A stretch of 64,000 nucleotides of DNA from Acholeplasmataceae bacterium (GTDB lineage: Bacteria; Bacillota_I; Bacilli_A; Acholeplasmatales; Acholeplasmataceae). The notes beneath the pieces are model-generated. The model did not search any database and was not told the origin of the DNA. It saw nothing but the letters and a program-made list of their open reading frames with translations. The stretch covers positions 1 through 64,000 of the forward strand of contig RECG01000016.1 of NCBI GenBank assembly GCA_007692425.1, written 5' to 3'. Positions within the stretch are counted from its first letter, which is position 1. Every line of letters starts with the position of its first letter. Positions 1 to 64,000 of the stretch are shown in pieces. The position numbers and the translations under genes are program-made.

Positions 1-55
1 GGCTTCATGAAAGGAATTCAAGCCTTTCATGCGTGGGTAGCCGTGGTGCCGAAAA
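1..55 (-). repeat. Partial copy of the tRNA-Thr 3' end and its downstream segment (candidate attachment-like site)
   Basis: Bases 44-55 (TGGTGCCGAAAA) are identical to 4260-4271, the CCA, discriminator and 3' acceptor strand of the tRNA-Thr gene. Bases 1-18 match 4217-4234 with one mismatch, and the two blocks are 43 bases apart in both places, while the 25 bases between differ. The left copy can form an ATGAAAGG/CCTTTCAT hairpin. This looks like the duplicated tRNA 3' end left by an integrative element, but no integrase is visible. A chance match or a second, truncated tRNA locus remains possible. Confidence 0.45.
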
Positions 56-216
56 GATGATGTTAAATTTATACATAGACTTGTTGTGTTCAGTGGCTTT
101 GTAAAGCTCCAAAGTGACTGTGTTCTGACTTCATCTATATTGTTGCTGTTTGAGTCATGTATTCTGTTAGTAAATCATTGGTATATCGCATTTCGTTATG
201 TTAGAAATGATGATTA
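56..216. other. Intergenic stretch downstream of the helicase gene
   Basis: I see no gene here. A weak hairpin (CATTTC/GAAATG, about 190-210) sits just past the helicase stop codon and could serve as its 3' end, but it lacks a clear T-run. Confidence 0.3.
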
Positions 217-2868
217 TTAATTAAATGGCCTTGTTCCATCGCACGACCCATACTTAAAGGAGTTGCACCCATAGAACAATCCCCATTTTCCTTTCCGCAC
301 AACCATATAGTCGCCGCATAATGGACATTTGATATCGCGCTTGATATTGATTTCTGCAGAATATTCACAATATGGGTAGTTTGAGCATCCATAAAATGCA
401 TAGCTTTCACCCGTGCGTAATATTAGTGTGCCATTACAACGTGGACAGGGCAATCCAGTCTTTTCAGATACACCCCATGTCGATATGCGTGTGGTATCTT
501 TCAATAGTTCGTTGACAAATAAGGAGTACGGAGACTGAACTAGCAAATGACAAGTAAGGCGGGCGCGTGTCACAGCTACATAAAACAACCTTCTTTCTTC
601 TGCGTGTGGATAATGATCTTGTTGTGGTAACACCATTGAAAGTACCGGATCATCAGCAATACCATTAGGGAACCCCAGTGTTGCGTTTCGATTGTTCAAT
701 ATGATGACATGGTCTGCCTCAAGGCCTTTAGCCTTATGAACGGTTAGAAATATCAATTTTATATCATAGAAACGTCGCTTTAGTTCTATTAATACCGCGT
801 TTTGGAGATCAAAACTGTATCTTCCCAATAAAAGGATCTCTTGTGCATGGAAGATCCTTTTGATATTGGATATGATTTTCGCAACGGCTTCCAAACTATC
901 ATCATCGCCTTGCGCATACATGAACACCGGCTTGGCCAATGCATGCTTGGCTTGGATGTTTTTATTTATCTGATTTCTGTTTTTCATGACAAAGTCAGAT
1001 GCAATATCAACAAGTTCTTGAGGATTTCGATATGTGGTTTCTATCTTCTTGATGATTGCAAAATCGTGATTCTTTTTGAAATCTGTAAAAAGACTGATGT
1101 CGCTTCCTGCAAATCGAAAAATGGATTGCCAGTCATCACCGACGGCAAACAATCTCGCCTTGGTTTGCTTGATGATTTCTTGAATGAGTTTGCTTTTGGA
1201 AACTGAAATGTCTTGATACTCATCTATGATGATATGATCGTATTCGCATCTCACTTGTTGATTAGCCAGGGAAACAATAGCTTGATTAATCATGTCCGAA
1301 AAATCGATCTCATTGCGTTGTTTAAGACTATCTTGATAAAACTTGAAAATCGGATATAGGATATCCAGAAACATCTCGGCTCTTCCAAGACTCCCTGGGT
1401 TTTGATGTGCGTGTTTGATTAATAGGTTATCTGTTTTGATAGATGTGTTGCCTGATTCTTTGAGAATTGAAATAAAGGTACATATCAGTTTTTGGAACTC
1501 CTCAAAAAGATAAGTGTCTCGTTCTATGAGTTTTTCGACTATCGCATAGTCCTGAATCGGTTTCAAAGCAATCTGACGCTTGACTAGTTCTTCTTCCAAA
1601 TGTTTAAAAAGCATGTTTTGCTTGGTCATATAAGAAAATGTTTCGATACAATCTGTATGATTTTTTTGATGTGTCTGACGCTTCCATGCCATTGAGTCGA
1701 TATATCTCTGTTCCTCAAAACTGTTCAACCATCGCGCGCGTCCTTCTTGATCCACGCCATAGTGTTCGATGTAAACATCAGCGCTTGGCAAATAGAAATC
1801 GGGTTGATATTGTCGATGTTTTTCATCTGAGACATTGTATTTATAGCTGGCCTCATACTCATATTCTATTCCATGTAAATATAGATAGTTTGCAATCTGG
1901 AGTTCTGCCAAACTTTTGACTCGTTCTCCTTTGATGGTCTGGCGTTCGCTTCCTTGTTCAATGAATTTACTTTTGAGTGTCTCCAAATCATAATTCTTAA
2001 TTTCATCAACAAATTCGGTCTTTGATGAAAAATCCGATTCATCAATAGTCTCGCGCATGTGATAAGCAAAATACTGAATCAATCGTTGTATCGCATCAGT
2101 GTCATTCGGAACGATGTCTTGAAAATATTGTTTAATGGTGGCTTCAAGGAATTTGTCGGGACAAATCAATGATTTGTAGCCCTGTGCTTTTGAGAAAAGG
2201 TCATACCCTAGTTTATGAAATGTGTAGGCGCGTATTTTCTGACCTGTTGTTTTTTCAACTCTTTCTTCCAATTCTCTTGCGGCTTTATCGGTAAATGTAA
2301 TGAGCAGTATTTTTTCTGGGTTTGCTGCTTCATACTTGATAAGATAGCTGACTTTTGCTGCTATGGTCATTGTTTTGCCACTTCCTGCAGCAGCAACCAC
2401 TAGAAGTGCGTTTTCCTCGGTAAGTACGATCTCTCTTTGTTGTCTGTCCAAAGATATTCCGTTCATATTGCTGAAAGAAGCGTCTATTTCTTCTTGTGAT
2501 AGCATCCATTTAAAATATGCGTTGTTAATGATTGCGTGATGATCCGAACGCTTCCATTGTTGATGAAGTTCAAAAAACTTGATAAATGTTTCGTGTTTTT
2601 TTATTAAGCGAATGTATCTATGTGTTAACTTTTTTTGAGTCTCAATGAATGAAGTCAAAATCAAATCTTTTTGTTTCAAAGACAAATACTGTTTGCCTAT
2701 GTTATAGGTGTTCGTTTGTTCAATGATGAGCAACATTTCTGCTAAAAGCTCATTGACCTTATTCTGAACATCTGTACTGTTATCTATATTGCTGCGTCTA
2801 GTGAACAACACAAAAAAAACGATGACAACCACGATAGCGATAATAATATGAACAATATAATCACCCAT
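217..2868 (-). CDS. Membrane-anchored UvrD/HelD-type DNA helicase with C-terminal zinc fingers
   Basis: Superfamily 1 helicase of 883 aa. Residues 1-25 form one strongly hydrophobic segment followed by basic residues, so the protein is probably tethered to the membrane. The helicase motifs run in order: AAAGSGKT (Walker A), TFTDKAARELE, IIDEYQD (Walker B), VGDDWQSI, TYRNP, VHKAKGLEADHV and FYVAVTRAR. Between motifs Ia and II is an insert with PDFYLP...YIEHYG, resembling the nuclease-like insert of helicase IV relatives. The C-terminus carries two Cys4 zinc fingers of topoisomerase I type (CPRC...GCSNYPYC and CPLC...GC). The start is supported by GAGGATACAACA before the ATG. The gene follows the NERD gene by 47 bases on the same strand, so the two are probably co-transcribed. 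Both are A+T-richer than the rest of the window. A role in DNA repair or in handling foreign DNA is inferred. Confidence 0.85.
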   Translation of the reverse strand: MGDYIVHIIIAIVVVIVFFVLFTRRSNIDNSTDVQNKVNELLAEMLLIIEQTNTYNIGKQYLSLKQKDLILTSFIETQKKLTHRYIRLIKKHETFIKFFELHQQWKRSDHHAIINNAYFKWMLSQEEIDASFSNMNGISLDRQQREIVLTEENALLVVAAAGSGKTMTIAAKVSYLIKYEAANPEKILLITFTDKAARELEERVEKTTGQKIRAYTFHKLGYDLFSKAQGYKSLICPDKFLEATIKQYFQDIVPNDTDAIQRLIQYFAYHMRETIDESDFSSKTEFVDEIKNYDLETLKSKFIEQGSERQTIKGERVKSLAELQIANYLYLHGIEYEYEASYKYNVSDEKHRQYQPDFYLPSADVYIEHYGVDQEGRARWLNSFEEQRYIDSMAWKRQTHQKNHTDCIETFSYMTKQNMLFKHLEEELVKRQIALKPIQDYAIVEKLIERDTYLFEEFQKLICTFISILKESGNTSIKTDNLLIKHAHQNPGSLGRAEMFLDILYPIFKFYQDSLKQRNEIDFSDMINQAIVSLANQQVRCEYDHIIIDEYQDISVSKSKLIQEIIKQTKARLFAVGDDWQSIFRFAGSDISLFTDFKKNHDFAIIKKIETTYRNPQELVDIASDFVMKNRNQINKNIQAKHALAKPVFMYAQGDDDSLEAVAKIISNIKRIFHAQEILLLGRYSFDLQNAVLIELKRRFYDIKLIFLTVHKAKGLEADHVIILNNRNATLGFPNGIADDPVLSMVLPQQDHYPHAEERRLFYVAVTRARLTCHLLVQSPYSLFVNELLKDTTRISTWGVSEKTGLPCPRCNGTLILRTGESYAFYGCSNYPYCEYSAEINIKRDIKCPLCGDYMVVRKGKWGLFYGCNSFKYGSCDGTRPFN

Positions 2869-2915
2869 TGTTGTATCCTCTTTTGTAAAAAGACACTAGC
2901 TGATGTAATTAAGTT

Positions 2916-3707
2916 CTATTCCGCGGCAGGTTCTATCATGTGCTTATCTAATAATTCTTGAATTGTGCCAATGCGGTTTTGCGACAATTCAACTTTTGAA
3001 CGGTTTTTATGAAATTTGATAGTCTTATGCAGATTTTTGATTTTAGTGATGCTTGTATTTAAGGGCACGTTATCCCGATTCTCGTAAAACGTTTTTTCTC
3101 CTAGTACGACAATGTTGATGAATTCATCAATATTAACGCCCAGAATGCTAGAAAGGGCTTTTATGTGGTTTTCATTTTGCTTGATAGGATTGTAGTATTT
3201 CTCGAAAGTTTGGCCGCTTTCATAATACAGAGTCATGTTGTCTTCTGCCCAATTGCCAGAGATCTTTGCTGAAAGATTTTTCGCTTCAAAAACGTAGATA
3301 CCTGATTCGTCAAGCATGATAAGATCTATTTGAGTGCTAGAACCATCATGACGTGGGCATCGGACATTTCTGAATATTTTCGCTTCAGGATAATTTTGGG
3401 TCAATTCTTTTTCTAAAAGCTTCTCCAAAAACATTTGCTTGACTTCTTGATAGACCTTTGACTTTTCTTTATCTAATTTATCCTCAACTTCTTGTTCTGT
3501 TTCAATTGTTTTCTTGAATTGCTGATTAACTGTAATTTTAAGTGTTATAGACCTCCAAATATAAACCAATTGAAATGTAGAGATGCTAAACATAATAATT
3601 GATACCTCAAAACTGGTTTGTAGTGAAACAAAACCACCATATATAAAGATGAGTGCGATAAAAATCAAATATCCTTCTAAAAACGAGAACACTCTTTGTT
3701 TTTTCAT
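2916..3707 (-). CDS. NERD-domain (nuclease-related) membrane protein
   Basis: Protein of 263 aa. Residues 10-55 contain two hydrophobic segments that form a membrane hairpin. A charged, coiled-coil-like stretch follows (about 60-100). A NERD domain then covers about 105-225, with the typical NVRCPRHDGSSTQIDLIMLDESG core and FEAKN, which matches the D...E-x-K pattern of restriction-endonuclease-like folds. NERD proteins are predicted nucleases. The start is supported by GCGGAGGGAAAC before the ATG. It is the first gene of a two-gene unit with the downstream helicase, and both are predicted membrane-bound. The substrate is unknown. Confidence 0.75.
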   Translation of the reverse strand: MKKQRVFSFLEGYLIFIALIFIYGGFVSLQTSFEVSIIMFSISTFQLVYIWRSITLKITVNQQFKKTIETEQEVEDKLDKEKSKVYQEVKQMFLEKLLEKELTQNYPEAKIFRNVRCPRHDGSSTQIDLIMLDESGIYVFEAKNLSAKISGNWAEDNMTLYYESGQTFEKYYNPIKQNENHIKALSSILGVNIDEFINIVVLGEKTFYENRDNVPLNTSITKIKNLHKTIKFHKNRSKVELSQNRIGTIQELLDKHMIEPAAE

Positions 3708-3757
3708 GTTTCCCTCCGCAACATGGATCTATTGTGAACCGTTGTATATCAACTTAA

Positions 3758-3766
3758 ATTATACCA
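3758..3766 (-). promoter_or_regulatory. Extended -10 promoter for the NERD-helicase unit
   Basis: On the minus strand the sequence reads TGGTATAAT, a perfect -10 box with the extended TGn element, about 50 bases before the NERD start codon. The -35 region is weak. Confidence 0.5.
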
Positions 3767-3843
3767 CGACACAAAACAATATAAAAATCACGCTTCTCTC
3801 TAACATTTATTTACCTAAAACTTATACTGCTACAAGACAACTA

Positions 3844-3871
3844 ATGAGTGTTGGGTTCAAACAACACTCAT
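3844..3871. repeat. Inverted repeat ATGAGTGTT-n10-AACACTCAT
   Basis: Perfect 9-bp arms around a 10-base centre, lying upstream of the NERD promoter. There is no T-run, so an operator-like site is more likely than a terminator. No regulator gene is adjacent. Confidence 0.45.
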
Positions 3872-4192
3872 AATTGACATGTTTATTTGTTTTGTTGTTT
3901 TCAATGTATTGGCTCCATCGAATTCGATGGACTGCAAAAACAACCAACTACAAAACTAAGCCCATGGAAGTCAATGTTTTGATGCTTTTTAACACGGGTT
4001 GATGATTTTGATGGAATCGGATTGCTGTATCTACGGAAATGTCCTAAATATGACAAACTGTATATGTGTAAATTTTGCCTCATCAGCACTTCGTATGACA
4101 AACAACGAACTGACAAAACCTAGACTTCCAATGGTGAAGGCGTTCAAAACGATAATATAGGGCTGATTTTCGCGATAGAAATAACAAAAAAC
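3872..4192. other. Gene-free stretch with a 16-base perfect palindrome
   Basis: No convincing gene is seen; the 71-codon ORF at 3901-4116 has no family features and no good ribosome site. The stretch contains CCATCGAATTCGATGG at 3915-3930, a perfect palindrome. Together with the inverted repeat at 3844 it makes this the most structured non-coding part of the tRNA-adjacent segment. Confidence 0.4.
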
Positions 4193-4216
4193 CAACCATC
4201 GCTGGTTGATTTTTTT
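4193..4216. terminator. Bidirectional terminator downstream of tRNA-Thr
   Basis: CAACCA-tcgc-TGGTTG hairpin with T-rich sequence on both sides (TTTTTTT on plus, TTTTTTG on minus). It suits termination of the minus-strand tRNA transcript. Confidence 0.6.
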
Positions 4217-4259
4217 GGCTTTATGAAAGGAATTACTTAAAATTCCTATAGATTATTTC

Positions 4260-4335
4260 TGGTGCCGAAAACAGGACTCGAACCTGCGACCTGCTGATTA
4301 CGAGACAGCTGCTCTACCTGCTGAGCTATTTCGGC
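4260..4335 (-). tRNA. tRNA-Thr (anticodon CGU)
   Basis: The reverse complement folds as a full cloverleaf: acceptor GCCGAAA/TTTCGGC, discriminator A and encoded CCA; D arm GCTC...GAGC; anticodon loop CTCGTAA with anticodon CGT; T arm GCAGG-TTCGAGT-CCTGT. The anticodon stem has one T-T mismatch at its base (31-39). It reads ACG codons. The last 12 bases recur at position 44. Confidence 0.9.
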
Positions 4336-4340
4336 ACATC

Positions 4341-5240
4341 TCAAAAATACTTCTTCTTCACCTTGGGGCTGGCATAAACCGGAATTTCTTCTTTAAACAC
4401 TTCGATGACAATATCACCATGATCCGACAGTTCTCCATCTGCGTTCCATGATACATCAGGACTGGTTTTGATATCAAATCTTGAAGCCACAAGATGCTCA
4501 TCTTCTTTTAAACGCTTGCCTCTGCGAAGGAAAAAAGACAATAACCGGAAAGTTCTGAAGAAACGCCGACGTTGAAACAACCTGAACTCAAACAACCCGT
4601 CATTGAGTTTGGAACTTGAGAAATTGGCCAGATGCATGCCACCAACCCGGTTTGAACTCATGCCGAGCGCCAGCATGTATTCGTTCTCAATCTTGTTTTC
4701 GTTATAAGTAATCGTTAACGGAAAACGATAGTCATGAAGCAAATCTTTCATGCCTTCAAACACATAAGCAAGATATCCATATTTCTTCAGACGCCGTCTT
4801 GGGATGTCATAACTGACTCTCGTCAGGATGCCGGCTGCGGCCGTATAGACAAAATAACGGTCATTCATCTGGTTGATGTCCATGAGCACGGGTTGCTCAT
4901 GGAAAAACATTTCAAGTGCCTTTTTGACATTTCTAGGAATCCCTAAGATGGCGGCGATGTCATTGGCCGTACCTGAAGGCAGGATGCCTAAACGGGGGCG
5001 GCTCTTTGTCTTCATGATACCGTTGATGACTTCATTGACGGTACCATCTCCGCCTCCAACCAAAAAGACATCATAGTTTTTCGCTTCCAGACTGGCTTGG
5101 TTTTGGAGATCTTTGGGTGCTTTTGACTCATAAACATCAAGATTCAAACCGTCTGCTTCGAAGCGTTTGACGATGTCATTCAAGTGGCGTTTGAATTGGG
5201 CTCTGCCGGAGACAGGATTGTAAAGCAACAAAAACTTCAT
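4341..5240 (-). CDS. Diacylglycerol/lipid kinase, YegS/BmrU family
   Basis: Predicted lipid kinase of 299 aa that phosphorylates diacylglycerol or a related lipid with ATP. The DAGK catalytic domain is seen from residue 1 (LLYNPVSGRAQ) through the nucleotide-binding loop VGGGDGTVNEVINGI (about 55-70) and GILPSGTANDIA. The C-terminal region carries the WNADGE motif. The length is normal for the family. I chose the ATG at 5240 rather than the longer ORF because GGAAGGTGGG precedes it and because the longer version would run into the pdhD terminator. It lies between the tRNA and that terminator and probably has its own transcript. Confidence 0.85.
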   Translation of the reverse strand: MKFLLLYNPVSGRAQFKRHLNDIVKRFEADGLNLDVYESKAPKDLQNQASLEAKNYDVFLVGGGDGTVNEVINGIMKTKSRPRLGILPSGTANDIAAILGIPRNVKKALEMFFHEQPVLMDINQMNDRYFVYTAAAGILTRVSYDIPRRRLKKYGYLAYVFEGMKDLLHDYRFPLTITYNENKIENEYMLALGMSSNRVGGMHLANFSSSKLNDGLFEFRLFQRRRFFRTFRLLSFFLRRGKRLKEDEHLVASRFDIKTSPDVSWNADGELSDHGDIVIEVFKEEIPVYASPKVKKKYF

Positions 5241-5283
5241 AACCCACCTTCCTTCAATCATTTTAGCATAAAATGAATGACAA

Positions 5284-5314
5284 AAAAAGAGCGACACGCT
5301 TGTTCGCTCTTTTT
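5284..5314. terminator. Bidirectional terminator after pdhD
   Basis: AAAAAGAGCGA and TCGCTCTTTTT form a strong stem with A/T runs on both sides, between the pdhD stop and the lipid kinase start. Confidence 0.8.
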
Positions 5315-5327
5315 GTTGATTGTGTCT

Positions 5328-6710
5328 TTACATATGGATGGGCTTGTCAATCGCACCATGCGCGGCTTCCATCATGATTTCTGAAAGCGTAGGATGGGCA
5401 TGGATGGTGCTGGCGATTTCATAAGCGGTGCCTTCAAGTTCAAGGACGACACCGACTTCGGCAATCATCTCAGAAGCGTTATAAGCAAGAATGTGCGCAC
5501 CGATGATTTCCTTGTATGTTTCATCGACGATCAGTTTGACAAAACCATCTTTTTCGTTTTCAGACAAGGCGCGGCCGTTAGCGGCAAGCGGGAAGGTGGA
5601 GACCTTGAAGGTCTTGCCTTGTGCTTTCGCTTCTGCTTCCGTCAGACCGATGGTCGCGATTTCCGGTGACCCGTAGACTGCATTGGGTACACGGCTGTAT
5701 TTCAGGGTTGCCTGCTTGTGTCCGAACAGGTTCTCAACTGCGACCAGTCCTTCCGCTGAAGCAACGTGGGCAAGCATGTATTTGCCGTTGACATCACCGA
5801 TGGCGTAAACGCCGGGGATGTTGGTCTCGAGCTTGTCGTTGGTTTCGATGCCTTGTTTCGAGGTTTTCAGATCAAGGGCTTCGAGTCCACCCAGGTTGGC
5901 GCGCATGCCGACCGAAAGCAGGATGACATCCGCTTTGACGGTGTGGTCCTTGCCTTCATGAGCATAAGTGACTTCTTGATCCTTGACAGCCTTGACTTCA
6001 GCGTTGGCGAAAATCTCGATGCCGTCTTTTTTAAGAATCTTGGTATAGGCATCACGGATATCCTGGTCCATGTTAGGGAGGATGCCGTCAAGCTTTTCGA
6101 TGATGGTCACCTTGGTGCCGAGTGGTGAGAAGATGGTGGCGAACTCGCAACCGATCACACCACCGCCAATGATGACCAGGTGTTTGGGAATGTCATCAAC
6201 GACCAATAACTCGCGGCTGGTCTTGACAATGCCTTTTTCAAGGCCTTCTTTCAAACCTGGAATAGGTGGCACGATGGGACTCGCCCCGGTGGCGATGATC
6301 AGATGTTTGGTTTCCAATGTCTCGTCATTGACAGAGACTTTTTTCGGATCAATGACCTTCGCTTCACCTTTGAAGACATCCACACCGTTTTTCTTGAGCA
6401 GGGCTGACACCCCGCCGGTCAGTCGTTTGACGACCGAATCCTTGCGTTTGAGCATGGCTTTCCAGTCGACTTTGATTTCACCGTCGATGACGATGCCGTA
6501 TTCAAGCGCTTGTTTGACGGTCTTGTAGACCTTGCTGTTTTTAAGTAATGTCTTGGTGGGGATGCAGCCGTGGTTCAAACAGATGCCGCCGACGGCTTCT
6601 TTCTCGATCAAAGCGACCTTGGCACCCAGTTGGGCTGCCTTGATGGCCGCGACATAACCGCCCGGACCGCCGCCGATGACAATCAGATCATAGGTCTTCA
6701 CATGTATCAT
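5328..6710 (-). CDS. pdhD: Dihydrolipoyl dehydrogenase (E3 of pyruvate dehydrogenase)
   Basis: FAD flavoprotein of 460 aa that reoxidises the dihydrolipoyl group of E2 with NAD+. The FAD-binding GGGPGGYVAAIKAAQLG is near the N-terminus, followed by the redox disulfide in GGICLNHGCIPTK (about 40-52), the NAD-binding GGGVIGCEFA (about 180), AIGDVNG and the C-terminal HAHPTLSE with the catalytic His-Glu pair. Length is typical. The ATG has no strong ribosome site. The region just upstream is occupied by the IS110-family element that separates this gene from pdhC; without the insertion the pdhC-pdhD gap would be only about 40 bases, so pdhD was very likely the last gene of a pdhABCD operon. Confidence 0.93.
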   Translation of the reverse strand: MIHVKTYDLIVIGGGPGGYVAAIKAAQLGAKVALIEKEAVGGICLNHGCIPTKTLLKNSKVYKTVKQALEYGIVIDGEIKVDWKAMLKRKDSVVKRLTGGVSALLKKNGVDVFKGEAKVIDPKKVSVNDETLETKHLIIATGASPIVPPIPGLKEGLEKGIVKTSRELLVVDDIPKHLVIIGGGVIGCEFATIFSPLGTKVTIIEKLDGILPNMDQDIRDAYTKILKKDGIEIFANAEVKAVKDQEVTYAHEGKDHTVKADVILLSVGMRANLGGLEALDLKTSKQGIETNDKLETNIPGVYAIGDVNGKYMLAHVASAEGLVAVENLFGHKQATLKYSRVPNAVYGSPEIATIGLTEAEAKAQGKTFKVSTFPLAANGRALSENEKDGFVKLIVDETYKEIIGAHILAYNASEMIAEVGVVLELEGTAYEIASTIHAHPTLSEIMMEAAHGAIDKPIHM

Positions 6711-6730
6711 GTAAGATTTAAACTGTATTA

Positions 6731-6738
6731 AGTTAGTC
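6731..6738 (+). repeat. AGTTAGTC copy at the left edge of the IS110 element
   Basis: AGTTAGTC occurs here and at 8247-8254, flanking the transposase and its non-coding ends. The crossover core should lie within these 8 bases. A third copy at 6874-6881 lies inside the element, within the candidate bridge RNA. Confidence 0.6.
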
Positions 6739-6744
6739 CTTAAG

Positions 6745-6930
6745 ACAGATAAATCTTATCTCCTTTCCCACTAATTTAATATACTAATAATGTACTGTGG
6801 ATCTGTGTCATTTGTTTACAGCCTTGACTGTTTTGAGGTGACGCTTACCACGGTCTTTATTTTAATCAGCAATAGTTAGTCAGCGCCAGACGCTTATTAC
6901 ATGATTATGAAAATAAGGACTCGATGGACT
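6745..6930 (+). ncRNA. Candidate bridge RNA of the IS110 element
   Basis: IS110-group leaders encode a bridge RNA with paired target and donor guides. Three guide-like segments appear in the expected order. TGAGGTGAC (6834-6842) is the reverse complement of the right target flank at 8252-8260. AATAGTTAGTCA (6871-6882) is identical to the right end and core at 8244-8255. TAAGGACT (6914-6921) is the reverse complement of the left end and core at 6735-6742. I could not find an equally good left-target guide. The 5' and 3' limits are estimates. Confidence 0.55.
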
Positions 6931-6967
6931 TACCACATGTACGAAAACACTTTTAGGAGGTGTGCTT

Positions 6968-8128
6968 ATGATCCATATCGGCATCGATGTCTCAAAGTAC
7001 AAGCACGATTGTTTTATCGCCACCGAAACAGTCAGTCACCAGTTCTCATTTGAGAACAATCAGTCTGGGTTTAAAGAACTGTTAGATAAGCTTAAACCCT
7101 ATTCCAAGCAAGAAATGATAATAGGCTTGGAGGCCACAGGTCACTACGGTGAAAACCTGAAATCATTTCTCACCCTCCATGGCTGTTCGTTCATGGAGAT
7201 CAATCCCTTTCTCGTGAAGAAGTTTGGAGAAGCCAATTCACTGAGAAAGACAAAGACGGACAAGAAGGATGCACAGCTGATTTCAACGTATTTGAGGTCT
7301 GTGGACTACAAAGCCTATCATCATCAATCTTACCACATAAGCGCATTGAAGTCACTGACCAGGTTGCGTTCCAAACTCATCTCGATGCGTACTAGACACT
7401 ACAACATGATGACCAAGGTCCTGGATGTCATCTTCCCCGAGTATAAGCCCTTCATGCATGAACGGGGCTATTCTGAGACATCCTTGTACATCTTGAAGCA
7501 TTATTCGTCCCCGGGTAGAATCGCCAAGCTGAATGATGATCATCACGACAAGCTTCACAGACTTTCAAAGGGCAAATTCAGTTATCCCAGGTTTGTAAAA
7601 CTAAGGGAGCTCGCAAAATCAACCATCGGGGTGGCACAGGATCATCAACTCTTCAAACTCAAAACGTCTATCTCTCACGTTGGGATGTTAACCAAAGACA
7701 TCGATGAGACGGAAAGGCAAATCGCATCATTGATGGACAGGTATCCCACCAAGATCCAAACCATCAAGGGCATCGGCATCATCTCCGCAGCCATCATCCT
7801 ATGTGAATATGGGGATATCTCGCTCTTCTCGAATCCCGCCGGGATGTTATCCTATGCGGGACTCGATTCGACCATCAAGCAATCCGGAACGATGTCTTCT
7901 ACGGGCAGGCTTGTCAAGCGAGGCAGCAAATATCTGCGTGCCGCGCTCATCAACGTCTGCATGATGGTCATGATCTACAATCCCGTGTTCTATGCTTATT
8001 ACTCGAAGAAGAAACAAGAGGGTAAGCATCACCGTGTCGCTCTCGTTCATTTAGCCAAAAAGCTCATAAGAGTGATTCATCACCTTGAAACAAACCAAGA
8101 AGATTTCGATTCGAAGAAGATGAAATGA
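6968..8128 (+). CDS. IS110-family transposase (DEDD recombinase)
   Basis: Intact recombinase of 386 aa. The N-terminal RuvC-like domain shows HIGIDVSKYKHDC with the first Asp, GLEATGHYGENL with the Glu, and KTKTDKKDAQLI with the later Asp residues. The C-terminal Transposase_20 domain shows IKGIGIISAAIIL, LSYAGLDS and SGTMSSTGRLVKRGSKYLR, which holds the conserved serine region. The ATG at 6968 is preferred over the GTG at 6962 because AGGAGG lies 7 bases ahead of it. There is no frameshift or stop, so the element may still be active. It is transcribed towards pdhC, opposite to the pdh operon. Confidence 0.92.
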   Translation: MIHIGIDVSKYKHDCFIATETVSHQFSFENNQSGFKELLDKLKPYSKQEMIIGLEATGHYGENLKSFLTLHGCSFMEINPFLVKKFGEANSLRKTKTDKKDAQLISTYLRSVDYKAYHHQSYHISALKSLTRLRSKLISMRTRHYNMMTKVLDVIFPEYKPFMHERGYSETSLYILKHYSSPGRIAKLNDDHHDKLHRLSKGKFSYPRFVKLRELAKSTIGVAQDHQLFKLKTSISHVGMLTKDIDETERQIASLMDRYPTKIQTIKGIGIISAAIILCEYGDISLFSNPAGMLSYAGLDSTIKQSGTMSSTGRLVKRGSKYLRAALINVCMMVMIYNPVFYAYYSKKKQEGKHHRVALVHLAKKLIRVIHHLETNQEDFDSKKMK

Positions 8129-8179
8129 CAAATTACTTAAACTGTGGCGGTTGAGTAAAAGTCATCTAAAACAACAGCT

Positions 8180-8212
8180 AACCTCTAAAATATTGGGCTA
8201 TGGGAGGTTTTT
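8180..8212 (+). terminator. Hairpin with T-run after the transposase
   Basis: AACCTC (8180-8185) pairs with GAGGTT (8204-8209), followed by a short T-run, in the right end of the IS. It is a likely transposase terminator and may also be an end-structure of the element. Confidence 0.45.
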
Positions 8213-8257
8213 ACTGTGTTATCTATAAAAGTGCTTGACTTTTAATAGTTAGTCACC

Positions 8258-9544
8258 TCAGTTTAATAGTAACATCATCGGGTCGTTTAATAAAGACTTG
8301 ATCGTATTTAAGAATCTGCCGGCATCCGCGCCATCGATGACGCGGTGGTCGACAGCCAGCGACAAGGGCAACATGTAAGCGACCTTGATGGCGCCGTTTT
8401 CAACGACCGGTTTCTGGGCGATCTTGCCGATGCCGAGGATGGCGACTTCAGGATGGTTGATGATGGGTGTGCCGTAAGCAACATCCGCGGCCCCGAAATT
8501 GGTGATGGTGAACGTCGAGTTCTGCAGTTGGCTGAGCTGGACTTTGCGGGCGATGGTGTCGTCGGCGAGACTTCTTAACTCTTTCGCAAGTTCGAGGATA
8601 CTCTTTTGATCGACGTCCTTGATGTTGGGGACGATCAAACCGTCAGGCGTGTCAACCGCCATGCCGATGTTGATGAATTTTTTTAAGACCATACGGTCAT
8701 TTTCAGCATCAAAACTGGCATTGAAGTTCGGATATTGTTTGAGCGCGAGCACGAGAGCACGCATGACAAAAGCCATGTAGGTGACCTTGATGCCTTCGGC
8801 CAAAGGACTGTTTTTGACCTGGTTGCGTAAATCGACCAGTTTATCGACATTGACTTCGTCCATCAAGACGGTGTGCGGGATGATCTGCTTGGCCAGCGTC
8901 ATGCTCTTGACAATGGCCTTGCGTAATTTGGTGATTGGCACCAGCTCGACATCGCCTTGGGTTGAAATCTTCACCTTTGGTGTTGCCGGTGCGGTGGTCT
9001 TGGACGTGGAAGCGAATGCTTCGATGTCTTCTTTGAGAACACGGCCGTTTTCACCGGTGCCAGGCACCTGTCTGATATCGACACCAAGATCCTTGGCGAG
9101 TTGGCGAGCGACCGGTGTGGCGAGGACCTTGCGGTCTTCATCGACAGCGACAGCTGCTTCAAACTCGTTGCTGCTTTCCATGACGTCGGAAGAGACCTCG
9201 ATCTGGCCAATGACACCTTGGTCACCATCGCCTTCAGCGAGTTTTTCTTCTTTTTCAGCCTTTTCTTCGGTTGGTTTTGTTTCTTCTTCTTTAGGTGCTT
9301 CACCACCGGTACCGTCATCGATGATGACAATCGTCTCACCGACATGGATGGTCTCGCCTTCGGCGGCGCCGATCTTGACGATCACGCCATCGGCGGGAGC
9401 CGGTAGTTCGGCATTGACTTTATCGGTTTCAACGACGACGAGCGTGTCGCCTTCCTTGACCTTGTCACCGACCTTGAAATACCATTTCAGCACTTGTCCT
9501 TCGTGGATGCCTTCACCGATATCGGCGAATTTAAAATCATACAT
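8258..9544 (-). CDS. pdhC: Dihydrolipoamide acetyltransferase (E2 of pyruvate dehydrogenase)
   Basis: E2 core of 428 aa that transfers acetyl groups to CoA. One lipoyl domain spans residues 1-77 with the lipoylated Lys42 in ETDKVNAE. A Glu-rich/Ala linker follows, then a peripheral subunit-binding domain ([16 protein letters not shown]...[11 protein letters not shown]), a second linker, and a catalytic domain ending in [13 protein letters not shown] with the catalytic His at about 400. AAAGGAGGAACCC supports the start. It is third in pdhABC, 14 bases after pdhB. Its TGA stop lies in the flank used as the IS target (GTCACCTCA on plus), so the last bases touch the insertion site. Confidence 0.93.
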
Positions 9545-9558
9545 GATGGGTTCCTCCT

Positions 9559-10536
9559 TTAAAATCTGGCGACTTTGACGATTTCAGCCGCGATCCGCTC
9601 TGGTTGGGTGAAATGAAAGTGTTCGCTTCTCGGGAGCGGGACGGTGATATCGAATCCGGTCACACGGGCAGGAGCGGCTTCCAAGTAAAGAAAAGCCTTC
9701 TCATTGACGAGTGAAATGAGTTCAGCGCCTGGTCCATAGGTCTTGACAGCTTCTTGGACAACCAAGAAACGTCCGGTTTTCTTGACGGAGTTAATAATGG
9801 TTTCTTCATCAATCGGATTGATGGTACGCAAATCGATCAGTTCAACGCTGATGTTTTCGTCTTCAATCATTTTCATGGCTTTTTCGACTTCTCTGACAAT
9901 CGCACCCCAGGCGACCACGGTGATGTCTTTGCCAGGTTTGACGACCTTGGCTTTACCAATCGGAATCCGATACATTTCTTCAGGCACTTCCTGTTTACCC
10001 GAGCGATAGATGCGCTTGGGCTCCATGAAAATGACTGGATCAGGATCTTCGATTGCGGAAATCAAGAGACCTTTGGCGTCATATGGCGTTGAGGGGATGA
10101 CGACCTTGAGACCAGGAATGTGTCCGAGCAGGGTTTCCAGGCTTTCCGAATGGTGTTCAAGGGCACGGATGCCGCCACCCGATGGAAAGCGGATGACGAT
10201 CGGCAGTCCGTAACGTCCTCTTGAACGGGTCCGGTAACGGGCCATGTGGGTCACGATTTCGGTATAACCGGGGAAAATGAAACCGTCAAATTGGATTTCA
10301 GCGATCGGGATGAGGCCATTGATGGCCATGCCGATGGCACTACCGGTGATGGCGGCTTCGGCGATCGGCGTGTCAAAGACACGGGCTTCACCGTATTTCT
10401 TTTGCAGACCGGCGGTGACACGGAACACGCCGCCTTCAAAACCGGAGTCTTCACCAAAAACGACAACGCGCTTGTCGTCAGCCATTTTTTGATCGAGTGC
10501 CTGGTTGATGGCTTCTACCATGTTGATGACTGCCAT
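9559..10536 (-). CDS. pdhB: Pyruvate dehydrogenase E1 component, beta subunit
   Basis: E1-beta of 325 aa; with PdhA it decarboxylates pyruvate on thiamine diphosphate and acetylates the lipoyl group. It has the transketolase pyrimidine-binding domain ([36 protein letters not shown]) and the C-terminal transketolase domain ([13 protein letters not shown]). The ATG at 10536 is favoured because AAGGAGG of the pdhA end is well spaced; the ORF-track GTG at 10542 is too close. It follows pdhA by only two bases. Confidence 0.93.
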
Positions 10537-10538
10537 GA

Positions 10539-11624
10539 TCACTTACCTCCTTCTGCTAAATACTTCTTGTGGGTCTCATACTGCGCTTTGAGCTGCGGGG
10601 TCATTTCCTTGTAGGTGAAGCGGAAGATATCTTCAAGTTTGCCTTCGCCTTTGGCTTCGACTTGCTTGAAGGTCTTACCGACATAGTCGGTTTGTTCTTC
10701 TTGGAGTTTTTGATCTTCTTTCTCGCTCCAGTAACCCTTGTCGATCAGATATTGCTTGAAACGGATCATCGGGTCTTTCTTTTCCCATTCTTTGACTTCC
10801 TCGTCCTTGCGGTAAATGGAAGGGTCATCAGATGTCGTATGGGGTCCAAGGCGGTATGTGACGGCTTCGATCAGGACAGGGCCTTTGCCGGCTCTGGCAT
10901 GATCGACCGCTTCCTTGGTCGCCACATACATGGCGAGGACGTCATTACCGTCGACCTGGATGCCGGGAATACCGAAGGCAACAGCTTTTTGGGCGAGCGT
11001 TTCCGCCCTGGTAGCCTTATGTCTGGGGGTGGAGATGGCATACTGGTTGTTTTGAATGACGACGACCAGCGGCGCATCATAGGTGGCGGCGAAATTGAGT
11101 CCTTCGTAAAACTCGCCATGCGAGGTGCCACCATCGCCGATGGTGGCGATGACGACTTCTTTTTTGTCAAGAATCTTGCTGGCATAGGCCAGACCGGCCC
11201 CATGGTTGATCTGGGAGCCGATGATGACATTGACAGGCAAAACCTTGACACCTTCATCAAAATGGTTGCCCCATTCGTTGCCATACCAGTAAAGATACAG
11301 CTGTTCGAGTGTGACACCTAGATAAAGCATGGCCACCAGTTCTCTGAAAGCGGGTGAGAGCCAATCTTGTTTCTCCAATGCGGCCACCGCACCGACCTGG
11401 GCGGCTTCCTGACCACGGTTGGGTGCATACGTAAGCATGCGCCCCTGTCGCTGGTACTGGAGCGCTTTGATATCAGCGATACGGCCGAGTGACATGGTCT
11501 TATACATGTTCAGCAAGGTTTTTTTGTCAAGTTTGGGTTCCAGATCCTTGTTGGTGACTTTTCCTTTGAGGTCTAGAATATTGAATTGCTTTTTCTTGAG
11601 TGGGTCATAGGTTTTGAAGAGCAT
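10539..11624 (-). CDS. pdhA: Pyruvate dehydrogenase E1 component, alpha subunit
   Basis: E1-alpha of 361 aa. The thiamine diphosphate/Mg2+ motif reads GDGGTSHGEFYEGLNFAA...NNQYAIS, and the phosphorylation-loop region of the family is TSDDPSIYR. It is the first gene of the pdh operon, with AGGAGGAAATCAAG before the ATG and a good promoter 30-60 bases upstream. The order pdhA-B-C-D is that of many Bacillota and Acholeplasma. Confidence 0.94.
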   Translation of the reverse strand: MLFKTYDPLKKKQFNILDLKGKVTNKDLEPKLDKKTLLNMYKTMSLGRIADIKALQYQRQGRMLTYAPNRGQEAAQVGAVAALEKQDWLSPAFRELVAMLYLGVTLEQLYLYWYGNEWGNHFDEGVKVLPVNVIIGSQINHGAGLAYASKILDKKEVVIATIGDGGTSHGEFYEGLNFAATYDAPLVVVIQNNQYAISTPRHKATRAETLAQKAVAFGIPGIQVDGNDVLAMYVATKEAVDHARAGKGPVLIEAVTYRLGPHTTSDDPSIYRKDEEVKEWEKKDPMIRFKQYLIDKGYWSEKEDQKLQEEQTDYVGKTFKQVEAKGEGKLEDIFRFTYKEMTPQLKAQYETHKKYLAEGGK

Positions 11625-11655
11625 CTTGATTTCCTCCTAATATGTTTACATTGGT

Positions 11656-11684
11656 ATTATACTTGACCTGTGGATTATATTCAA
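11656..11684 (-). promoter_or_regulatory. Promoter of the pdh operon
   Basis: On the minus strand TTGAAT, a 17-base spacer and TATAAT lie directly upstream of pdhA. Confidence 0.7.
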
Positions 11685-11754
11685 AAAGTTTGCTTTTTTA
11701 AACTTTGAAAGTAAAGGATATACAAACAATATGTCAAAGTGTGTCAGATATGCG

Positions 11755-11780
11755 AAAAAAAAGAGGCAAGCCTCTTTTGA
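11755..11780. terminator. Terminator after speB
   Basis: AAAAGAGGC/GCCTCTTTT stem followed by an eight-base T-run on the minus strand, just past the agmatinase stop and upstream of the pdh promoter. Confidence 0.75.
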
Positions 11781-11783
11781 TGA

Positions 11784-12665
11784 TCATGATCGACGTGTTT
11801 CGCGTTGCTTATGCAACAACAAGATCAATTCTCTCAATGTCTTGACGGCCGCCGCAGTTGAAGCGCCGCTCGGATCGAGCATTGGCGCCAGTTCCACAAT
11901 GTCGGCACCGACAATCTGGTCCAAGGTTTCAAACTGGTCGATGGCCCATAACAATTCCTTATAAGTGATACCACCCGGTTCGGGTGTGCCAGTGCCTGGC
12001 AAGACAGCGGGATCAAGGATGTCAAGGTCGATGGTGATATAGACGGGTTTGTGCTTCAATGTTTTCACGACTTCATCAAGCCCTACAAGGTCGTATTGAC
12101 GGATGGAGACATGGCCTTGGGACGCCCAATCAAATTCGGTCTTGTCACCGCTGCGGATACCGAATTGGAAAATCCGACCATCGCCGGTGAGTGTATGGAC
12201 ATGACGCATGAATGTGGCATGCGACATGGTTCTTCCTAAAAAGGTGGTGCGCAGGTCCGTATGGGCATCAAGGTGGATGATGTGCAAGTCCGGATACTGT
12301 TCAAAAACCGCCTTGATGACCGGATAAGAGATCAGATGCTCACCGCCGACAACCATCGGTGTCTTGCCATCACGCAGGATGTTTTTCGTTGTCTGATAAA
12401 CGATATCAAGGGCGTCTTCAACCGCGCCGACCGGAAGATCAAGGTCGCCGATGTCGGCGGTCTTGTATTGTTTGAGATCGCGGTCACGGTAAGGTGAGTA
12501 CCATTCGATGCCTTTCGAGTCAAGACGGATGGCATTTCCGGCAAAACGGGTGCCGGGACGAAATGATGTGGTCGCATCCATCGGCACGCTGAAAAGCACC
12601 ACATCGGCTTCTTCATAGGTGTGCCCACAGCTTTGGAATGATAAATCGACTTTAGTCATTGGCAT
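11784..12665 (-). CDS. speB: Agmatinase
   Basis: Ureohydrolase of 293 aa predicted to split agmatine into putrescine and urea. The binuclear Mn2+ site motifs are present: GGEHLISYP, HLDAHTDLR, SHATF and TIDLDILDPAVLPGTGTPEPGG. The gene overlaps the end of the decarboxylase gene upstream, with GGAGGAAGACC before its ATG, so arginine to agmatine to putrescine is encoded as one unit. Related ureohydrolases (arginase, guanidinobutyrase) are possible, but the neighbour argues for agmatinase. Confidence 0.85.
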   Translation of the reverse strand: MPMTKVDLSFQSCGHTYEEADVVLFSVPMDATTSFRPGTRFAGNAIRLDSKGIEWYSPYRDRDLKQYKTADIGDLDLPVGAVEDALDIVYQTTKNILRDGKTPMVVGGEHLISYPVIKAVFEQYPDLHIIHLDAHTDLRTTFLGRTMSHATFMRHVHTLTGDGRIFQFGIRSGDKTEFDWASQGHVSIRQYDLVGLDEVVKTLKHKPVYITIDLDILDPAVLPGTGTPEPGGITYKELLWAIDQFETLDQIVGADIVELAPMLDPSGASTAAAVKTLRELILLLHKQRETRRS

Positions 12666-14139
12666 GGTCTTCCTCCCATTTGAACCACAAATCTTTGTCC
12701 ACGACCTTGATGTATCCGCCTTCGGTGTCGCTCAAGATGACCGATCCGCTGCGTTTATATAAATCAAGGTCTTCAAGAATATCGGCCGTGATGATTTCAC
12801 CCGGTATGACGATTGGAATACCGGGGGGATAGATCATGACCGACTCGGCGGCAATCTCATCCACCGACTGGTCATAAGGCACATACTTCTTGGGTGCGTG
12901 GTAAGCATCACGTGGTCGTGTATAGGCTTCTGGATAGGTGTATGAAAACTTGGCTTGCAGAGGCGGTAGTTGTTGTTTTTGGTATTTTTGGGAAATCTTT
13001 TTCAAGGCATTGACTAAGGCATCGAGATCCGCTTTGGTGGTGCCGATTGACAAGACTGCCAGGATCAGGTGGGTCTCTGCCAATTCGACCGTGACACGAT
13101 GTTCATCAAACAGTTCTTTATAGACATCAAAACCGGTGATGCCGAGATCAGACACCTTGACGATGATTTTCGTCTCATCATAGCCGGTCGCGCCCAGTGC
13201 TTGAAAATAGGCCTTGTCGGCGACGGCAAGCCCGGGAATGGCGGCAATCTTTCTTCTGGCATCAGCTGCCATGCGGATGACCTGGGGTAATTTGACCGGA
13301 CCTTCAAAATAGATGGTCTTGCGGGCGACATCGAGACTGGATAACAGCAAGTTGCTTGGTGAGGTGCTTTGCAGCATGTTGATGGTGGACCGAAGCCGGA
13401 TATGGTCGATGCGCGGCCCTTGGGCGATTAGGATGGAACTCTGGGTCAACGACCCGACTGTCTTATGTAAGGAACATGCACTCATGTCTGCGCCTGCGCG
13501 CATGGATGAAAGCGGAAGCTGCTGACTGAACGGAAAATGTGATCCGTGGGCTTCATCGGTCATGGCGATCATGTCATGTTCATGTGCAAGGTCAACAATG
13601 GCTTTGATGTCACTCGTCACACCAAAATAGGTGGGGTTGATGATGAACACCGCTTTGGCATCAGGATGGTCATGAATGGCTTGGCGGATGTCTTCAAGCG
13701 CCATGTGATTGGCAATACCGAGATGATTATCAAGCTGAGGTTTGATGAAAATCGGCACTGCGCCGCTGAGAATCAGCGCGCTGATGACTGATTTATGCAC
13801 ATTGCGTGGCATGATGATTTTTTCATTGGCGCGACAAATTGACATGATCATGGAAAGAATGCCCATCGTGGTTCCACCGGTTAAAAAATAGGCTTTTTCA
13901 GCATGAAAAGCATCTGCCATGAGTTCAGCTGCTTCTTTGATGACACCGGTCGGTTTGTTCAAGTTGTCAAGCCCGCGTGGTGCGTTCACGTCCATGGTGA
14001 ATGCTTTTTTGCCGATAAAAGATGACAACTCGTTGTCAAGATGACCTTTATGGCCGGGCACGTCATGTTGGACGTGATGACGTTTGACATATGCTTGCAC
14101 TTGATTAAAATAAGGTGTTTTCTTATGATCCATTTCCAT
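12652..14139 (-). CDS. speA: Arginine decarboxylase (Orn/Lys/Arg decarboxylase family)
   Basis: PLP enzyme of 495 aa from the aspartate-aminotransferase-fold decarboxylases lacking the N-terminal wing domain. Seen are VPGHKGH near the N-terminus, FLTGGTTMGIL, DEAHGSH and the PLP lysine in CSLHKTVGSLTQSS. The C-terminal domain has YPPGIPIVIPGE. The start was moved to 14139 because GAGGTG lies 8 bases ahead. Its coupling to speB indicates arginine as substrate. This competes for arginine with the deiminase genes at 44-47 kb, so it probably serves polyamine synthesis. Confidence 0.85.
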   Translation of the reverse strand: MEMDHKKTPYFNQVQAYVKRHHVQHDVPGHKGHLDNELSSFIGKKAFTMDVNAPRGLDNLNKPTGVIKEAAELMADAFHAEKAYFLTGGTTMGILSMIMSICRANEKIIMPRNVHKSVISALILSGAVPIFIKPQLDNHLGIANHMALEDIRQAIHDHPDAKAVFIINPTYFGVTSDIKAIVDLAHEHDMIAMTDEAHGSHFPFSQQLPLSSMRAGADMSACSLHKTVGSLTQSSILIAQGPRIDHIRLRSTINMLQSTSPSNLLLSSLDVARKTIYFEGPVKLPQVIRMAADARRKIAAIPGLAVADKAYFQALGATGYDETKIIVKVSDLGITGFDVYKELFDEHRVTVELAETHLILAVLSIGTTKADLDALVNALKKISQKYQKQQLPPLQAKFSYTYPEAYTRPRDAYHAPKKYVPYDQSVDEIAAESVMIYPPGIPIVIPGEIITADILEDLDLYKRSGSVILSDTEGGYIKVVDKDLWFKWEEDHAND

Positions 14140-14166
14140 CTTTGTCTCACCTCTCAAAACATCATC

Positions 14167-14194
14167 ATTGTATCATGTTTATGTGTCAATGCAA
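14167..14194 (-). promoter_or_regulatory. Promoter of speAB
   Basis: Minus strand TTGCAT, 16 bases, then TACAAT with an extended TGA element. It is divergent from the mscS promoter. Confidence 0.55.
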
Positions 14195-14261
14195 TTGTTT
14201 TCGTTGATTTGTTGAAATTATCAGTCAAATAGGTTCAAGCATGGTATTTTGCATGGTTCAA

Positions 14262-14270
14262 TGCTATAAT
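14262..14270 (+). promoter_or_regulatory. Extended -10 promoter of the MscS gene
   Basis: TGCTATAAT lies 26 bases before the start codon. The -35 region is poor, as is common with an extended -10. Confidence 0.6.
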
Positions 14271-14295
14271 AAAAAGTGTGAAAGGAGCCTTGTTT

Positions 14296-15354
14296 ATGAA
14301 CATGACTGTACTGTTTCAATCCATGACGACCAATGTGCTTTGGACGATTGGCACCGTGGTAATCCTTTTCGTGATCTTCATGCTGGAAAGAAGTTATTTA
14401 AAGAGAAACGAGGAAACCGTCAGCAAAGTGATGCTGATCCTCGTCTTTATCACCTCATTTGTGTTACTGGCCGCCGGTATCGGTGGTATCCTTTGGGTAT
14501 GGGGGTTTGACCTGGCCACTTATTTTGACGTGTTGGGCGATGATATCATCTTGAAACTCAGCCAAAGTGTCGGCGCCATGGTCAGTTCGGTGGTCGTGTT
14601 GTTTGTGGCATTGTTTCTGCTTCGCATCAGCAAGCTGACCTCGCAAAGAATCATCGCAAAGGCCAATGCCCAGCAGCGTCGCAGAAAAACGGTCGTCCGC
14701 TTGATCCGCAGCATCACCAAATACATTGTCTGGATCACAGCCATCCTCGTCATTTTGTCGATTTGGGGACTTAATGTTGCACCAGCGCTCGCCGGTCTTG
14801 GGATAATGGGACTTGTCATCGGTCTTGGTGCGCAGCGTTTCATCAACGACTTGATCAGCGGCTTCTTCATTGTCTTTGAACAACACTTCGATGTTGGCGA
14901 CAGAATCGAAGTCCAAGGTTTCAAGGGCGAGGTCATCGACATCGGCCTGAAAACCACTAAAATTAGAAACTGGAAGGGCGAAATCAAGATCTTTTCAAAC
15001 GGCGAACTGTCTAATCTCATCAATTTCTCCAAAGAATTGTCCACAGCATTGGTCGAATTTGGCATCGCCTATGGCGAAAACATGCAGTCCACCATTGACA
15101 TGCTCAATGCCGAACTGCCCAAAATGAAACTCGAACATCCGGAAATCGTCGAAGATCCCAAAGTGCTCGGTGTGGTTGATCTGGCTAGCAGCAGTGTCAA
15201 CATGCGTGTCATGGCCAAAACCTTGAACGAGCAACACTATGCCGTTGAAAGGGCGATGCGCAAGCGCATCAAGGAACTTTTAGATGAGCATGGCATCGAG
15301 ATTCCATTTCCACAAGTCGTGGTCCATCAACCAGTCAAGAAAACAGCAAAATAA
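14296..15354 (+). CDS. Small-conductance mechanosensitive channel, MscS family
   Basis: Membrane channel of 352 aa that releases solutes on hypo-osmotic shock. Hydrophobic segments lie at about 10-30, 45-70, 90-115 and 145-185. The pore helix is the Gly/Ala-rich APALAGLGIMGLVIGLGAQ, followed by the MscS beta domain with FEQHFDVGDRIEV...GEVIDIGLKTTKIRNWKG and a C-terminal alpha/beta domain. The ATG at 14296 is preferred over the ORF-track GTG because AAAGGAG stands 8 bases ahead. Confidence 0.9.
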   Translation: MNMTVLFQSMTTNVLWTIGTVVILFVIFMLERSYLKRNEETVSKVMLILVFITSFVLLAAGIGGILWVWGFDLATYFDVLGDDIILKLSQSVGAMVSSVVVLFVALFLLRISKLTSQRIIAKANAQQRRRKTVVRLIRSITKYIVWITAILVILSIWGLNVAPALAGLGIMGLVIGLGAQRFINDLISGFFIVFEQHFDVGDRIEVQGFKGEVIDIGLKTTKIRNWKGEIKIFSNGELSNLINFSKELSTALVEFGIAYGENMQSTIDMLNAELPKMKLEHPEIVEDPKVLGVVDLASSSVNMRVMAKTLNEQHYAVERAMRKRIKELLDEHGIEIPFPQVVVHQPVKKTAK

Positions 15355-15356
15355 AA

Positions 15357-15387
15357 CAAAGGCGGTCATTTTCGACCGCCTTTGTCT
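15357..15387. terminator. Bidirectional terminator between mscS and the ICMT-like gene
   Basis: Perfect 11-bp stem CAAAGGCGGTC/GACCGCCTTTG between convergent genes. Confidence 0.8.
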
Positions 15388-15946
15388 AATAAATGAATGG
15401 CACCAGCTTTTTCGTCTTTTTCATGTAGTCGGCATATGCCACCGGAAAGAAAGATAATAACATCTTTTCTTCAACCTGGATGCGATAGACAAAGGCCAGG
15501 GTCGGCAAGACAAACGCCAGGAGCGAGGCCAACCAATGATGATAAACAATGGCGACACCGAGAAAAATCATGACTTCTCCCAAATATGATGGGTGTCTGA
15601 CAAACCGGTAGAGTCCTTGTTGATATAGGTTTTTATCTTGGTGGACATCCACGTCCCTTGAGAAATTCTCGCCCAGTTGGCGAATCGCGATGATTCTGAC
15701 AATGATCCCCGCCAGGATGATCACAAGACCGATTTGACGTAACCACCAAAAAGGCTCTTGAAAGGCTTCTCTGGACCCTTCAACCAAAAAAGGACCCGAG
15801 AGCATGCCGGCACTGATGAGGATCACCATGACATATTTTGATCGTCGTTCGATGGCCAATTTGTCTTTGCGGTTTTTATAAAAGATTAGGATGTAGAAGT
15901 CCATGACCACCCAAAGGCCGATCAAGACCCAAAATAGTATGTGCAC
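15386..15946 (-). CDS. Isoprenylcysteine carboxyl methyltransferase-like membrane protein
   Basis: Small membrane protein of 186 aa with four or five hydrophobic segments. The C-terminal half has the ICMT/PEMT cofactor signature: GLYRFVRHPSYLGE followed by a hydrophobic stretch and EEKMLLSFF..YADYMKKTKK. Family members methylate small molecules or lipids in the membrane; the bacterial substrate is unknown. I chose the GTG at 15946 because AGGAGG stands 7 bases ahead; the ORF-track start adds 25 residues without a ribosome site. Its signature resembles that of the DUF1295 protein three genes on. Confidence 0.7.
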   Translation of the reverse strand: MHILFWVLIGLWVVMDFYILIFYKNRKDKLAIERRSKYVMVILISAGMLSGPFLVEGSREAFQEPFWWLRQIGLVIILAGIIVRIIAIRQLGENFSRDVDVHQDKNLYQQGLYRFVRHPSYLGEVMIFLGVAIVYHHWLASLLAFVLPTLAFVYRIQVEEKMLLSFFPVAYADYMKKTKKLVPFIY

Positions 15947-16046
15947 CTGATGTCCTCCTGATTTTTTACCATTATAACACGATATTGAAATGAAAATCCC
16001 ATGATTTACCATCTTATGCACTTGAGAAGATATCTATTCGCATGCA

Positions 16047-16055
16047 TGTTATAAT
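16047..16055 (+). promoter_or_regulatory. Extended -10 promoter of the DUF2177-DAK2/DegV-DUF1295 unit
   Basis: TGTTATAAT lies about 30 bases before the DUF2177 start codon. Confidence 0.55.
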
Positions 16056-16086
16056 TTTTTTGAATAAAAAAGGGAGTGTGATTATT

Positions 16087-16488
16087 ATGTTGACGTTTTT
16101 GAAACTCTATTTGCTGGCTTTTATCGTGTTTTTTGTGATTGATATGATTTGGCTTGGCCTCATTGCCAAAAATTTGTACCAAAACCAGATTGGTCACCTG
16201 CTCAAGGCCGATGTCAATTGGTACGCGGCCATTTTGTTTTATTTGTTGTTCATCGGCGCGCTTGTCATCTTTGTCTTGATGCCTGCCGTTCAAAATGGTC
16301 AAATCTGGCATGCCGTGTTATACGGTGCGTTGTTCGGGTTCATCACATACGCCACGTATGACCTGACTAATCTTGCCACTTTGAAAGACTGGCCTGTCGT
16401 CATCACCATCATCGACTTGACCTGGGGAACGTTTTTAGGTGCGTCCACAAGCACGTTTGCCTATCTGCTCTACCAATGGTTATTTTAA
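16087..16488 (+). CDS. DUF2177 family membrane protein
   Basis: Protein of 133 aa with four membrane segments. It has the family features FVIDMIWLGLIAKNLY near the N-terminus, TYATYDLTNLATLKDWP in the middle, and DLTWGTFLG near the end. The function of the family is unknown. The ATG at 16087 is preceded by AGGGAG. It starts a probable three-gene plus-strand unit, with the DAK2-DegV gene 15 bases after it, which hints at an envelope lipid role. Confidence 0.7.
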   Translation: MLTFLKLYLLAFIVFFVIDMIWLGLIAKNLYQNQIGHLLKADVNWYAAILFYLLFIGALVIFVLMPAVQNGQIWHAVLYGALFGFITYATYDLTNLATLKDWPVVITIIDLTWGTFLGASTSTFAYLLYQWLF

Positions 16489-16503
16489 GGAGGAGCCTCA
16501 ACG

Positions 16504-18273
16504 ATGCAAACACAACATTTGTCCAATGACCTGTTATACCAATCGTTTTTGCTCGGTGCCGAAAATGTCATTCGCGAAAAGAACACTTTGAATGCCATCA
16601 ATGTCTTCCCTGTCCCTGACAGTGATACCGGCACCAATCTGGCTGCCATGATGCGCTCGATTATCACGCATGCGAAACAAGGGAAGACACCTAAAGAGAC
16701 GATGGAATCGATCGCGGATGCGGCCATCATGGGTGCCAGAGGTAATTCCGGCATCATTTTTGCTGAATACATCCACGGTTTCGCAGCCGATCTTCCCGAT
16801 GACGAAGTCGGGGTGGATTCATTGATCACAGTAGCGCACAACGCCGCCAAAAAAGCTTATCATGCCATTTCAAAACCGGTCGAGGGAACCATCATCACTT
16901 TGATGCGTACCTGGGCGGGCGCGCTTGACCGTCTCAAGGGTGTCTCGAACAATTTGATCGACCTTTTGGCAAAGGCTTATGATGTGGTGCTCCAAGAGTT
17001 GGATAGAACCCCTGAGATGTTGCCGGTGTTGAAAGAAAACAATGTGGTCGATGCCGGTGCCAAAGGGTTTGTCCATTTCTTGGAAGGCTTTGCCCGGGCG
17101 TTGCGGGGGGAGACGCTTTCGGAAGACCTGAAGATTGATCAAGACAAGCCGGTCATCCATGTCGAGCACCTGGAAGCATCCCAGACACGCTATTGTACTG
17201 AAGCGCTTCTTCGTGGCAAAGACCTCAATGTCGATCAGATTCGTCACATGCTTGAATCGTTCGGTGATTCGGTTGTCGTGGCTGGCAGTGACAGAATGCT
17301 GCGTGTTCATGTCCATACCGATCAACCTGATGAGATTTTTGCTGGACTTGAACCTTACGGACAGATTCTCGAACAAAAGGTCGATGACATGCGACGCCAG
17401 TTTGAGGCGGCCAATCAACGCAAATATGACATTGCCCTTGTCACCGATTCGATTGCTGATCTGCCACAGTCGATGATCGACCAATACCAGATTCACATGA
17501 TTCCCATCGGATTGACCATCAATGATGTCAATTACTTTGACAAGGTCACCATCCAAAGTTCACGTTTCTATGGCATGATGGATTCATTAAAGGTGTATCC
17601 GACATCAAGCCTGCCCAATGAAAAAACACTCGAAGATTTCTTCTCTTTCCTGACAACTCACTACAAAACCATTCTTGTCATGACGGTCTCAAGCCAGATG
17701 AGCGGTACGAACCAGGTTTTTCAAAAGGTTGCCGCCAAATTCCCGGAAACCGACATCAAGGTCATCGATAGCCGTCAAAACTCAGGTGCCCAAGGTTTGT
17801 TGGTCATGACAGCTGCCAAACTGATCGAGGAAGGCTTGCCGGTTGATGAGATTGCGAGTCGTTTGGAAGATCTCCGTCAAAAGACCCGTATTTTAGTCAG
17901 TGTCCAAACCCTGAAATATATGGTCAGGTCCGGTCGTTTGAGCAAAGTGTCTGGACTGATGGGCAAAGTGCTCAACTTAAAACCGGTTGTCTCGATTGAT
18001 GACGAAGGTAAAGGCATCATCTTTGCCAAAGCGCTTTCGATTAAGAAAAGCAATCGTTTGATTGAAGCGCACATGCGTGAGATGGCGGACAAACATGGCA
18101 TTGAAACCTATGCCATTGTTCATGCCAATGCCGACAAGCGGGCGGCTGAGTACGCCCGGATATATGAAAACATGCTTGGTAAACAACCAGCTTATATCAT
18201 GGATATCTCGACCATTGTGGCCATGAATGCCGGGATCGGCACCGTCGCCATCGCTTACATCAGAAAGGACTGA
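16504..18273 (+). CDS. FakA-FakB type fusion: DAK2 (DhaL-like) domain plus DegV domain
   Basis: Protein of 589 aa. Residues 1-200 are a DAK2/DhaL ATP-binding domain ([27 protein letters not shown]). Residues 225-305 match the FakA middle domain ([30 protein letters not shown]). Residues 310-589 are a DegV fatty-acid-binding domain ([57 protein letters not shown]). In most Bacillota, FakA and FakB are separate subunits of fatty acid kinase, which phosphorylates exogenous fatty acids carried by FakB. Here carrier and kinase are in one chain. AAGGAGG precedes the ATG. The DUF1295 gene overlaps its stop (TGATG). Confidence 0.85.
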
Positions 18274-19061
18274 TGTTGATGTTTTTAATCAATGCACTTG
18301 TCTTATTCGTGTTTTATCAAATCTTTTTCATCCTGGCCCAAATCAAGAAAAACAATGGCATCGCTGATATGGCCTGGGGTCTTGGTTTCGTCGTGATTGC
18401 CTTTTCAAGCCTCATTCAAAGCGGCGAATGGTCACTGATCCCTTTGACCATCACGCTTCTTGTGATGATCTGGGGTTTCAGGTTGTTCTTCTATATCGGT
18501 CTGCGTAACTGGTCAAAGCCTGAAGATCATCGTTATGTCGCCATGCGTAAAGCCTGGAAGACGAAGATCATGCTCAAGGCTTATCTGATTGTCTTCTTGT
18601 TTCAAGGACTGTTGCTCTACATCATTTCCTTGCCGATCCAGTTCGCCATGTGGACCGGTGTCGCTTTGGCTGATACCACCAGCATCATCATTTATGTGGG
18701 TGGTGTCTTGTTGTGGCTGATCGGTTTCTTCTTTGAAGCCGTCGGTGATCATCAGCTCAAGGTGTTCAAGCAAAAACCGGAAAACAAAGGCAAAATCATG
18801 AGTACGGGTTTGTGGCGTTACACGCGTCACCCGAATTATTTCGGTGAAGCCCTCATGTGGTGGGCGATCTGGCTGTTGTCGATTGCCGGCCTTGGTTTGT
18901 TCAACATGACCGGCATCATCGGACCGGTGCTGATTACTTATTTGCTTCTGTTCGTATCAGGCGTGCCTTTGCTTGAAAAACGCTACAAGGACAACGCTGA
19001 TTTCCAGGCTTACGCCAAAAAAACCAGCATCTTCTTCCCTTTGCCCCCTAAAAAGCAATAA
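18273..19061 (+). CDS. DUF1295 membrane protein (steroid-reductase/ICMT-like)
   Basis: Integral membrane protein of 262 aa with six or seven hydrophobic segments. It has family motifs [13 protein letters not shown] near the N-terminus and [22 protein letters not shown], plus a C-terminal [24 protein letters not shown]1295 proteins share their fold with steroid 5-alpha-reductases and ICMT; the substrate is not known. The start ATG overlaps the TGA of the DAK2-DegV gene, so the two are translationally coupled. A second in-frame ATG at 18279 is possible. Confidence 0.75.
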
Positions 19062-19083
19062 GTCATCTGAAAGATGTGAATGA

Positions 19084-19114
19084 AAAAGCGCGATTCAATC
19101 CGAATCGCGCTTTT
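19084..19114. terminator. Bidirectional terminator between DUF1295 and the feo operon
   Basis: AAAAGCGCGATT/AATCGCGCTTTT, a 12-bp stem with a 7-base loop. It overlaps the last codons of the small minus-strand gene. Confidence 0.8.
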
Positions 19115-19250
19115 GTTTGGGTCGCTTTTGTGCGGGTTTGGCATAGGCACAGGTCGCACACGGCTTGTCTTTGTTCTTCCGCATGCCTCTGATGACCAAG
19201 ATGAAGATGATTGCCACCACCAACAAGATGAGTCCGTCAATCCAGGTCAT
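19095..19250 (-). CDS. FeoB-associated Cys-containing small membrane protein
   Basis: A gene of 51 aa not listed in the ORF track. Its ATG overlaps the feoB stop (ATGA). The protein begins MTWIDGLILLVV, has one membrane helix (about 5-23), then a basic stretch with KPCATCAYAKPA, and ends in a Lys/Arg-rich tail. Small proteins with one helix and a CxxC-containing tail occur next to feoB in many Bacillota and are thought to assist ferrous iron uptake. The 231-base ORF shown for this strand here is a shadow in another frame. Confidence 0.7.
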   Translation of the reverse strand: MTWIDGLILLVVAIIFILVIRGMRKNKDKPCATCAYAKPAQKRPKQKRDSD

Positions 19251-21229
19251 ATCATCACCTCGATCAACCGGCCGATGTTAAAGACGATGACAGCGAGCAG
19301 CCAGGCCAGTCCGGTTTGGTAGAGTACTGCGAGCAGCATGCGCCGGCTGGAGCCCAGTTCTTGACGCATCGCACCGATGGCGCCGAAACATGGCGCTGAA
19401 AACAAGTTGAAGACCATGAAGGCATAGGCTGATGCCGGTGTGAAGAAGGCGAATGCAGAACTGCCGAAAATCAACATCCCTTCAGTGGTTTCTTCCGAGA
19501 ATCCGGCGATGATGGCCATGGAGGCGACCACTTGTTCTTTGGCGACCAGCCCTTGGAGGGCTGAAACGGTGGCACCCCAGTTCCAGGTGCCGAGCATGGG
19601 ATAGAACAGCCAGGCCATCACATGACCGATACCGGCCAACATGCTTTGGTCGGGGTCGATGCCATATTGAAGACGCCATGAAAAACTGATCAGAAACCAG
19701 ACGACCACGGACGCCATCAAGATGATTGAACCGGCGTGTTTGATGAAGGCCATGGCCTTGCCATAGACATCACGCAAGACATAAGACATGTTGGGCATTT
19801 TATATTGGGGCAGTTCGCTGATGTATCGGCTGCTGTTGCCTTTGAAAAAGATCTTGTTTAAAAGCAAGGCCGAGAAAAAGATGACAAAGATGGCCATGAA
19901 ATAGAGCGAGGCGGCCGCCAGACCGGAACGATTGGTGAAAAAATAGCCGGCAAACAAGACGATGATCGGCAGTTTGGCACTACATGGAACAAAGGGCGTC
20001 AACATGACCGTCATCTTTTTCTCGCGTTCATCATGAATGGCTCTGGACGCCAGGATGGCGGGCACGGAACAACCACTGCCGATAATAAACGGAATCAAGG
20101 ACTTGCCGGAAAGTCCGACCCGTTGAAACACCTTGTCCAAGACAAAGGCGATCCGTGACATGTAGCCGGTCGTTTCCAACAAGGCAATCATGACAAACAA
20201 CATGATCAGCTGTGGCAGAAATGCCAGAATCGCACCGACTCCGGCCAGCATACCGTTGACTACGAGACTGACCGACCAGTCTGACGCACCCAGACCCGAC
20301 AAGCCTGTTTCAACGCTTTCGGATAAGATTTCCATCCACCCTTCGACCAGATCGACCGTCCAGGCACCGAATGGACCGGCTGCCAGATAATAGATGCCGA
20401 ACATGATGATGAAAAACAAAGGTATCGCCAAAAAGCGGTTTAAGAAGATTTTGTCGAGGGTGTCGGTCCATGATTGTTTTTGGTGACGGACCGTGATGGC
20501 TTGATCACGGATCATCTCGATGGTGCGGTACCGTTCATCCGCGATGATTTGTTCCATGTCGCGTTGATATGAGGCGGAAAGACCTTCGATGATGGCGTCA
20601 ATCATCGGTTGGCGGTAAACATCCACATGCGGATTGCCTTCGATCAGACCAATGGCGATATGTCGCGCATGGGGGGGTTCAAGATGTTTTTCAATGTCTT
20701 TCAATGCTTTTTCGATGACGTGATCATAAAAGCGCTCGTGCCGGTTTTTGCGAAATTGACCCGTTTTGATGGCTTGAATCAAATCGTAGATGCCGGTTTT
20801 CTTCAAGGCTGAAATGGCGATGATGGTCGTGTCCAGCTTTTGTTCAAGCGTCGCCAGATCAATGTCAATGCCCCGACTGACCGCGATGTCGCTCATGTTC
20901 AAGACAATCAATACGGGAAGGTCGAGTTCCAACAGTTGCGTGGTCAGATAAAGACTGCGTTCAAGTGCGGTCGAATCGATGATGTTGATGACCAGGTCGA
21001 CACCACCTTCCAATAGGAAGGTTTGAGAAATCTTTTCCTCAATGCCATAAGGGCTCAACGAATAAATACCCGGCAGATCGACCACTTCATGGTCGGTGCT
21101 GCGCAGGATGCCCGTCTTCTTTTCGAGGGTGACACCCGGCCAGTTGCCGATTTTTTGGCTGCTGCCGGTCAGATGATTGAAAAGGGTTGTTTTTCCGGCG
21201 TTGTGGTTGCCGACAAGGGCGATTCTCAT
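19247..21229 (-). CDS. feoB: Ferrous iron transport protein B
   Basis: Fe2+ permease of 660 aa. The N-terminal G domain has GNHNAGKTTLFNHL (G1), DLPGIYSL (G3) and NMSD (G4). A helical linker follows, then a polytopic membrane domain with two Gate regions (PFIIGSGCSVPAILASRAI; FVPCSAKLPIIVLFAGYFF) and FVVLRD-like helices. The start was moved to 21229: the G1 motif begins at once, GAGGTG precedes it, and the ATG overlaps the feoA stop. It lies in feoA-feoB-small Cys protein order. Confidence 0.93.
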   Translation of the reverse strand: MRIALVGNHNAGKTTLFNHLTGSSQKIGNWPGVTLEKKTGILRSTDHEVVDLPGIYSLSPYGIEEKISQTFLLEGGVDLVINIIDSTALERSLYLTTQLLELDLPVLIVLNMSDIAVSRGIDIDLATLEQKLDTTIIAISALKKTGIYDLIQAIKTGQFRKNRHERFYDHVIEKALKDIEKHLEPPHARHIAIGLIEGNPHVDVYRQPMIDAIIEGLSASYQRDMEQIIADERYRTIEMIRDQAITVRHQKQSWTDTLDKIFLNRFLAIPLFFIIMFGIYYLAAGPFGAWTVDLVEGWMEILSESVETGLSGLGASDWSVSLVVNGMLAGVGAILAFLPQLIMLFVMIALLETTGYMSRIAFVLDKVFQRVGLSGKSLIPFIIGSGCSVPAILASRAIHDEREKKMTVMLTPFVPCSAKLPIIVLFAGYFFTNRSGLAAASLYFMAIFVIFFSALLLNKIFFKGNSSRYISELPQYKMPNMSYVLRDVYGKAMAFIKHAGSIILMASVVVWFLISFSWRLQYGIDPDQSMLAGIGHVMAWLFYPMLGTWNWGATVSALQGLVAKEQVVASMAIIAGFSEETTEGMLIFGSSAFAFFTPASAYAFMVFNLFSAPCFGAIGAMRQELGSSRRMLLAVLYQTGLAWLLAVIVFNIGRLIEVMI

Positions 21230-21495
21230 GGCATCACCTCGACGGTGATCAAGGCCATGTCCTGCTTGCGGAGACAAAGTTCATATCCTCTCAGTTCAAG
21301 ATCAACAGGATCGCCCAGGGGCGCGATTTTTTTGACTTTGACCAGTACGCCTTCAGTGAGGCCCATGTCGAAAAAGCGCCTTCTGAGGGCCTTGTCTTCA
21401 GGATTGATGTGAACCACTTTGCCTTTCTGATTGATGACAAGTTCGGACAGGCGCACGCGTGCACCGGCCGGATGTCTGGCTGGTTTGATTCTCAT
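21226..21495 (-). CDS. feoA: Ferrous iron transport protein A
   Basis: SH3-like protein of 89 aa that supports FeoB. Characteristic are RRRFFDMGLTEGVLVKVKKIAPLGDPVDLELRG and a C-terminal CLRKQDMALITVE. The stop overlaps the feoB start by four bases. It is the first gene of the operon, 30-60 bases after a strong promoter. I did not recognise a clear Fur box. Confidence 0.88.
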   Translation of the reverse strand: MRIKPARHPAGARVRLSELVINQKGKVVHINPEDKALRRRFFDMGLTEGVLVKVKKIAPLGDPVDLELRGYELCLRKQDMALITVEVMP

Positions 21496-21526
21496 GTTCA
21501 GTTCTCCATTGTGTTATACACTTTCC

Positions 21527-21554
21527 ATTATAGGAATCAACAAGACAAAGTCAA
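21527..21554 (-). promoter_or_regulatory. Promoter of the feo operon
   Basis: Minus strand TTGACT, 16 bases, TATAAT: the best sigma-A-like promoter in the window. Confidence 0.75.
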
Positions 21555-21590
21555 AGGAAGTTGTAAAGATTATGATTAGCGTTATAAATA

Positions 21591-21610
21591 AAAAAGGGGT
21601 TTCCCCCTTC
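21591..21610 (-). terminator. Terminator after the photolyase gene
   Basis: AAGGGG/CCCCTT stem followed by TTTTTATTT on the minus strand, just past the photolyase stop. Confidence 0.7.
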
Positions 21611-21620
21611 ATATGGTTGA

Positions 21621-23030
21621 TCATGTGTTATTTTCTGTCAATGTGTTGATGCGATCGACATAGGCTTGAATGTTGAATTTGCGTTCCAGACCCTTGTCGT
21701 TCATATAGCGGAGTTTGCCAAAAATGGGTCGTTCGGTCCAAGGTCTGTCGTGCTTGCCGAAACACCAGGCGACACCGGCATAGGAGTTGGGATCACGACC
21801 ATCAATGAAATATTTGTTGTTAAGCGTGATGATGGATTGATAAGCATCCTTATGGGTCAGGCTCCATTCGATGATCTTCTTGGCCCAGTACATCCGCATG
21901 TAATTATGCATATAACCAGTGATGCGCATTTCTGTCATGGCGGCATTGAAATAAGGATCATGGGTCTTGCTTTGGGCGAGTGCTTCCATGTCATATAAGT
22001 GCGGCCTGAAGTCGTTTTCGTGGGCTTTCATGGAGTGATAAGCCCATGGCTCCGTCATGGTCTCGAAGACATCATAACCTTTTTGATAGGTGACATAATT
22101 GAAGGCAAGTTCACGGCGGACCAGCAATTGTTCGATAAAGGCATCAAAGCCTTGACCGTTGATGTGTCCCTGTTCGAGCGCCATGAACATGCGCTCCAAC
22201 AGTTCCAAGGCGGCGATTTGTCCAAAATGAAGATACATGGATAGTTTGGATGTGTATGCGGTGCTTGGGTCGTTGCTTTCATGATAATGGTCAGCCTTTT
22301 CGCGGATGAAGAGATCCATCAGGCGGGAGGCTTCCAAATAGCCGCCATGATACAAAGGGCTGGCGCTGACGGTCTTGTCAATAGGTAATCTTTCAAGAAG
22401 CGCATCGATGTCCAAGAGATCGTCATCGCTTGCAATGTTTTTCAATGTGATGCCTTCATAGTCTGGCAATCTGACAAAATCCCGGAAAGCGGGATACAGT
22501 TTCTTCAGTTTGGGTCTGAGGGTGTACGCCCCATATTCAGCCTTGTCAGAGGCCACGTCGACGGGAACAATTAAATCAGTGTCAACCTTGTCGATTTGAA
22601 GATGCGGGTGGTGTTTATGGGCATGCCCGAGCACCGTTTCACGCCATTGTCTGGGCACTTTGAGATACCCGGCATCCATGACAAGTGTATCCGCTTCAGC
22701 TAAAAGCGGCATGACCGCTTGATCAGGAGAATCCAGTTTGAGGATAAACGTGATACCCAGTTTGCCAAGCAAGGATTTGGTTTCGGCCAATCCTTCAAGC
22801 ATGAAACGATAATGTCTGAGATTGGCATCTGGATATGAGGGCGTCAATCCGAAAACAACCAACAAGGGTAATGCCTTCTGATTGGCGGTTTCAATGGCAT
22901 GGGACAAGGCGTGGTTGACATGGACACGTTGAGCCTGTTGCATCCAATAAAGCACATATGCACCCGTCTTGTCGGTTTGGTTTTGTTTAAGTGTTGTGAG
23001 TCGTCTGGGATTCATGAGTTGGGTCAGCAC
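21621..23030 (-). CDS. phrB: Class II CPD photolyase
   Basis: Predicted light-driven repair enzyme for cyclobutane pyrimidine dimers, 469 aa. It is class II: YVLYWMQQAQRVHVNHAL at the N-terminus, an alpha/beta antenna domain to about 180, then the FAD domain with RRELAFNY, NYMRMYWAKKIIEWS and DGRDPNSYAGVAWCFGKHDRPW. Length is normal. The start is uncertain: neither the ORF-track GTG nor the ATG of MNPRRL has a good ribosome site. It is divergent from the heliorhodopsin gene, sharing a roughly 225-base promoter region. Confidence 0.9.
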   Translation of the reverse strand: MLTQLMNPRRLTTLKQNQTDKTGAYVLYWMQQAQRVHVNHALSHAIETANQKALPLLVVFGLTPSYPDANLRHYRFMLEGLAETKSLLGKLGITFILKLDSPDQAVMPLLAEADTLVMDAGYLKVPRQWRETVLGHAHKHHPHLQIDKVDTDLIVPVDVASDKAEYGAYTLRPKLKKLYPAFRDFVRLPDYEGITLKNIASDDDLLDIDALLERLPIDKTVSASPLYHGGYLEASRLMDLFIREKADHYHESNDPSTAYTSKLSMYLHFGQIAALELLERMFMALEQGHINGQGFDAFIEQLLVRRELAFNYVTYQKGYDVFETMTEPWAYHSMKAHENDFRPHLYDMEALAQSKTHDPYFNAAMTEMRITGYMHNYMRMYWAKKIIEWSLTHKDAYQSIITLNNKYFIDGRDPNSYAGVAWCFGKHDRPWTERPIFGKLRYMNDKGLERKFNIQAYVDRINTLTENNT

Positions 23031-23086
23031 ACAAGGCGGTCATGCCTGCGGCCTGCCTTTCGTGATTGATCAAGTCTACCAAATCA

Positions 23087-23095
23087 ATTGTATCA
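23087..23095 (-). promoter_or_regulatory. Extended -10 promoter of the photolyase gene
   Basis: Minus strand TGATACAAT, the same form as in the speAB promoter, about 55 bases ahead of the photolyase start. Confidence 0.45.
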
Positions 23096-23215
23096 TGATT
23101 CCGGGTGTTCAAGATGAAGACGTGTCACATGCTTCCCACATTTTCACAAATTATGCGGTTGAAGGACCTTGATGCGCGTACGATGGGCGTAAGACTTATT
23201 TATATTTATTATTAG

Positions 23216-23224
23216 TGTTATAAT
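23216..23224 (+). promoter_or_regulatory. Extended -10 promoter of the heliorhodopsin gene
   Basis: TGTTATAAT lies about 30 bases before the heliorhodopsin start codon. Confidence 0.6.
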
Positions 23225-23255
23225 GTGAATGAACACAAAAAATTTGGAGGGTAAC

Positions 23256-24059
23256 ATGGAAGAAGCCAAGTATTTACAGAAGGAAAGTTTGCGAAGATTT
23301 AACATGATTATGGGAGGATTGCACCTGCTACAGGGGCTCCTCATGATTGTCTTGTCGTTGTTTGTGCTCGACCAGATCGCCGCGTTTGAGATTACGATCA
23401 CACAAATATTCTTGCGTTATGACATGACACTGCAAGCATTGGTGGTCGATTTCAAGAATCTCTTTAACCTGCCTTTCTACTTTTTAGTCGCGTTGTTCTT
23501 GCTAATTTCGGCTGGCGCACATGCCTTGATTTCGTTTCCGAAAAAGCTGAATGATCTCTACAACGCCGATCTCGACCGTGGCATCAACCGTTTTCGTTGG
23601 TTCGAGTATGCACTCAGCTCTTCGATCATGATCGTCTTGATCGCCACCTTGTTCGGTGTCAGGGACATCGGTTCGTTGGTGTTGATTTTCATTGTCAATG
23701 CCGCGATGAACCTGTTCGGTCTTGATATGGAAATCATCAACTCGGGCAAACAAAAAGACAAGGTCAATTGGGGACCGTTCATCTGGGGAACCATTGCCGG
23801 GCTTGCCCCGTGGATCGTCATCATCACTTATATGGCCGGCAATACTGAAGCGTTGGATCAGGTACCCTGGTTTGTCTGGGCGATTGTCGGAACCTACTTT
23901 GTAGCGTTCAACACGTTCCCGATCAACATGATTTTCCAGTATCTGGGCGTGGGCAAATGGAAGAATTACATTTATGGCGAACGTTTCTACATCATTTTGA
24001 GTCTGGTCGCCAAATCGATTTTGGCTTGGTTGGTGCTGTTTGGCGCCATGCAACCGTAA
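23256..24059 (+). CDS. Heliorhodopsin
   Basis: Retinal-binding seven-helix protein of 267 aa. The family signature is clear. Helix 3 carries RWFEYALSSSIMI with the counterion Glu at about 117, preceded by conserved His residues at 23 and 89. NAAMNLFGLDME follows in the middle. Helix 7 carries SLVAKSILAWLVLFG with the retinal Schiff-base Lys at about 253. Heliorhodopsins have inverted topology and a slow photocycle and do not pump. The ATG at 23256 has GGAGGGTAAC ahead; the ORF-track start is nine codons earlier without a site. The divergent neighbour is a photolyase, and a functional link between a heliorhodopsin and a photolyase has been reported in Trichococcus (from memory). No retinal-synthesis gene is in the window. 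Confidence 0.92.
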   Translation: MEEAKYLQKESLRRFNMIMGGLHLLQGLLMIVLSLFVLDQIAAFEITITQIFLRYDMTLQALVVDFKNLFNLPFYFLVALFLLISAGAHALISFPKKLNDLYNADLDRGINRFRWFEYALSSSIMIVLIATLFGVRDIGSLVLIFIVNAAMNLFGLDMEIINSGKQKDKVNWGPFIWGTIAGLAPWIVIITYMAGNTEALDQVPWFVWAIVGTYFVAFNTFPINMIFQYLGVGKWKNYIYGERFYIILSLVAKSILAWLVLFGAMQP

Positions 24060-24071
24060 GACACAACAAAC

Positions 24072-24095
24072 AAGACCGGTGAAAGCCGGTCTTTT
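24072..24095 (+). terminator. Terminator after heliorhodopsin
   Basis: AAGACCGG-tgaaag-CCGGTCTT followed by TT, between the heliorhodopsin stop and the next start. Partial read-through would still reach the next gene. Confidence 0.65.
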
Positions 24096-24110
24096 GCTTG
24101 AGAGGTTTTT

Positions 24111-25070
24111 ATGTTCAAGAAAATCAGACAACCCGAACTGTTTCAAGGGCATCATCGGAAAAACCGCTATTTCGAAGGCTGGTATTTCAAGTCGGTCACC
24201 AAAGATGAGCGCTTGTCTTTGGCGCTGATCCCTGGCATCAGCCTGAATCGTCAAGACCCACATGCCTTCATCCAAGTGTTTATCGCCCGGCACAGTGACG
24301 ATGATGTCGAGCTCAAGACACATTATGTGCGCTATGATGTCGACGACTTCTCCTATAGTCGTGATGTTTTTCGAGTGCAAATCGGCACAAGCATCTTTAG
24401 CGGTGATCACATTGATATCGAGATACAGCATGACAACCTTGACATCAGAGGACGATTGGACATCAAGGACAGGACGCCGATTGAGAAGTCACTTCTGGCA
24501 CCTAACATCATGGGCATCTTCGGTTATGTCGGTTTCATGGAATGTTATCATGGCGTCATCAGCATGTCCCACCGGCTCGAAGGCTCACTCATGATTAACC
24601 ATCAACCGGTTGTTTTCGATGACGGCAAAGGCTATCTTGAAAAAGACTGGGGCAGATCGTTTCCCCGAGCTTATGTATGGATGCAGTCCAACCACTTCAA
24701 ACAACCGGATACATCTTTCATGTGCTCGTATGCGGACATCCCTTTCCTCGGTTTGTTTTTCAAAGGGTTGCTCGCGAATCTGGTCATTGCCGGCAAGGAA
24801 TACCGTTTCGCGACATACAACGGCGCCCGTGTCCTGAAAGAGGAGATAGAAAAAGGCAAGGCCGTTTATCTCATCAAACGTGGTCGTCTGCGTTTGTTGA
24901 TTGAAGCCGTGACCCAAAAAGAAATCGAACTGGCGTCACCGCGGATGGGTGTCATGAACGAGACCATCAAGGAAGGCCTCTCAGGCAAGGTCACCTTGAC
25001 CTTGTGGCGTGGCCGGGAACAAATCTATCACGATACCGGGACAAGCGCCGGCATCGAAATCATGAAATAA
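24111..25070 (+). CDS. Tocopherol cyclase family protein
   Basis: Protein of 319 aa of the tocopherol-cyclase-like family (lipocalin-type beta structure). It begins with FQGHHRKNRYFEGWYFK and has the diagnostic GYLEKDWGRSFPRAYVWMQSNHF at about 170-195. The plant and cyanobacterial members cyclise prenylquinols; the role in fermentative bacteria is unknown and no tocopherol pathway is visible here. GAGAGG precedes the ATG. It lies 50 bases after heliorhodopsin on the same strand, past a terminator hairpin. A function in binding or modifying a prenyl or other hydrophobic ligand is possible but unproven. Confidence 0.75.
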   Translation: MFKKIRQPELFQGHHRKNRYFEGWYFKSVTKDERLSLALIPGISLNRQDPHAFIQVFIARHSDDDVELKTHYVRYDVDDFSYSRDVFRVQIGTSIFSGDHIDIEIQHDNLDIRGRLDIKDRTPIEKSLLAPNIMGIFGYVGFMECYHGVISMSHRLEGSLMINHQPVVFDDGKGYLEKDWGRSFPRAYVWMQSNHFKQPDTSFMCSYADIPFLGLFFKGLLANLVIAGKEYRFATYNGARVLKEEIEKGKAVYLIKRGRLRLLIEAVTQKEIELASPRMGVMNETIKEGLSGKVTLTLWRGREQIYHDTGTSAGIEIMK

Positions 25071-25098
25071 GACATTTTTATTGTCAGTGCAAACAAAC

Positions 25099-25125
25099 AA
25101 AAGGACATGGTCGACATGTCCTTTT
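25099..25125. terminator. Bidirectional terminator between convergent genes
   Basis: AAAAGGACATG/CATGTCCTTTT, an 11-bp stem with a 5-base loop, between the tocopherol-cyclase-like gene and the GH2 gene. Confidence 0.8.
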
Positions 25126-25128
25126 CTT

Positions 25129-27453
25129 TCAGGTGGTCTTGACGGTGGTCTCGACCGTATTGAAATGTTGGCTTGCGACCTTGACGGATCCTGTGCCAGG
25201 TTCAACCGCCTTGACCCAAAATGACTGGATGCCACCTTGCATGCTTCTGTGTGCAGGACCGATCAATGTCAGGTTACCGGTGGTTTCAATATGGATGACT
25301 TCCTTGCTGTAATAGGCGCGCTCACCCAGACTGTTGGCCAGTTCGACGGTGATGCGCATGACATCATAGGTCGTTTCAATGTGCATGTCCTTGGCATCTG
25401 TTTTGATCGATAGTTGATAATCGTCATGCTTACCCTTTTGTTCAGTGAGCACTCGTTTGCCTTGTTGATATCCTTCGAAACGCCAGGTTTGTCCCGACTC
25501 GCCCCAGCCACCGATATAGCGGGTATAGAGTTTGACGGCATCTTCATATTTGAGCTTGTATTTGAAGAGAATCCAACCCAGTTTCAGCTTCATGCCAAGC
25601 GACATCTTCAAGTCATTATGCAAGGTTTTCAACATGATGTCCTTGACGGTGTCGGCATCTTTCTTCTTGAACGTCTCGTTGTCGCGGATCAGGTTACCAA
25701 TCAAATCACGGATGATGATGGGCGGATGTGGCAAATGGTGATACAAGGCGTTATCCTTGTTATAGGTTCCAATCAATTGCTCATTTTTATAGAGTTTGAT
25801 CTCATCACAATTGGTCGCAATCATGACTTCTTTGAGCGCACCACCGGGAAGATCGCCAATATGCATCATCGACAAGACTTTCATGTATGGTTTTTCGCCT
25901 TGTGAAGCGTAAACCGAAGCGGCATATTTATCGTTTCGGTTGATATCGAGCACACCATGATGACAGATGTGATCATTGCTGCCGAAATCCTTGTGGGTGT
26001 GGTAATCGTTCATACACCAGCCGATGGCACCCATCAGACCTTTCATCTGATATGCATCATCCAAAACCTTGAAATGGCGATGCGCATGCGTGACTCTTTT
26101 CGTTTCATCATCATATGATTTTGTTGGAAAGACGTGACCATTGTATTCGGTCACCAGATAGGGACTCGATTGTTTGGTCATCTTCTTCTTGGGTGTCAAT
26201 CCTTCGTTGTCGCCATGGTGGACAAAATCATTGACGGTGTAGACATCTTCGTAACGTTTGCTGTGGGCGATGTAACGGACACCACCGGTCGGACGGCTGA
26301 CATCGATACTTTTGGCCAGGTCACGGGTCGCCTGATAAAAGACATCATCATCTGGTGACTCATTGATGCGTGTCCCGATCATGATGACAGACGGATGGTT
26401 GTAGTCACGGATCATCATGGTTTCCAATGACTTGAGCGCATGTGCTTTCCAGGTATCATCACCGATGTGTTGCCAACCGGGAAGTTCGGTGAAGACCAGT
26501 AAACCGATGTCATCACAACGATCAAGAAAATGCCGGCTCGGTGGGTAGTGGGAACTTCTAACGATGTGACAGCCCAGTTCGCGTTTAAGAATATCCGCAT
26601 CTCTGGCTTGTGCTGATTTGGGCATGGCGTATCCGACATAAGGATAAGACTGATGACGGTTCAAACCACGCAAAAAGATTTTTCTGCCATTCAAATATAA
26701 TCCATTTTTGTCGACGGCAATGGTGCGGACACCGAACCTGGTCGAGGCAATGACTTCGTTTTCACACATCAGTTCAGCCTGATACATTTTGGGATTGTCA
26801 ACATCCCACAGCACCAGGTCGTGTGATGTCTTCAAGGTCGCTTTGCCGTTCTCAGCATCAATCCGGAAACGATGATATTCCGTGTCACCTTCTTTGATGA
26901 CAAGGTCCAGAGGTTGCCGGTTTTGGCAACGTCCGTCGATCTCGATGCGGACATTCAATGTCGCGCCATCACCATCAATCAATAAATGTTTGGCAATCAC
27001 AGGACCGGTTTCGATCAGGCTGACTTCACGGTAAATACCACCATAGGTCAGATAATCAATCACACCACCGAACGGAGGATGGTCGCCCGTTTCACGGGAA
27101 TCAACCTTGACGGTCAGAATATTTTGTTCTTTGGCCGACGCTGTCAGTTCGACTTGAAAGGCATCATAGCCACCGATGTGGCCTCCAATATGAGTCCCGT
27201 TCAAATAGATCTCGGCTCTGGCCATCACGCCTTCAAACAACACAAAAAGACGTCTGCCTTTTTCCGGTTTGTAAGTAAATGATTGTTGATAGGTGAAGAT
27301 GCCTTGCGTGATGGTTTCATCGAAATAGCCATCCGCGATTTCCTTGACCGTATGAGGCAGATGCACGGTTTGGCCGGATAGACGCATGTGGGTCCAATCT
27401 TCTTCAAACCCCTTTTGAAAAGACCAATGCATGTTGAGTGGTGTCGTTTTCAT
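25129..27453 (-). CDS. Glycoside hydrolase family 2 protein (beta-galactosidase/beta-glucuronidase type)
   Basis: Predicted cytoplasmic beta-glycosidase of 774 aa with no signal peptide. Domains: jelly-roll sugar-binding (about 1-160; YQQSFTY, GGYDAFQVELT), Ig-like (about 165-260), and TIM barrel (about 265-560) with LRGLNRHQSYPYVG, acid/base Glu in GTRINES and nucleophile Glu in LVTEYNGH; C-terminal beta domains follow. AAAGGAGAGAAGACG supports the start at 27453. It follows the GH31 gene by 40 bases on the same strand. The exact sugar cannot be read from the sequence. Confidence 0.85.
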   Translation of the reverse strand: MKTTPLNMHWSFQKGFEEDWTHMRLSGQTVHLPHTVKEIADGYFDETITQGIFTYQQSFTYKPEKGRRLFVLFEGVMARAEIYLNGTHIGGHIGGYDAFQVELTASAKEQNILTVKVDSRETGDHPPFGGVIDYLTYGGIYREVSLIETGPVIAKHLLIDGDGATLNVRIEIDGRCQNRQPLDLVIKEGDTEYHRFRIDAENGKATLKTSHDLVLWDVDNPKMYQAELMCENEVIASTRFGVRTIAVDKNGLYLNGRKIFLRGLNRHQSYPYVGYAMPKSAQARDADILKRELGCHIVRSSHYPPSRHFLDRCDDIGLLVFTELPGWQHIGDDTWKAHALKSLETMMIRDYNHPSVIMIGTRINESPDDDVFYQATRDLAKSIDVSRPTGGVRYIAHSKRYEDVYTVNDFVHHGDNEGLTPKKKMTKQSSPYLVTEYNGHVFPTKSYDDETKRVTHAHRHFKVLDDAYQMKGLMGAIGWCMNDYHTHKDFGSNDHICHHGVLDINRNDKYAASVYASQGEKPYMKVLSMMHIGDLPGGALKEVMIATNCDEIKLYKNEQLIGTYNKDNALYHHLPHPPIIIRDLIGNLIRDNETFKKKDADTVKDIMLKTLHNDLKMSLGMKLKLGWILFKYKLKYEDAVKLYTRYIGGWGESGQTWRFEGYQQGKRVLTEQKGKHDDYQLSIKTDAKDMHIETTYDVMRITVELANSLGERAYYSKEVIHIETTGNLTLIGPAHRSMQGGIQSFWVKAVEPGTGSVKVASQHFNTVETTVKTT

Positions 27454-27493
27454 CGTCTTCTCTCCTTTGAATGACTTGTCATTTGAGACATGG

Positions 27494-29464
27494 TCATGTG
27501 ATGGTGATGCTTTCAAACAGTTTGGCGAACGGACTGTTTCGACGGTAGAAGGCGGCTGGCTTGCCCAATGGCACGTCTACGACATGGGTGCCACCACGAT
27601 AAATTTCATGGCTAAGCAAACGAGCCCAGTCACCTTGAGGCAGGGTGACTTCAAGCGCATGTTGCCCTGGTCGATAGGCCGGTGCGACAAGCAGGTCTTG
27701 CCCGAGCATGAACATCCTTTTTTCGGTCCAGGCGAATGATTCGTCACTATGGAAAAACAAAGGACGATTGATGGGGATGCCTTGATCCTGATAAGCTTGT
27801 TTACAGGCTTCCATGTAAGGTCTCAAGCTGATGTAAAGATGGGTCATGGCTGCGAAATGCTTGAGGACTTCAGGAGAATGATCAAATTGACAATTATCTT
27901 CGGGACGGCTGCCTTCATGACAGCGGAAAAGTGGTGTGAAGACATTCATCTCCGCCCAACGCATGAACAACTCGGGTGATCGCTTCATATGAAGGATGGC
28001 GGTGTAACCGCCGATATCACTATGCATCTGGCCGACACCGATGGTTGCCATGCTGAGTGTCGCCGTGATGACCGACGGCAGGCCATAAGCGTCCGAGAAG
28101 TCGACATGCTGGTCACCGGCCCACATCAGGTTGGCATGGGAGATGGTGCCGGTATGACCGGCACGATTGAAGAAAAAGATTTCGTTTTCTTTACCGGTAT
28201 CACGAATCGCCTCTTGATTGAGTCTGGCCCATAAGACAGGCCAGTGATTGTGCCATGCTTCAGCGTCACCACCGTGAATGCAGGCGTCGGTCGGCAGGTA
28301 TTCACCAAAATCAGCCATCCATCCGCTCATGCCAAGGTCAATCATGTGGGTGATGATCAGTTGTTTGTACCAATCATATGCTTTTGGATGACTCAAATCG
28401 ACAATGCCGGCATTGAAGGTGGTGGATTGGATGCGATACGGTTCACCTTGTTTGTCAGTGACCAGATACCCTTGACGACGCGCTTCGTTGTAAAGCGGGA
28501 CATCCTCCTTCAAAAAAGTGTTGATGTACCCAAGAAAACGGATGCCTTCTTCACGCATGCGGGCAATGGCCTCTTTCAACTTTGGATAGAGCGTCTCATC
28601 GACCTGCCAGTTCCAGTATACCTGGCTGCCGAAGGCGGTCTTGAGTTGGCCGGACCAGTCCTGACACCAGATGCCGACGACCTTGATGCCATGTTCCTTG
28701 GCGGTTTTCAGTTTCCTTATGGCTTGATCAAGGCCACCCTGGGTGGCGATGATCGCACCTGTTCCGGTCCAGTCCGGCAAGGGTTGTTGCCGGCCGACGA
28801 GGTCGGACACTTTCATGGCGAGACGACCCATGTCTTGATCAGCCAGGATGGACATGCGCTTAGGCACATCACGAAAATGAATCATCGTCTCTTCCTTCTT
28901 GAACTGAAAAAAGCCGAAAGCCTCGCTATCGACATGAACAACATAACCTTTGCTTGACATGAAGGTGGGTTGGGCGTGATAAGTCTGATGTTCGCGATAA
29001 GGACCGAGATGACCCGGTCGGACACCAAACAGTTTTTCGAATAGAAACTTTTTGATGAATGTCTTGAGCGAGTGATGCTCACTGACCCATACCTTGACTT
29101 TCTTATTTTTCAAATCAAGGTGGGTGAACTGTTCACCACAACCATAAAAACGTTCATCTTCCGTCGACGGCAAGACAAGCCAGAAACGATTCATCGGCAT
29201 GTTGCAGGTCACATCGATATGAACAGGGTCATCTGTGGTGACCTTGAGGGTGACTTCGTATGCATCATTGGCATAGATGAATGTGTCTTGTTGCCGTTCT
29301 TTGAAGAAAAGACGTCTGATCTCCTTGATTTTGTCTCCGGTTGAAAAACTGCCGCGGCGCATGCGATAAGTGGCGCGACCGTTTCCGACAAACAAGGATA
29401 GATCTGCCATGTTGATACGGATGTCTTCCCTGCCTTTGATGATGAGATGGTGATCTTCGAACAT
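27494..29464 (-). CDS. GH31 alpha-glycosidase, sulfoquinovosidase-like but lacking the sulfonate-binding Arg
   Basis: Alpha-glycosidase of 656 aa closest in motif pattern to YihQ-type sulfoquinovosidases. The nucleophile is the Asp in GWMADFGEYLP, and the acid/base is the Asp in WAGDQHVDFS. Compared from memory with E. coli YihQ (Gln262, Gln288, Arg301, Trp304, Tyr508 around the sulfonate), this protein has ATQGG, CQDW, SQVYW and DIGGY: the Arg is replaced by Gln while the others remain. The second GH31 at 41-43 kb keeps the Arg. The substrate is therefore probably not a sulfoquinovoside, or it binds differently. AAGGAGCAACCCT precedes the ATG. It forms an operon with the GH2 gene. Confidence 0.85.
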   Translation of the reverse strand: MFEDHHLIIKGREDIRINMADLSLFVGNGRATYRMRRGSFSTGDKIKEIRRLFFKERQQDTFIYANDAYEVTLKVTTDDPVHIDVTCNMPMNRFWLVLPSTEDERFYGCGEQFTHLDLKNKKVKVWVSEHHSLKTFIKKFLFEKLFGVRPGHLGPYREHQTYHAQPTFMSSKGYVVHVDSEAFGFFQFKKEETMIHFRDVPKRMSILADQDMGRLAMKVSDLVGRQQPLPDWTGTGAIIATQGGLDQAIRKLKTAKEHGIKVVGIWCQDWSGQLKTAFGSQVYWNWQVDETLYPKLKEAIARMREEGIRFLGYINTFLKEDVPLYNEARRQGYLVTDKQGEPYRIQSTTFNAGIVDLSHPKAYDWYKQLIITHMIDLGMSGWMADFGEYLPTDACIHGGDAEAWHNHWPVLWARLNQEAIRDTGKENEIFFFNRAGHTGTISHANLMWAGDQHVDFSDAYGLPSVITATLSMATIGVGQMHSDIGGYTAILHMKRSPELFMRWAEMNVFTPLFRCHEGSRPEDNCQFDHSPEVLKHFAAMTHLYISLRPYMEACKQAYQDQGIPINRPLFFHSDESFAWTEKRMFMLGQDLLVAPAYRPGQHALEVTLPQGDWARLLSHEIYRGGTHVVDVPLGKPAAFYRRNSPFAKLFESITIT

Positions 29465-29493
29465 AGGGTTGCTCCTTATGGTTTCATGCTTTC

Positions 29494-29499
29494 ATTATA
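29494..29499 (-). promoter_or_regulatory. -10 box of the GH31-GH2 operon
   Basis: TATAAT on the minus strand, 30 bases before the GH31 start codon. The -35 region coincides with the T-run of the terminator upstream and is weak. Confidence 0.4.
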
Positions 29500-29514
29500 C
29501 ATGTTCTTGTCTGA

Positions 29515-29548
29515 TGAAAAAAGCCATGATCTTACGATTCATGGCCTT
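29515..29548 (-). terminator. Terminator of the sulfoquinovose operon
   Basis: GCCATGA/TCATGGC stem followed by TTTTTT on the minus strand, right after the acyl-CoA ligase alpha gene. Confidence 0.7.
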
Positions 29549-29552
29549 GCGT

Positions 29553-30440
29553 CTATTTGGTGACACCGAATGATTCCAAAAGCAATCCGACCTCGCGTGG
29601 TCGTTTGGCGACTTTCGCACCCGCTTTTGTCAAGGCTTTGATTTTGTCTTCGACCGAGCCCTTGCCAGCAGTGATGATGGCACCGGCATGGCCCATTTTT
29701 TGTCCTTTTGGTGCGGTCCTGCCACCCAGGAAGGCAACGAGCGGTTTGGTGAAAAGACCATCTTCAATCGCTTCCGCAACCTCTTCTTCCATGGTGCCTC
29801 CCAATTCACCGATGATGACGACCGCCTCGGTGCCTGGGTCGTTTTCATACATCGAGAGGCATTCGGCGAAACGGGTGCCGGGAACCGGATCACCACCGAC
29901 GCCGATCAAGGTCGATACACCGTATCCCCGTTCGACGATCATGGCAGTGACCTCGTTGGTCAACGATCCGCTTCGCGTCATGACACCGATGGTACCGGAA
30001 CGGTAGACGCGTTCGATCCAATGCGGAAAACTGCCCATCATGGCCTCTTTCGGTGTGATGACACCTGATGTGTTGCCGCCGATGACCATGGCGTGATGTT
30101 CCTTTGCAGCCTGACGGATGCGGACCATGTCATGCAGGGGGATGCCATCAGCGATCATGACGATTTTCTTGATGCCGGCATCAAGCGCCTCCATGACGGC
30201 ATCTCTCGTCATGCGGGGTGGGACAAAAAGCATCGAGGCATCAATGTCATGACTGGCGACCGCTCTTCGGACAGAATGATAAACCGGTCTGCCTTCGACC
30301 GTCTGTCCTTCTTTGCCCGGCGTCACGCCACAGACCACTTGCGTGCCGAGTTCAATCATATGTTTGGTCCAGAAGCTGCCTTCCGAACCGGTGATGCCTT
30401 GGACCAGCACACGTGTCTGTTGATCAATGAAAATGCTCAT
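29553..30440 (-). CDS. ADP-forming acyl-CoA ligase, alpha subunit (succinyl-CoA synthetase-like; probable sulfoacetate-CoA ligase)
   Basis: Homologue of succinyl-CoA synthetase alpha, 295 aa. It has a CoA-binding Rossmann domain ([21 protein letters not shown]), the GNTSGVITP region and the phosphohistidine loop [17 protein letters not shown] near residue 245. With the beta subunit it would convert an acyl-CoA, ADP and phosphate to acid, CoA and ATP. Last gene of the sulfosugar operon, next to an acylating aldehyde dehydrogenase, so sulfoacetyl-CoA is the likely substrate (SqwKL-like, from memory of the sulfo-TK pathway). A plain succinyl-CoA synthetase is the alternative, but no other TCA-cycle gene is nearby. 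Its start overlaps the beta gene by 4 bases. Confidence 0.8.
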
Positions 30441-31561
30441 CGGTGTGCCTCCTTGGCCAGTTTGACTGCTTTTTTAACGGCTTCCTCAGTATCAAACAAA
30501 GGTTCGAGACCGGCTTCTTCAAGCATCTTGACCGCTGCCGCTTCATTCGTGCCGCGGATGCAGGTCACGATTGGCCGGTCTGGTTTCAGCTTGCCAATCG
30601 CTTCTACGATGCCTTCCGCCATGACATCTGCTCTCGCGATGGTGCCGAAGGTCACGATTAAAATGACCTTGGAAGGCACTTTGAGACAAATCTCCATGGC
30701 CTTGACGGCTTTTTTATAATTCGGTCCGCCGAATTCCAAGTAGTTGGCGACGGTGCCGCCTTCATCGTGAATCAGGTCATAGACCGTGGTAGTCAGACCG
30801 GCACCGGCACACATCAGACCGATGTCGCCATCAAACTCAATAAAGGGAATGCCGGCTTGCAGCGCTTCGAATTCGGCTTCGGTGCGTACATCTTCCTGGG
30901 TTTGTTCAAAACGGGTCTGGCGGAAAAGTGCGTTGTCATCAATGATCAATTTGCCGTCTCCGGCGATTAAAGCACCGGATGTGTCGACAAACAACGGATT
31001 GATTTCAACCAGTTCGCAATCAAAACCGGTAAATACCTGGTACAGGTTTTGCAGGAGTTGGCTGAAAGCGCGCGCCTGTTTGCCTTCAAAACCCATTTGA
31101 TAAGCGAGATGGTTGGCTTGAAATGACATCAAGCCTTCACGCATGTCAATGGCTTCTGTGATGATTTTATCAGGTTGTTCGACCGCCAACGTCTCGATGT
31201 CGATCCCACCTTCGGCACTGAGGATGAGCAGGGCTGTGGCGTTGACCGGTTCGATGGTGATGGATACATAGATTTCACGGTCGATGTCGATCGCTTTTTC
31301 AACCAAAAGCGAACCGATCTTTTCGGGGCGCTCAAACAGTTCACCCGCTTCATCAAAGGCTTTTTGGCTGTCTTTAGCGAATACGATCAAACCGGCTTTG
31401 CCACGTCCGCCTGCCAATACCTGGGATTTGAGCACACATGGAACACCGATTGTGTTGATGGCATCCTTGACATCGCCGCCACGGTTGACCAAGACGCTGT
31501 CCGGTACCATGATGCCATGTTCCTTGAAAATAGCTTTCGCTTGATATTCGTATAATTTCAT
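30437..31561 (-). CDS. ADP-forming acyl-CoA ligase, beta subunit (succinyl-CoA synthetase-like)
   Basis: Beta partner of 374 aa with an ATP-grasp domain: MKLYEYQAKAIFKEHGI at the N-terminus, VLAGGRGKAGLI, ELVEINPLFVD (Mg2+ site), GDGKLIIDDNA and a C-terminal CoA-ligase domain with NYLEFGGPNYKKAVKAM. The tight overlap with the alpha gene and the aldehyde dehydrogenase 3 bases upstream show one operon. The predicted role is the ATP-yielding last step of sulfoacetate formation. It is slightly shorter than the usual 385-390 aa of succinyl-CoA synthetase beta. Confidence 0.8.
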   Translation of the reverse strand: MKLYEYQAKAIFKEHGIMVPDSVLVNRGGDVKDAINTIGVPCVLKSQVLAGGRGKAGLIVFAKDSQKAFDEAGELFERPEKIGSLLVEKAIDIDREIYVSITIEPVNATALLILSAEGGIDIETLAVEQPDKIITEAIDMREGLMSFQANHLAYQMGFEGKQARAFSQLLQNLYQVFTGFDCELVEINPLFVDTSGALIAGDGKLIIDDNALFRQTRFEQTQEDVRTEAEFEALQAGIPFIEFDGDIGLMCAGAGLTTTVYDLIHDEGGTVANYLEFGGPNYKKAVKAMEICLKVPSKVILIVTFGTIARADVMAEGIVEAIGKLKPDRPIVTCIRGTNEAAAVKMLEEAGLEPLFDTEEAVKKAVKLAKEAHR

Positions 31562-31564
31562 GGT

Positions 31565-32974
31565 TCACTCCTGTCCATAAGACTTGAGCAATTCACCAAA
31601 AATAGCTTGGTCGGTCGGTCGGACTGGATCAAGATATTCGGAAACCCAGGTCACATTGAGAAAATGTTTGTAATAAATGTTTTCGGTCGTGATGTTACCA
31701 CCCCAGCTGCCACAACCCAGAGACACGGTGGACGGCATACCATTGAAGAATGCCCCGCCATTACCGGCTGCCTGGGGTTGGTTGACCAAAATCCGGCTGG
31801 TGCGCATGTGAAGACCGAGTCTTTCCACATAGGATGGATTGAATGTATGAATGCCGCAGGAGTGTCCTGTGCCCACATGATCGGTCAGTCTCTCCAGGAT
31901 GCGATAACCTTGATCAAAACCCTGGTAGAGGTGAAAGGTCAATACCGGCGACAGTTTCTCTTGTGAGAACAGGTCGTTTTCGATTTCTTTGGAACCTTGG
32001 GCCAGAAGCACCCTTGTATCTGCGGGAACCTTGAGTCCGGCATCCGCGGCGATGACCGCTGCCGATTTGGCGATGATGGCGGGATTCAAGGCTTTCTTGC
32101 CATGTTTGTTGGTCACCCACATGTGTGCTTCAAGACGTGTTTGTTCGTCTTTCTCAAGGCGATAAGCGCCGTGTTTTGCCATCGCTGTAAACATCGCATC
32201 AGCCACGGACGCTTCAATGATGATGGCATTTTCACTTGAACATGACGTCGCATGGTCGAAAGCTTTGCTCATCATGATTTTTTCTGCCGCATCTTCAATA
32301 TCCGCATCTTCAGCGATGATCTGGACCGAGTTACCCGGTCCGACGCCATAGGCTGGCTTCCCGGAAGAGTAGGCGGCCTTGACCATCGCACTGCCTCCGG
32401 TGGCAAGAATGACATCCGCCTTTTGCATCAGCAAATTAGTCGATTCCACGGAAGGTTCTTCAATAACCTGAATCAAATCTTCGGGTGCACCGACCTTGCG
32501 TAATCCCTGACGCATGAATTCCACGGCCAGTCCGGAAGCTTTTTTGGATTTGGGGTGTGGGGCGAAAATGACGGCATTCCGTCCTTTTAGAATGGTAATT
32601 GCATTGCTGGCCGGTGTCGCGGTGGGGTTGGTAACAGGTGTCAAGGCAGCGACGACGCCGACCGGTTTGGCATATTTGCTGATCTTTTTGGTTTCATCCC
32701 GTTCAATCAAACCGACCGAGCGGGCATCTTTGATGTCGTTTAAAACACCGAGCACCTTGTTCTTGTGCTTGGTGATCTTGTCTTTGACATTCCCCATGCC
32801 TGTCTCTTCGACCGCGAGCGTGGCCAACGCCTTGATGTTGCTGTCGTTGTAGACTTCCCAACCGACTGCCACACAGACCTTGTCAATCTCCTCCTGGGTG
32901 TAATGGTTGATTTGCTTTTGGGCGATACGGGCCTTGTTGATTAAATTGTCAATGATGGTTTCAGATGATGACAT
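31565..32974 (-). CDS. CoA-acylating aldehyde dehydrogenase (probable sulfoacetaldehyde dehydrogenase)
   Basis: Aldehyde dehydrogenase of 469 aa of the CoA-acylating type. The NAD-binding half has TPVTNPTATPASNAITILKGRNA, the catalytic Cys lies in ATSCSSENAII, and LATGGSAMV and GVGPGNS are family motifs. The same subfamily includes SauS, which turns sulfoacetaldehyde into sulfoacetyl-CoA with NAD(P)+. Its place between the transporter and the ADP-forming ligase supports that substrate; acetaldehyde or propanal are the alternatives. The start at 32974 has AAAGGA 9 bases ahead. There is no microcompartment targeting extension and no shell gene. Confidence 0.8.
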   Translation of the reverse strand: MSSSETIIDNLINKARIAQKQINHYTQEEIDKVCVAVGWEVYNDSNIKALATLAVEETGMGNVKDKITKHKNKVLGVLNDIKDARSVGLIERDETKKISKYAKPVGVVAALTPVTNPTATPASNAITILKGRNAVIFAPHPKSKKASGLAVEFMRQGLRKVGAPEDLIQVIEEPSVESTNLLMQKADVILATGGSAMVKAAYSSGKPAYGVGPGNSVQIIAEDADIEDAAEKIMMSKAFDHATSCSSENAIIIEASVADAMFTAMAKHGAYRLEKDEQTRLEAHMWVTNKHGKKALNPAIIAKSAAVIAADAGLKVPADTRVLLAQGSKEIENDLFSQEKLSPVLTFHLYQGFDQGYRILERLTDHVGTGHSCGIHTFNPSYVERLGLHMRTSRILVNQPQAAGNGGAFFNGMPSTVSLGCGSWGGNITTENIYYKHFLNVTWVSEYLDPVRPTDQAIFGELLKSYGQE

Positions 32975-32988
32975 GTTGATCCGTCCTT

Positions 32989-34233
32989 TCAATCCACGAA
33001 CAGGCCGAGACCGCCTAATAAGCCGAAGATGGCTGTAAACAACACAGCGGCGAAGGCGACGATGAACAGGTCGCGGAACATTTTCTTTTTATCAAGATCT
33101 TCAGGTGTATTGGCCAGTGCCAAGGCACCCATGGTGGAAAAGGGACTCATGGTCGTCATGTGGGAGCCGACCGCGATGGTCACGGTCAGCAACGCCGGTG
33201 ACACCACGTGTCCAAGCGTTTCTGATAGTTGTACGGTTGTCGGAATGAGCGTCGGCATGACCACACCGACTGCCGATGAGAAAATCGACATGACACCGCT
33301 CAGCACCGCCATGACCGGCACGGCAGTCGTGCGGTTCATCAGACGTGCCAGGAAGGTTGTCAGCATGTTGACACCGCCAAGGGCGTCAACGACACTGACC
33401 AGGACAGCCATGCCGCAAATCAAAATGAGCGTGCTCCACGGGATGTTGAGGATGGCTTGGTTCTGGTCTGCGGCCCTGATCAACAATAGGAAAGCCGCAA
33501 TCACAAAGGCGGCAAATCCGACATTGACACCGCTGATGATGACCCAGAGGACGAGTACAAGAATGCTGATGAGTGTGTAAATCTGCATCTTGTCAAAACG
33601 TCCGGGTTTTGGAATCTGATAATGTTCCCCATTGCGTTTCAAACCACCGAGCACCAAATAAATGATGATGGAAAAAAGCGTGATGGTGACGACATTCGTC
33701 AAGTAGATTGAGAAACCCATCTCACCGACACCATGGAGCTTGGCCAGTTCCAAGGCGACAATCCCGTTCGGTGCCAAAGGTGAAAGACCACCGGCGATCG
33801 AACCGAGAATGATGAGGCTGCTGATCATGAGCATGGAGATACCTGTCTGGGATGCGATCAACAAGCCGATGGGCAACAATAACGCACTGGTGGAGATGTT
33901 GCCTGGCCCGATTGAAGCCAACACCAAGGACAAGACATAAAAAATGATGGGGATGAGCATGCGGTTGCCATGACTTTGATAAATCAACGTTCTTGACAAT
34001 TTGTCAAGCGTGCCATTCAATTTGGCAATGCTGAAAAGCAAGGTCACGCCGACCGTTGTGAAAAATAGACGGAGCGGCCAATAACCGATAATGGTATTGA
34101 CGGGAAGACCGCCGATATAATGTCCCAACACAAGGGCAAACACCAGACCGACGATGCCGACGTTGATGTTGGTCCAGAAACCGATAATAATGGCAAGCAC
34201 GATCGCCAACAGCGCGATGAGTTCAAGTGGCAT
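32989..34233 (-). CDS. MatC/dicarboxylate-carrier-like anion transporter (probable sulfonate exporter)
   Basis: Membrane protein of 414 aa with about 11 hydrophobic segments and two repeated halves, each with a Gly/Ser/Pro-rich re-entrant loop (ASIGPGNISTSALLLP; GGLSPLAPNG; IFSSAVGVVMPTLIPT; HMTTMSPFSTMGALAL). This is the pattern of the MatC/ion-transporter superfamily that carries C4-dicarboxylates and similar anions. Importing the sugar is the job of the ABC system in this operon, so this protein probably exports the sulfonate end product. AAGGAG precedes the ATG at 34233. Confidence 0.7.
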   Translation of the reverse strand: MPLELIALLAIVLAIIIGFWTNINVGIVGLVFALVLGHYIGGLPVNTIIGYWPLRLFFTTVGVTLLFSIAKLNGTLDKLSRTLIYQSHGNRMLIPIIFYVLSLVLASIGPGNISTSALLLPIGLLIASQTGISMLMISSLIILGSIAGGLSPLAPNGIVALELAKLHGVGEMGFSIYLTNVVTITLFSIIIYLVLGGLKRNGEHYQIPKPGRFDKMQIYTLISILVLVLWVIISGVNVGFAAFVIAAFLLLIRAADQNQAILNIPWSTLILICGMAVLVSVVDALGGVNMLTTFLARLMNRTTAVPVMAVLSGVMSIFSSAVGVVMPTLIPTTVQLSETLGHVVSPALLTVTIAVGSHMTTMSPFSTMGALALANTPEDLDKKKMFRDLFIVAFAAVLFTAIFGLLGGLGLFVD

Positions 34234-34255
34234 GTTGTTTCTCCTTGGGTGAATG

Positions 34256-34738
34256 TCAGAGGTGGAAGTTCTTTTTCTCCATATCACGGACGATGGTCCG
34301 TGCCTTTTCGAGGTTCTTGGCGCGCCAATCCTCGAGATTTTGCGTGAAGGATGTGTTTAAGAAGACTTTGGCCATCTCGACACCCATGATCGGTGCGATG
34401 ACCCAGCCGCCCATACAAAGGACATTGGCATCATTGATGGCACGGCACTTTTCAGCAGCATAGACGGATTCACACGCGGCTGCATGTACGCCTTCATGTT
34501 TGTTGGCGACAATCGACATGCCCATGCCGGTTCCGCAAATCAAAATGCCCCGTTCATGAACTTTGTCCTGGATGAGACGGGCGCCTTTCATGGCGACTTC
34601 GAAAAACGGCAATGGTGCATCGGGATCGGTTGTCCCGATGTCATCGATCTGATAACCTTGTTCAATGGCCCAGTTTTTGACAGCGTCCTTCAAGGGAAGA
34701 CCGGACAAGTCCGAGCCGATAAAAATCTGTTTTTTCAT
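34256..34738 (-). CDS. RpiB/LacAB-type sugar isomerase (probable 4-deoxy-4-sulfoerythrose isomerase)
   Basis: Isomerase of 160 aa. Family features are IGSDLSGLPLKDAVKNW (where typical RpiB has GSDHAG), the catalytic Cys in ILICGTGMGMSIVANKHEGVHAA, and CRAINDANVLCMGGW. The SDLSG in place of SDHAG is a clear departure from ribose-5-phosphate isomerases and suits a different substrate. Located directly after the split transketolase, it matches SqwI of the sulfo-TK pathway, which interconverts sulfoerythrose and sulfoerythrulose. The start at 34738 overlaps the end of the transketolase gene and is preceded by GAGG. Confidence 0.75.
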   Translation of the reverse strand: MKKQIFIGSDLSGLPLKDAVKNWAIEQGYQIDDIGTTDPDAPLPFFEVAMKGARLIQDKVHERGILICGTGMGMSIVANKHEGVHAAACESVYAAEKCRAINDANVLCMGGWVIAPIMGVEMAKVFLNTSFTQNLEDWRAKNLEKARTIVRDMEKKNFHL

Positions 34739-34746
34739 GGTTTTCC

Positions 34747-35703
34747 TCATTTCTGTTTGTTTTGTTTGGCAGCCAGGACAGCATGGACTGCCACGACGAT
34801 GTTTTTGGCCTTCAGGCCGAATTTTTCCATCAGGAAATCTTTCTTGCCCACTTCGCCGAAATGATCCTTGACGCCGACACGTTGCATCGGCACCGGATGA
34901 TGCTCGACCAGCACTTCGGCAACCGCACTGCCCAAACCATTGATGATGTTGTGGTTTTCAGCTGTGACGACCGCGCCGGTCTTGCGGGCGGCTTCGACGA
35001 TGGCTTCGACGTCAATCGGTTTGATGGTATGGATATTGATGACGGCAGCTTCAATGCCTTCATCTTTGAGCATGGCGACCGCATCCACGGCCTCTTTGAC
35101 CATGATGCCGGTTGCGAAGATGGTGACGTCTTTGCCTTCGATCACGGTTTTGGCCTTACCGAGTTCAAAGGTTGTTCCCTCTTCGAAGATCGGATCGAAC
35201 TCCTGTCTGAGCAGACGGGTGTAGACCGGGCCGACATGATTGATGATCTGTGGAAAGATATTGGCCAGCTGGACGCCGTCGACCGGTTCAAAAATGACCA
35301 TGGTCGGCAAGGTGCGCATCAGTCCGACGTCTTCCATAGACATGTGGGTGCCACCGTTGAGTTGGGCCATGATGCCAGGATCGGATCCTGTCATTTTGAC
35401 ATTGAGTCCGGCATAGGTCACAGACAAGGTGACCTGGTCGAACACCCGCCTGGTGGCGAATGGTGTGAATGTGTGGGTGAAGGGGAGCTTGCCCATGTTG
35501 CTCAAGCCTGCGGCCACGCCGATCATATTGGCTTCCGCCACACCGACATTGACGGTTCTTTCCGGATACTTTTCATAAAAGAGTGTTGTCTTGGCTGCCT
35601 TCATCAGGTCAGCTTCGACAATGACAAGTTCGGGATATTGTTCAGCATAGTGGATCAACAGGTCGACGTAGATGTCGCGCATTTGTCTATTTTTCAGTTC
35701 CAT
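34747..35703 (-). CDS. Transketolase, C-terminal subunit (probable sulfofructose transketolase)
   Basis: Second half of a split transketolase, 318 aa. It has the pyrimidine-binding domain (VEADLMKAAKTTLFYEKYPERTVNVGVAEANMIGVAAGL; HTFTPFATRRVFDQ) and the C-terminal domain (VINIHTIKPIDVEAI; TAENHNIINGLGSAVAEVL). With the N-terminal subunit it should move two-carbon units from 6-deoxy-6-sulfofructose to glyceraldehyde 3-phosphate and again from the sulfoerythrulose, leaving sulfoacetaldehyde (SqwGH role). AAAGGTTGG precedes the ATG, and the gene overlaps its partner by 17 bases. A housekeeping transketolase is the alternative, made less likely by the operon. Confidence 0.8.
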   Translation of the reverse strand: MELKNRQMRDIYVDLLIHYAEQYPELVIVEADLMKAAKTTLFYEKYPERTVNVGVAEANMIGVAAGLSNMGKLPFTHTFTPFATRRVFDQVTLSVTYAGLNVKMTGSDPGIMAQLNGGTHMSMEDVGLMRTLPTMVIFEPVDGVQLANIFPQIINHVGPVYTRLLRQEFDPIFEEGTTFELGKAKTVIEGKDVTIFATGIMVKEAVDAVAMLKDEGIEAAVINIHTIKPIDVEAIVEAARKTGAVVTAENHNIINGLGSAVAEVLVEHHPVPMQRVGVKDHFGEVGKKDFLMEKFGLKAKNIVVAVHAVLAAKQNKQK

Positions 35704-36517
35704 CTCGGTCCAACCTTTCTATGGCTTCCCTGGCCATCTCCATGGTGACGGGCATGTTGTGGGATGCCGGATCGCCTTCACAGAAGAAAGCCCCTTTGCC
35801 TTTGATGGTGTTCATGATGATCATCGAAGGCATCCCTTCGGTCTTCTTCGCAATCTCTATGGCATCAATCAAGGCCATGACATCATGTCCGTCAACCACT
35901 TGGACATGCCAGTTGAAGGCTTCCCACTTCTTGTCAAGCGGGCTGACATCATTGAAAGTTGAGATGTTGCCATCAATCTGCATCTTGTTGTAATCCGTGA
36001 ATGCAATCAGGTGGTCGAGCTTGCGGTTGCCGGCGAACATCGCGGCTTCCCAGATTTGCCCTTCCTGGCTTTCGCCGTCACTGATGATGGCATACACCTT
36101 GAATGGTGCCTTGTCCATCTGGGCGGCCAGCGCCATGCCGACCGCGACTGAAAAGCCTTGACCGAGTGAACCGGTGGTCATGTCAATGCCCGGTGTCTTG
36201 TTTTTGTCCGTATGACTGGGCAGATTGGTGTTGGGTTGATTCAAGGTATTCAAAAGATCAAGGTTGAAATAGCCCTTGAGGGCCAGGGCAGCGTAGACCG
36301 CCGGACCCGCATGTCCTTTGGATAGGACAAAACGGTCACGCATCGGCATGCCGGGGTTCTTGGGGTCAATCTTCATTTGATCGAAATAAAGCACAGCCAG
36401 AATATCCGCGATCGACAGACTGCCGCCGATATGACCGACACCGAGCGTACCGATGGCCTCCAGGGTCAGTTTGCGGATGGTGTTGGCTTGTTTTTCCAAA
36501 TAAGTTCGCTTATCCAT
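35687..36517 (-). CDS. Transketolase, N-terminal subunit (probable sulfofructose transketolase)
   Basis: Thiamine-diphosphate half of the split transketolase, 276 aa. Motifs are GVGHIGGSLSIADILAVLYF, RFVLSKGHAGPAVYAALA, MTTGSLGQGFSVAVGMA and the TPP/Mg2+ motif SDGESQEGQIWEAAMFA...DYNKMQ. The start was moved to 36517: AAGGAG precedes the ATG and it overlaps the isomerase stop by eight bases. Isomerase, two transketolase subunits and RpiB-like protein in immediate succession is the arrangement expected of the sulfo-TK pathway. Confidence 0.82.
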   Translation of the reverse strand: MDKRTYLEKQANTIRKLTLEAIGTLGVGHIGGSLSIADILAVLYFDQMKIDPKNPGMPMRDRFVLSKGHAGPAVYAALALKGYFNLDLLNTLNQPNTNLPSHTDKNKTPGIDMTTGSLGQGFSVAVGMALAAQMDKAPFKVYAIISDGESQEGQIWEAAMFAGNRKLDHLIAFTDYNKMQIDGNISTFNDVSPLDKKWEAFNWHVQVVDGHDVMALIDAIEIAKKTEGMPSMIIMNTIKGKGAFFCEGDPASHNMPVTMEMAREAIERLDRDGTEK

Positions 36518-37868
36518 GTTGTTTGCACTCCTTCGGGGTGATGACCGGCAAACCGAGCATGCCGGCAAGATCAATCAAAGCCTCGCTCACATCATCATAG
36601 AGCACCACGAAATGGGGCTCCCATCCGTCTGTGACGAGCATGTTGATCAGTTTTTCGACCGGGGGACCGACCTTGGCGACCAGGCTGGTGCCGAGAAATT
36701 GTTGTGGTTTATCGAGAATTTCGGCTTTGGCAATGAAGAAACGGAACGTACCGTCCGGCAGACGGCCGACCCTGAACAGGGTGGCTTTCTTCCCTGGTTT
36801 GAGTCCGAATTCCATGGTGGGGCCGATTTGGCGGTTGGGATGGACACCGGTCACCGCGCCAAGATCAGCTCTGGCCAATGAGCAGGCGGCAGTACCGCAA
36901 TGCCAGAATGTAATCGTGTTTTCTGCTTTGTCGATGGAGACCGGGTCACCGAGATAAGTCGGTTTACCCGTCAGGAACTGTCCGATATACATCGACAAGG
37001 CGCCATAGGCATCGGCTTCGCAGGCGGCTGCGACCATCTGGTCGTTGAGCAATCCCAGCACACTGCAGACCGGTGTCCCGTAATCGGTGAAGAAATCCGG
37101 CCAGCACCGTGAAGCGATGGCTTTGATGCCATGTGTCTCCACATAGGTCTTATAAACATGATAGAGTTTGATGAAAGCATCGCGATTTTCCGTGGGAACG
37201 GTATCGAGTCCTTTCATCTTGGTGTGGGCTTCTTGGCTTGCTTTTTCAGCTATATTTAGATCGAGTTGACGGGCCTGTTGGGTCAATTCTCTCGATTCGA
37301 TGGTCAATAACTCCACACCAAAGGTGCGGGCCATTTCGGTGTCGATGGCCTGACCAAAGCCGAAGCCTTGGGGCGGATGACCGATGGAAGCCAGTTTGAG
37401 ATGACGCAAATCAGCCTTGGCCTGGACAGCTTTGACAAATGTCTCCAACGAACTGATGAGTTGAGGATCATCAGGTCCACCGACCAGGTGTTTGATATAT
37501 CCGCCATGACAGGCCTTGAATGCATGGCCGGCTGAAAAAGCGCCCGTCAGCGAATTCAGACGGAGCCTTCCCCCGTCGATGACCGGTTCGGGCAGCGTCC
37601 ACAAAAAGACCGGTGCCTTGCTATGACGGAACACAGCGGTGGCAAAAGCGGCATTGGCGAATGTCACATGTTGCAAAATGATGCCATCGGGATGTGCGGC
37701 TTTGACAAACGTCTCGACATCCTGAGTTGAAAACAGGATGCCTTTAGGATGAATGATATCCGGCACGATTGCCTTGACACATGCCAGGGATGCCTTGAAA
37801 GCGGCTTCGGCGGAAGGCATGTGAAAGGTCGGCACACCAATGGGTACGTATATGATATTGTTTTTCAT
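36510..37868 (-). CDS. L-fucose/L-arabinose-isomerase-like protein (candidate sulfoquinovose isomerase)
   Basis: Protein of 452 aa with the two-part fold of fucose/arabinose isomerases. The N-terminal half has QHVTFANAAFATAVF, APVFLWTLPEPVIDGGRLRLNSLTGAFSAGHA; the C-terminal half has metal-ligand-like residues in CEADAYGALS, LGDPVSID and FWHCGTAACSLA. It is predicted to convert sulfoquinovose to 6-deoxy-6-sulfofructose, the entry step. The cupin-like DUF4867 protein at the operon start is the other candidate for this step. AAAGGAGATTTT supports the start at 37868. It is not a YihS-type (AGE family) isomerase. Confidence 0.75.
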   Translation of the reverse strand: MKNNIIYVPIGVPTFHMPSAEAAFKASLACVKAIVPDIIHPKGILFSTQDVETFVKAAHPDGIILQHVTFANAAFATAVFRHSKAPVFLWTLPEPVIDGGRLRLNSLTGAFSAGHAFKACHGGYIKHLVGGPDDPQLISSLETFVKAVQAKADLRHLKLASIGHPPQGFGFGQAIDTEMARTFGVELLTIESRELTQQARQLDLNIAEKASQEAHTKMKGLDTVPTENRDAFIKLYHVYKTYVETHGIKAIASRCWPDFFTDYGTPVCSVLGLLNDQMVAAACEADAYGALSMYIGQFLTGKPTYLGDPVSIDKAENTITFWHCGTAACSLARADLGAVTGVHPNRQIGPTMEFGLKPGKKATLFRVGRLPDGTFRFFIAKAEILDKPQQFLGTSLVAKVGPPVEKLINMLVTDGWEPHFVVLYDDVSEALIDLAGMLGLPVITPKECKQHG

Positions 37869-37897
37869 AAAATCTCCTTTCAGTTTGCTTTTTGATG

Positions 37898-37917
37898 GCG
37901 TTCTGTCATCAGAACGC
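37898..37917. promoter_or_regulatory. Inverted repeat GCGTTCTG-n4-CAGAACGC before the isomerase gene
   Basis: Perfect 8-bp arms, centred 40 bases upstream of the isomerase start, in the 183-base gap after the binding-protein gene. There is no T-run on the minus strand. It could be an operator or an mRNA-stabilising hairpin that separates the abundant importer part from the catabolic part. Confidence 0.45.
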
Positions 37918-38051
37918 GATGAAAAAACAACCTGACGGCAATGATGAGGTGCCACCGGAACCGGCAGCACCTGTCATCAATGTTCAATGCCGTGATGGCG
38001 TTGATAAGTCAGACATCAACAAGGATGTCCGCTTGGTGTCAAAGTTGACAA

Positions 38052-39272
38052 TTACTCGTCTTCCATGGCAGCCAGGATGGTTGTTTCCAACGCTTCCAAA
38101 ATCGCAAGGGCTGTCATTTCACCTGCACTGGCACGGTTGGTCATCAGGTTGATCATCGGATAGATACCCGGAACCTGTGTCATGAGGAGCCAGTCTGATA
38201 CGAATGAAACCGGGGTGTGATTGATTTCATCCTGGAAGACATCGAGGGCATGTGCCAAGTCGCCAAAGTCGATTTCAGCACCGATACGGGCACTCAGGAA
38301 AGGCACATAATTGTTGTATTCATCATGGTTCTCGGCTTGAGCCAACCAGGTGATGAACGCCTTCGCTTCTTCTTCATTACCGGAATCCTTGAGCGCGCTC
38401 ATGGACTTGCCGCCGAGCACGGTGGCACGTTGTCCTTCAGGACCGGTCGGCATCGGCACGACAGTCCAGTCGAAGTCGAGGTCGGCAGTGTGATATCTGC
38501 CTGCAAACCAGTTGCCTGACATGTGGAAACCGTAACGGCCGCTTTCAAACAATTCAGCTGCGTTGGTCGTGAAGACTTCCTTGCTGATCATACCGTTGTC
38601 ATAGAAGTCGATCAACAGTTGCAGGGCGGCTTGCGCACCTGCGCTGGTCAGGTTGGTATCAGTGAACGCATCTTCCCAGATATGGACGCCATGTTGATAA
38701 ATCAAAGGCATGAAACGATGTCCCTGGAAGTCAAAGAGCCCTGGGTTGGTGACATCATCTTGGCCTCTGAGCTTGTCCATTTCGGTTTCAAATTCCGCCC
38801 ATGTCCAAATGTCTTCATCGCCCAATACCGGATAGTTGACACCATACGCATCGAGCAAATCGAGGTTGACATACAGACCGTTGGCGGTGACATCCATCGG
38901 CAGGCCGATCGGCTTGCCATCAGCATTGTAGAAAATGTTCGTGAAATTGGCTTCCGTGAACACACCGTCAAGTTCGACAAGATGGGTCTTGAAATTATTC
39001 ATGACCCCTTCGGTCGTACGGATCAATGCCGGTTGGTCGCCACCATCAATCATCTGGCCCAGGCGGGTTTCATACTCGTTCCAGCCGATGACCAAAAGTT
39101 CAATCTCGACACCTGTCTCGTCATAGTAACGGTCGAGCAGGGTCTGCATGACTTCACCTTCGATACCATCGCTGAACCACATCATTTCCAACATGACTTC
39201 TTCACGAGGTCCGCATGCCGAGATGACAAACATCGCCATCAACATCATGCTCAAAACAAATAGTTTCTTCAT
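38052..39272 (-). CDS. Sugar ABC transporter substrate-binding lipoprotein
   Basis: Extracytoplasmic solute-binding protein, family 1, of 406 aa. The N-terminal lipoprotein signal peptide MKKLFVLSMMLMAMFVISAC has the lipobox Cys at 20, which anchors it outside the membrane. The mature part has WFSDGIEGEVMQTLLDRYYDETG, the SGRYGFHMSGNWF region and GGKSMSALKDSGNEEEAKAFITWLAQ, typical of maltose-type binding proteins. AAAGGAGGATTT supports the start. With the two permeases it should import sulfoquinovose or sulfoquinovosyl glycerol. The energising ATPase is not in the operon and must be shared (MsmK/MalK type). Confidence 0.88.
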   Translation of the reverse strand: MKKLFVLSMMLMAMFVISACGPREEVMLEMMWFSDGIEGEVMQTLLDRYYDETGVEIELLVIGWNEYETRLGQMIDGGDQPALIRTTEGVMNNFKTHLVELDGVFTEANFTNIFYNADGKPIGLPMDVTANGLYVNLDLLDAYGVNYPVLGDEDIWTWAEFETEMDKLRGQDDVTNPGLFDFQGHRFMPLIYQHGVHIWEDAFTDTNLTSAGAQAALQLLIDFYDNGMISKEVFTTNAAELFESGRYGFHMSGNWFAGRYHTADLDFDWTVVPMPTGPEGQRATVLGGKSMSALKDSGNEEEAKAFITWLAQAENHDEYNNYVPFLSARIGAEIDFGDLAHALDVFQDEINHTPVSFVSDWLLMTQVPGIYPMINLMTNRASAGEMTALAILEALETTILAAMEDE

Positions 39273-39437
39273 AAATCCTCCTTTATTTTTTCTCTCTGTA
39301 ATCAACCTATAACGGGTCCCACCCATTCAATAATCTATTGGTTGCGGCCATCAATGCCGCATCTGAAAATCTTGTCCCTCCTTTGATATAATTTTGCATT
39401 TGTGGGTCCCATGCAAAAACCAATAAAAGCAGTTTTG
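39273..39437. other. Structured gap between permease and binding-protein genes
   Basis: Contains a TTTTGCAT/ATGCAAAA hairpin (39392-39418), two copies of GGGTCCCA (39314, 39404), and on the minus strand an orphan AAAGGAGGGACAAG not followed by a usable ORF. A processing site or attenuator that sets a higher binding-protein level is plausible. Confidence 0.4.
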
Positions 39438-40256
39438 TCAGCCTTTCATGCCAGTTTCCACCGTGCCTTGAACGAAATAACGTTGGAAAATCAGAAAGAC
39501 AATCAACATCGGCACCATTGAGATGGTGGTCATCGCCAGCAGGGAAGACCAGTCTGTCGTGTACTGTCCACCAAGTGTGCTGATGCCAAGTTGCAATGTA
39601 TACAACCTGGGTGAGCGAATGGCAATCAACGGCCAGACATAATCATTCCAGCGCCACATGAACGAGAAGATGGCGATGGTCGCGATGGCGGGTTTGGCGT
39701 TTGGCACGATGATACTGTAGAAAATCCGCCATTCGGATGCGCCATCAATCCGTGCTGATTCGATCAAGTCATCCGGAATGGTTAACAGGAATTGACGCAT
39801 CAGGAAGATGCCTGCAGGCGTCGCGGCCGGGGGAATGATCAATGCCCAAAGCGTGTTATAAAGACCGAAAATGCGGATGATACGGGAAATCGGAATCATG
39901 ATGACTTCAAGCGGCAACATGATGGTCGACAAGATGATGATCAAGATGACCGTGTCACCTTTGAAGCGGAATTTCGCCAAGGCATAACCGGCCATGGTAT
40001 TAATCAAAATAGCCAACGCCGTGCTCGACACGGCCACAATCAATGAGTTGAGAATATAATTTTGGAAACTGCCTAGCTGGGTGACGTGGATGAAGTTTCT
40101 GAGTGTCCAATCTTTGGGAAAGAAGGTCGGAATATGCATCCGCAACTCCGAAGCCGGCTTAAATGAAGAAAAGACGACATAAAGGACCGGCCAAAGAAAG
40201 AATACGACGAGCAGGGCGGCGATGACATAGGTCAGGATCGGCACACGGTTTCTCAT
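39438..40256 (-). CDS. Sugar ABC transporter permease (MalG/UgpE type)
   Basis: Inner-membrane permease of 272 aa with six hydrophobic segments. The EAA-loop that docks the ATPase is ESARIDGASEWRIFYSIIVPNAKPAIATI. The length and the C-terminal FVQGTVETGMKG are typical of the MalG half of CUT1 importers. Its ATG overlaps the stop of the other permease (ATGA), so the two are coupled. Confidence 0.88.
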   Translation of the reverse strand: MRNRVPILTYVIAALLVVFFLWPVLYVVFSSFKPASELRMHIPTFFPKDWTLRNFIHVTQLGSFQNYILNSLIVAVSSTALAILINTMAGYALAKFRFKGDTVILIIILSTIMLPLEVIMIPISRIIRIFGLYNTLWALIIPPAATPAGIFLMRQFLLTIPDDLIESARIDGASEWRIFYSIIVPNAKPAIATIAIFSFMWRWNDYVWPLIAIRSPRLYTLQLGISTLGGQYTTDWSSLLAMTTISMVPMLIVFLIFQRYFVQGTVETGMKG

Positions 40257-41161
40257 ATGGCACCACTCCTTTTCGCCAGATACAGGTTGACACCGGTGAA
40301 AGCCATGACAATGATGATCATCACAACAGACATGGCTGACGCCATGCCGACCTGCCGGAAGGCAAAGGCGGTTTCATAGATATACCTGACAGCGAACTGT
40401 GTCGTATACGTGTTGTTGGCAAATGGTCCTCCGCTCGTAAATGTTTCCACCAACGGATAGATCTTGAAGATCTCCATGCCAGCCAGAATGAACACCATCA
40501 AACGAACAGGGCGCAGTGAAGGATAGGTGATGTACATGAACTTCTGCAGTTTGTTGGCACCATCCATTTCGGCCGCTTCATAAAGAGACACAGGAATGCT
40601 TAACAAGGCCGCCATGAACATGATCATATAATAACCCGCCCTGGACCAGGTGAAGATGAAGACGACGGACCACCAGGCGAATCTCGGATTCAAAAGGGTT
40701 TCAATCCTATTTAAGCCGATCGTTTCAAGAAAACCATTGAGAAAACCCATCGAGTCTCTTAAAATCCAGCGCCACATCAAACCGACGACGATGAAACTGA
40801 TCATGACAGGCCAATAATAGATGGCTCTGACCACGCCACGTGCCCTGAGCGGCTGAACCAGGACGATGGCGAGCAGCAAGGCGAACCAGAAGACAATCGG
40901 CAATGTTGCCGCCACCAACAAGATGGTATTCCAAATGGCTTGGAACAACTCAAAATTGGAAAACAATTCAATGTAATTGGCCAAACCGACATATTGAGGG
41001 GTGTCACCCAGGCCACGGAAACGGGTCAATGAGAAATAGACCCCCATAATGGCCGGTGTGATGATGAAAATCAAAAAGATCAGCATGTTGGGAAGCAAAA
41101 AGAAATAGGGGACGATCTTTTGCTTCATGATGTACCATTTATAAGTCTGTTGCTTTGCCAT
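40253..41161 (-). CDS. Sugar ABC transporter permease (MalF/UgpA type)
   Basis: Permease of 302 aa with six hydrophobic segments, beginning with a basic stretch and YFFLLPNMLIFLIFIITPAIMGVYFSLTRF. The EAA-loop is LYEAAEMDGANKLQKFMYITYPSLRPV. The ATG at 41161 is chosen because AGGAG is 8 bases ahead; the ORF-track start is too close to it. It overlaps the end of the GH31 gene by about 20 bases, which ties glycosidase and importer together. Confidence 0.87.
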   Translation of the reverse strand: MAKQQTYKWYIMKQKIVPYFFLLPNMLIFLIFIITPAIMGVYFSLTRFRGLGDTPQYVGLANYIELFSNFELFQAIWNTILLVAATLPIVFWFALLLAIVLVQPLRARGVVRAIYYWPVMISFIVVGLMWRWILRDSMGFLNGFLETIGLNRIETLLNPRFAWWSVVFIFTWSRAGYYMIMFMAALLSIPVSLYEAAEMDGANKLQKFMYITYPSLRPVRLMVFILAGMEIFKIYPLVETFTSGGPFANNTYTTQFAVRYIYETAFAFRQVGMASAMSVVMIIIVMAFTGVNLYLAKRSGAI

Positions 41162-43172
41162 CGGCATACTCCTGTCGTTGTCGGTAAGTTTGGGTCACAT
41201 CATTGAATAACGGGGCAAAAGTGGATTGTTTGCGGTAGAATACGGGCGGTTGTCCGATCGGGGCAGGGATGGCGGTTTCGCCGCCTTGGTAGGCTTCGCC
41301 ACTCCATAGATGAATCCATTCATCGTTCGGAAGATTGACAATCTGGGTGGTGGCAAAAGGTTCAATCACCGGTTTCACATACAGATCCTGGCCGAACAAG
41401 AATGCATAGGTCGTTTCATAACTGATGGTTTCATCCGGATAATGGAGGAACAAAGGGCGTTGTAAAGGATAACCGTGTTTAACCGCTTCATCCACCATAT
41501 GAACGATATAAGGTTTGAGATCCTGACGGACTGAAGTCATGCGTGCCATCAATGAAAGTGTTTCATGATCCCGGTAGAATTGGAAGTTTTGTTCGGGACG
41601 GTTGCCTTCATGCGTCCGCATGAACGCACTAAAGACGGAAAATTCAAGCCATCGTTCAAAGAGTTCCTTGGTACGGATGTTTCCATAGAGACTGGTGTAT
41701 CCGCCGATGTCGCTGTGCATATAAGGGTTACCGATGATGCCGGCCGACAAAGTGGCGGGAATGACGGATGCGATGCCATCATGTTTTTCCCAGTTGACAC
41801 TTTGGTCGCCCGTCCATAAGGCGGTGGCGTACGTTTGAGAGCCATGACCGCCGGCACGCATGAAGTAGACGATTTCTCCTAGCTTGCCACTTTCCTTGAC
41901 CGCCTCGTAATTGCAGCGAGCCCAGAGCACCGGCCATTGGTTATGCATGTGCATCGGATTCTCGCCATTGTGAAGACGGCAATCAATTGGCAGATATTCG
42001 CCGAAGTCGGCCATCCAACCGGCAAAGCCCATGTCAATCAGATGGGTCTTGATGACCTGTTTGTACCAGGTGAATGCACCCGGGTGAGTCAGGTCGACCT
42101 GGCTACCTTCGATTTCACCGAAATCGTCGATATAGGGCTCACCTTTTTCATTTTGAATCAAATATCCTTTGCTAGCGGCCTCATTGAAGAGGCTTTCACC
42201 TTTGAGCAGATGGGGACTGATGTATGCCATGAATCGGATGTTTTGGGCTTTCAATGTCTTGATGTGTTGTTTGAGATCGGGATAAAGCGTCTCGTTCCAC
42301 AACCAGTTCCAAAACAATCGTTTGCCAAAGGTGGTGTATTTGTGTCCGACCCAATCTTGGCACCAAAGACCATTGACCTTGACACCGGCGGCTTGTGCCT
42401 GACGAAGATAACTCAGGACCACTTCGGTGCCTCCTTGGACACCAAGCATGATGCCATCATGAAGGTCGTCAGGGAGCCGTGGTGGCCGACCGGTATACGC
42501 CGTCAAGTGGGTCATGAGCGCCAGATGTGTATCCGTTTTGCCGAGAACCAATCGTTCCGGCACTTCCCATACATGCAGTTCATGGTAATCGTCATGCCGG
42601 AAATTGAATTCTGCAAAGGCATATGTTTCGACATGGGTCCAATAACAGCGTGATGAGACAAAGGTGGTATCCGGGTGTCCGGTGGTATGATAATGGCCAC
42701 CTGCACGGTCGTGCAGGTTGGCATGGAAGGTCGTCAATGAGCGTGGATCACGCCCCACACCTGGTTCTGATGCCCACAAGGGACATTGACGATGGCGGAG
42801 ATTGAAATACGAATATTGTTGACCACAGCCATAAATCTTTTCATCACGTTCGGCATGCAGACGCATCCAAAATCTTTCATAAGGCTGATCAGCTTCAAAA
42901 TGGACGGTCAAACGATCGTATTCGTCACAAAAAGTGACTTTCAGTTGATGGCGGTCCTTATGAAACAGCAAGGTGTTCCCATCGATGTCGACATGCTCCA
43001 ACGGAATGCGGCTGTCGACATGATCACGGATGTTGTAATTACCCCGGTATGTCTTGATGGTGGCATGACCGGATCCGACAAAGAATGACGGTCGCATCCT
43101 GGTATGGTTGAACACAACATGTTGTTTGTAGAGGACTTCGAGTCCTTCTTCGGTGTTGCGAAATTGAATCAT
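41139..43172 (-). CDS. Sulfoquinovosidase (GH31, YihQ type)
   Basis: Alpha-glycosidase of 677 aa predicted to release sulfoquinovose from sulfoquinovosyl glycerol or diacylglycerol. The nucleophile is the Asp in GWMADFGEYLP, the acid/base is in WTGDQSVNWEKHDG. All five sulfonate-pocket residues I recall from E. coli YihQ (QQRWY set) are in place: GVQGG, CQDW, GKRLFW (Arg and Trp) and DIGGYTS (Tyr). No signal peptide, so it acts inside the cell on imported glycoside. AGAGGCGCATC precedes the ATG. It is second in the sulfosugar operon, 12 bases after the DUF4867 gene. Confidence 0.9.
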   Translation of the reverse strand: MIQFRNTEEGLEVLYKQHVVFNHTRMRPSFFVGSGHATIKTYRGNYNIRDHVDSRIPLEHVDIDGNTLLFHKDRHQLKVTFCDEYDRLTVHFEADQPYERFWMRLHAERDEKIYGCGQQYSYFNLRHRQCPLWASEPGVGRDPRSLTTFHANLHDRAGGHYHTTGHPDTTFVSSRCYWTHVETYAFAEFNFRHDDYHELHVWEVPERLVLGKTDTHLALMTHLTAYTGRPPRLPDDLHDGIMLGVQGGTEVVLSYLRQAQAAGVKVNGLWCQDWVGHKYTTFGKRLFWNWLWNETLYPDLKQHIKTLKAQNIRFMAYISPHLLKGESLFNEAASKGYLIQNEKGEPYIDDFGEIEGSQVDLTHPGAFTWYKQVIKTHLIDMGFAGWMADFGEYLPIDCRLHNGENPMHMHNQWPVLWARCNYEAVKESGKLGEIVYFMRAGGHGSQTYATALWTGDQSVNWEKHDGIASVIPATLSAGIIGNPYMHSDIGGYTSLYGNIRTKELFERWLEFSVFSAFMRTHEGNRPEQNFQFYRDHETLSLMARMTSVRQDLKPYIVHMVDEAVKHGYPLQRPLFLHYPDETISYETTYAFLFGQDLYVKPVIEPFATTQIVNLPNDEWIHLWSGEAYQGGETAIPAPIGQPPVFYRKQSTFAPLFNDVTQTYRQRQEYADGKATDL

Positions 43173-43184
43173 GATGCGCCTCTT

Positions 43185-43910
43185 TCAGTAGTTGATCTCG
43201 ATGTTGGGTCCTTTGATTCCGATAATCGCGCCTGATTCAATCGCTTGACGGTTTTCCGGATGGGCCAACAGCCACTTGTTCTTTTTGAACAACCATCGAT
43301 CCTCTTGATGAAGATAAACGGATGCCTTGCTGGTTTCGGTGTTTGTTCCCCAAGGCAGGATGATTGCGGCCTTGAAACCGGCTGGTTCGATCTTGCACGG
43401 GGAGAAATGAAGGGTGCTGCCAAACAATTCCAACACTTGACCGGGTTCGACGTAAACGGCAATCAGTTTGTTTGAATCATACATGTCATCGATGATGTCT
43501 TCCGTCTTGCCCAGCAACAAGACCATGCCGGTGGCGGCGACCACGATTTCTGAAGATTTGTGATATTCCAACGCATTCAAACGGCTGTTGTAACCGTTGA
43601 CATAGCCAATCTGGATCTTCAGATCTCCGAAACATTGGTGTTGGATCAGCGCCATGTCGAGACATGCGGCCAGTTTGGAATCGTGGGGCACATAGCGGTT
43701 GCCTTCTGCCGGCATCGGTACTGCATCAAGCAGATGTTTGATGACTTGTTCGAACGGTTCATGTGTCATCATCCGGCCATATGAACGAAAGCGTTGATCC
43801 GTGAGTGCCATGATGGTGAGATGAGGGTTGAGGGTTGACAGGTATTTGAGCACGGCAGGCCTTCCTTTGAATGGTAGCGTTTTCAACATGATGTCCGATT
43901 TTTCGTCCAT
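43185..43910 (-). CDS. DUF4867-like (cupin/KduI-like) protein at the head of the sulfosugar operon
   Basis: Protein of about 241 aa, recognised as DUF4867-like from its overall pattern: LNPHLTIMALTDQRFRSYGR, LKIQIGYVNGYNSRLNALEYHKSSEI, a central beta-rich part (VAVYVEPGQVLELFGSTLHFSPC) with an HFSPC motif, and LPWGTNT. The fold is probably a double-stranded beta-helix as in KduI or ureidoglycolate lyase, with possible metal ligands in YHKSSE and HFSP. A role as sulfoquinovose isomerase or mutarotase is inferred from position only. The start is uncertain: ATG at 43910 (MDEKSD) or at 43889; neither has a strong ribosome site. Confidence 0.6.
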   Translation of the reverse strand: MDEKSDIMLKTLPFKGRPAVLKYLSTLNPHLTIMALTDQRFRSYGRMMTHEPFEQVIKHLLDAVPMPAEGNRYVPHDSKLAACLDMALIQHQCFGDLKIQIGYVNGYNSRLNALEYHKSSEIVVAATGMVLLLGKTEDIIDDMYDSNKLIAVYVEPGQVLELFGSTLHFSPCKIEPAGFKAAIILPWGTNTETSKASVYLHQEDRWLFKKNKWLLAHPENRQAIESGAIIGIKGPNIEINY

Positions 43911-43976
43911 CGCCGGGGTTACTCTAACAAACAAAGAGCATACAATGAAAAAACTTGATGTTTTGTCTTGTCCCAC

Positions 43977-44119
43977 TCTTCGTTCTCTTTTTGGCGATTA
44001 ACTTGATTGGTGATACGGTACAACGCATTACATGCTTACTATATATCTTACCATTTTATGATAGTCATGACAAGACCAAACCCCATTTTCCGTGTGTCTT
44101 TTACTCGATTGGCCAGGGT
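43977..44119. other. Upstream region of the sulfosugar operon
   Basis: A+T-rich stretch without a gene, expected to hold the promoter of the 14-kb operon. I see TATATA-like and TATGCT-like boxes on the minus strand but no clear -35/-10 pair, and no regulator gene nearby. Confidence 0.3.
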
Positions 44120-44280
44120 TCATGTCAGTTGTTTCAATAATGTCTTACCCACGATATCCCAATCATGGTTGCCTTCAACCTGGATGGCAGGACTGTCCCT
44201 TGAGCGTTTGAGATGACCTGCAGACGTTTCATGCAAGTAGACATGGTCGATTTACCTGTGCCACTGATACCATTGATCAT
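44120..44280 (-). pseudogene. Remnant of a P-loop kinase/ATPase gene
   Basis: Downstream of arcC, the minus strand encodes MINGISGTGKSTMSTCMKR, a clear Walker A loop, and after about 30 codons the frame must shift to continue as VEGNHDWDIVGKTLLKQLT before a TGA. The two pieces together look like the start of a small nucleotide-binding kinase with a frameshift and early truncation. The family cannot be named. There is no good ribosome site, and the ORF in the third frame here is unrelated. Confidence 0.4.
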
Positions 44281-44336
44281 GACTCATCGGATCGGTTTCA
44301 TGTGATCTTCCCATCTTCTTTCGTGTAGCTGTCGAT

Positions 44337-45254
44337 TCAGGGCAGGATAATGGTGCCGGCTTGTTGCTGGAAAGCCAACGCCGCATCATCAAGTGCGGCG
44401 ATGACAGACGGTCTGCCGGTCGCCTTCGTGAAGGCCATGCATGCTTCAATCTTCGGCAACATCGAGCCTTTCTTGAAGTGGTCATCAGCGAGAAAAACAT
44501 CCAGTTCCTCAAGGGTCACTTTGGCTAGTTTGCGTTGGTCAGGCGTATTGAAATCCAGATAGACGGCATCGACGGCGGTCAGGATGACCAGGGCGTCGGC
44601 ACCGATGATTTCCGCCATTTTCGCACTGGCATGATCTTTGTCGATGACGGCATCAACACCGAAAAGCTTCCCTTCTTTTTCAATGACCGGGATGCCTCCG
44701 CCTCCGGCGGCAATCACGATCTGATGTTGATCGAGCAAAGCCAGGATGGCGTCCTTTTCCATGATGTCGACCGGTTTGGGGCTCGGCACGACACGGCGAT
44801 ACCCCCTGCCTGAATCCTCGACCATGACATACCCCGTCGAACGGGCAAGTGTCCGGGCGTCGGTTTCATTGTAAAACGCACCGATTGGTTTCGTGGGTTG
44901 TTGGAAAGCGGGATCCTCAGGATCGACCAGCACCTGAGTCACCACTGTTGAGACCGGTCTGCTGTCGGCGTGGCCGTTCATGATGTTGTGCAAAGCGTTT
45001 TGGATGTGGAAGCCGATATAACCTTGGCTCATCGCGCCACATTCGGCAAACGGCATCATCGGTGTCGATGATGATTCGGTGAACGACAGGTTGATCATGC
45101 CGACCTGGGGACCGTTGCCGTGGACAATGACCATGTCATGACCCGCCTGGATCAAGGGATGGATGGCCTCGGCGACATGTCTGAGCAGTTGTTTTTGTTC
45201 ATCAGCGTTGTTGCCAAGTGCGTTACCACCAAGCGAAATCACGTATCTAGACAT
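44337..45254 (-). CDS. arcC: Carbamate kinase
   Basis: Amino-acid kinase fold enzyme of 305 aa that makes ATP from carbamoyl phosphate in the arginine deiminase pathway. Motifs are SLGGNALG at the start, VIVHGNGPQVG, RRVVPSPKPVDI, IAAGGGGIPV, VIDKDHASAKMA and the C-terminal KGSMLPKIEACMAF. The start at 45254 has GGAGGAAAACC ahead and overlaps the arcB stop by eight bases. Last gene of arcABC; no terminator is obvious after it. Confidence 0.92.
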   Translation of the reverse strand: MSRYVISLGGNALGNNADEQKQLLRHVAEAIHPLIQAGHDMVIVHGNGPQVGMINLSFTESSSTPMMPFAECGAMSQGYIGFHIQNALHNIMNGHADSRPVSTVVTQVLVDPEDPAFQQPTKPIGAFYNETDARTLARSTGYVMVEDSGRGYRRVVPSPKPVDIMEKDAILALLDQHQIVIAAGGGGIPVIEKEGKLFGVDAVIDKDHASAKMAEIIGADALVILTAVDAVYLDFNTPDQRKLAKVTLEELDVFLADDHFKKGSMLPKIEACMAFTKATGRPSVIAALDDAALAFQQQAGTIILP

Positions 45255-46266
45255 GGTTTTCCTCCAATGTGGCCAGCATGACCGCCTTGATGGTATGCAT
45301 CCGGTTTTCCGCTTCCTGGAACACCACGCTTTGGGATGATTCAATGACGGCATCCGTCACTTCCATTTCGCCATGGCGGACAGCGGGATATTGATCGCCG
45401 AACTCGTGTGCGATTTGTGCACCCAGTTCGGTATCCAAGCCATGGAAGGCGGGCAGGCAATGCATGAAAATCGCCTTGGGACTGGCGTTTTTCATCAATG
45501 TCTCATCGATCTGGTATGCATGAAGATCCTGGATTCTTGATAACCAGACATCTTTGGGCTCTCCCATGGAGACCCAGACATCGGTATATAAGACATCGGC
45601 ATTTTTAGCAGCGTTCATTGGATCGGTCGTGAACGTCAAGGTCGCACCGGTCTCTTTGGCAATGTCTCTGCAAGTCTTGATCAAGTCGTCATCCGGCCAT
45701 AACGCTTCCGGTGCCGCAGCGGTGAAATGCATGCCCATTTTCGCACAACCGATCATGAGCGAGTTACCCATGTTGTTGCGTGCATCACCAAGATAGGTGA
45801 ACCGGATGTCTTTCAAATGACCGAACTGTTCCTGGATGGTCAAAAAATCAGCCAGGATCTGGGTGGGATGATAACGATCGGTCAAGCCGTTCCATACCGG
45901 AACACCGGCATGTGCGGCCAGCATCTCCACATCGGTCTGCAGGTATCCTCTGAATTCGATGCCGTCATACATGCGCCCCAGGACACGGGCCGTGTCCTTG
46001 ACCGATTCCTTCTTGCCCATTTGCGAGCCGGTGGGACCAATATAAGTCACACCCATGCCCAGGTCGAAAGCGCCGACTTCAAATGCACAACGGGTCCGGG
46101 TCGAATCCTTTTGGAAAAGGAGCACGACGTTCTTGCCTGTCAAATGCTTATGGGGAACACCTTCCTGCTTCTCTTTTTTGAGACGGGCGGCAAGGTCAAT
46201 CAAATACTGGATTTCCTTAGACGTGAAATCCAACAATGTCAATAAATGTCTGCCTTTCAAGTTCAT
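45247..46266 (-). CDS. arcB: Ornithine carbamoyltransferase, catabolic
   Basis: Enzyme of 339 aa that phosphorolyses citrulline to ornithine and carbamoyl phosphate. Carbamoyl-phosphate site STRTRCAFE (about 55-65), GRMYDGIEFRG, HPTQILADFLTIQE, and the ornithine-site HCLPAFH are present. Length favours the catabolic ArcB type. AAGGAG precedes the ATG at 46266. The ornithine produced feeds the downstream-acting ora/ort genes encoded upstream in the same gene run. Confidence 0.92.
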   Translation of the reverse strand: MNLKGRHLLTLLDFTSKEIQYLIDLAARLKKEKQEGVPHKHLTGKNVVLLFQKDSTRTRCAFEVGAFDLGMGVTYIGPTGSQMGKKESVKDTARVLGRMYDGIEFRGYLQTDVEMLAAHAGVPVWNGLTDRYHPTQILADFLTIQEQFGHLKDIRFTYLGDARNNMGNSLMIGCAKMGMHFTAAAPEALWPDDDLIKTCRDIAKETGATLTFTTDPMNAAKNADVLYTDVWVSMGEPKDVWLSRIQDLHAYQIDETLMKNASPKAIFMHCLPAFHGLDTELGAQIAHEFGDQYPAVRHGEMEVTDAVIESSQSVVFQEAENRMHTIKAVMLATLEENHV

Positions 46267-46285
46267 GGTTTTCTCCTTGTTTTCA

Positions 46286-47494
46286 TCAATCTTCACGTTC
46301 CAGCGGCATGCTCATGCAACGGGGGCCTCCCCGTCCGCGGGAAAGTTCGCTCGAGTCGATTTCTAGCACCTCGACACCGGCTTCCCTGAGCATCGCGTTG
46401 GTCACATGGTTACGATCATACACGATGACTTTGCCGGGAGCCACGGCGAGTGTGTTGGCCCCGTCGTTCCATTGTTCACGGACGCTGGTGATGACATCTT
46501 CGCCACCGCAGCGAATCAATTGAATGGGGGTTTTCAAATGTTTTTCCAATATCTTTTCAAGCTCACCCACGACTTTTTGGACATGAAGTCCGTCGTGATG
46601 CCTGGTGATTTCAAACACGGTCAAGGTGTGCTCGATGCCCGGATGGATCGTGAATTTACCGGTATCGACTTGTGTGAAGACGGTATCGAGATGCATGAAG
46701 GCGCGGCTTTTAGGAATATTGAAGGCGAGCACGGTGTCGAAAGATGCATCGGCTTTGAAAAGCTCTTCAGCAAAATGCTCGATCGCCCTGGGATCGGTCC
46801 GTTTGGAAATGCCCATGGCGATGATTTTGCTATTCAAGACCAGAATGTCGCCACCTTCGAGCGGATAACGGTTCAAACGATGATAATAAAAGGGTGGGCG
46901 ATTCTTTTTAAATCGAGGATGATATTGCAAGATGTATTCCGCAAATATCGTCTCGCGTTGCCTGGCTTCTGTCGACATCCTGCCGATCGCGACACCGTGA
47001 CCGACAGATGCAAAGGGGTCACGCTGGAACAGCAGATTAGGCATGGGGTCGGTGAAGAATGGATATTCATCTTCAAGCATGTCCATGATCGAACGGCGCT
47101 TGGGCAGTGCGATATCATGGGTGCGGATACCTTCGATCATCTTGTGGATCATGTCATTGAGCGGAAGGTCGGATAGATATTGATACAATGCGGATTTGAT
47201 GGTATAGGACTTGATTCTGGATTCTTCGATAAAGGCATTGATAAAGTGGTCCAACACTTCGGGATGAGCCGTTAGTGCTTCAGCAATCATATCTGTCAGA
47301 TAGAGCACCTCGACGCCTTCCTGTTTCAATGTCTGGGCGAAAAGATCGTGTTCCTGACGGGCCACCTTCAGATAAGGAATGTCGTCAAAAAGCAGTTTTT
47401 CAAGCAAATCGGGCGTCAGGTTTTCAATTTCTTTGCCCGGCCGATGCAAGAGGACGGATTTCAGTTTGCCGATTTCAGATTTGACGTGGATCAT
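46286..47494 (-). CDS. arcA: Arginine deiminase
   Basis: Enzyme of 402 aa that hydrolyses arginine to citrulline and ammonia. The N-terminal EIGKLKSVLLHRPGKEIENLTP, LPNLLFQRDPFASVG-like segment (PNLLFQRDPFA), EGGDILVL, HLDTVFTQVD and the catalytic Cys in SRGRGGPRCMSMPL are all present. AAAGGAGACTCACG precedes the ATG. It overlaps the alanine-racemase-like gene by 4 bases, so the arc genes join the ornithine-lysine block. No arcD antiporter is in the window. Confidence 0.93.
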   Translation of the reverse strand: MIHVKSEIGKLKSVLLHRPGKEIENLTPDLLEKLLFDDIPYLKVARQEHDLFAQTLKQEGVEVLYLTDMIAEALTAHPEVLDHFINAFIEESRIKSYTIKSALYQYLSDLPLNDMIHKMIEGIRTHDIALPKRRSIMDMLEDEYPFFTDPMPNLLFQRDPFASVGHGVAIGRMSTEARQRETIFAEYILQYHPRFKKNRPPFYYHRLNRYPLEGGDILVLNSKIIAMGISKRTDPRAIEHFAEELFKADASFDTVLAFNIPKSRAFMHLDTVFTQVDTGKFTIHPGIEHTLTVFEITRHHDGLHVQKVVGELEKILEKHLKTPIQLIRCGGEDVITSVREQWNDGANTLAVAPGKVIVYDRNHVTNAMLREAGVEVLEIDSSELSRGRGGPRCMSMPLERED

Positions 47495-48579
47495 CGTGAG
47501 TCTCCTTTCACATATCTGCGTGGCACACGCAGTGAGATGGCGGTCATGATTTCATAGGCGGTGGTGTCAAGATGAAGCGCTGCATCATCCATCGTCACCA
47601 CATCGCCATAGATATCGACCACATCATCAAGGCTGACCGAGTCATCAATTTTGATGAACAAGGCGTCCATGCAAATCGCACCGACCATAGGGTAAATCCG
47701 ACCATTGATGGCGACCTGGTGGTCGCGATAGGCGCGTCTAATGCCATCGGCATAACCGATGGGAACCAGTGCGATGATCTCGTCCTGTCCGGCACAATAG
47801 GATTGTCCATAACCGAGACATTCGCCTTGTTTTAACAACTTGATCTGACTGATGGCGCCACGCAACCGGGTCACCTGTCGAACCGGTGGCTTCGGGTCTG
47901 GCATGTTGACACACCCGTAGAGCGACAAACCCAGACGGACATGTGTGGTCATGGGAATATCCGGTTCAAAACGGAAGGTGCCGGCCGAGTTGGCGAGGTG
48001 AATCATCGGTGGCAGTTCAGGTAATTGTGTCAAAACCTCGACAAATCGTTTGATTTGCCGGTAGACAAATTGTTCATCCTCGTCGGCGGTGGCAAAATGA
48101 CTGAATATGCCCGTCCATTCGATGTGTGGTGATGTCATCAATGTCTTGGCCGCATCCAGGATGTCAGCCGTTTCGACAAAGCCGTATCGGGCCATCCCCG
48201 TATCTACTTTAAGATGGCATTTAAGAGGTCCGTTGAAGGCTTTAGCGGCATCCAGCAATGGCTTGTGATAGATGCTGATATCAAACTGATGTCGACTACA
48301 AATCTCCAAATCCTGAGGTCGGACAGAACCCATGATCAAAATGCCGAGATCCGGAAAGGCGGCACGCAGTTCAAGTGCTTCCTGAAGCATGACCACCGCA
48401 CAGTAACGAATGCCTTTTTCATACAGCCATGTCATGACTTCGATCACACCGTGCCCATAAGCGTTGGCCTTGACGACCGGAATAATCTGTTTCTTGCCGA
48501 TGTGTGCCTGTGCCACCTTGACATTGTGCCATAGGCGATCCAGATCGACATCAGCCCATACAGGTCTGTATTCAATCAC
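47491..48579 (-). CDS. alr: Alanine racemase-like PLP enzyme
   Basis: Fold-type III racemase of 362 aa. The PLP lysine is in PVVKANAYGHG (about 35-45), with DTGMARYGF, HLANSAG, VRLGLSLYG, and the second catalytic Tyr in VPIGYADGIRR; GAICMD follows. The start is GTG with GAGGAAG ahead, overlapping the ornithine racemase stop by eight bases. In this operon it may serve catabolism: the OrtAB thiolase is known to release D-alanine, which this enzyme could racemise. Activity on lysine or arginine is an alternative. Confidence 0.8.
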   Translation of the reverse strand: MIEYRPVWADVDLDRLWHNVKVAQAHIGKKQIIPVVKANAYGHGVIEVMTWLYEKGIRYCAVVMLQEALELRAAFPDLGILIMGSVRPQDLEICSRHQFDISIYHKPLLDAAKAFNGPLKCHLKVDTGMARYGFVETADILDAAKTLMTSPHIEWTGIFSHFATADEDEQFVYRQIKRFVEVLTQLPELPPMIHLANSAGTFRFEPDIPMTTHVRLGLSLYGCVNMPDPKPPVRQVTRLRGAISQIKLLKQGECLGYGQSYCAGQDEIIALVPIGYADGIRRAYRDHQVAINGRIYPMVGAICMDALFIKIDDSVSLDDVVDIYGDVVTMDDAALHLDTTAYEIMTAISLRVPRRYVKGDSR

Positions 48580-49621
48580 GATAACACTTCCTCACATAGG
48601 GTGATGTCATCACACGCAAGATGCCTCCATAAGTCAGTTTGAAAGTGATGGTATCACCTGTTTTTAAATCTTGATGGTGCAATCTGACAATCAAGTGGTC
48701 ACTGCTGCACCCCAGTACCTCGACCCCTTCGGGCGGAATCAAATCCTCACAGGCAACGTCCTGCCTGCCGACCGCCAGAATCGCCCTTCGCATGATGCCT
48801 TGGTCGGTGAAATGCACTTGGTTGCCAAATGCATCCATGCCGAGTTCACCTTCCGGCATGGAAGGTTTGTCTTGACATTCAATGATTTCCGCTTCCAAGG
48901 TGATGACATCATCATGCATGCCGGGAATCGGTGTGCCATAAGCGGTTTCACGGCCGAGAATCAAGGCTTCGCCGATTCTGAGATTGTTGACGCCCTTGGG
49001 TTGACGACCTTCGCTCACCAATTTGAATGAAGAGGAATTGCCTCCGGACACCAGGTTGATGTGAACGGGGTGCGCCGTTTCAATGACAGCCTTGATGACC
49101 AGTAGTTTTTCCAAGGTCTCAGGTGTGGGAATGACCCCTCCGAAACAAGTCAGGTTGGTACCGATGCCTTCGAGTTTGATATGCTCGAGTTTGAGAATGT
49201 CGGCAATGACCGGCATGTAATCATGTTGATAATAGATGCCCTCACGCAAATCGCCCAGATCGAACATCAAAATGATGCGATGCGTTCGCTTTAATGCTTT
49301 AGCGGCTTCATCAAGCGCTTTGATGGTGGCGAACCCGCTATTCAGCGAGATATCCGCATATCGGACAGTCTCTTCGACTTCGGTCATGGCCGGCATTCTT
49401 AACAACACTTTTGGTTTGTCGGTCTTGATGGTCTTCAGGTTGTCAATGCGCGAATCGGCGATATATTCGATTTGGCTTTGGTTGATGACATCAATCAGCT
49501 TTTGATCGGCACGAAAGACCTTGGTGACAGCCATCACCGAAGTGCCGTAACGTGTCATCACATCGTGCAGGTGCGCGATGTTTTCCGCGTATTTGGTTGG
49601 ATGGATCCAGGCTTTCGGCAT
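48572..49621 (-). CDS. orr: Ornithine racemase
   Basis: PLP enzyme of 349 aa of the Orr/YhfX-type alanine-racemase-N family. Features are MAVTKVFRAD with the PLP lysine, MFDLGDLREG, GTNLTCFGG, LVSGGNSSS and LRIGEALILG. It makes D-ornithine for the aminomutase OraSE. AAAGGA lies 8 bases before the ATG at 49621. It sits directly after the GlmL-like gene, in the ora gene order known from Clostridium sticklandii-type bacteria. Confidence 0.87.
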   Translation of the reverse strand: MPKAWIHPTKYAENIAHLHDVMTRYGTSVMAVTKVFRADQKLIDVINQSQIEYIADSRIDNLKTIKTDKPKVLLRMPAMTEVEETVRYADISLNSGFATIKALDEAAKALKRTHRIILMFDLGDLREGIYYQHDYMPVIADILKLEHIKLEGIGTNLTCFGGVIPTPETLEKLLVIKAVIETAHPVHINLVSGGNSSSFKLVSEGRQPKGVNNLRIGEALILGRETAYGTPIPGMHDDVITLEAEIIECQDKPSMPEGELGMDAFGNQVHFTDQGIMRRAILAVGRQDVACEDLIPPEGVEVLGCSSDHLIVRLHHQDLKTGDTITFKLTYGGILRVMTSPYVRKCYRD

Positions 49622-49626
49622 GACGG

Positions 49627-50967
49627 TCATCCTTTCCAACGCAAGGTTTGTTTCAACAAGATCTTGGCAGCCTCGGGGTGATGATGGGACAAGACACCGA
49701 TTGAGGCCAGGATATAATCGTGATCCAGGTAGACGGGTACTGATGGATCAGGGGCGAGCTTGGTGTGGCTGCGTTCCAGATAGGTTTTGATGATGGCGGG
49801 TGCATCATGCTCATAGAGCAAGGCGCCTCCGGTAAGGACGATCATTTTCACCTGGGTGGCATCTTTACCGTCAGGAATGATTTTCACGCCGCTTGACGTG
49901 AAGACGCGACGCAAGTCTCCCACATGTCTGTCCATGGCTTGATAAACACATTGCCTGGTTAAAAGACTGATCAGTTTTTTGCCGGGCTCGGTAACCGGGA
50001 TGAACGGTTCTTCCTGCATCAACACACGGATGTCGTCCATTTTCATGCCCATCAGCCGTTCGAGTTCTCCGGTCTTGAAGCTTTCCATCACATGGCTGCG
50101 GTTGATATAGACACCGAGGTCGCCTTCGACCGTCCGCTTCATCCTGGGTTCTCCTTCCAGGTATTTGCGGTATTCAGGTTTGGGATCGGCGATGGTGTGG
50201 ACATCGGTGGTCGCACCACCGACATCAAGGGTCATGACACCTTCTGACATGTCATCCAACAAGATGGTGGCGTCCATGACGGCTCCGGGTGTGGGGATGA
50301 TGGTGTGGTCGACCATCTCGAAAATGCGTTGCATGCCTGCAGCATGGATGATGTTTTGTTCAAATGTTTCATAGATGGCCTTCCTGAGTGGCAGGATATT
50401 GAAATCATCCACGCGTGGATAGACGTTTTCGACCACGAAAAGGCTCGGATGCTGCAGTTTTTTGATCCGTTCGTGGTTGGCGATGTTGCCGGTGTAGATG
50501 ACTGGGATGCCTAGTTCAATCGAATCCAAAAGATTTTGCCAAGCCACTTCTTTCTCACCGTAGTCGGTCCCTCCGGCAATGACGACCATGTTCGGGCGGA
50601 CCGCTTTGATTTTCTCAATGTGTTCCGGCGTCAGACGGTTGGCCGTAATCAGGTGGATGTTCGCACCTGCACCAAGCGCCGCTTCCTTGGCGGCTCTGGC
50701 CGTCATTTCATAGACGAGGCCGTGCACGGTGATTTTAAGACCTCCTGCCGCACTTGACGAGGCGTACATCGCATCATATTCAAGCGTCTCGACAGCCAGG
50801 TTGTGTTTCAAATCCTCAATCGCGTTCATCAACCCGGTGGTGACATCGGTCTCGACCGTCGTCTGGTGCAAACCGCGCCCCAAAAAAGCCACCTCCTGGT
50901 GGAGATTGAAGGCATTGATGACGGTTGTGGTGCTGCCGATTTCGGCAACCAGGCAATCAACTTTCAT
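49627..50967 (-). CDS. GlmL/MutL-type aminomutase-associated ATPase
   Basis: Protein of 446 aa with the actin/Hsp70-like ATPase fold of MutL (GlmL): LVAEIGSTTTVINAF at the N-terminus, VIAGGTDYGEKEV, TPGAVMDATILL, MTLDVGGATTDVHTI and IVLTGGALL. Such proteins accompany B12-dependent mutases and are thought to reactivate them by exchanging damaged cobalamin. It follows oraE with an 11-base overlap, so OraSE is the probable client. Confidence 0.85.
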   Translation of the reverse strand: MKVDCLVAEIGSTTTVINAFNLHQEVAFLGRGLHQTTVETDVTTGLMNAIEDLKHNLAVETLEYDAMYASSSAAGGLKITVHGLVYEMTARAAKEAALGAGANIHLITANRLTPEHIEKIKAVRPNMVVIAGGTDYGEKEVAWQNLLDSIELGIPVIYTGNIANHERIKKLQHPSLFVVENVYPRVDDFNILPLRKAIYETFEQNIIHAAGMQRIFEMVDHTIIPTPGAVMDATILLDDMSEGVMTLDVGGATTDVHTIADPKPEYRKYLEGEPRMKRTVEGDLGVYINRSHVMESFKTGELERLMGMKMDDIRVLMQEEPFIPVTEPGKKLISLLTRQCVYQAMDRHVGDLRRVFTSSGVKIIPDGKDATQVKMIVLTGGALLYEHDAPAIIKTYLERSHTKLAPDPSVPVYLDHDYILASIGVLSHHHPEAAKILLKQTLRWKG

Positions 50968-53158
50968 GGATCATCCTATGTTTCTTGACGATGAAACTGG
51001 CGACATCCTTGCCCTTGGTGCCGCGGCCGAACCCTTGGTCCATGCCATGCGCCTTGGCGATTTCAGGTGTCACCTGGGTCCCGCCGGCAAGCAAGATCAG
51101 CTTGTCGCGGACACCCTTTTCAACGGCATAATCATGCAATTTTTGCATGTTCTTATAGTGAATGTCATCATGGGAGATGATCAAGGAGATCATGACCACG
51201 GTCGAATGGGTCTCGATGGCGGCATCAATGAATTTCTCGATCGGTACACTGGTGCCCAGATAAGTATAGCTAAGTCCGTATTTTTCAATACCGCCGTGCT
51301 TGATATCGAGAATCTCACGCATGCCGACACTGTGCTCGTCGCTGCCACCGGTACCGGCAATGACCTTGAGTGGATGTGTTTGCATGTAAGCGATCATTTC
51401 ATCTTCTGGTAGTGTTTCTTCTTTTGTGGGTAGTACCAAGGTGGAGGTGTCGATGTCAAACGTGACCGTTCCTTTGATCTGGATGCGCGTGCCTTCGCTT
51501 GGATGCATGACTTCCCTGTGGATGACTTCGACCTGGGTCAGGTTGAGTTGTCTGCCCGCTTCAAGTGCGGCTGCCTCCGCTGTCAAGGGATCGGTCGGGA
51601 AAAAGAGATCGACGGTGATGATGCCATCACCCAGCCACTGGACTTCCGGTTTGAGTTTGAAGGTGCTGCGATAGTCTTCGTTTTCCTCCATACGGACGTT
51701 GACGTTGTCAAAGTGATCAAGTTCATCGATGTATTGGATCATGTCCGGATTTTCGAAGGTCGATCCGCCGATCAGTCTGGCCGGATCATCCTTGCAGGCC
51801 GGATCATACTGTTCGACGTTGTTATCGCCGTAATGGGCGGTGACTGGCGCCATGTAATCCTTGGCACGCTTGATGATCGTGCCGTTGCCGATGCCGCCGT
51901 CAATCTGGCGGGCGATGCCGTCACCGGCGCGTTCGGGATAATAACCGCTATCGACAAACATGCCGGCCTGGACCGCTTGATAATAGCCACCCATGTCGAT
52001 GATTTCTTCAAGCATCAACACGGCACGTTCTTGGAGTTCGCGTTTCGTGTCCGTGAGATAGCCTTCTTTTTTAAAATCCAACATGGACATCAAATCATCC
52101 ATGCCCGTCATGGCCTGTTTGGCGGTGTCGAGCGCTTCGATGTTATAAACATGCCAAGGCACGTTTCTCCCTTCATCAGGGGTGATCGTGCTTTGGATAT
52201 CTGCGGATGTCAACCGCGAGATGACGAGGTTCAAGACATGGGTCACGGTCGCTTCACGGGTCGAGGAATCCATGTATTTGGTGTTCATCTGGGCCCGCAT
52301 CTTGTAAGCGCTGAAAAACTCGCGCAAAGCCAGCGCGTAAGGCAGATTAAGTTTCAAATCAGGGCTGGGCGGCGCCGCCGGTGGCACTGTCGAGAGACAA
52401 ATCAGGTCGGGACGCATGCCGACCTTTTCACTCATCCGGCAGTTGATGGCATGCTGGATCAGTAGTTCGGGCATGACTTTCCAGGCATCCCTGGCAGTCG
52501 CGTTCGCGTTATGGGCGCCATCGATCTGGGCAAGACCGCCATAAGCCATGATGGTCTTGCTTTCAGCCGCGTCAACAAAACTCCTGATCATGTTGATGTT
52601 GCGATACAAGACATTGTATTGCGGATCTTGATGAGCGCCGTTGACGCCTTCTTCGACAAACATGACGGCGATTTCAGGGCCGGCCACACCGGAGACATAC
52701 GAATGATAATTGATCGGACGACCGACTTCATCTTCAATCAGGTCGAGTGCTTTGCGTTGGGCCCTGACCTGTTTTCTGGTGATCGGGACACCGCCGACAC
52801 CCTGGGGTGTGCCTTCCAGCAGGCCATCCATGTGGGACTGTCCGGCGGTGCGGATGACCATGATGTGGTCTGCACCGTGATAAGCCGCCATGCGCATGCG
52901 GCGGATGTCGTCCTCAAAACGTCCGGAGGCGATTTCGGTGGTGATGGTGGCGTCCGGTTGCGGATCGATATGACCCAGATGACGAGCGCTTGGCAACGGA
53001 ATGGTGTTGTTCAATGACGGGCTGGCCTGTTGATATGTGAAAGGTCCGAGCGTCTGGGGTTTGGCGTCCCGCCAGACCCAGCCGCGACGACGGGGCCGAT
53101 ACTTGTCAAGATCGTTGAGCAGAAAACGGATGTCAAGCTTGTAGTTGGGATCAAGCAT
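50957..53158 (-). CDS. oraE: D-ornithine 4,5-aminomutase, large subunit
   Basis: Adenosylcobalamin- and PLP-dependent aminomutase subunit of 733 aa that converts D-ornithine to 2,4-diaminopentanoate. The N-terminal TIM-barrel part begins PRRRGWVWRDAKPQ; the C-terminal Rossmann domain carries the B12 base-off motif GSDEHSVG (D-x-H-x-x-G), followed by KFIDAAIETHSTVVMISLIIS and LLAGGTQVTPEIAK. Length is normal. It overlaps oraS by eight bases. Confidence 0.93.
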   Translation of the reverse strand: MLDPNYKLDIRFLLNDLDKYRPRRRGWVWRDAKPQTLGPFTYQQASPSLNNTIPLPSARHLGHIDPQPDATITTEIASGRFEDDIRRMRMAAYHGADHIMVIRTAGQSHMDGLLEGTPQGVGGVPITRKQVRAQRKALDLIEDEVGRPINYHSYVSGVAGPEIAVMFVEEGVNGAHQDPQYNVLYRNINMIRSFVDAAESKTIMAYGGLAQIDGAHNANATARDAWKVMPELLIQHAINCRMSEKVGMRPDLICLSTVPPAAPPSPDLKLNLPYALALREFFSAYKMRAQMNTKYMDSSTREATVTHVLNLVISRLTSADIQSTITPDEGRNVPWHVYNIEALDTAKQAMTGMDDLMSMLDFKKEGYLTDTKRELQERAVLMLEEIIDMGGYYQAVQAGMFVDSGYYPERAGDGIARQIDGGIGNGTIIKRAKDYMAPVTAHYGDNNVEQYDPACKDDPARLIGGSTFENPDMIQYIDELDHFDNVNVRMEENEDYRSTFKLKPEVQWLGDGIITVDLFFPTDPLTAEAAALEAGRQLNLTQVEVIHREVMHPSEGTRIQIKGTVTFDIDTSTLVLPTKEETLPEDEMIAYMQTHPLKVIAGTGGSDEHSVGMREILDIKHGGIEKYGLSYTYLGTSVPIEKFIDAAIETHSTVVMISLIISHDDIHYKNMQKLHDYAVEKGVRDKLILLAGGTQVTPEIAKAHGMDQGFGRGTKGKDVASFIVKKHRMIHES

Positions 53159-53513
53159 CTTTGAACACCTCCGTCATCTTGTGCACGGCATCGCCTTCAA
53201 GCAGGTCATGACCGGCTTCACGGATGCTCATGTTGTTATCTTTGGCATGGCGATAGACGACATGACCGGCACCATGAGACAACAGGTTATATTCGAACAG
53301 GCGGTCTGTGATGGCTTTGGCTTCCTGACTGGAAAAACCCATGCGCATCAACACGCTGCGTTCGATGGCCGGCGTGGTATGTGTCTTTGCCATGTCCATC
53401 ATCGGCTGAACCAACTTGTCGGTCAGCTCGAAGAAATAGGTTTTCAGTTGTGCGTCTGTCATGTCGGCAAGATGGGCGCGACGGACATTGAAATCATCTT
53501 GTCTTGGTTTCAT
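53151..53513 (-). CDS. oraS: D-ornithine 4,5-aminomutase, small subunit
   Basis: Partner subunit of 120 aa with DDFNVRRAHLADMTDAQLKTYFFELTDKLVQPM and SVLMRMGFSSQEAKAITDRLFEYNLLSHGAGHVVYR, as in clostridial OraS. It overlaps ortB upstream by four bases and oraE downstream by eight. Its sequence pattern resembles the N-terminal part of KamD, in line with a common origin of the two aminomutases. Confidence 0.9.
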   Translation of the reverse strand: MKPRQDDFNVRRAHLADMTDAQLKTYFFELTDKLVQPMMDMAKTHTTPAIERSVLMRMGFSSQEAKAITDRLFEYNLLSHGAGHVVYRHAKDNNMSIREAGHDLLEGDAVHKMTEVFKDA

Positions 53514-54901
53514 GCGATTTCCTCCCTGAGTGTGATGACATGTGTTTCCGGGATATTCAATTCTTCGCTTAAATAGCGGATTTCAGCAGGTGTCAAGGCT
53601 TGCTCCTTGAATCGTTTAAGATATGACAACCTGAGTGAATCAAGCGGGATTTCCTGATGTTTCAGGGCATGCCCCCCCTCGGGAAAAACGATGTTCTTAC
53701 CTGGCTGTTCGGTCAAGGGATCGCCGAACATGAGGGTGATGCCATTCTTTTCAGCAAAGGCGACTTGTGCGTTCATGTGTTTGCCGGCACCGGTATATTC
53801 ACTTTCCTGGACGACGATGATGTCATCTTCTTTCATGGTGCGGGCCAGGCTGAAGGCGGCCGCCAGGCTGATGTTGCCGGCCGGACCCCGTTCAAGGCCT
53901 TCCAAAATAGCCAGTGCTTCGGTGATGTAGAAGACACTGCCTTGATTGACCAATACATAACGGTCCATGTAACGCAAAGGTCGGGCTGCGCTTCTCGGAA
54001 CATCACTGCGGTCCGGATAAGTCGAGAAGGGCATGCTGAAGCCGGTATGGCCGGTGGTAAAAGATTTGCGGTTGAAATCACGGTCGCTGGCCATGTGCAG
54101 ACCGCTCAGGTCAACGCTCGCTCCCACCATTTCTGTGAGGTCGGCGCCTGCTTTTCTCATGCCTCTGGCGGTACCGGTGAGATTGCCTCCCCCGGCATTG
54201 GTGGAAATGACCATTTCCGGAAACTTGCCAAGACTCGCCATTGACTCTTGGGCGATTTCATTGCCGAGTGTCTCGATGCCCATGACGCCGTAAGGTGAAT
54301 AAAGTGAAGCGTTGAAATAACCGGTCTCCTCCAACAGGACCAGGAGCTGATAAAACAGTTCCGGTCCGACCGAGAGTTGGACAACCTCGGCACCATAGGC
54401 TTCACATGCACGTGCTTTCTCAATGATTTCGGGTTGTCCGATGCCTTTCGAGTCAAAGCATTCTTGGACAATGATGCATTTGAGTCCGGCCCTGGCGGCA
54501 AGGGCGGCGACAGCGGCACCATAGTTTCCGCTGGTCGAGGCGATGACGCCTTTGTAGCCGAGCTTTTTGGCATGATGAATACTGATGGCGGCCCGACGGG
54601 CTTTGAACGATCCGCTGAGGTTGGTCGCCTCATCTTTAAGAAAGATGCGTGCGCCATATCCCGGATTGGCGAACAAACGGGCATAAGCGGTCATTCGTTT
54701 GAGCTCGATCAAAGGCGTGTTACCGACATTGTTCGTACGTTGGATGGCACTCACTTCTTCGAGCGTGTAACCCGCCTCTTGCATCATACGCTCATAATCA
54801 AAAGCGATGCCAGCTTGTTCATAGCGATCATAATCAAGTTGAAGCGCCTGCTTCATGATGGCGGAACGACGGGCCATCACAGCATCATAGTTTTTTATCA
54901 T
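53510..54901 (-). CDS. ortB: 2-amino-4-ketopentanoate thiolase, beta subunit
   Basis: PLP enzyme of 463 aa of the threonine-synthase-like fold (fold type II). The PLP lysine is in LSGSFKARRAAISIHHAK, followed by GVIASTSGNYGAAVAALAARAG, and GGGNLTGTARGMRKAG binds the cofactor phosphate. With OrtA it cleaves 2-amino-4-ketopentanoate with CoA to acetyl-CoA and alanine. It overlaps ortA by four bases. Confidence 0.9.
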   Translation of the reverse strand: MIKNYDAVMARRSAIMKQALQLDYDRYEQAGIAFDYERMMQEAGYTLEEVSAIQRTNNVGNTPLIELKRMTAYARLFANPGYGARIFLKDEATNLSGSFKARRAAISIHHAKKLGYKGVIASTSGNYGAAVAALAARAGLKCIIVQECFDSKGIGQPEIIEKARACEAYGAEVVQLSVGPELFYQLLVLLEETGYFNASLYSPYGVMGIETLGNEIAQESMASLGKFPEMVISTNAGGGNLTGTARGMRKAGADLTEMVGASVDLSGLHMASDRDFNRKSFTTGHTGFSMPFSTYPDRSDVPRSAARPLRYMDRYVLVNQGSVFYITEALAILEGLERGPAGNISLAAAFSLARTMKEDDIIVVQESEYTGAGKHMNAQVAFAEKNGITLMFGDPLTEQPGKNIVFPEGGHALKHQEIPLDSLRLSYLKRFKEQALTPAEIRYLSEELNIPETHVITLREEIA

Positions 54902-55194
54902 GCGAGGTCCTCCGTTTCCGATTTGATCAGATCGCGGACACGACGCATGGCTTTGACATGATGCCCGAAACTGTGTGTGAAATGGGGTTCGACTTGTAAG
55001 AGACGGCCGGTTTCAACACGACCGGTCTCGGTCACAATATCGACCTCATCACCGATGTTGCCAGGTGTCAGCAGTTTGCCTTTCAAGCGAAACTCGAAAG
55101 GAACACGCTTGGTGTCCTGTGGCACTTGTGGCGCCCGTTCCTCGGGTTTGAGGATGGTCTTGATGATTTGTACGAACGTCATTTTTTCAATCAT
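54898..55194 (-). CDS. ortA: 2-amino-4-ketopentanoate thiolase, alpha subunit
   Basis: Small subunit of 98 aa. The beginning MTFVQIIKTILKPEERAPQVP and the part VPFEFRLKGKLLTPGNIGDEVDIVTETGR...HSFG match the OrtA pattern of a short, beta-rich protein. The ATG at 55194 has AAAGGAG 7 bases ahead; the ORF-track start adds ten residues without support. About 130 bases separate it from ord; they hold no gene. Confidence 0.85.
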   Translation of the reverse strand: MIEKMTFVQIIKTILKPEERAPQVPQDTKRVPFEFRLKGKLLTPGNIGDEVDIVTETGRVETGRLLQVEPHFTHSFGHHVKAMRRVRDLIKSETEDLA

Positions 55195-55327
55195 ATCGAG
55201 ACTCCTTTGTTTCTTTTTTATCAAAAAGAATCAAACATGTAAACGTGTGTCCATGCTTCATGATACCACACGGAAAACGCGCTTGTATAGGTTCGGATGT
55301 CATTCACAGCGAATCCTGGCCGCAACT

Positions 55328-56374
55328 TCATGCATCTTCCAACAAATCACGCATATCGCCAAGGATGGCGCGGGGAACAGGCAGATCAATCATCGTCTTT
55401 AGCCCCGGTCTGGCATTCAAGACATGAGGAATCATATTGACACACATCGCAATCGTGCCGATACCGCCATCGACTTCGGGCTGGATGGCCATGTTGACGG
55501 CAGGGGTGCCTGTCAGTTTGATGTAGTCACCCGTGTGGGTGCCTTCCATTTCCGGTTCGATTTGCTGGGGATGAAACATGTCGATGAATACTTTGCCATC
55601 AACAAGCCCCTGTCCGGTCATGTTGATGCCTGCCAAGGTACCTTTCTTGGCTTCGCCATATTTGCTCTTGCGGTCAATCGTGGTGACAATCGGTTTCATC
55701 TGCTGCTCGAAACCGTCAAGTTTGACACCTAGTGCATCAGCGATCATCATGACACTCTCTTTAAAGCCGACATGACCGGCGAGGTCATGGCTGGCGGTTC
55801 TGCTTTCGTATGCTTCAAGAGAGATGCCGACACCTTGTTCATGCATGACGACGGGGCCGAACGGACTCAGGCTGTTGACACGCTTGGCTTCGATGTGTGA
55901 CACGTCCGACATGACACCGCTCAAGGCAACGACGAGTAAATCCATGATGAAACCGGGATTGATGCCGGTTCCGAGCACGGTAACGCCATGTTGTTTTGCC
56001 AGACTGTCGATCTTTTTGGCAAGTTCGGGTGCATTGGCGCTTGGATAGGCCATTTCTTCAGCCGTGCTGATGCAATCAATCTTGTGTTCGACAACTTTTT
56101 TGATTTTCGGAAAAGCGCCCGCGACAAAACTGTCTGTGCACAGCAAGGCAATGTCGGGTTTGACGTTCGCCAAAAGCTTGTCGACATCTTGTTCGATGAT
56201 GACTTCGGGATGATCGGTCTTGATGTCAAGGGCGGTTTTGAAATCTTTACCGACCAAGTCGGGATGAATATCGCAGACGCCGACGATTTCGACACCTTTT
56301 TTGGTGAGCAGCATCTCTGCCATGCCTCTGCCCATGGCACCGAAGCCCCAAATGAAAACCTTGATGTTTTGCAT
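55328..56374 (-). CDS. ord: 2,4-diaminopentanoate dehydrogenase
   Basis: NAD(P)-dependent amino-acid dehydrogenase of 348 aa. The Rossmann motif is VFIWGFGAMGRGMAEMLL at the N-terminus, followed by DIALLCTDSF, GTGINPGFIMDLLV and C-terminal TGTPAVNMAIQPEVDGGIGTIAMCVNMIP. It oxidatively deaminates 2,4-diaminopentanoate to 2-amino-4-ketopentanoate. GAAAGGA lies about 11 bases before the ATG. It begins the ornithine part of the gene run. Confidence 0.9.
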   Translation of the reverse strand: MQNIKVFIWGFGAMGRGMAEMLLTKKGVEIVGVCDIHPDLVGKDFKTALDIKTDHPEVIIEQDVDKLLANVKPDIALLCTDSFVAGAFPKIKKVVEHKIDCISTAEEMAYPSANAPELAKKIDSLAKQHGVTVLGTGINPGFIMDLLVVALSGVMSDVSHIEAKRVNSLSPFGPVVMHEQGVGISLEAYESRTASHDLAGHVGFKESVMMIADALGVKLDGFEQQMKPIVTTIDRKSKYGEAKKGTLAGINMTGQGLVDGKVFIDMFHPQQIEPEMEGTHTGDYIKLTGTPAVNMAIQPEVDGGIGTIAMCVNMIPHVLNARPGLKTMIDLPVPRAILGDMRDLLEDA

Positions 56375-56445
56375 GTTATTCTGTTTCCTTTCATTGAATT
56401 GATATCAGCACGTGTGTGCTGTCATGGATAATAATGGTTTGATTG

Positions 56446-56946
56446 TTAATGTGACATCTCCACGATTCTTCCCAGTGTGAAAAGATAATCGGAAATTCGG
56501 TTGATCAGTCCAAGGGTCAACGGATTCAACGGTCGTTCCTTGTTCAGGGTGATCAACTCACGTTCGGCGCGCCTGACCGTGACCCTGGCCAGATTGATCC
56601 AGGAAGCGGTCTTGTTGCCGTCAAGTCTGATGAAACGGGTCAACGGCTCAAGTCGCTTGTCAAGGTCATCGATCCGGCCTTCGATCCACGTGACCATGTC
56701 AGCGGTGATGACAGTCTGTTGTTCATCGTCCAAGGCGATTTCATGAGCTGTGGAAAACAGAAAACCGTGCAACTGATCGAGATCATGGACAATGGTCTCG
56801 TCATTGACGTGATGTTTGCACATCAGGATGAACGCCATGGCCTCATCAATGGCGCCATTCACGGCAATCCGTAAATCAGCCTTGTCCACGCGTTTGCTGA
56901 GCAGGTCTGTTTGTCCTGTATCGCCTCGTTTGGTATAGATTTTCAT
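56446..56946 (-). CDS. Cob(I)alamin adenosyltransferase, PduO type
   Basis: Enzyme of 166 aa that makes adenosylcobalamin from cob(I)alamin and ATP. The N-terminal YTKRGDTGQTDLL is the ATP-binding motif. The middle has the ERELITLN region and the end has LINRISDYLFTLGR, the C-terminal signature of this family. AAGGAGAAAAAC precedes the ATG at 56946. It sits between the lysine and ornithine aminomutase genes, both of which need its product. Confidence 0.9.
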   Translation of the reverse strand: MKIYTKRGDTGQTDLLSKRVDKADLRIAVNGAIDEAMAFILMCKHHVNDETIVHDLDQLHGFLFSTAHEIALDDEQQTVITADMVTWIEGRIDDLDKRLEPLTRFIRLDGNKTASWINLARVTVRRAERELITLNKERPLNPLTLGLINRISDYLFTLGRIVEMSH

Positions 56947-56971
56947 TGTTTTTCTCCTTGGTTTGTGTGAA

Positions 56972-57325
56972 TCAAAGAAAGACCTGGCATTCAACTAGCA
57001 GACGGTTGGGATCCCGCATGAAAAAATGATAAATACCGAAAGCGTCGTTGACCGACGGTTGTTCCGGTTTGAAGCCATGAGCGAGCATGTGTTGGTACAT
57101 GTCATCGACTGCAGCCTTGCTTTCATAGACCAGGGTGATGCAGCTTTGGTTGACCGGCGCTTTCGGGAAATGCAGGCAGAATCCGATCTTGCCGGTGCCT
57201 TTGGCATCGTAAATCAGACATTGTGTCTGATCTTTGTCAAGTCTGAATCCCAGGATGTCTCCGTAAAAAGCACGGACGGCATCCAGACTTTCGACCCGAT
57301 AAAAATGAATCATGTCTTTCAACAT
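56972..57325 (-). CDS. VOC (glyoxalase/dioxygenase superfamily) protein
   Basis: Small protein of 117 aa with a single VOC domain: HFYRVESLDAVRAFYGDILGFRLD at the start, IYDAKGTGKIGFCLHFP, and IYHFFMRDPNRLLVECQVFL at the end. It has metal-ligand candidates in the first and last strands (His and Glu). The substrate is unknown. It lies between kamE and the adenosyltransferase gene, overlapping kamE only by its non-coding leader, with GGGAGG ahead of the start. A part in lysine fermentation or detoxification is inferred from position alone. Confidence 0.7.
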   Translation of the reverse strand: MLKDMIHFYRVESLDAVRAFYGDILGFRLDKDQTQCLIYDAKGTGKIGFCLHFPKAPVNQSCITLVYESKAAVDDMYQHMLAHGFKPEQPSVNDAFGIYHFFMRDPNRLLVECQVFL

Positions 57326-57348
57326 TTGGCTTCGCCTCCCTCGGACAT

Positions 57349-58110
57349 TCACGACGTCCGTTTGATTTTCTTGCCCTTTTCCTTCAGCGCCTGGACAGCA
57401 AAGCTTGCCACGTCAAACGCATACTTCTTAGGTCCGAAACCGGCATCATAACCCAGTTCCTTGGCCAAGGCATGATGGATTCTGGGTCCGCCGATGATGA
57501 CAATGAAGTCATCGCGTCTGCCTTCCGCCTCCAACAGTTCAACAAACCGGGTCAAATTATGGATGTGAACATCTTTTTGGGTGACAGTCTGGCTGATCAG
57601 GATGACATCAGCGTGGTGTTTGATGGCTGCTTCCAAAAGGGTTTCATTATCAACTTGTCCGCCAAGATTGATGGCATGGATGCCCTGATAGCGCTCCAGA
57701 CCATAATGACCGGCATAGCCCTTCATGTTCATGATGGCATCAATCCCGACGGTATGGGCATCGGTGCCGGTCGAGGCACCGATGAAGACAATCGGTTCAG
57801 CGAAATGGGTGCTGACATACTGTTCGACTTCTTCCATGCTCATGACATCGGATTCGACCTCAGTCACTTTCAAGGATGAAAGATTGACCTGGTGGCTGAC
57901 GGTGCCATAAATGATATAATGACTGAAATCATCGGACAAGACAGTGCCGTGAACCACGCTGGCATCGTGGATGCCCATTTTCAAGGCCAAGGCTTTGGCG
58001 GCTTCTTCACCCAGTGGACCGTAAGGCATGGGAAGGGTGAACGCCACTTGGATTTTCCCGTCGTTCATGGTGTCGCCATAAGGACGGATCAAGGTGTGTT
58101 TTTTAGCCAT
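57349..58110 (-). CDS. kamE: Lysine 5,6-aminomutase, beta subunit
   Basis: Cobalamin-binding subunit of 253 aa. IRPYGDTMNDGKIQVAFTLPM marks the N-terminus; the B12 base-off motif lies in GASTGTDAHTVGIDAI (D-x-H-x-x-G), followed by NLGGQVDNETLLEAAIKHHADVILISQTVTQKD and GGPRIHHALAKELGYDAGFG. GGAGGAAAGAC precedes the ATG at 58110. It overlaps kamD by eight bases. With KamD it moves the terminal amino group of D-lysine or L-beta-lysine. Confidence 0.92.
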   Translation of the reverse strand: MAKKHTLIRPYGDTMNDGKIQVAFTLPMPYGPLGEEAAKALALKMGIHDASVVHGTVLSDDFSHYIIYGTVSHQVNLSSLKVTEVESDVMSMEEVEQYVSTHFAEPIVFIGASTGTDAHTVGIDAIMNMKGYAGHYGLERYQGIHAINLGGQVDNETLLEAAIKHHADVILISQTVTQKDVHIHNLTRFVELLEAEGRRDDFIVIIGGPRIHHALAKELGYDAGFGPKKYAFDVASFAVQALKEKGKKIKRTS

Positions 58111-59671
58111 GTCTTTCCTCCTCGAGCGCACGAAGCAGGCGTTCCATCAGCGGATTTCGATAATCCGCATGTTTGACGAAGACACCGTCAAGACCTTTGC
58201 CGCCGTCTTCATGACGCGGAACACCGGCAAAGGTGCCGCGCGACAACGTTTTAAAAAGCCCTTCTGTTCTGATGTCCGCCAGCAGTTGTCTGGCTTGAAA
58301 CAAGACATCATGGGCGCGCTTGATAATGATGCCGTCCGGACGAAACATGATTTCCTCGCCGAAATCCTTGAATGCTTTTTCAATATACGCGGCATTATCC
58401 AGCGCCATCGCACGGTCGCTGATGAACGGCGTGTGGATGGCTTCGGTCATCATGCCTAGCAAATGAATGGTTTGTCTGGTCGTGACGGCCGTGATATTGA
58501 ATAATGCGTTTTGGACCATCCCCATGAAGACATCACCCGTCATATGCTTTGTCGGAGGCATGTATTTGAGGGGTGCGTCCTTGAAAATCTCACGCGACAG
58601 TTCGGCTTGGGCCAATTCATAGAGAAAGCTGTTCTCCATGCGCGGATCGATTTCATACGCATGGCCCAGGCCCATCAACGCCGGATCCATGCGTGCCAAA
58701 CTGGCAAATTGTTCGTTGATGAACTGTGATGCCAGCACGGTATGGGCGTGTTCAAAAGCATCGGAAGTGGTCAAATAATTATCTTCGCCGGTATTGATGG
58801 TAATGGCCGCATAAGCGCTCAACACCCGTGAAAAATACTGGTCGATGAACGTTCTTTTCATGTTGATGTCGCGAAAAATGATGCCGTAAAGCGAATCATT
58901 AAGCATCATATCGAGGCGTTCGATTGCGCCGAGCGCTGCGATTTCAGGCATGCATAAGCCGGAAGCATAGTTGACCAGACGGATGTAACGGCCTTCTTGA
59001 TCGGAAACGTCATCCAATGCCTGACGCATCAAACGGAAGTTTTCCTGAGTGGCATAGGTGCCGCCAAACCCTTCCGTGGTGACACCGTAAGGGACATAGT
59101 CCAATAGTGATTGCCCGGTGCTTCTGATGACCGCGATCACATCCGCGCCCTTGCGGGCGGCAGAGACCGCCTGCTTGATATCTTCGTAAATGTTGCCGGT
59201 GGCGACAATGACATATTTGAGCGGCGTTGTCTTGGCCGGCGTCTGCAAGATCTTGGCATGACGCATTTGACGCATCTCATCAATCCGGGCAACCATCTTG
59301 TCAAGGTGCGGGGTCAATAGCTCAAGATGCGGACTCAAGGGGAGGTCCGCATATTTGGAGAGGTCTAGCATGCCTGATGCCACACGCAACGCGATGTCTT
59401 GCGGCGACATGCCGGTTTCATGAATGGCATAGGAAAGATAATGGCTGATACCTTTGGTGAGGTCCGCCTTGTGTCTGACGTGATCAACCACGACATTGAC
59501 TAGCGGTACGGCAAAAGCATTGATGCCGTCGATGCCTAATAAACGTAAAAGCGAGCGTTCGACGGAGACGGTCGTATGTTTGTTGATATCGTCCTGGACT
59601 TGTCTGGCAATGGCGCCGGCATCGGTCCGGCACGCTGTGATGAGGTCAGGATTGAGATTTAGTTTTGACAT
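58103..59671 (-). CDS. kamD: Lysine 5,6-aminomutase, alpha subunit
   Basis: Substrate- and cofactor-binding barrel subunit of 522 aa, beginning KLNLNPDLITACRTDAGAIARQVQDDINKHTTVSVERSLLRLLGIDG. ATGNIYEDIKQAVSAARKGADVIAVIRSTGQSLLDYVPYG and YMPPTKHMTGDVF are typical for KamD. AAAGGAGACCGGCC precedes the ATG. It overlaps kamB upstream by 26 bases, leaving no room for kamC between them. Confidence 0.92.
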   Translation of the reverse strand: MSKLNLNPDLITACRTDAGAIARQVQDDINKHTTVSVERSLLRLLGIDGINAFAVPLVNVVVDHVRHKADLTKGISHYLSYAIHETGMSPQDIALRVASGMLDLSKYADLPLSPHLELLTPHLDKMVARIDEMRQMRHAKILQTPAKTTPLKYVIVATGNIYEDIKQAVSAARKGADVIAVIRSTGQSLLDYVPYGVTTEGFGGTYATQENFRLMRQALDDVSDQEGRYIRLVNYASGLCMPEIAALGAIERLDMMLNDSLYGIIFRDINMKRTFIDQYFSRVLSAYAAITINTGEDNYLTTSDAFEHAHTVLASQFINEQFASLARMDPALMGLGHAYEIDPRMENSFLYELAQAELSREIFKDAPLKYMPPTKHMTGDVFMGMVQNALFNITAVTTRQTIHLLGMMTEAIHTPFISDRAMALDNAAYIEKAFKDFGEEIMFRPDGIIIKRAHDVLFQARQLLADIRTEGLFKTLSRGTFAGVPRHEDGGKGLDGVFVKHADYRNPLMERLLRALEEERHG

Positions 59672-60653
59672 GGCCGGTCTCCTTTCTCATGACATCAAAG
59701 ACGGGCAAGGCAGTGACTTTCTGCATCTCTTTGAGAAAGACATCCGCATCATAGTCATGCCCTGTCGGGCTGGTCGGATTGATCGTCAAGGCGACTAAAG
59801 GACAATGATTGATGACATTGAGGGTGATGCCGAGTTTGTGCAAATAATCGAAATATGGTTCGGAAACAAGCAACTTGGTGGCGTCATCACAAATCAAATT
59901 GAAACCACGTAATGATGCCTCGATGAAATAATCAATCAATGTTTCTGTGACCGCACCTTGGACATACATCATCTCAAGCGGTTCATCAAACATCTTGAGG
60001 GCGGCCTGGATGGTCTCGATCCGTTTGTCTTTGAAAGCGACAATATGGGTGGCAGTCTGCAAGATCATGGGGCTGTCTGGCAGACGCTTGAGTTTCGTGG
60101 TTGGCTTGATGGCAAAAGAATCCATCACCCGTTTGGTTTTCGAAATGGTTTTCTTCATATTGTAATGAACACTGGCCCCTGTCGTCAGAATGATGGCATC
60201 AATCTGGTCGAGGCTGACAAAGGTCATGCGGTTGAAGGCGCCGTCGATCAACACCTTCTCGGCATGCTTGCGTAGTTTCTTGATAACCTTGTCTAGTTCC
60301 TTGTTGGTTGTCGGTCCCGCCACGACAAGCTTGCCTTTTGACATGATTTCGATGATCACAACCGGTCCCAATGCCGTCTGCATGCGTGTTTCTTCAATGA
60401 TGCGGTAAACCAGTTTCTTGTCGGTGATGCACTGTTTGGCGGTGGCAATGATCATGCCAGGTCGCAATTTGATGCGTGGTTTAGGCAGTTTGGTGACCTG
60501 GTCGAGTTCCTCGCCGTCGAGACCAATACTGGTCAAACCGATTTTGTCGTCTTTCAATTGTTTGATCAGATGATTCAACGTGGTGGTCTTGCCCGTGTTC
60601 TTGGCCAGGCCGATGATACCGATGGTTTGGTGTCTGCTAATGATTTTTTTCAC
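59646..60653 (-). CDS. kamB: Lysine 5,6-aminomutase reactivase-like protein KamB
   Basis: P-loop protein of 335 aa with GIIGLAKNTGKTTTLNHLI at the N-terminus, GLTSIGLDGEELDQVTKLPKP and VVIIEIMSKGKLVVAGPTTNKELD. It matches the KamB position between kamA and kamD in lysine-fermentation clusters. With KamC, a MutS-like ATPase, it is held to reactivate the aminomutase. Here KamC is absent from the neighbouring genes. The start is GTG, overlapping the kamA stop by 17 bases, with a weak ribosome site. Confidence 0.78.
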   Translation of the reverse strand: MKKIISRHQTIGIIGLAKNTGKTTTLNHLIKQLKDDKIGLTSIGLDGEELDQVTKLPKPRIKLRPGMIIATAKQCITDKKLVYRIIEETRMQTALGPVVIIEIMSKGKLVVAGPTTNKELDKVIKKLRKHAEKVLIDGAFNRMTFVSLDQIDAIILTTGASVHYNMKKTISKTKRVMDSFAIKPTTKLKRLPDSPMILQTATHIVAFKDKRIETIQAALKMFDEPLEMMYVQGAVTETLIDYFIEASLRGFNLICDDATKLLVSEPYFDYLHKLGITLNVINHCPLVALTINPTSPTGHDYDADVFLKEMQKVTALPVFDVMRKETGHVKTKSQS

Positions 60654-61908
60654 GATCGATCCGTTCTTTTCGCTTCAGGTTACGGGGTTCGAGCGAAATA
60701 TGTTCGCCACTGAGCAATCCGCTGACGCCGTCTAATGGTTGATCACACGCTTCGCACTTGCATCCGGGCGTGTAATGCATCGGTTCACTATACGTGGAAA
60801 TGACACCTTCGAAATTGCGCAAGACAATTTTTCCGGGTGCTGATGAAATGACGTAGTTCGGCATGATGGGAATCTTGCCACCACCACCTGGCGCGTCCAC
60901 GACAAAAGTCGGGACGGCTAATCCGCTAATGTGACCGCGCAAGCCTTCAATGATTTCAATGCCCTTGCTGATGGTGGTGCGGAAGTGCTCGATGCCCATC
61001 GACAAGTCGCATTGATAAAGATAATAGGGGCGGACACGGATGGCGATCAATGTCTTGCATAACCGGCGCATGACATGAACACAGTCGTTGACACCTTTGA
61101 GCAAGACACTTTGGTTGCCGAGCGGAATGCCGGCATCGACCATCTTATCGATGGCCGCCTTGCTTTCCGGGGTGATTTCATCGGGATGGTTATAATGGGT
61201 GTTGACCCAGATTGGATGATAGCGTTTAAGCATGTTGACCAGATCATCGGTGATGCGTTGCGGCATGACGACCGGTGTGCGCGTCCCAATACGGATGACT
61301 TGGACATGGTCGATGGTCCGCAAAGCTTTCAAGATGTATTCGAGGCGTTCGTCACTGACCAGGAACGCATCGCCGCCACTCAGGAGGACATCGTTGACTT
61401 CGGGATGTTTTCTAATGTAATCGATTGCTTGATCGACATGACTCTTGCTCATCTCGTCATCATGTTGTCCGGCAAAGCGACGACGTGTGCAATGACGACA
61501 ATACATGCTGCACATGTCCGTGATTAAAAACAACACGCGGTCTGGATAACGATGTGTCAGTCCCGGTACGGGTGAATCGTGATCTTCTGCCAAAGGATCA
61601 TGCATGTCATTCTGGCCTACCAAAAGTTCGCCGCTGACCGGAATGGCTTGCAATCGAATCGGACAATCCGGATCAAGCGGATCGATCAAAGTCAGATAAT
61701 AGGGGGTGATGGCCATGCGGAAACGGATGAGCACATCCTGGACCATCTTTTCCTCTTCGGGTGTCAGTGTGAGATAGCGCCTCAGTTGTTCGACGGATCG
61801 GATGCGGTGTTTGGTCTGCCATTTCCAATCGGACCAGTCCGTCTCACTCACATCCTTGAAGTAGCGCGTTTTTCTTTCGAGATGTTTCCGGTTCAATATA
61901 TCTTTCAC
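60637..61908 (-). CDS. kamA: Lysine 2,3-aminomutase
   Basis: Radical SAM and PLP enzyme of 423 aa that makes L-beta-lysine. The cluster motif is CSMYCRHCTRRRFAG (about 135-150). LLSGGDAFLVSDERLEYIL, RIGTRTPVVMPQRIT and the PLP region follow, and the C-terminal domain has CKCEACDQP, the zinc-binding Cys residues of the tetramer. Length is normal. The start is GTG with AAAGGAG ahead. Confidence 0.94.
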   Translation of the reverse strand: MKDILNRKHLERKTRYFKDVSETDWSDWKWQTKHRIRSVEQLRRYLTLTPEEEKMVQDVLIRFRMAITPYYLTLIDPLDPDCPIRLQAIPVSGELLVGQNDMHDPLAEDHDSPVPGLTHRYPDRVLFLITDMCSMYCRHCTRRRFAGQHDDEMSKSHVDQAIDYIRKHPEVNDVLLSGGDAFLVSDERLEYILKALRTIDHVQVIRIGTRTPVVMPQRITDDLVNMLKRYHPIWVNTHYNHPDEITPESKAAIDKMVDAGIPLGNQSVLLKGVNDCVHVMRRLCKTLIAIRVRPYYLYQCDLSMGIEHFRTTISKGIEIIEGLRGHISGLAVPTFVVDAPGGGGKIPIMPNYVISSAPGKIVLRNFEGVISTYSEPMHYTPGCKCEACDQPLDGVSGLLSGEHISLEPRNLKRKERIDREKNH

Positions 61909-61922
61909 GGTATCTCTCCTTT

Positions 61923-62957
61923 TTAAGCGTAACGTTGATAAAACAGGTCGTGCAAAGGTTTGCTTTCACGAATGATATCGAGCGTGATTTGGGCGTGGTT
62001 CTTGGTGTATCCGTTGCCGATGATCATCTTGACATCCTTCCCGACACCTTCCGCACCGAGTGCGGCTTTGGTAAACGATGTGGCCATGCTGAAGAAATAA
62101 ACGATGCCTTCATCGCGTGTGGCCAGTACTGATGACATTTCCGTGTTATCGACATTGACCACGTTGATGGTCACATCGGCTAATCGCCCCTTGGTGCGTT
62201 TTTCTACTTGTTGATAGACCGCTAGGGCATTGGTGGCGTCTGCCAGGATGATGTCATGACACAAACCGAGTGTTTTCAATAATGCTTGCTGGGGTTCTTC
62301 ATTGACAAGTCCGATGATACGACCGCTTTCTCCGACTTCCTTCATGGCCTGGTAAGCGCATAGCAGACCGCTTTTCCCAGCAGCCCCGATAATCAGCACC
62401 GTGTCACCTTCATGACACAGGGCTTTGACTTGGGCTGGTGCACCACAGACGTCCAGAGCCGCCAAGGCGACTTTCTCATCAAGGTCTTCCGGAATGATGG
62501 CGTAGACGCCTGAATCGAATAAAATGGCTTGTCCTTTGATCTTGACCTGATCGTTTTCCAGGTTGATGGAAACGATCTGCTCGATTGTCAAGGGTGTGAG
62601 TGACAGTGAGACAAGGGTGGCGATCTTCATCCCTGTTTTCAGTGACTGGTCATGATGCAAGGGGCCGACTTCCTTGATGGTGCCAATCAACATGCCACCG
62701 CTTTTGGTGACCGGATTTTGCATCTTGCCCTGCTTTTTGACAATCTCAATAATCATCTCTTTCATCTGTTGGGGATGGTGTCCGCATGCTTGTTTGATTT
62801 GATGAAACGAGGCCGAGTCGATGTTTAAAATGTCGACATCGATCAACAGTTCATTGTCTCTGCAGACCGGGGTGGGATCGATGACGAGGGCCGCCTGTGG
62901 CAAGACACCTTTGGGTTCGATCACACGGTGTGATCCATATTTACAAGATACGCTCAT
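61923..62957 (-). CDS. kdd: L-erythro-3,5-diaminohexanoate dehydrogenase
   Basis: NAD-dependent deaminating dehydrogenase of 344 aa. YGSHRVIEPKGVLPQAALVIDP marks the N-terminus. The alcohol-dehydrogenase-like Rossmann part has VLIIGAAGKSGLLCAYQAM and TINVVNVDNTEMSSVLATRDEGIVYFFSMATSF. The start at 62957 is chosen from AAGGAGTTTGACC; it overlaps kce by 17 bases. The product, 3-keto-5-aminohexanoate, goes to Kce. Confidence 0.9.
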   Translation of the reverse strand: MSVSCKYGSHRVIEPKGVLPQAALVIDPTPVCRDNELLIDVDILNIDSASFHQIKQACGHHPQQMKEMIIEIVKKQGKMQNPVTKSGGMLIGTIKEVGPLHHDQSLKTGMKIATLVSLSLTPLTIEQIVSINLENDQVKIKGQAILFDSGVYAIIPEDLDEKVALAALDVCGAPAQVKALCHEGDTVLIIGAAGKSGLLCAYQAMKEVGESGRIIGLVNEEPQQALLKTLGLCHDIILADATNALAVYQQVEKRTKGRLADVTINVVNVDNTEMSSVLATRDEGIVYFFSMATSFTKAALGAEGVGKDVKMIIGNGYTKNHAQITLDIIRESKPLHDLFYQRYA

Positions 62958-63783
62958 GGTCAAACTCCTTCATGCCGAGAATGCGTCTCGCTTCTTTGGG
63001 TGTCGCAATCGGGCGGCCATGTCGTTTGGCCATGTCCACCACTTTTTCAACCAGCTCGCGGTTGCCTCTGGCAAGCACGCCTTTTTCCAAATAGATATTA
63101 TCTTCAAGACCGACACGGACGTGCCCGCCATGCTTGATGGCAAGTTCAGCAAGGGGAAACTCATATTTGCCGATGCCGACCACGCCATATGTCGCATCTT
63201 CAGGAATGCTTTCCCGCAAGAAATGAAAATCGCGGTCTTCGCCTGTCATGCCGCCATGGACGCCCAGCACGAAACTGAAGTGAAGGGGTGCATGGATGAA
63301 CCCTTGACGATATAATCTAAGCACCAGGTCGACATGTCCTTTTTCAAAACATTCCAACTCAGGAAAGATGTTTCTTTCCTTCATGACTTGGGCAAAATAT
63401 TTGATGTCGTTTTCGGTATTGACGAAAATATCATCACCACCGAAATTCAAGGTGCCACAATCCAAGGTTGCCATCTCAATCGGCAGCCCGGTCGGTTGAA
63501 GCCGCGTGTCACGGTCCATGCCGACAGCACCACCGGTCGAAGGTTGGATGATGACATCATCACATCTTGCACGTATGGCTTTGATGACTTCGCGAAATCT
63601 TTCCTTGTCTTGTGTCGGTGTGCCGTCATCATGACGGACATGCAGATGAATGATGGCCGCGCCGGCTTGCCAGGCGGCATGCGCTTCAGCAGCCATCTCT
63701 TCTACCGTATAAGGGACATGGGGATTGTGTGCCTTGGTTGTTTCGGCTCCGGAAATGGCACAGGTGATGATCAACTTATCCAT
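62941..63783 (-). CDS. kce: 3-keto-5-aminohexanoate cleavage enzyme
   Basis: BKACE-family enzyme of 280 aa that exchanges the acetoacetyl part of 3-keto-5-aminohexanoate with acetyl-CoA, giving 3-aminobutyryl-CoA and acetoacetate. IITCAISGAETTKAHNPHVPYT at the N-terminus, IIHLHVRHDDGTPTQD (metal-binding His pair), PSTGGAVGM, ATLDCGTLNFG and HVRVGLEDNIY are the family motifs. It overlaps kdd and kal. Confidence 0.92.
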   Translation of the reverse strand: MDKLIITCAISGAETTKAHNPHVPYTVEEMAAEAHAAWQAGAAIIHLHVRHDDGTPTQDKERFREVIKAIRARCDDVIIQPSTGGAVGMDRDTRLQPTGLPIEMATLDCGTLNFGGDDIFVNTENDIKYFAQVMKERNIFPELECFEKGHVDLVLRLYRQGFIHAPLHFSFVLGVHGGMTGEDRDFHFLRESIPEDATYGVVGIGKYEFPLAELAIKHGGHVRVGLEDNIYLEKGVLARGNRELVEKVVDMAKRHGRPIATPKEARRILGMKEFDHERIL

Positions 63784-64000
63784 GTGAAACCCGCTGCCTC
63801 TCCTTGGGCACGATGCACGTTCCGACGGCTTCAGTCACGAGTTCACGTTTGGCAAGGACTTCCGCGGCCGAAGGTGACAGGTCAGGACGTGCCGTGACAA
63901 CTTTATAGCAGGCGAAATGCATGGTGCGCGAGGTGTTGCCGGTCTTGATGATCTCGCCCTCGACCTCGATGATGTCTCCAGCATGAAGCGGAGCGAGGAA
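63776..64000 (-). CDS. kal: 3-aminobutyryl-CoA ammonia-lyase, C-terminal part (cut by the window edge)
   Basis: Only the last 74 residues or so lie in the window. They read as a hotdog-fold protein: FLAPLHAGDIIEVEGEI, GNTSRTMHFACYKVV and a C-terminal TEAVGTCIVPKERQRVSHG. This matches Kal, which removes ammonia from 3-aminobutyryl-CoA to give crotonyl-CoA. Its stop overlaps the kce start (ATGGATAA). It is not in the ORF track because the start is outside the window. Confidence 0.82.
   Translation of the reverse strand, partial: FLAPLHAGDIIEVEGEIIKTGNTSRTMHFACYKVVTARPDLSPSAAEVLAKRELVTEAVGTCIVPKERQRVSHG

What the first reader, a model, noticed from the sequence alone, without database searches (positions are those of the whole stretch)
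6731..8260. IS110 element with a readable bridge RNA: three of four guides match the element ends and its target
In the leader of the transposase, three short segments, in the order expected for target then donor guides, match what they should pair with: TGAGGTGAC (6834) against the right target flank GTCACCTCA (8252), AATAGTTAGTCA (6871) with the right end plus core (8244), and TAAGGACT (6914) against left end plus core AGTCCTTA (6735). All three converge on the same core within AGTC. Bridge RNAs that direct IS110 recombination are established knowledge; assigning one here, and reading the insertion-site specificity from it, is new inference. A left-target guide was not found.
Basis: partly seen in the sequence, partly recalled or inferred. 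Interest (0 to 1): 0.75.

Follow-up and report, generated by a model that had tools for sequence, protein, structure and literature searches.

The report
Jumping gene guided to ribosome-binding sites
This is a complete IS110-type jumping gene whose own guide RNA carries a ribosome-binding-site sequence, so that it and its relatives insert just in front of the start codons of host genes; the element is of a known kind, but this reading of its target is new.

Summary
The element is an intact IS110-group insertion sequence (386-aa DEDD/serine recombinase) with a bridge RNA in its leader. Comparison with 29 distinct left ends and 63 element/target pairs places the true ends at a CA core (6708-6709 and 8254-8255). 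RTG (TGAGGTG, plus handshake AC) and LDG (AATAGTTAGTCA) are right and covary with target and donor. The proposed RDG (TAAGGACT) is not conserved; the real one is TTACATG (6897-6903). No LTG signal was found.

Rejoining the flanks gives GAGGTGATACAT-GTG, the Shine-Dalgarno and start codon of pdhD, matching empty pdhC-pdhD junctions in relatives. All 29 insertions lie 4-7 nt from a start codon. Relatives' RTGs read different registers of the Shine-Dalgarno sequence and match their own targets (3.63 of 4 bases; 2.36 when permuted). A covariance model finds the RNA in 69 of 72 further loci, with strong compensatory change. IS900 is a known precedent for targeting translation starts. Transcription and transposition are inferred.

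The parts
6710..8255 (+). IS110-group insertion sequence, 1546 bp counting one CA core
   Evidence: Ends from alignment of independent copies and from empty sites
6708..6709 (.). CA core at the left junction
8254..8255 (.). CA core at the right junction
6699..6707 (-). Left target flank; GTG start codon of pdhD at 6699-6701, 6 nt from the core
   Evidence: row L162
8256..8260 (-). Right target flank CCTCA, i.e. TGAGG of the Shine-Dalgarno of pdhD, overlapping the pdhC stop codon
6726..6945 (+). Bridge RNA (predicted; transcript ends inferred from structure)
   Evidence: Structure counts and covariance model; fold z -3.75
6726..6781 (+).
6796..6852 (+). Target-binding loop: base 6796-6800 with 6848-6852, hairpin 6818-6821 with 6828-6831
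6834..6840 (+). Right target guide TGAGG plus core complement TG; a Shine-Dalgarno sequence
   Evidence: Permutation test over 46 unique guide/target pairs
6841..6842 (+). Handshake guide AC, complement of donor GT next to the core
   Evidence: mechanism from PMC11208158
6805..6810 (+). Only candidate place for a left target guide (GTGTCA, contains CA); no pairing signal
   Evidence: negative
6871..6882 (+). Left donor guide AATAGTTAGTCA, same as right end plus core 8244-8255
   Evidence: Covaries with the right end in relatives
6882..6894 (+). Donor-binding-loop hairpin AGCG/CGCT
6897..6903 (+).
8235..8240 (+). -35-like TTGACT; 17 nt from the -10-like box across the circle junction
   Evidence: activity inferred
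6712..6717 (+). -10-like TAAGAT of the circle-junction promoter
   Evidence: activity inferred
6968..8128 (+). IS110 recombinase, 386 aa; D7, E55, D98, D101, S306

Best explanation
An intact IS110-group insertion sequence that moves by bridge-RNA-guided recombination into Shine-Dalgarno sites. Excision gives a circle whose joined ends form a promoter for the bridge RNA (inferred). The donor-binding loop recognises the circle junction through LDG AATAGTTAGTCA and RDG TTACATG. The target-binding loop recognises the target mainly through a Shine-Dalgarno-like RTG (GAGG plus core TG) and helps strand exchange through a handshake pair (AC with the donor's GT). The left half of the target is barely specified: the CA core, and a T before it that fits the donor-loop handshake. 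Insertion therefore lands between a host gene's Shine-Dalgarno and its start codon, in one orientation; here upstream of pdhD. Shown from sequence: ends, guides and their covariation, RNA structure, target class. Inferred: transcription, circle, catalysis, effect on pdhD.
For: Ends and CA core from independent copies and empty sites. RTG matches its own target far better than permuted targets, overall and within core classes. LDG and RDG change together with the element ends. RNA structure keeps pairing through changes on both sides in loci outside the model. All 29 left flanks put a start codon 4-7 nt from the core; 27 open an ORF of at least 40 codons, against 13% at random positions. RTGs are pieces of the Shine-Dalgarno sequence. 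Recombinase with IS621-like catalytic residues.
Against: Nothing was measured: no RNA, circle or transposition data. The window copy is single in its genome, so its own mobility is not shown. Guide GAGGTGA sites precede ATG only about half the time in a relative, so the start-codon bias needs selection or an unseen left-side reading. A few divergent insertions have no start codon at the expected distance (L078, L093).
Confidence: 0.88

Rival explanations
1. One reading: ends at 6731 and about 8255, core in AGTC, RDG TAAGGACT, target CTGTATTAAGTTAGTCACCTCA.
For: The strings are present, and AGTTAGTC occurs at both places.
Against: Independent copies share 23 bp further left; relatives read AGTTAGTAC or AGTTAGATC there; empty sites differ from the prediction; the RDG match is not conserved and is expected in 5% of shuffled leaders.
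Confidence: 0.02
2. The recombinase chooses ribosome-binding sites by protein recognition or because they are accessible (transcribed, intergenic), and the RTG resemblance is secondary.
For: Start codons follow the insertion more often than the guide sequence alone would give.
Against: Different RTGs insert in different registers of the Shine-Dalgarno and match their own targets base by base.
Confidence: 0.05
3. The start-codon bias is only survivorship: the element goes wherever its RTG matches, and cells with insertions inside genes or 16S rRNA are lost.
For: Half of GAGGTGA sites in G035 are not before an ATG; the 16S 3' end fits the guide but is uninterrupted; no LTG signal.
Against: A T before the core in 26 of 29 targets suggests some reading on the left. 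This is compatible with the main explanation and concerns only how sharp the targeting is.
Confidence: 0.5
4. As proposed for IS900, the element targets translation starts in order to borrow the host's ribosome-binding site for a gene on its own complementary strand.
For: After insertion the host's GAGG faces into the right end on the minus strand; such a proposal exists for IS900 (Doran 1997, as cited in PMC8141618).
Against: The longest ORF on the complementary strand inside the element is 68 aa and none starts near the right end.
Confidence: 0.03

Closest known systems
IS621 (IS110 group, bridge RNA; PMC11208160, PMC11208158)
   Same: Recombinase domains and catalytic positions; bridge RNA in the left end with a 5' stem-loop, target loop and donor loop; RTG, LDG, RDG and handshake positions in the same order; dinucleotide core; promoter formed at the circle junction.
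   Different: Core CA or CT in this clade; RTG carries the target information and no LTG is detectable, whereas IS621 uses a long LTG and a short RTG; target is a Shine-Dalgarno site instead of REP-type sequence; outer closing stem around both loops.
IS900 (IS110 family, Mycobacterium avium subsp. paratuberculosis)
   Same: Inserts at CATGNNNNNNTCTCCTT, that is between a Shine-Dalgarno and a start codon, in the same orientation (PMC8141618).
   Different: No bridge RNA account of that targeting was found in the papers searched; IS900 has a complementary-strand hed ORF, which is absent here. IS900's sequence was not compared.
seekRNA elements (IS1111 type and ISEc21; PMC11187229)
   Same: A non-coding RNA of the element selects target and orientation; guides are naturally reprogrammed among relatives.
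   Different: IS1111 members carry the RNA downstream of the transposase and have subterminal inverted repeats of 7-17 bp; here the RNA is upstream and no shared inverted run over 6 nt was found at the ends.

Membership tests
IS110 family, IS110 group | DEDD RuvC-like domain plus Transposase_20 domain with catalytic serine | tested here: met
   Pfam PF01548 and PF02371 above cut-off; residues aligned to IS621
IS110 family, IS110 group | Long non-coding left end upstream of the recombinase encoding a structured bridge RNA | tested here: met
   258 nt between left end and start codon; structure with covariation
IS110 family, IS110 group | Guides complementary to target and donor, each including the core | tested here: inconclusive
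   RTG, LDG and RDG met; LTG not detected
IS110 family, IS110 group | Scarless insertion at a dinucleotide core without longer target duplication | tested here: met
   Rejoined flanks with one CA match the layout of empty junctions
IS110 family, IS110 group | Circular intermediate with a promoter across the joined ends | not testable with these tools
   Sequence TTGACT-17-TAAGAT is present; circle and activity need experiment
IS1111 group | Guide RNA in the right end and subterminal inverted repeats of 7-17 bp | tested here: not met
   RNA is in the left end; longest shared inverted run at the ends is 6 nt
IS900-like targeting | Insertion between Shine-Dalgarno and start codon | tested here: met
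   IS900 motif from PMC8141618
IS900-like targeting | Complementary-strand hed ORF spanning the element | tested here: not met
   Longest complementary ORF inside the element 68 aa

The most novel reading that the evidence does not exclude
An IS110 clade spread through Acholeplasmataceae and other Bacilli and Clostridia has settled its bridge RNA on the Shine-Dalgarno sequence. It reads its target from one side (RTG plus handshake, no functional LTG), which gives it a motif present about a hundred times or more in the two genomes counted, usually between genes, with the RTG moving among registers of that motif. The same could explain IS900.
Probability: 0.6. Interest if true: 0.65.

Novelty: new variant of a known kind. 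Interest (0 to 1): 0.55.

Why it matters
Bridge RNAs are a new recombination tool, and what natural ones aim at is poorly mapped. A clade that reads one of the most universal short motifs in bacterial genomes would give a guide-level reason for the old observation that IS900 goes to translation starts. It also offers many natural guide-target pairs, including handshake covariation, for testing how little of the left target is needed. And it implies that such elements repeatedly separate genes from their ribosome-binding sites.

Tried and rejected
Rfam has no family matching the leader. LTG: all offsets of the candidate region were compared with 25 left targets; none stood out from permutation. 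A hed-like ORF was looked for and not found. The idea that the left end (CATG) always supplies a new in-frame start codon was dropped: it is in frame in 13 of 28 insertions, not clearly above one third. In divergent relatives the left end could be placed for only part of the set, and placements resting on 5-nt matches are unreliable. IS900 itself could not be fetched for comparison.

Full report
WHAT WAS CLAIMED. All three strings are present. The ORF is an intact 386-aa recombinase with DEDD_Tnp_IS110 (4e-38) and Transposase_20 (1e-21) domains. Its only solved relatives found by sequence are ISCro4 and IS621, and D7, E55, D98, D101 and S306 fall at what I take to be the IS621 catalytic positions (alignment, numbering; the IS621 residue numbers are from my own knowledge except S241, which PMC11208158 names). 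It is the only IS110 element found in this genome.

WHERE THE ENDS REALLY ARE. Homologous elements occur in 21 of 88 genomes of the same family, several in multiple copies at unrelated sites. The two ends meet the host at a CA core, 6708-6709 and 8254-8255. Rejoining the flanks with one CA gives, on the pdh coding strand, TATTAAACTGAGGTGATACATGTGAAGACC (the first attempt was off by one base at the right core). Empty pdhC-pdhD junctions in relatives have the same layout, for example TATTAAATTGAGGTGATTATAAATGAAGACA and TATTGAGTTGAGGTGATTTTCCATGAAAACA. The segment read as 'left end plus core' is the 5' strand of the bridge RNA's first stem.

THE GUIDES. In 63 distinct element/target pairs, from this family and from relatives about 50% identical in protein, the RTG lies just after the target-loop hairpin and reads its own target. 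Over 46 unique guide/target combinations the mean match over the four bases after the core is 3.63, against 2.36 when targets are permuted (p about 5e-5). The same holds within CA cores, within CT cores and within the close family. The core complement changes with the core (TG/CA 40, AG/CT 23), and the next two bases change with the donor end (AC/GT 43, GC/GC 18, AT/AT 2). These last two counts are not independent of how the guide was anchored (on the best match to donor plus core), but the offset is constant for each core class in 60 of 63. These two bases are where the handshake guide of IS621 lies (PMC11208158). Related sequences share history, so permutation p-values are not exact probabilities.

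The LDG changes together with the donor end in several relatives (AGTAAG, AGCTAG, AGTTGG, AGTTAA; L110 is an exception). The RDG is TTACATG, complement of the left end CATGTAA, and becomes TTACGTG where the left end is CACGTA. TAAGGACT is not conserved, and an equal match arises in 5% of shuffled leaders. No left target guide was detected: in 25 copies no position or offset stood out from permutation, although guide diversity in that set is low.

THE RNA. A 43-pair structure written for the close family pairs 99.3% of cells in 13 distinct leaders. A covariance model from those 13 finds the RNA in 69 of 72 further loci (E at most 1e-3 for 68 and 0.003 for one, plus one weak minus-strand match). 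There 92.9% of cells pair, 38 of 43 pairs show changes on both sides, and the covariation score is 0.446, against 0.170 for shuffles and at most 0.08 for slid controls. That alignment was fitted to the model, so the counts lean towards the structure, but the margin is large. The weakest helix is the one next to the donor guides (71% of cells paired). The window's own leader folds better than shuffles (z -3.75). Joined as a circle, the ends read TTGACT-17-TAAGAT, a junction promoter of the kind reported for IS621 (PMC11208160).

THE TARGET. Each of 29 distinct left flanks places a start codon (26 ATG, 3 GTG) 4-7 nt from the core on the minus strand. For 27 it opens an ORF of at least 40 codons; of the other two, one runs off its contig after 9 codons and one closes after 15. 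Random positions in the same flanks give 13%. Divergent relatives with a well-placed CA-core left end mostly show the same, for example GGAGATGATATAATG and AGAGGTGAAATATATG, with exceptions such as L078 and L093. The RTGs are pieces of the Shine-Dalgarno sequence in different registers (GAGG-TG, GGAGA-TG, GGAG-TG, AAGG-AG, TAGG-AG); the mean longest run shared with AGAAAGGAGGTGATCC is 5.15, against 3.60 for shuffled guides. In relative G035, GAGGTGA occurs 171 times, 8 of them expected in the four element copies, and GAGGTGA-N3-6-ATG 89 times. So the guide alone would give start codons about half the time. The stronger bias seen must also reflect loss of cells with insertions inside genes, or some reading of the left side. 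A T before the core in 26 of 29 targets fits the AT that follows the RDG, where the donor-loop handshake would lie. The 16S 3' end, GGATCACCTCCTTT, also fits the guide, and two uninterrupted copies are present in each of four relatives.

WHAT IT DOES HERE. The insertion separates pdhD, the only close homologue of that gene found in this genome, from its Shine-Dalgarno, which stays at the pdhC stop codon. The left junction offers an ATG in frame with pdhD, but in other copies that frame is right only about half the time, so this is likely luck. The effect on pdhD is not known.

COMPARISON. By nearly every tested feature this is an IS110-group element with a bridge RNA; the one open feature is the LTG. 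Targeting of translation starts is known for IS900 (motif CATGNNNNNNTCTCCTT, PMC8141618). What I did not find in the papers searched is a guide-level account of Shine-Dalgarno targeting, or a clade whose RTG moves among registers of that motif without a detectable LTG. That library holds open-licence papers only, so the absence is weak evidence.

VERDICT.

Noticed in passing
16S rRNA 3' ends in G035, G005, G019, G027: GGATCACCTCCTTT matches the guide, core and AT preference, yet two uninterrupted copies are present in each of these genomes; the RTG, being a Shine-Dalgarno sequence, could in principle also pair with ribosomes.
   Followed up: partly
L153 (G019:C1:1129900-1134000), second element at G019:C1:1132089-1133389: A second copy lies directly beside a full one, lacks its leader and so its bridge RNA, and its right end is followed by TGTAAC, close to but not the same as a left end.
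   Followed up: no
window 5328-6710: pdhD is the only close homologue of its kind found in this genome, and its Shine-Dalgarno has been cut off by the insertion; how it is translated is open.
   Followed up: partly
window 6955-6962: The recombinase's own ribosome-binding site, AGGAGGTG, contains the guide's target GAGGTG, so the element is a potential target of itself.
   Followed up: no

Follow-up and report, generated by a model that had tools for sequence, protein, structure and literature searches.

The window analyzed here is a stretch of 64,000 nucleotides from an Acholeplasmataceae genome, and the features discussed below are listed in Table 1. Two of the genes encode GH31 proteins related to YihQ of Escherichia coli, which differ in the residue aligned with YihQ Arg301 and are referred to as the Gln type and the Arg type. 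The Arg-type gene lies within the segment from 29553 to 43976, which, judged by its predicted gene products, is a sulfoglycolytic transketolase (sulfo-TK) operon of the sulfoacetate-forming variant; the components of the Acholeplasma-type pathway are all represented, i.e., a sulfoquinovose (SQ) isomerase, a split transketolase, an RpiB-like isomerase, an acylating sulfoacetaldehyde dehydrogenase, and a CoA ligase. The Gln-type gene lies between this operon and a GH2 gene. The hairpin and U-run that follow sqwK suggest that it forms a transcription unit separate from the sqw operon; the consensus scan did not list this element. The gene order of the window is repeated, as far as the contig extends, in the genomes G035, G028, G046, G029, and G089, where, unlike in the window, a GPH/MFS_2 symporter directly precedes the Gln-type gene, and two UTRA-type regulators are also found in all of these but G089. 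A 60%-identical relative of this Acholeplasma partner symporter is encoded on another contig of the window genome (G000:C8:5872-7311). The contig that carries the island also has an IS110-family transposase, at 6962-8128.

Table 1. Features of the SQ island in the window and of its border
Feature	Position	Strand	Remarks
GH2 protein, nearest solved relative Paracoccus 32d beta-D-galactosidase	25129..27453	-	adjacent by island position
Gln-type (QQQWY) GH31, putative YihQ-like alpha-glycosidase	27494..29464	-	D385, D451, Q281 for Arg301; K139/H130/H453 invariant in the clade
Hairpin then UUUUUU (terminator-like, z = -3.9), then TATAAT-like box	29490..29552	-	between sqwK and the Gln-type gene
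SqwKL-like ADP-forming sulfoacetate-CoA ligase (succinyl-CoA ligase alpha 29553-30440, beta 30437-31561)	29553..31561	-	profile match
SqwD-like CoA-acylating sulfoacetaldehyde dehydrogenase	31565..32992	-	SauS model 515 bits, below cutoff 600
CitMHS/MatC-like transporter, probable sulfonate exporter (role inferred)	32989..34287	-	
SqwI (place in operon order)	34256..34750	-	profile match
SqwGH split transketolase (C half 34747-35703, N half 35687-36574)	34747..36574	-	profile match
SQ isomerase (SftI/SqvD type)	36510..37970	-	383.6 bits, below model cutoff 700
ABC importer (solute-binding protein 38052-39326, permeases 39438-40256 and 40253-41167)	38052..41167	-	
Arg-type (QQRWY) GH31 sulfoquinovosidase paralogue	41139..43172	-	677 aa, 40% identical to the Gln-type protein
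DUF4867 (SftX-like) protein	43185..43976	-	far end of the island

The Gln-type gene starts with ATG, has no internal stops, and encodes a protein of 656 aa. Its top match in the PDB is E. coli YihQ (5aed; E = 1.7e-159); the next GH31 class follows at E = 1e-37 and the alpha-galactosidase 8j53 at E = 2.9e-10, and the protein is nearer to YihQ than to the GH31 alpha-galactosidase or alpha-glucosidase subfamilies. It scores 705.5 bits with the NCBIfam model for YihQ, NF007746, above the cutoff of 553; this is a whole-protein score that is blind to a single residue. The same model labels both GH31 proteins of the window 'alpha-glucosidase', so that the sulfosugar link is hidden in automatic annotation. 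The AF2 model of the Gln-type protein has a pLDDT of 94, and each of its 23 best Foldseek matches is a sulfoquinovosidase chain, with YihQ-IFGSQ ranked first.

Arg301 is generally accepted as the hallmark of sulfoquinovosidases, and yihQ serves as a marker gene for sulfolipid degraders. The motifs QQRWY and KERWY reportedly stem from the founding paper in ACS Cent. Sci. in 2018; we take the QQRWY residues to have in the present proteins the roles assigned to them in YihQ, with Arg301 presumably binding the sulfonate. In the alignment, the nucleophile Asp405 and the acid/base Asp472 of YihQ correspond to Asp385 and Asp451 of the Gln-type protein, and Gln262, Gln288, Trp304, and Tyr508 are likewise retained (as Gln242, Gln268, Trp284, and Tyr487). 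Arg301, on the other hand, is aligned with Gln281 in the motif FGSQVYW, so that the set reads QQQWY, while the paralogue has Arg at this position in the motif FGKRLFW. This alignment with characterized GH31 members, which an earlier note on this DNA had proposed, agrees with that note in both respects: the two proteins have the Asp pair and the Gln, Gln, Trp, and Tyr positions in common, and they differ as SQVYW and KRLFW. No mention of a change from Arg to Gln at residue 301 was found in the literature searched, to which the 2018 founding paper did not belong.

The natural swap that the note had described within one genome region proved to be real and considerably wider. We aligned 99 distinct sequences, i.e., the window protein, E. 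coli YihQ (locus L029), and 97 further relatives gathered by a family search and a genome-contig scan. Position 301 is Gln in 74 and Arg in 25 of them, with no other residue, although this ratio is no census because Gln-type sequences served as seeds of the scan. The split tracks the tree, with one Q/R change separating the two groups, which argues that Gln281 is not a chance substitution; from the alignment, Gln at 301 is the fixed mark of a large, uncharacterized enzyme group rather than a quirk of a single gene. The Arg group is a single clade (SH-aLRT of 100 in one tree and 85 in another), which is nested among the Gln types in the first tree, whereas the basal fork is open in the second. 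The order of the two states hinges on the rooting, and Gln could be ancestral; the direction implied by 'Arg replaced by Gln' was dropped for this reason. The Gln group comprises Acholeplasmataceae, Lachnospiraceae, Oscillospiraceae, Erysipelotrichaceae, and one spirochaete, largely from rumen and gut metagenome assemblies, and the sequence patterns tried revealed no relatives on viral contigs. A divergent GH31 protein with the motif FGKRLRWDF and 40% identity to the Arg type (L177:1749-3857) is encoded in a genome that also holds a Gln-type gene and transketolase genes.

The catalytic and -1 residues are kept in 74/74 or 73/74 of the Gln-type sequences, and several other positions change together with residue 301. 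His130, Lys139, Thr348, His453, and Asp455 (window numbering) are invariant across the Gln group; their counterparts in the Arg group are Pro/Gln/Ser, Ser/Thr, Gly, Ser/Asn, and Asn/Asp, respectively, and the first four residues are rare or absent there. The loop equivalent to residues 153 to 175 of YihQ, which in the N-domain of GH31 sits at the active-site entrance, has lost its GVG...GG pattern and gained four residues as well as the invariant His and Lys. Furthermore, FGE367-369 of YihQ corresponds to xTT (Glu369 to Thr), Asn/Ser474, which follows the acid/base Asp, corresponds to His, and Lys300 is Tyr in 73% of the group. Positive charge is thus gone from residues 300 and 301 and is present instead in the N-domain loop.

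The genomic surroundings of the Gln-type genes point to SQ metabolism. The gene lies in a sulfoglycolysis operon in the window and at 55 of the 59 other loci with enough flanking sequence, where at least three core genes are present at 45, one or two at 10, and none at 4. A GPH symporter is found near 45 of 67 loci. In 62 of the 67 genomes searched whole, many of which are incomplete assemblies and of which the first 26 were checked for motifs, the Gln type is the sole YihQ-like gene, and both types are present in the other 5; within the window's own family, the two co-occur in eight genomes. The sulfo-transaldolase operons of rumen and gut Firmicutes combine the Gln-type GH31 with a GPH symporter, a transaldolase, an SLA-reductase-like dehydrogenase, DUF4867, a TauE exporter, an SQ isomerase, and a ROK regulator. 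In Pseudobutyrivibrio ruminis DSM 9787 (L068), the best solved match of the operon transaldolase is the sulfofructose transaldolase 8bc3 (E = 2.7e-80), and the DUF4867 protein matches 9gyy. From these gene contents, the Gln type is the only such glycosidase of the SQ operon, which serves to degrade plant sulfolipid, in many gut and rumen bacteria. Divergent Gln-type copies are located outside the main operon in G024 and G026. In the Gln-type operons L047, L050, L052, L053, and L055, which also contain a transaldolase and DUF4867, the SQ isomerase homologue is divergent (about 26% identical to that of the window), and these operons possibly serve another sulfosugar.

The GH2 gene more likely starts with the ATG near 27453 that follows GGAGAG, which places the GH2 and GH31 genes without overlap. 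Relatives of it are present in 31 of 88 family genomes, but no other Gln-type locus found has an adjoining GH2 gene of this kind; in the other Gln-type Acholeplasmataceae genomes with GH2, it is more than 1 Mb off or on a separate contig. A genome of the same genus without a YihQ-like gene (G077) contains photolyase, heliorhodopsin, tocopherol-cyclase-like, and GH2 genes followed by arcC, OTC, and ADI, with a gap of only a few bases between GH2 and arcC. This intact junction argues that the 16.5-kb block from the Gln-type GH31 gene to the DUF4867 gene is an island beside GH2. From the loci compared, the pairing of GH2 and GH31 is positional, reflecting an island boundary rather than a conserved partnership. 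A pair of alpha- and beta-galactosidases (GH31 and GH2) acting on digalactosyl-glycerol was considered and dropped as a main reading in view of the G077 junction without the island and of the other loci without GH2. The heliorhodopsin gene of the window (23229-24059) lies beside the photolyase and tocopherol-cyclase-like genes (21621-25070), a group conserved in G077 (L173). The region 44337-53158 of the window is an arginine/ornithine fermentation cluster (carbamate kinase, ornithine carbamoyltransferase, arginine deiminase, two alanine-racemase-like proteins, a MutL-like protein, and D-ornithine/lysine aminomutase) and is also largely conserved in G077.

On balance, we favor the view that the Gln type is a retaining GH31 alpha-glycosidase that acts in the cytoplasm as part of the SQ pathway and handles the C6-sulfonate without Arg301. 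A role in SQ release is the best reading because of the conserved ring-binding residues, the residence in operons, and the sole-copy status, and the Gln group is probably sister to the sulfoquinovosidases of the classical YihQ kind and putatively works like them. It is not filed as a classical sulfoquinovosidase, since Arg301, taken as defining, is missing. An imported alpha-sulfoquinovoside, e.g., sulfoquinovosyl glycerol, would bind with the ring, which has the glucose configuration, positioned as in YihQ, and C1 would be attacked by Asp385 with Asp451 as the acid/base. Instead of Arg301, neutral donors (the Gln281 amide, the Trp284 NH, and a Tyr487-bound water) may hold the C6-sulfonate, helped by relocated cations, i.e., Lys139 and His130 of the N-domain loop and His453. 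The released SQ would enter the transketolase route in the window and the transaldolase route in the rumen relatives. In Acholeplasmataceae, the ABC importer and the Arg-type enzyme would be accompanied by a separate, second module for import and hydrolysis, which consists of the Gln type and, in most cases, a dedicated GPH symporter. Against this view, Arg301 is invariant in 25/25 aligned Arg-type sequences, including E. coli YihQ, and losing its charge should lower the affinity for sulfonate; the four loci without core genes and the copies outside the main operon in G024 and G026 also speak against it, and operons with a Gln-type gene could live on free SQ. The literature searched contained no measured activity for Gln-type proteins.

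A different specificity inside SQ-degrading cells, directed at a nonsulfonated alpha-glucoside or alpha-galactoside such as the head groups of galactolipids or glucolipids accompanying SQDG, seems unlikely to us. The loss of Arg301 and the presence of two GH31 genes in one island, which suggests two substrates, are consistent with it, as are a GH2 neighbor related to beta-galactosidase and the galactokinase (galK) and GalT (galT) genes of the window genome. However, the residues that we take to bind O2-O4 of the sugar (Asp289, Arg455, His537, Gln262, and Gln288) show no change, and this speaks against a sugar of galacto configuration, although a nonsulfonated alpha-glucoside may still be a substrate. 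The earlier note had likewise suggested a GH2 partner and a nonsulfonated head group; the adjacency exists, but it marks an island boundary, and Gln types elsewhere reside mostly in SQ operons, usually as the sole YihQ-like glycosidase, which leaves this suggestion weakly supported. Specificity for a different SQ conjugate, with an altered aglycone or a substituted or modified sulfosugar and with the +1 subsite and the C6 pocket remodeled together, appears less likely still: the biggest coordinated change is indeed that of the entrance loop with its His, Lys, and 4-residue insertion, and in Acholeplasmataceae the Gln type comes with a symporter of its own and with UTRA regulators, but the Gln-only sulfo-transaldolase operons would then have no enzyme known to act on the common SQ-glycerol. 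That the gene is a decaying or neutral sulfoquinovosidase duplicate that lost a binding residue, as its being a second copy in the island might suggest, is hardly credible given the intact full-length frame, the complete catalytic residues, and the same Gln fixed in about 70 genomes of several phyla, usually as the sole copy.

The Gln clade implies either sulfonate recognition without Arg or the existence of a second substrate. Many complete sulfo-transaldolase operons have it as their only such GH31, and it probably accounts for the largest share of the rumen yihQ variants. In a 2026 amplicon survey of rumen yihQ (PMC13219744), 64% or 47.5% of the variants share a long branch with BK011_07555, one of the two yihQ copies of Mariniplasma MZ-QX (the other is BK011_09290); the survey counts the whole group as YihQ sulfoquinovosidases, and its main text mentions no arginine, active site, or motif. 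Among its rumen genomes, YihQ occurs in 197, SqgA in 6, and both in 2, which is the sole constraint on the presence of GH188 in the Gln-only genomes. The ratio of the two locus numbers (7555/9290 = 0.813) equals that of the positions at which G024, a single-contig genome, carries its Gln- and Arg-type genes (1523675/1875027 = 0.8126), and on this basis we infer the long branch to be the Gln clade. Thus, BK011_07555 probably belongs to the same clade as the window protein, as do probably about half or more (47-64%) of the surveyed rumen variants. The published amplicon (primers named 1201-1526, approximately codons 401 to 509) should not extend to residue 301; it should, however, include a marker that is perfect in the aligned sequences, GD[QN]H for the Gln type and GDQS/GDQN for the Arg type. 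It is a tentative and somewhat doubtful possibility that the clade represents a new GH31 specificity, for another SQ-containing or related glycoside rather than ordinary SQ-glycerol; a large part of the rumen 'yihQ' diversity would then report a substrate other than the one assumed.

All parts of the sulfo-TK variant pathway of Acholeplasma sp. (SqwGH, SqwI, SqwD, and SqwKL; Chu et al. 2023, as described in the review PMC12890257) are found in the window operon, and the passages of the review that were consulted mention no second, Gln-type GH31. Compared with the GH31 sulfoquinovosidases YihQ/SftG (E. coli 5aed/5oht, BmSQase 8r56, E. rectale 6pnr, and A. tumefaciens 5ohs/5ohy), the Gln type has the same fold (TM 0.92, 36-40% identity) and shares the catalytic Asp pair, Gln262, Gln288, Trp304, Tyr508, and the residence in SQ operons, whereas it differs in Gln for Arg301, usually Tyr for Lys300, xTT, the remodeled loop, and the His that follows the acid/base Asp. 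Another sulfoquinovosidase family, which is NAD+ dependent and of unrelated fold, likewise shows a change specific to one clade at a position in contact with the sulfonate; the contact there is a backbone amide, so that binding is kept in the models.
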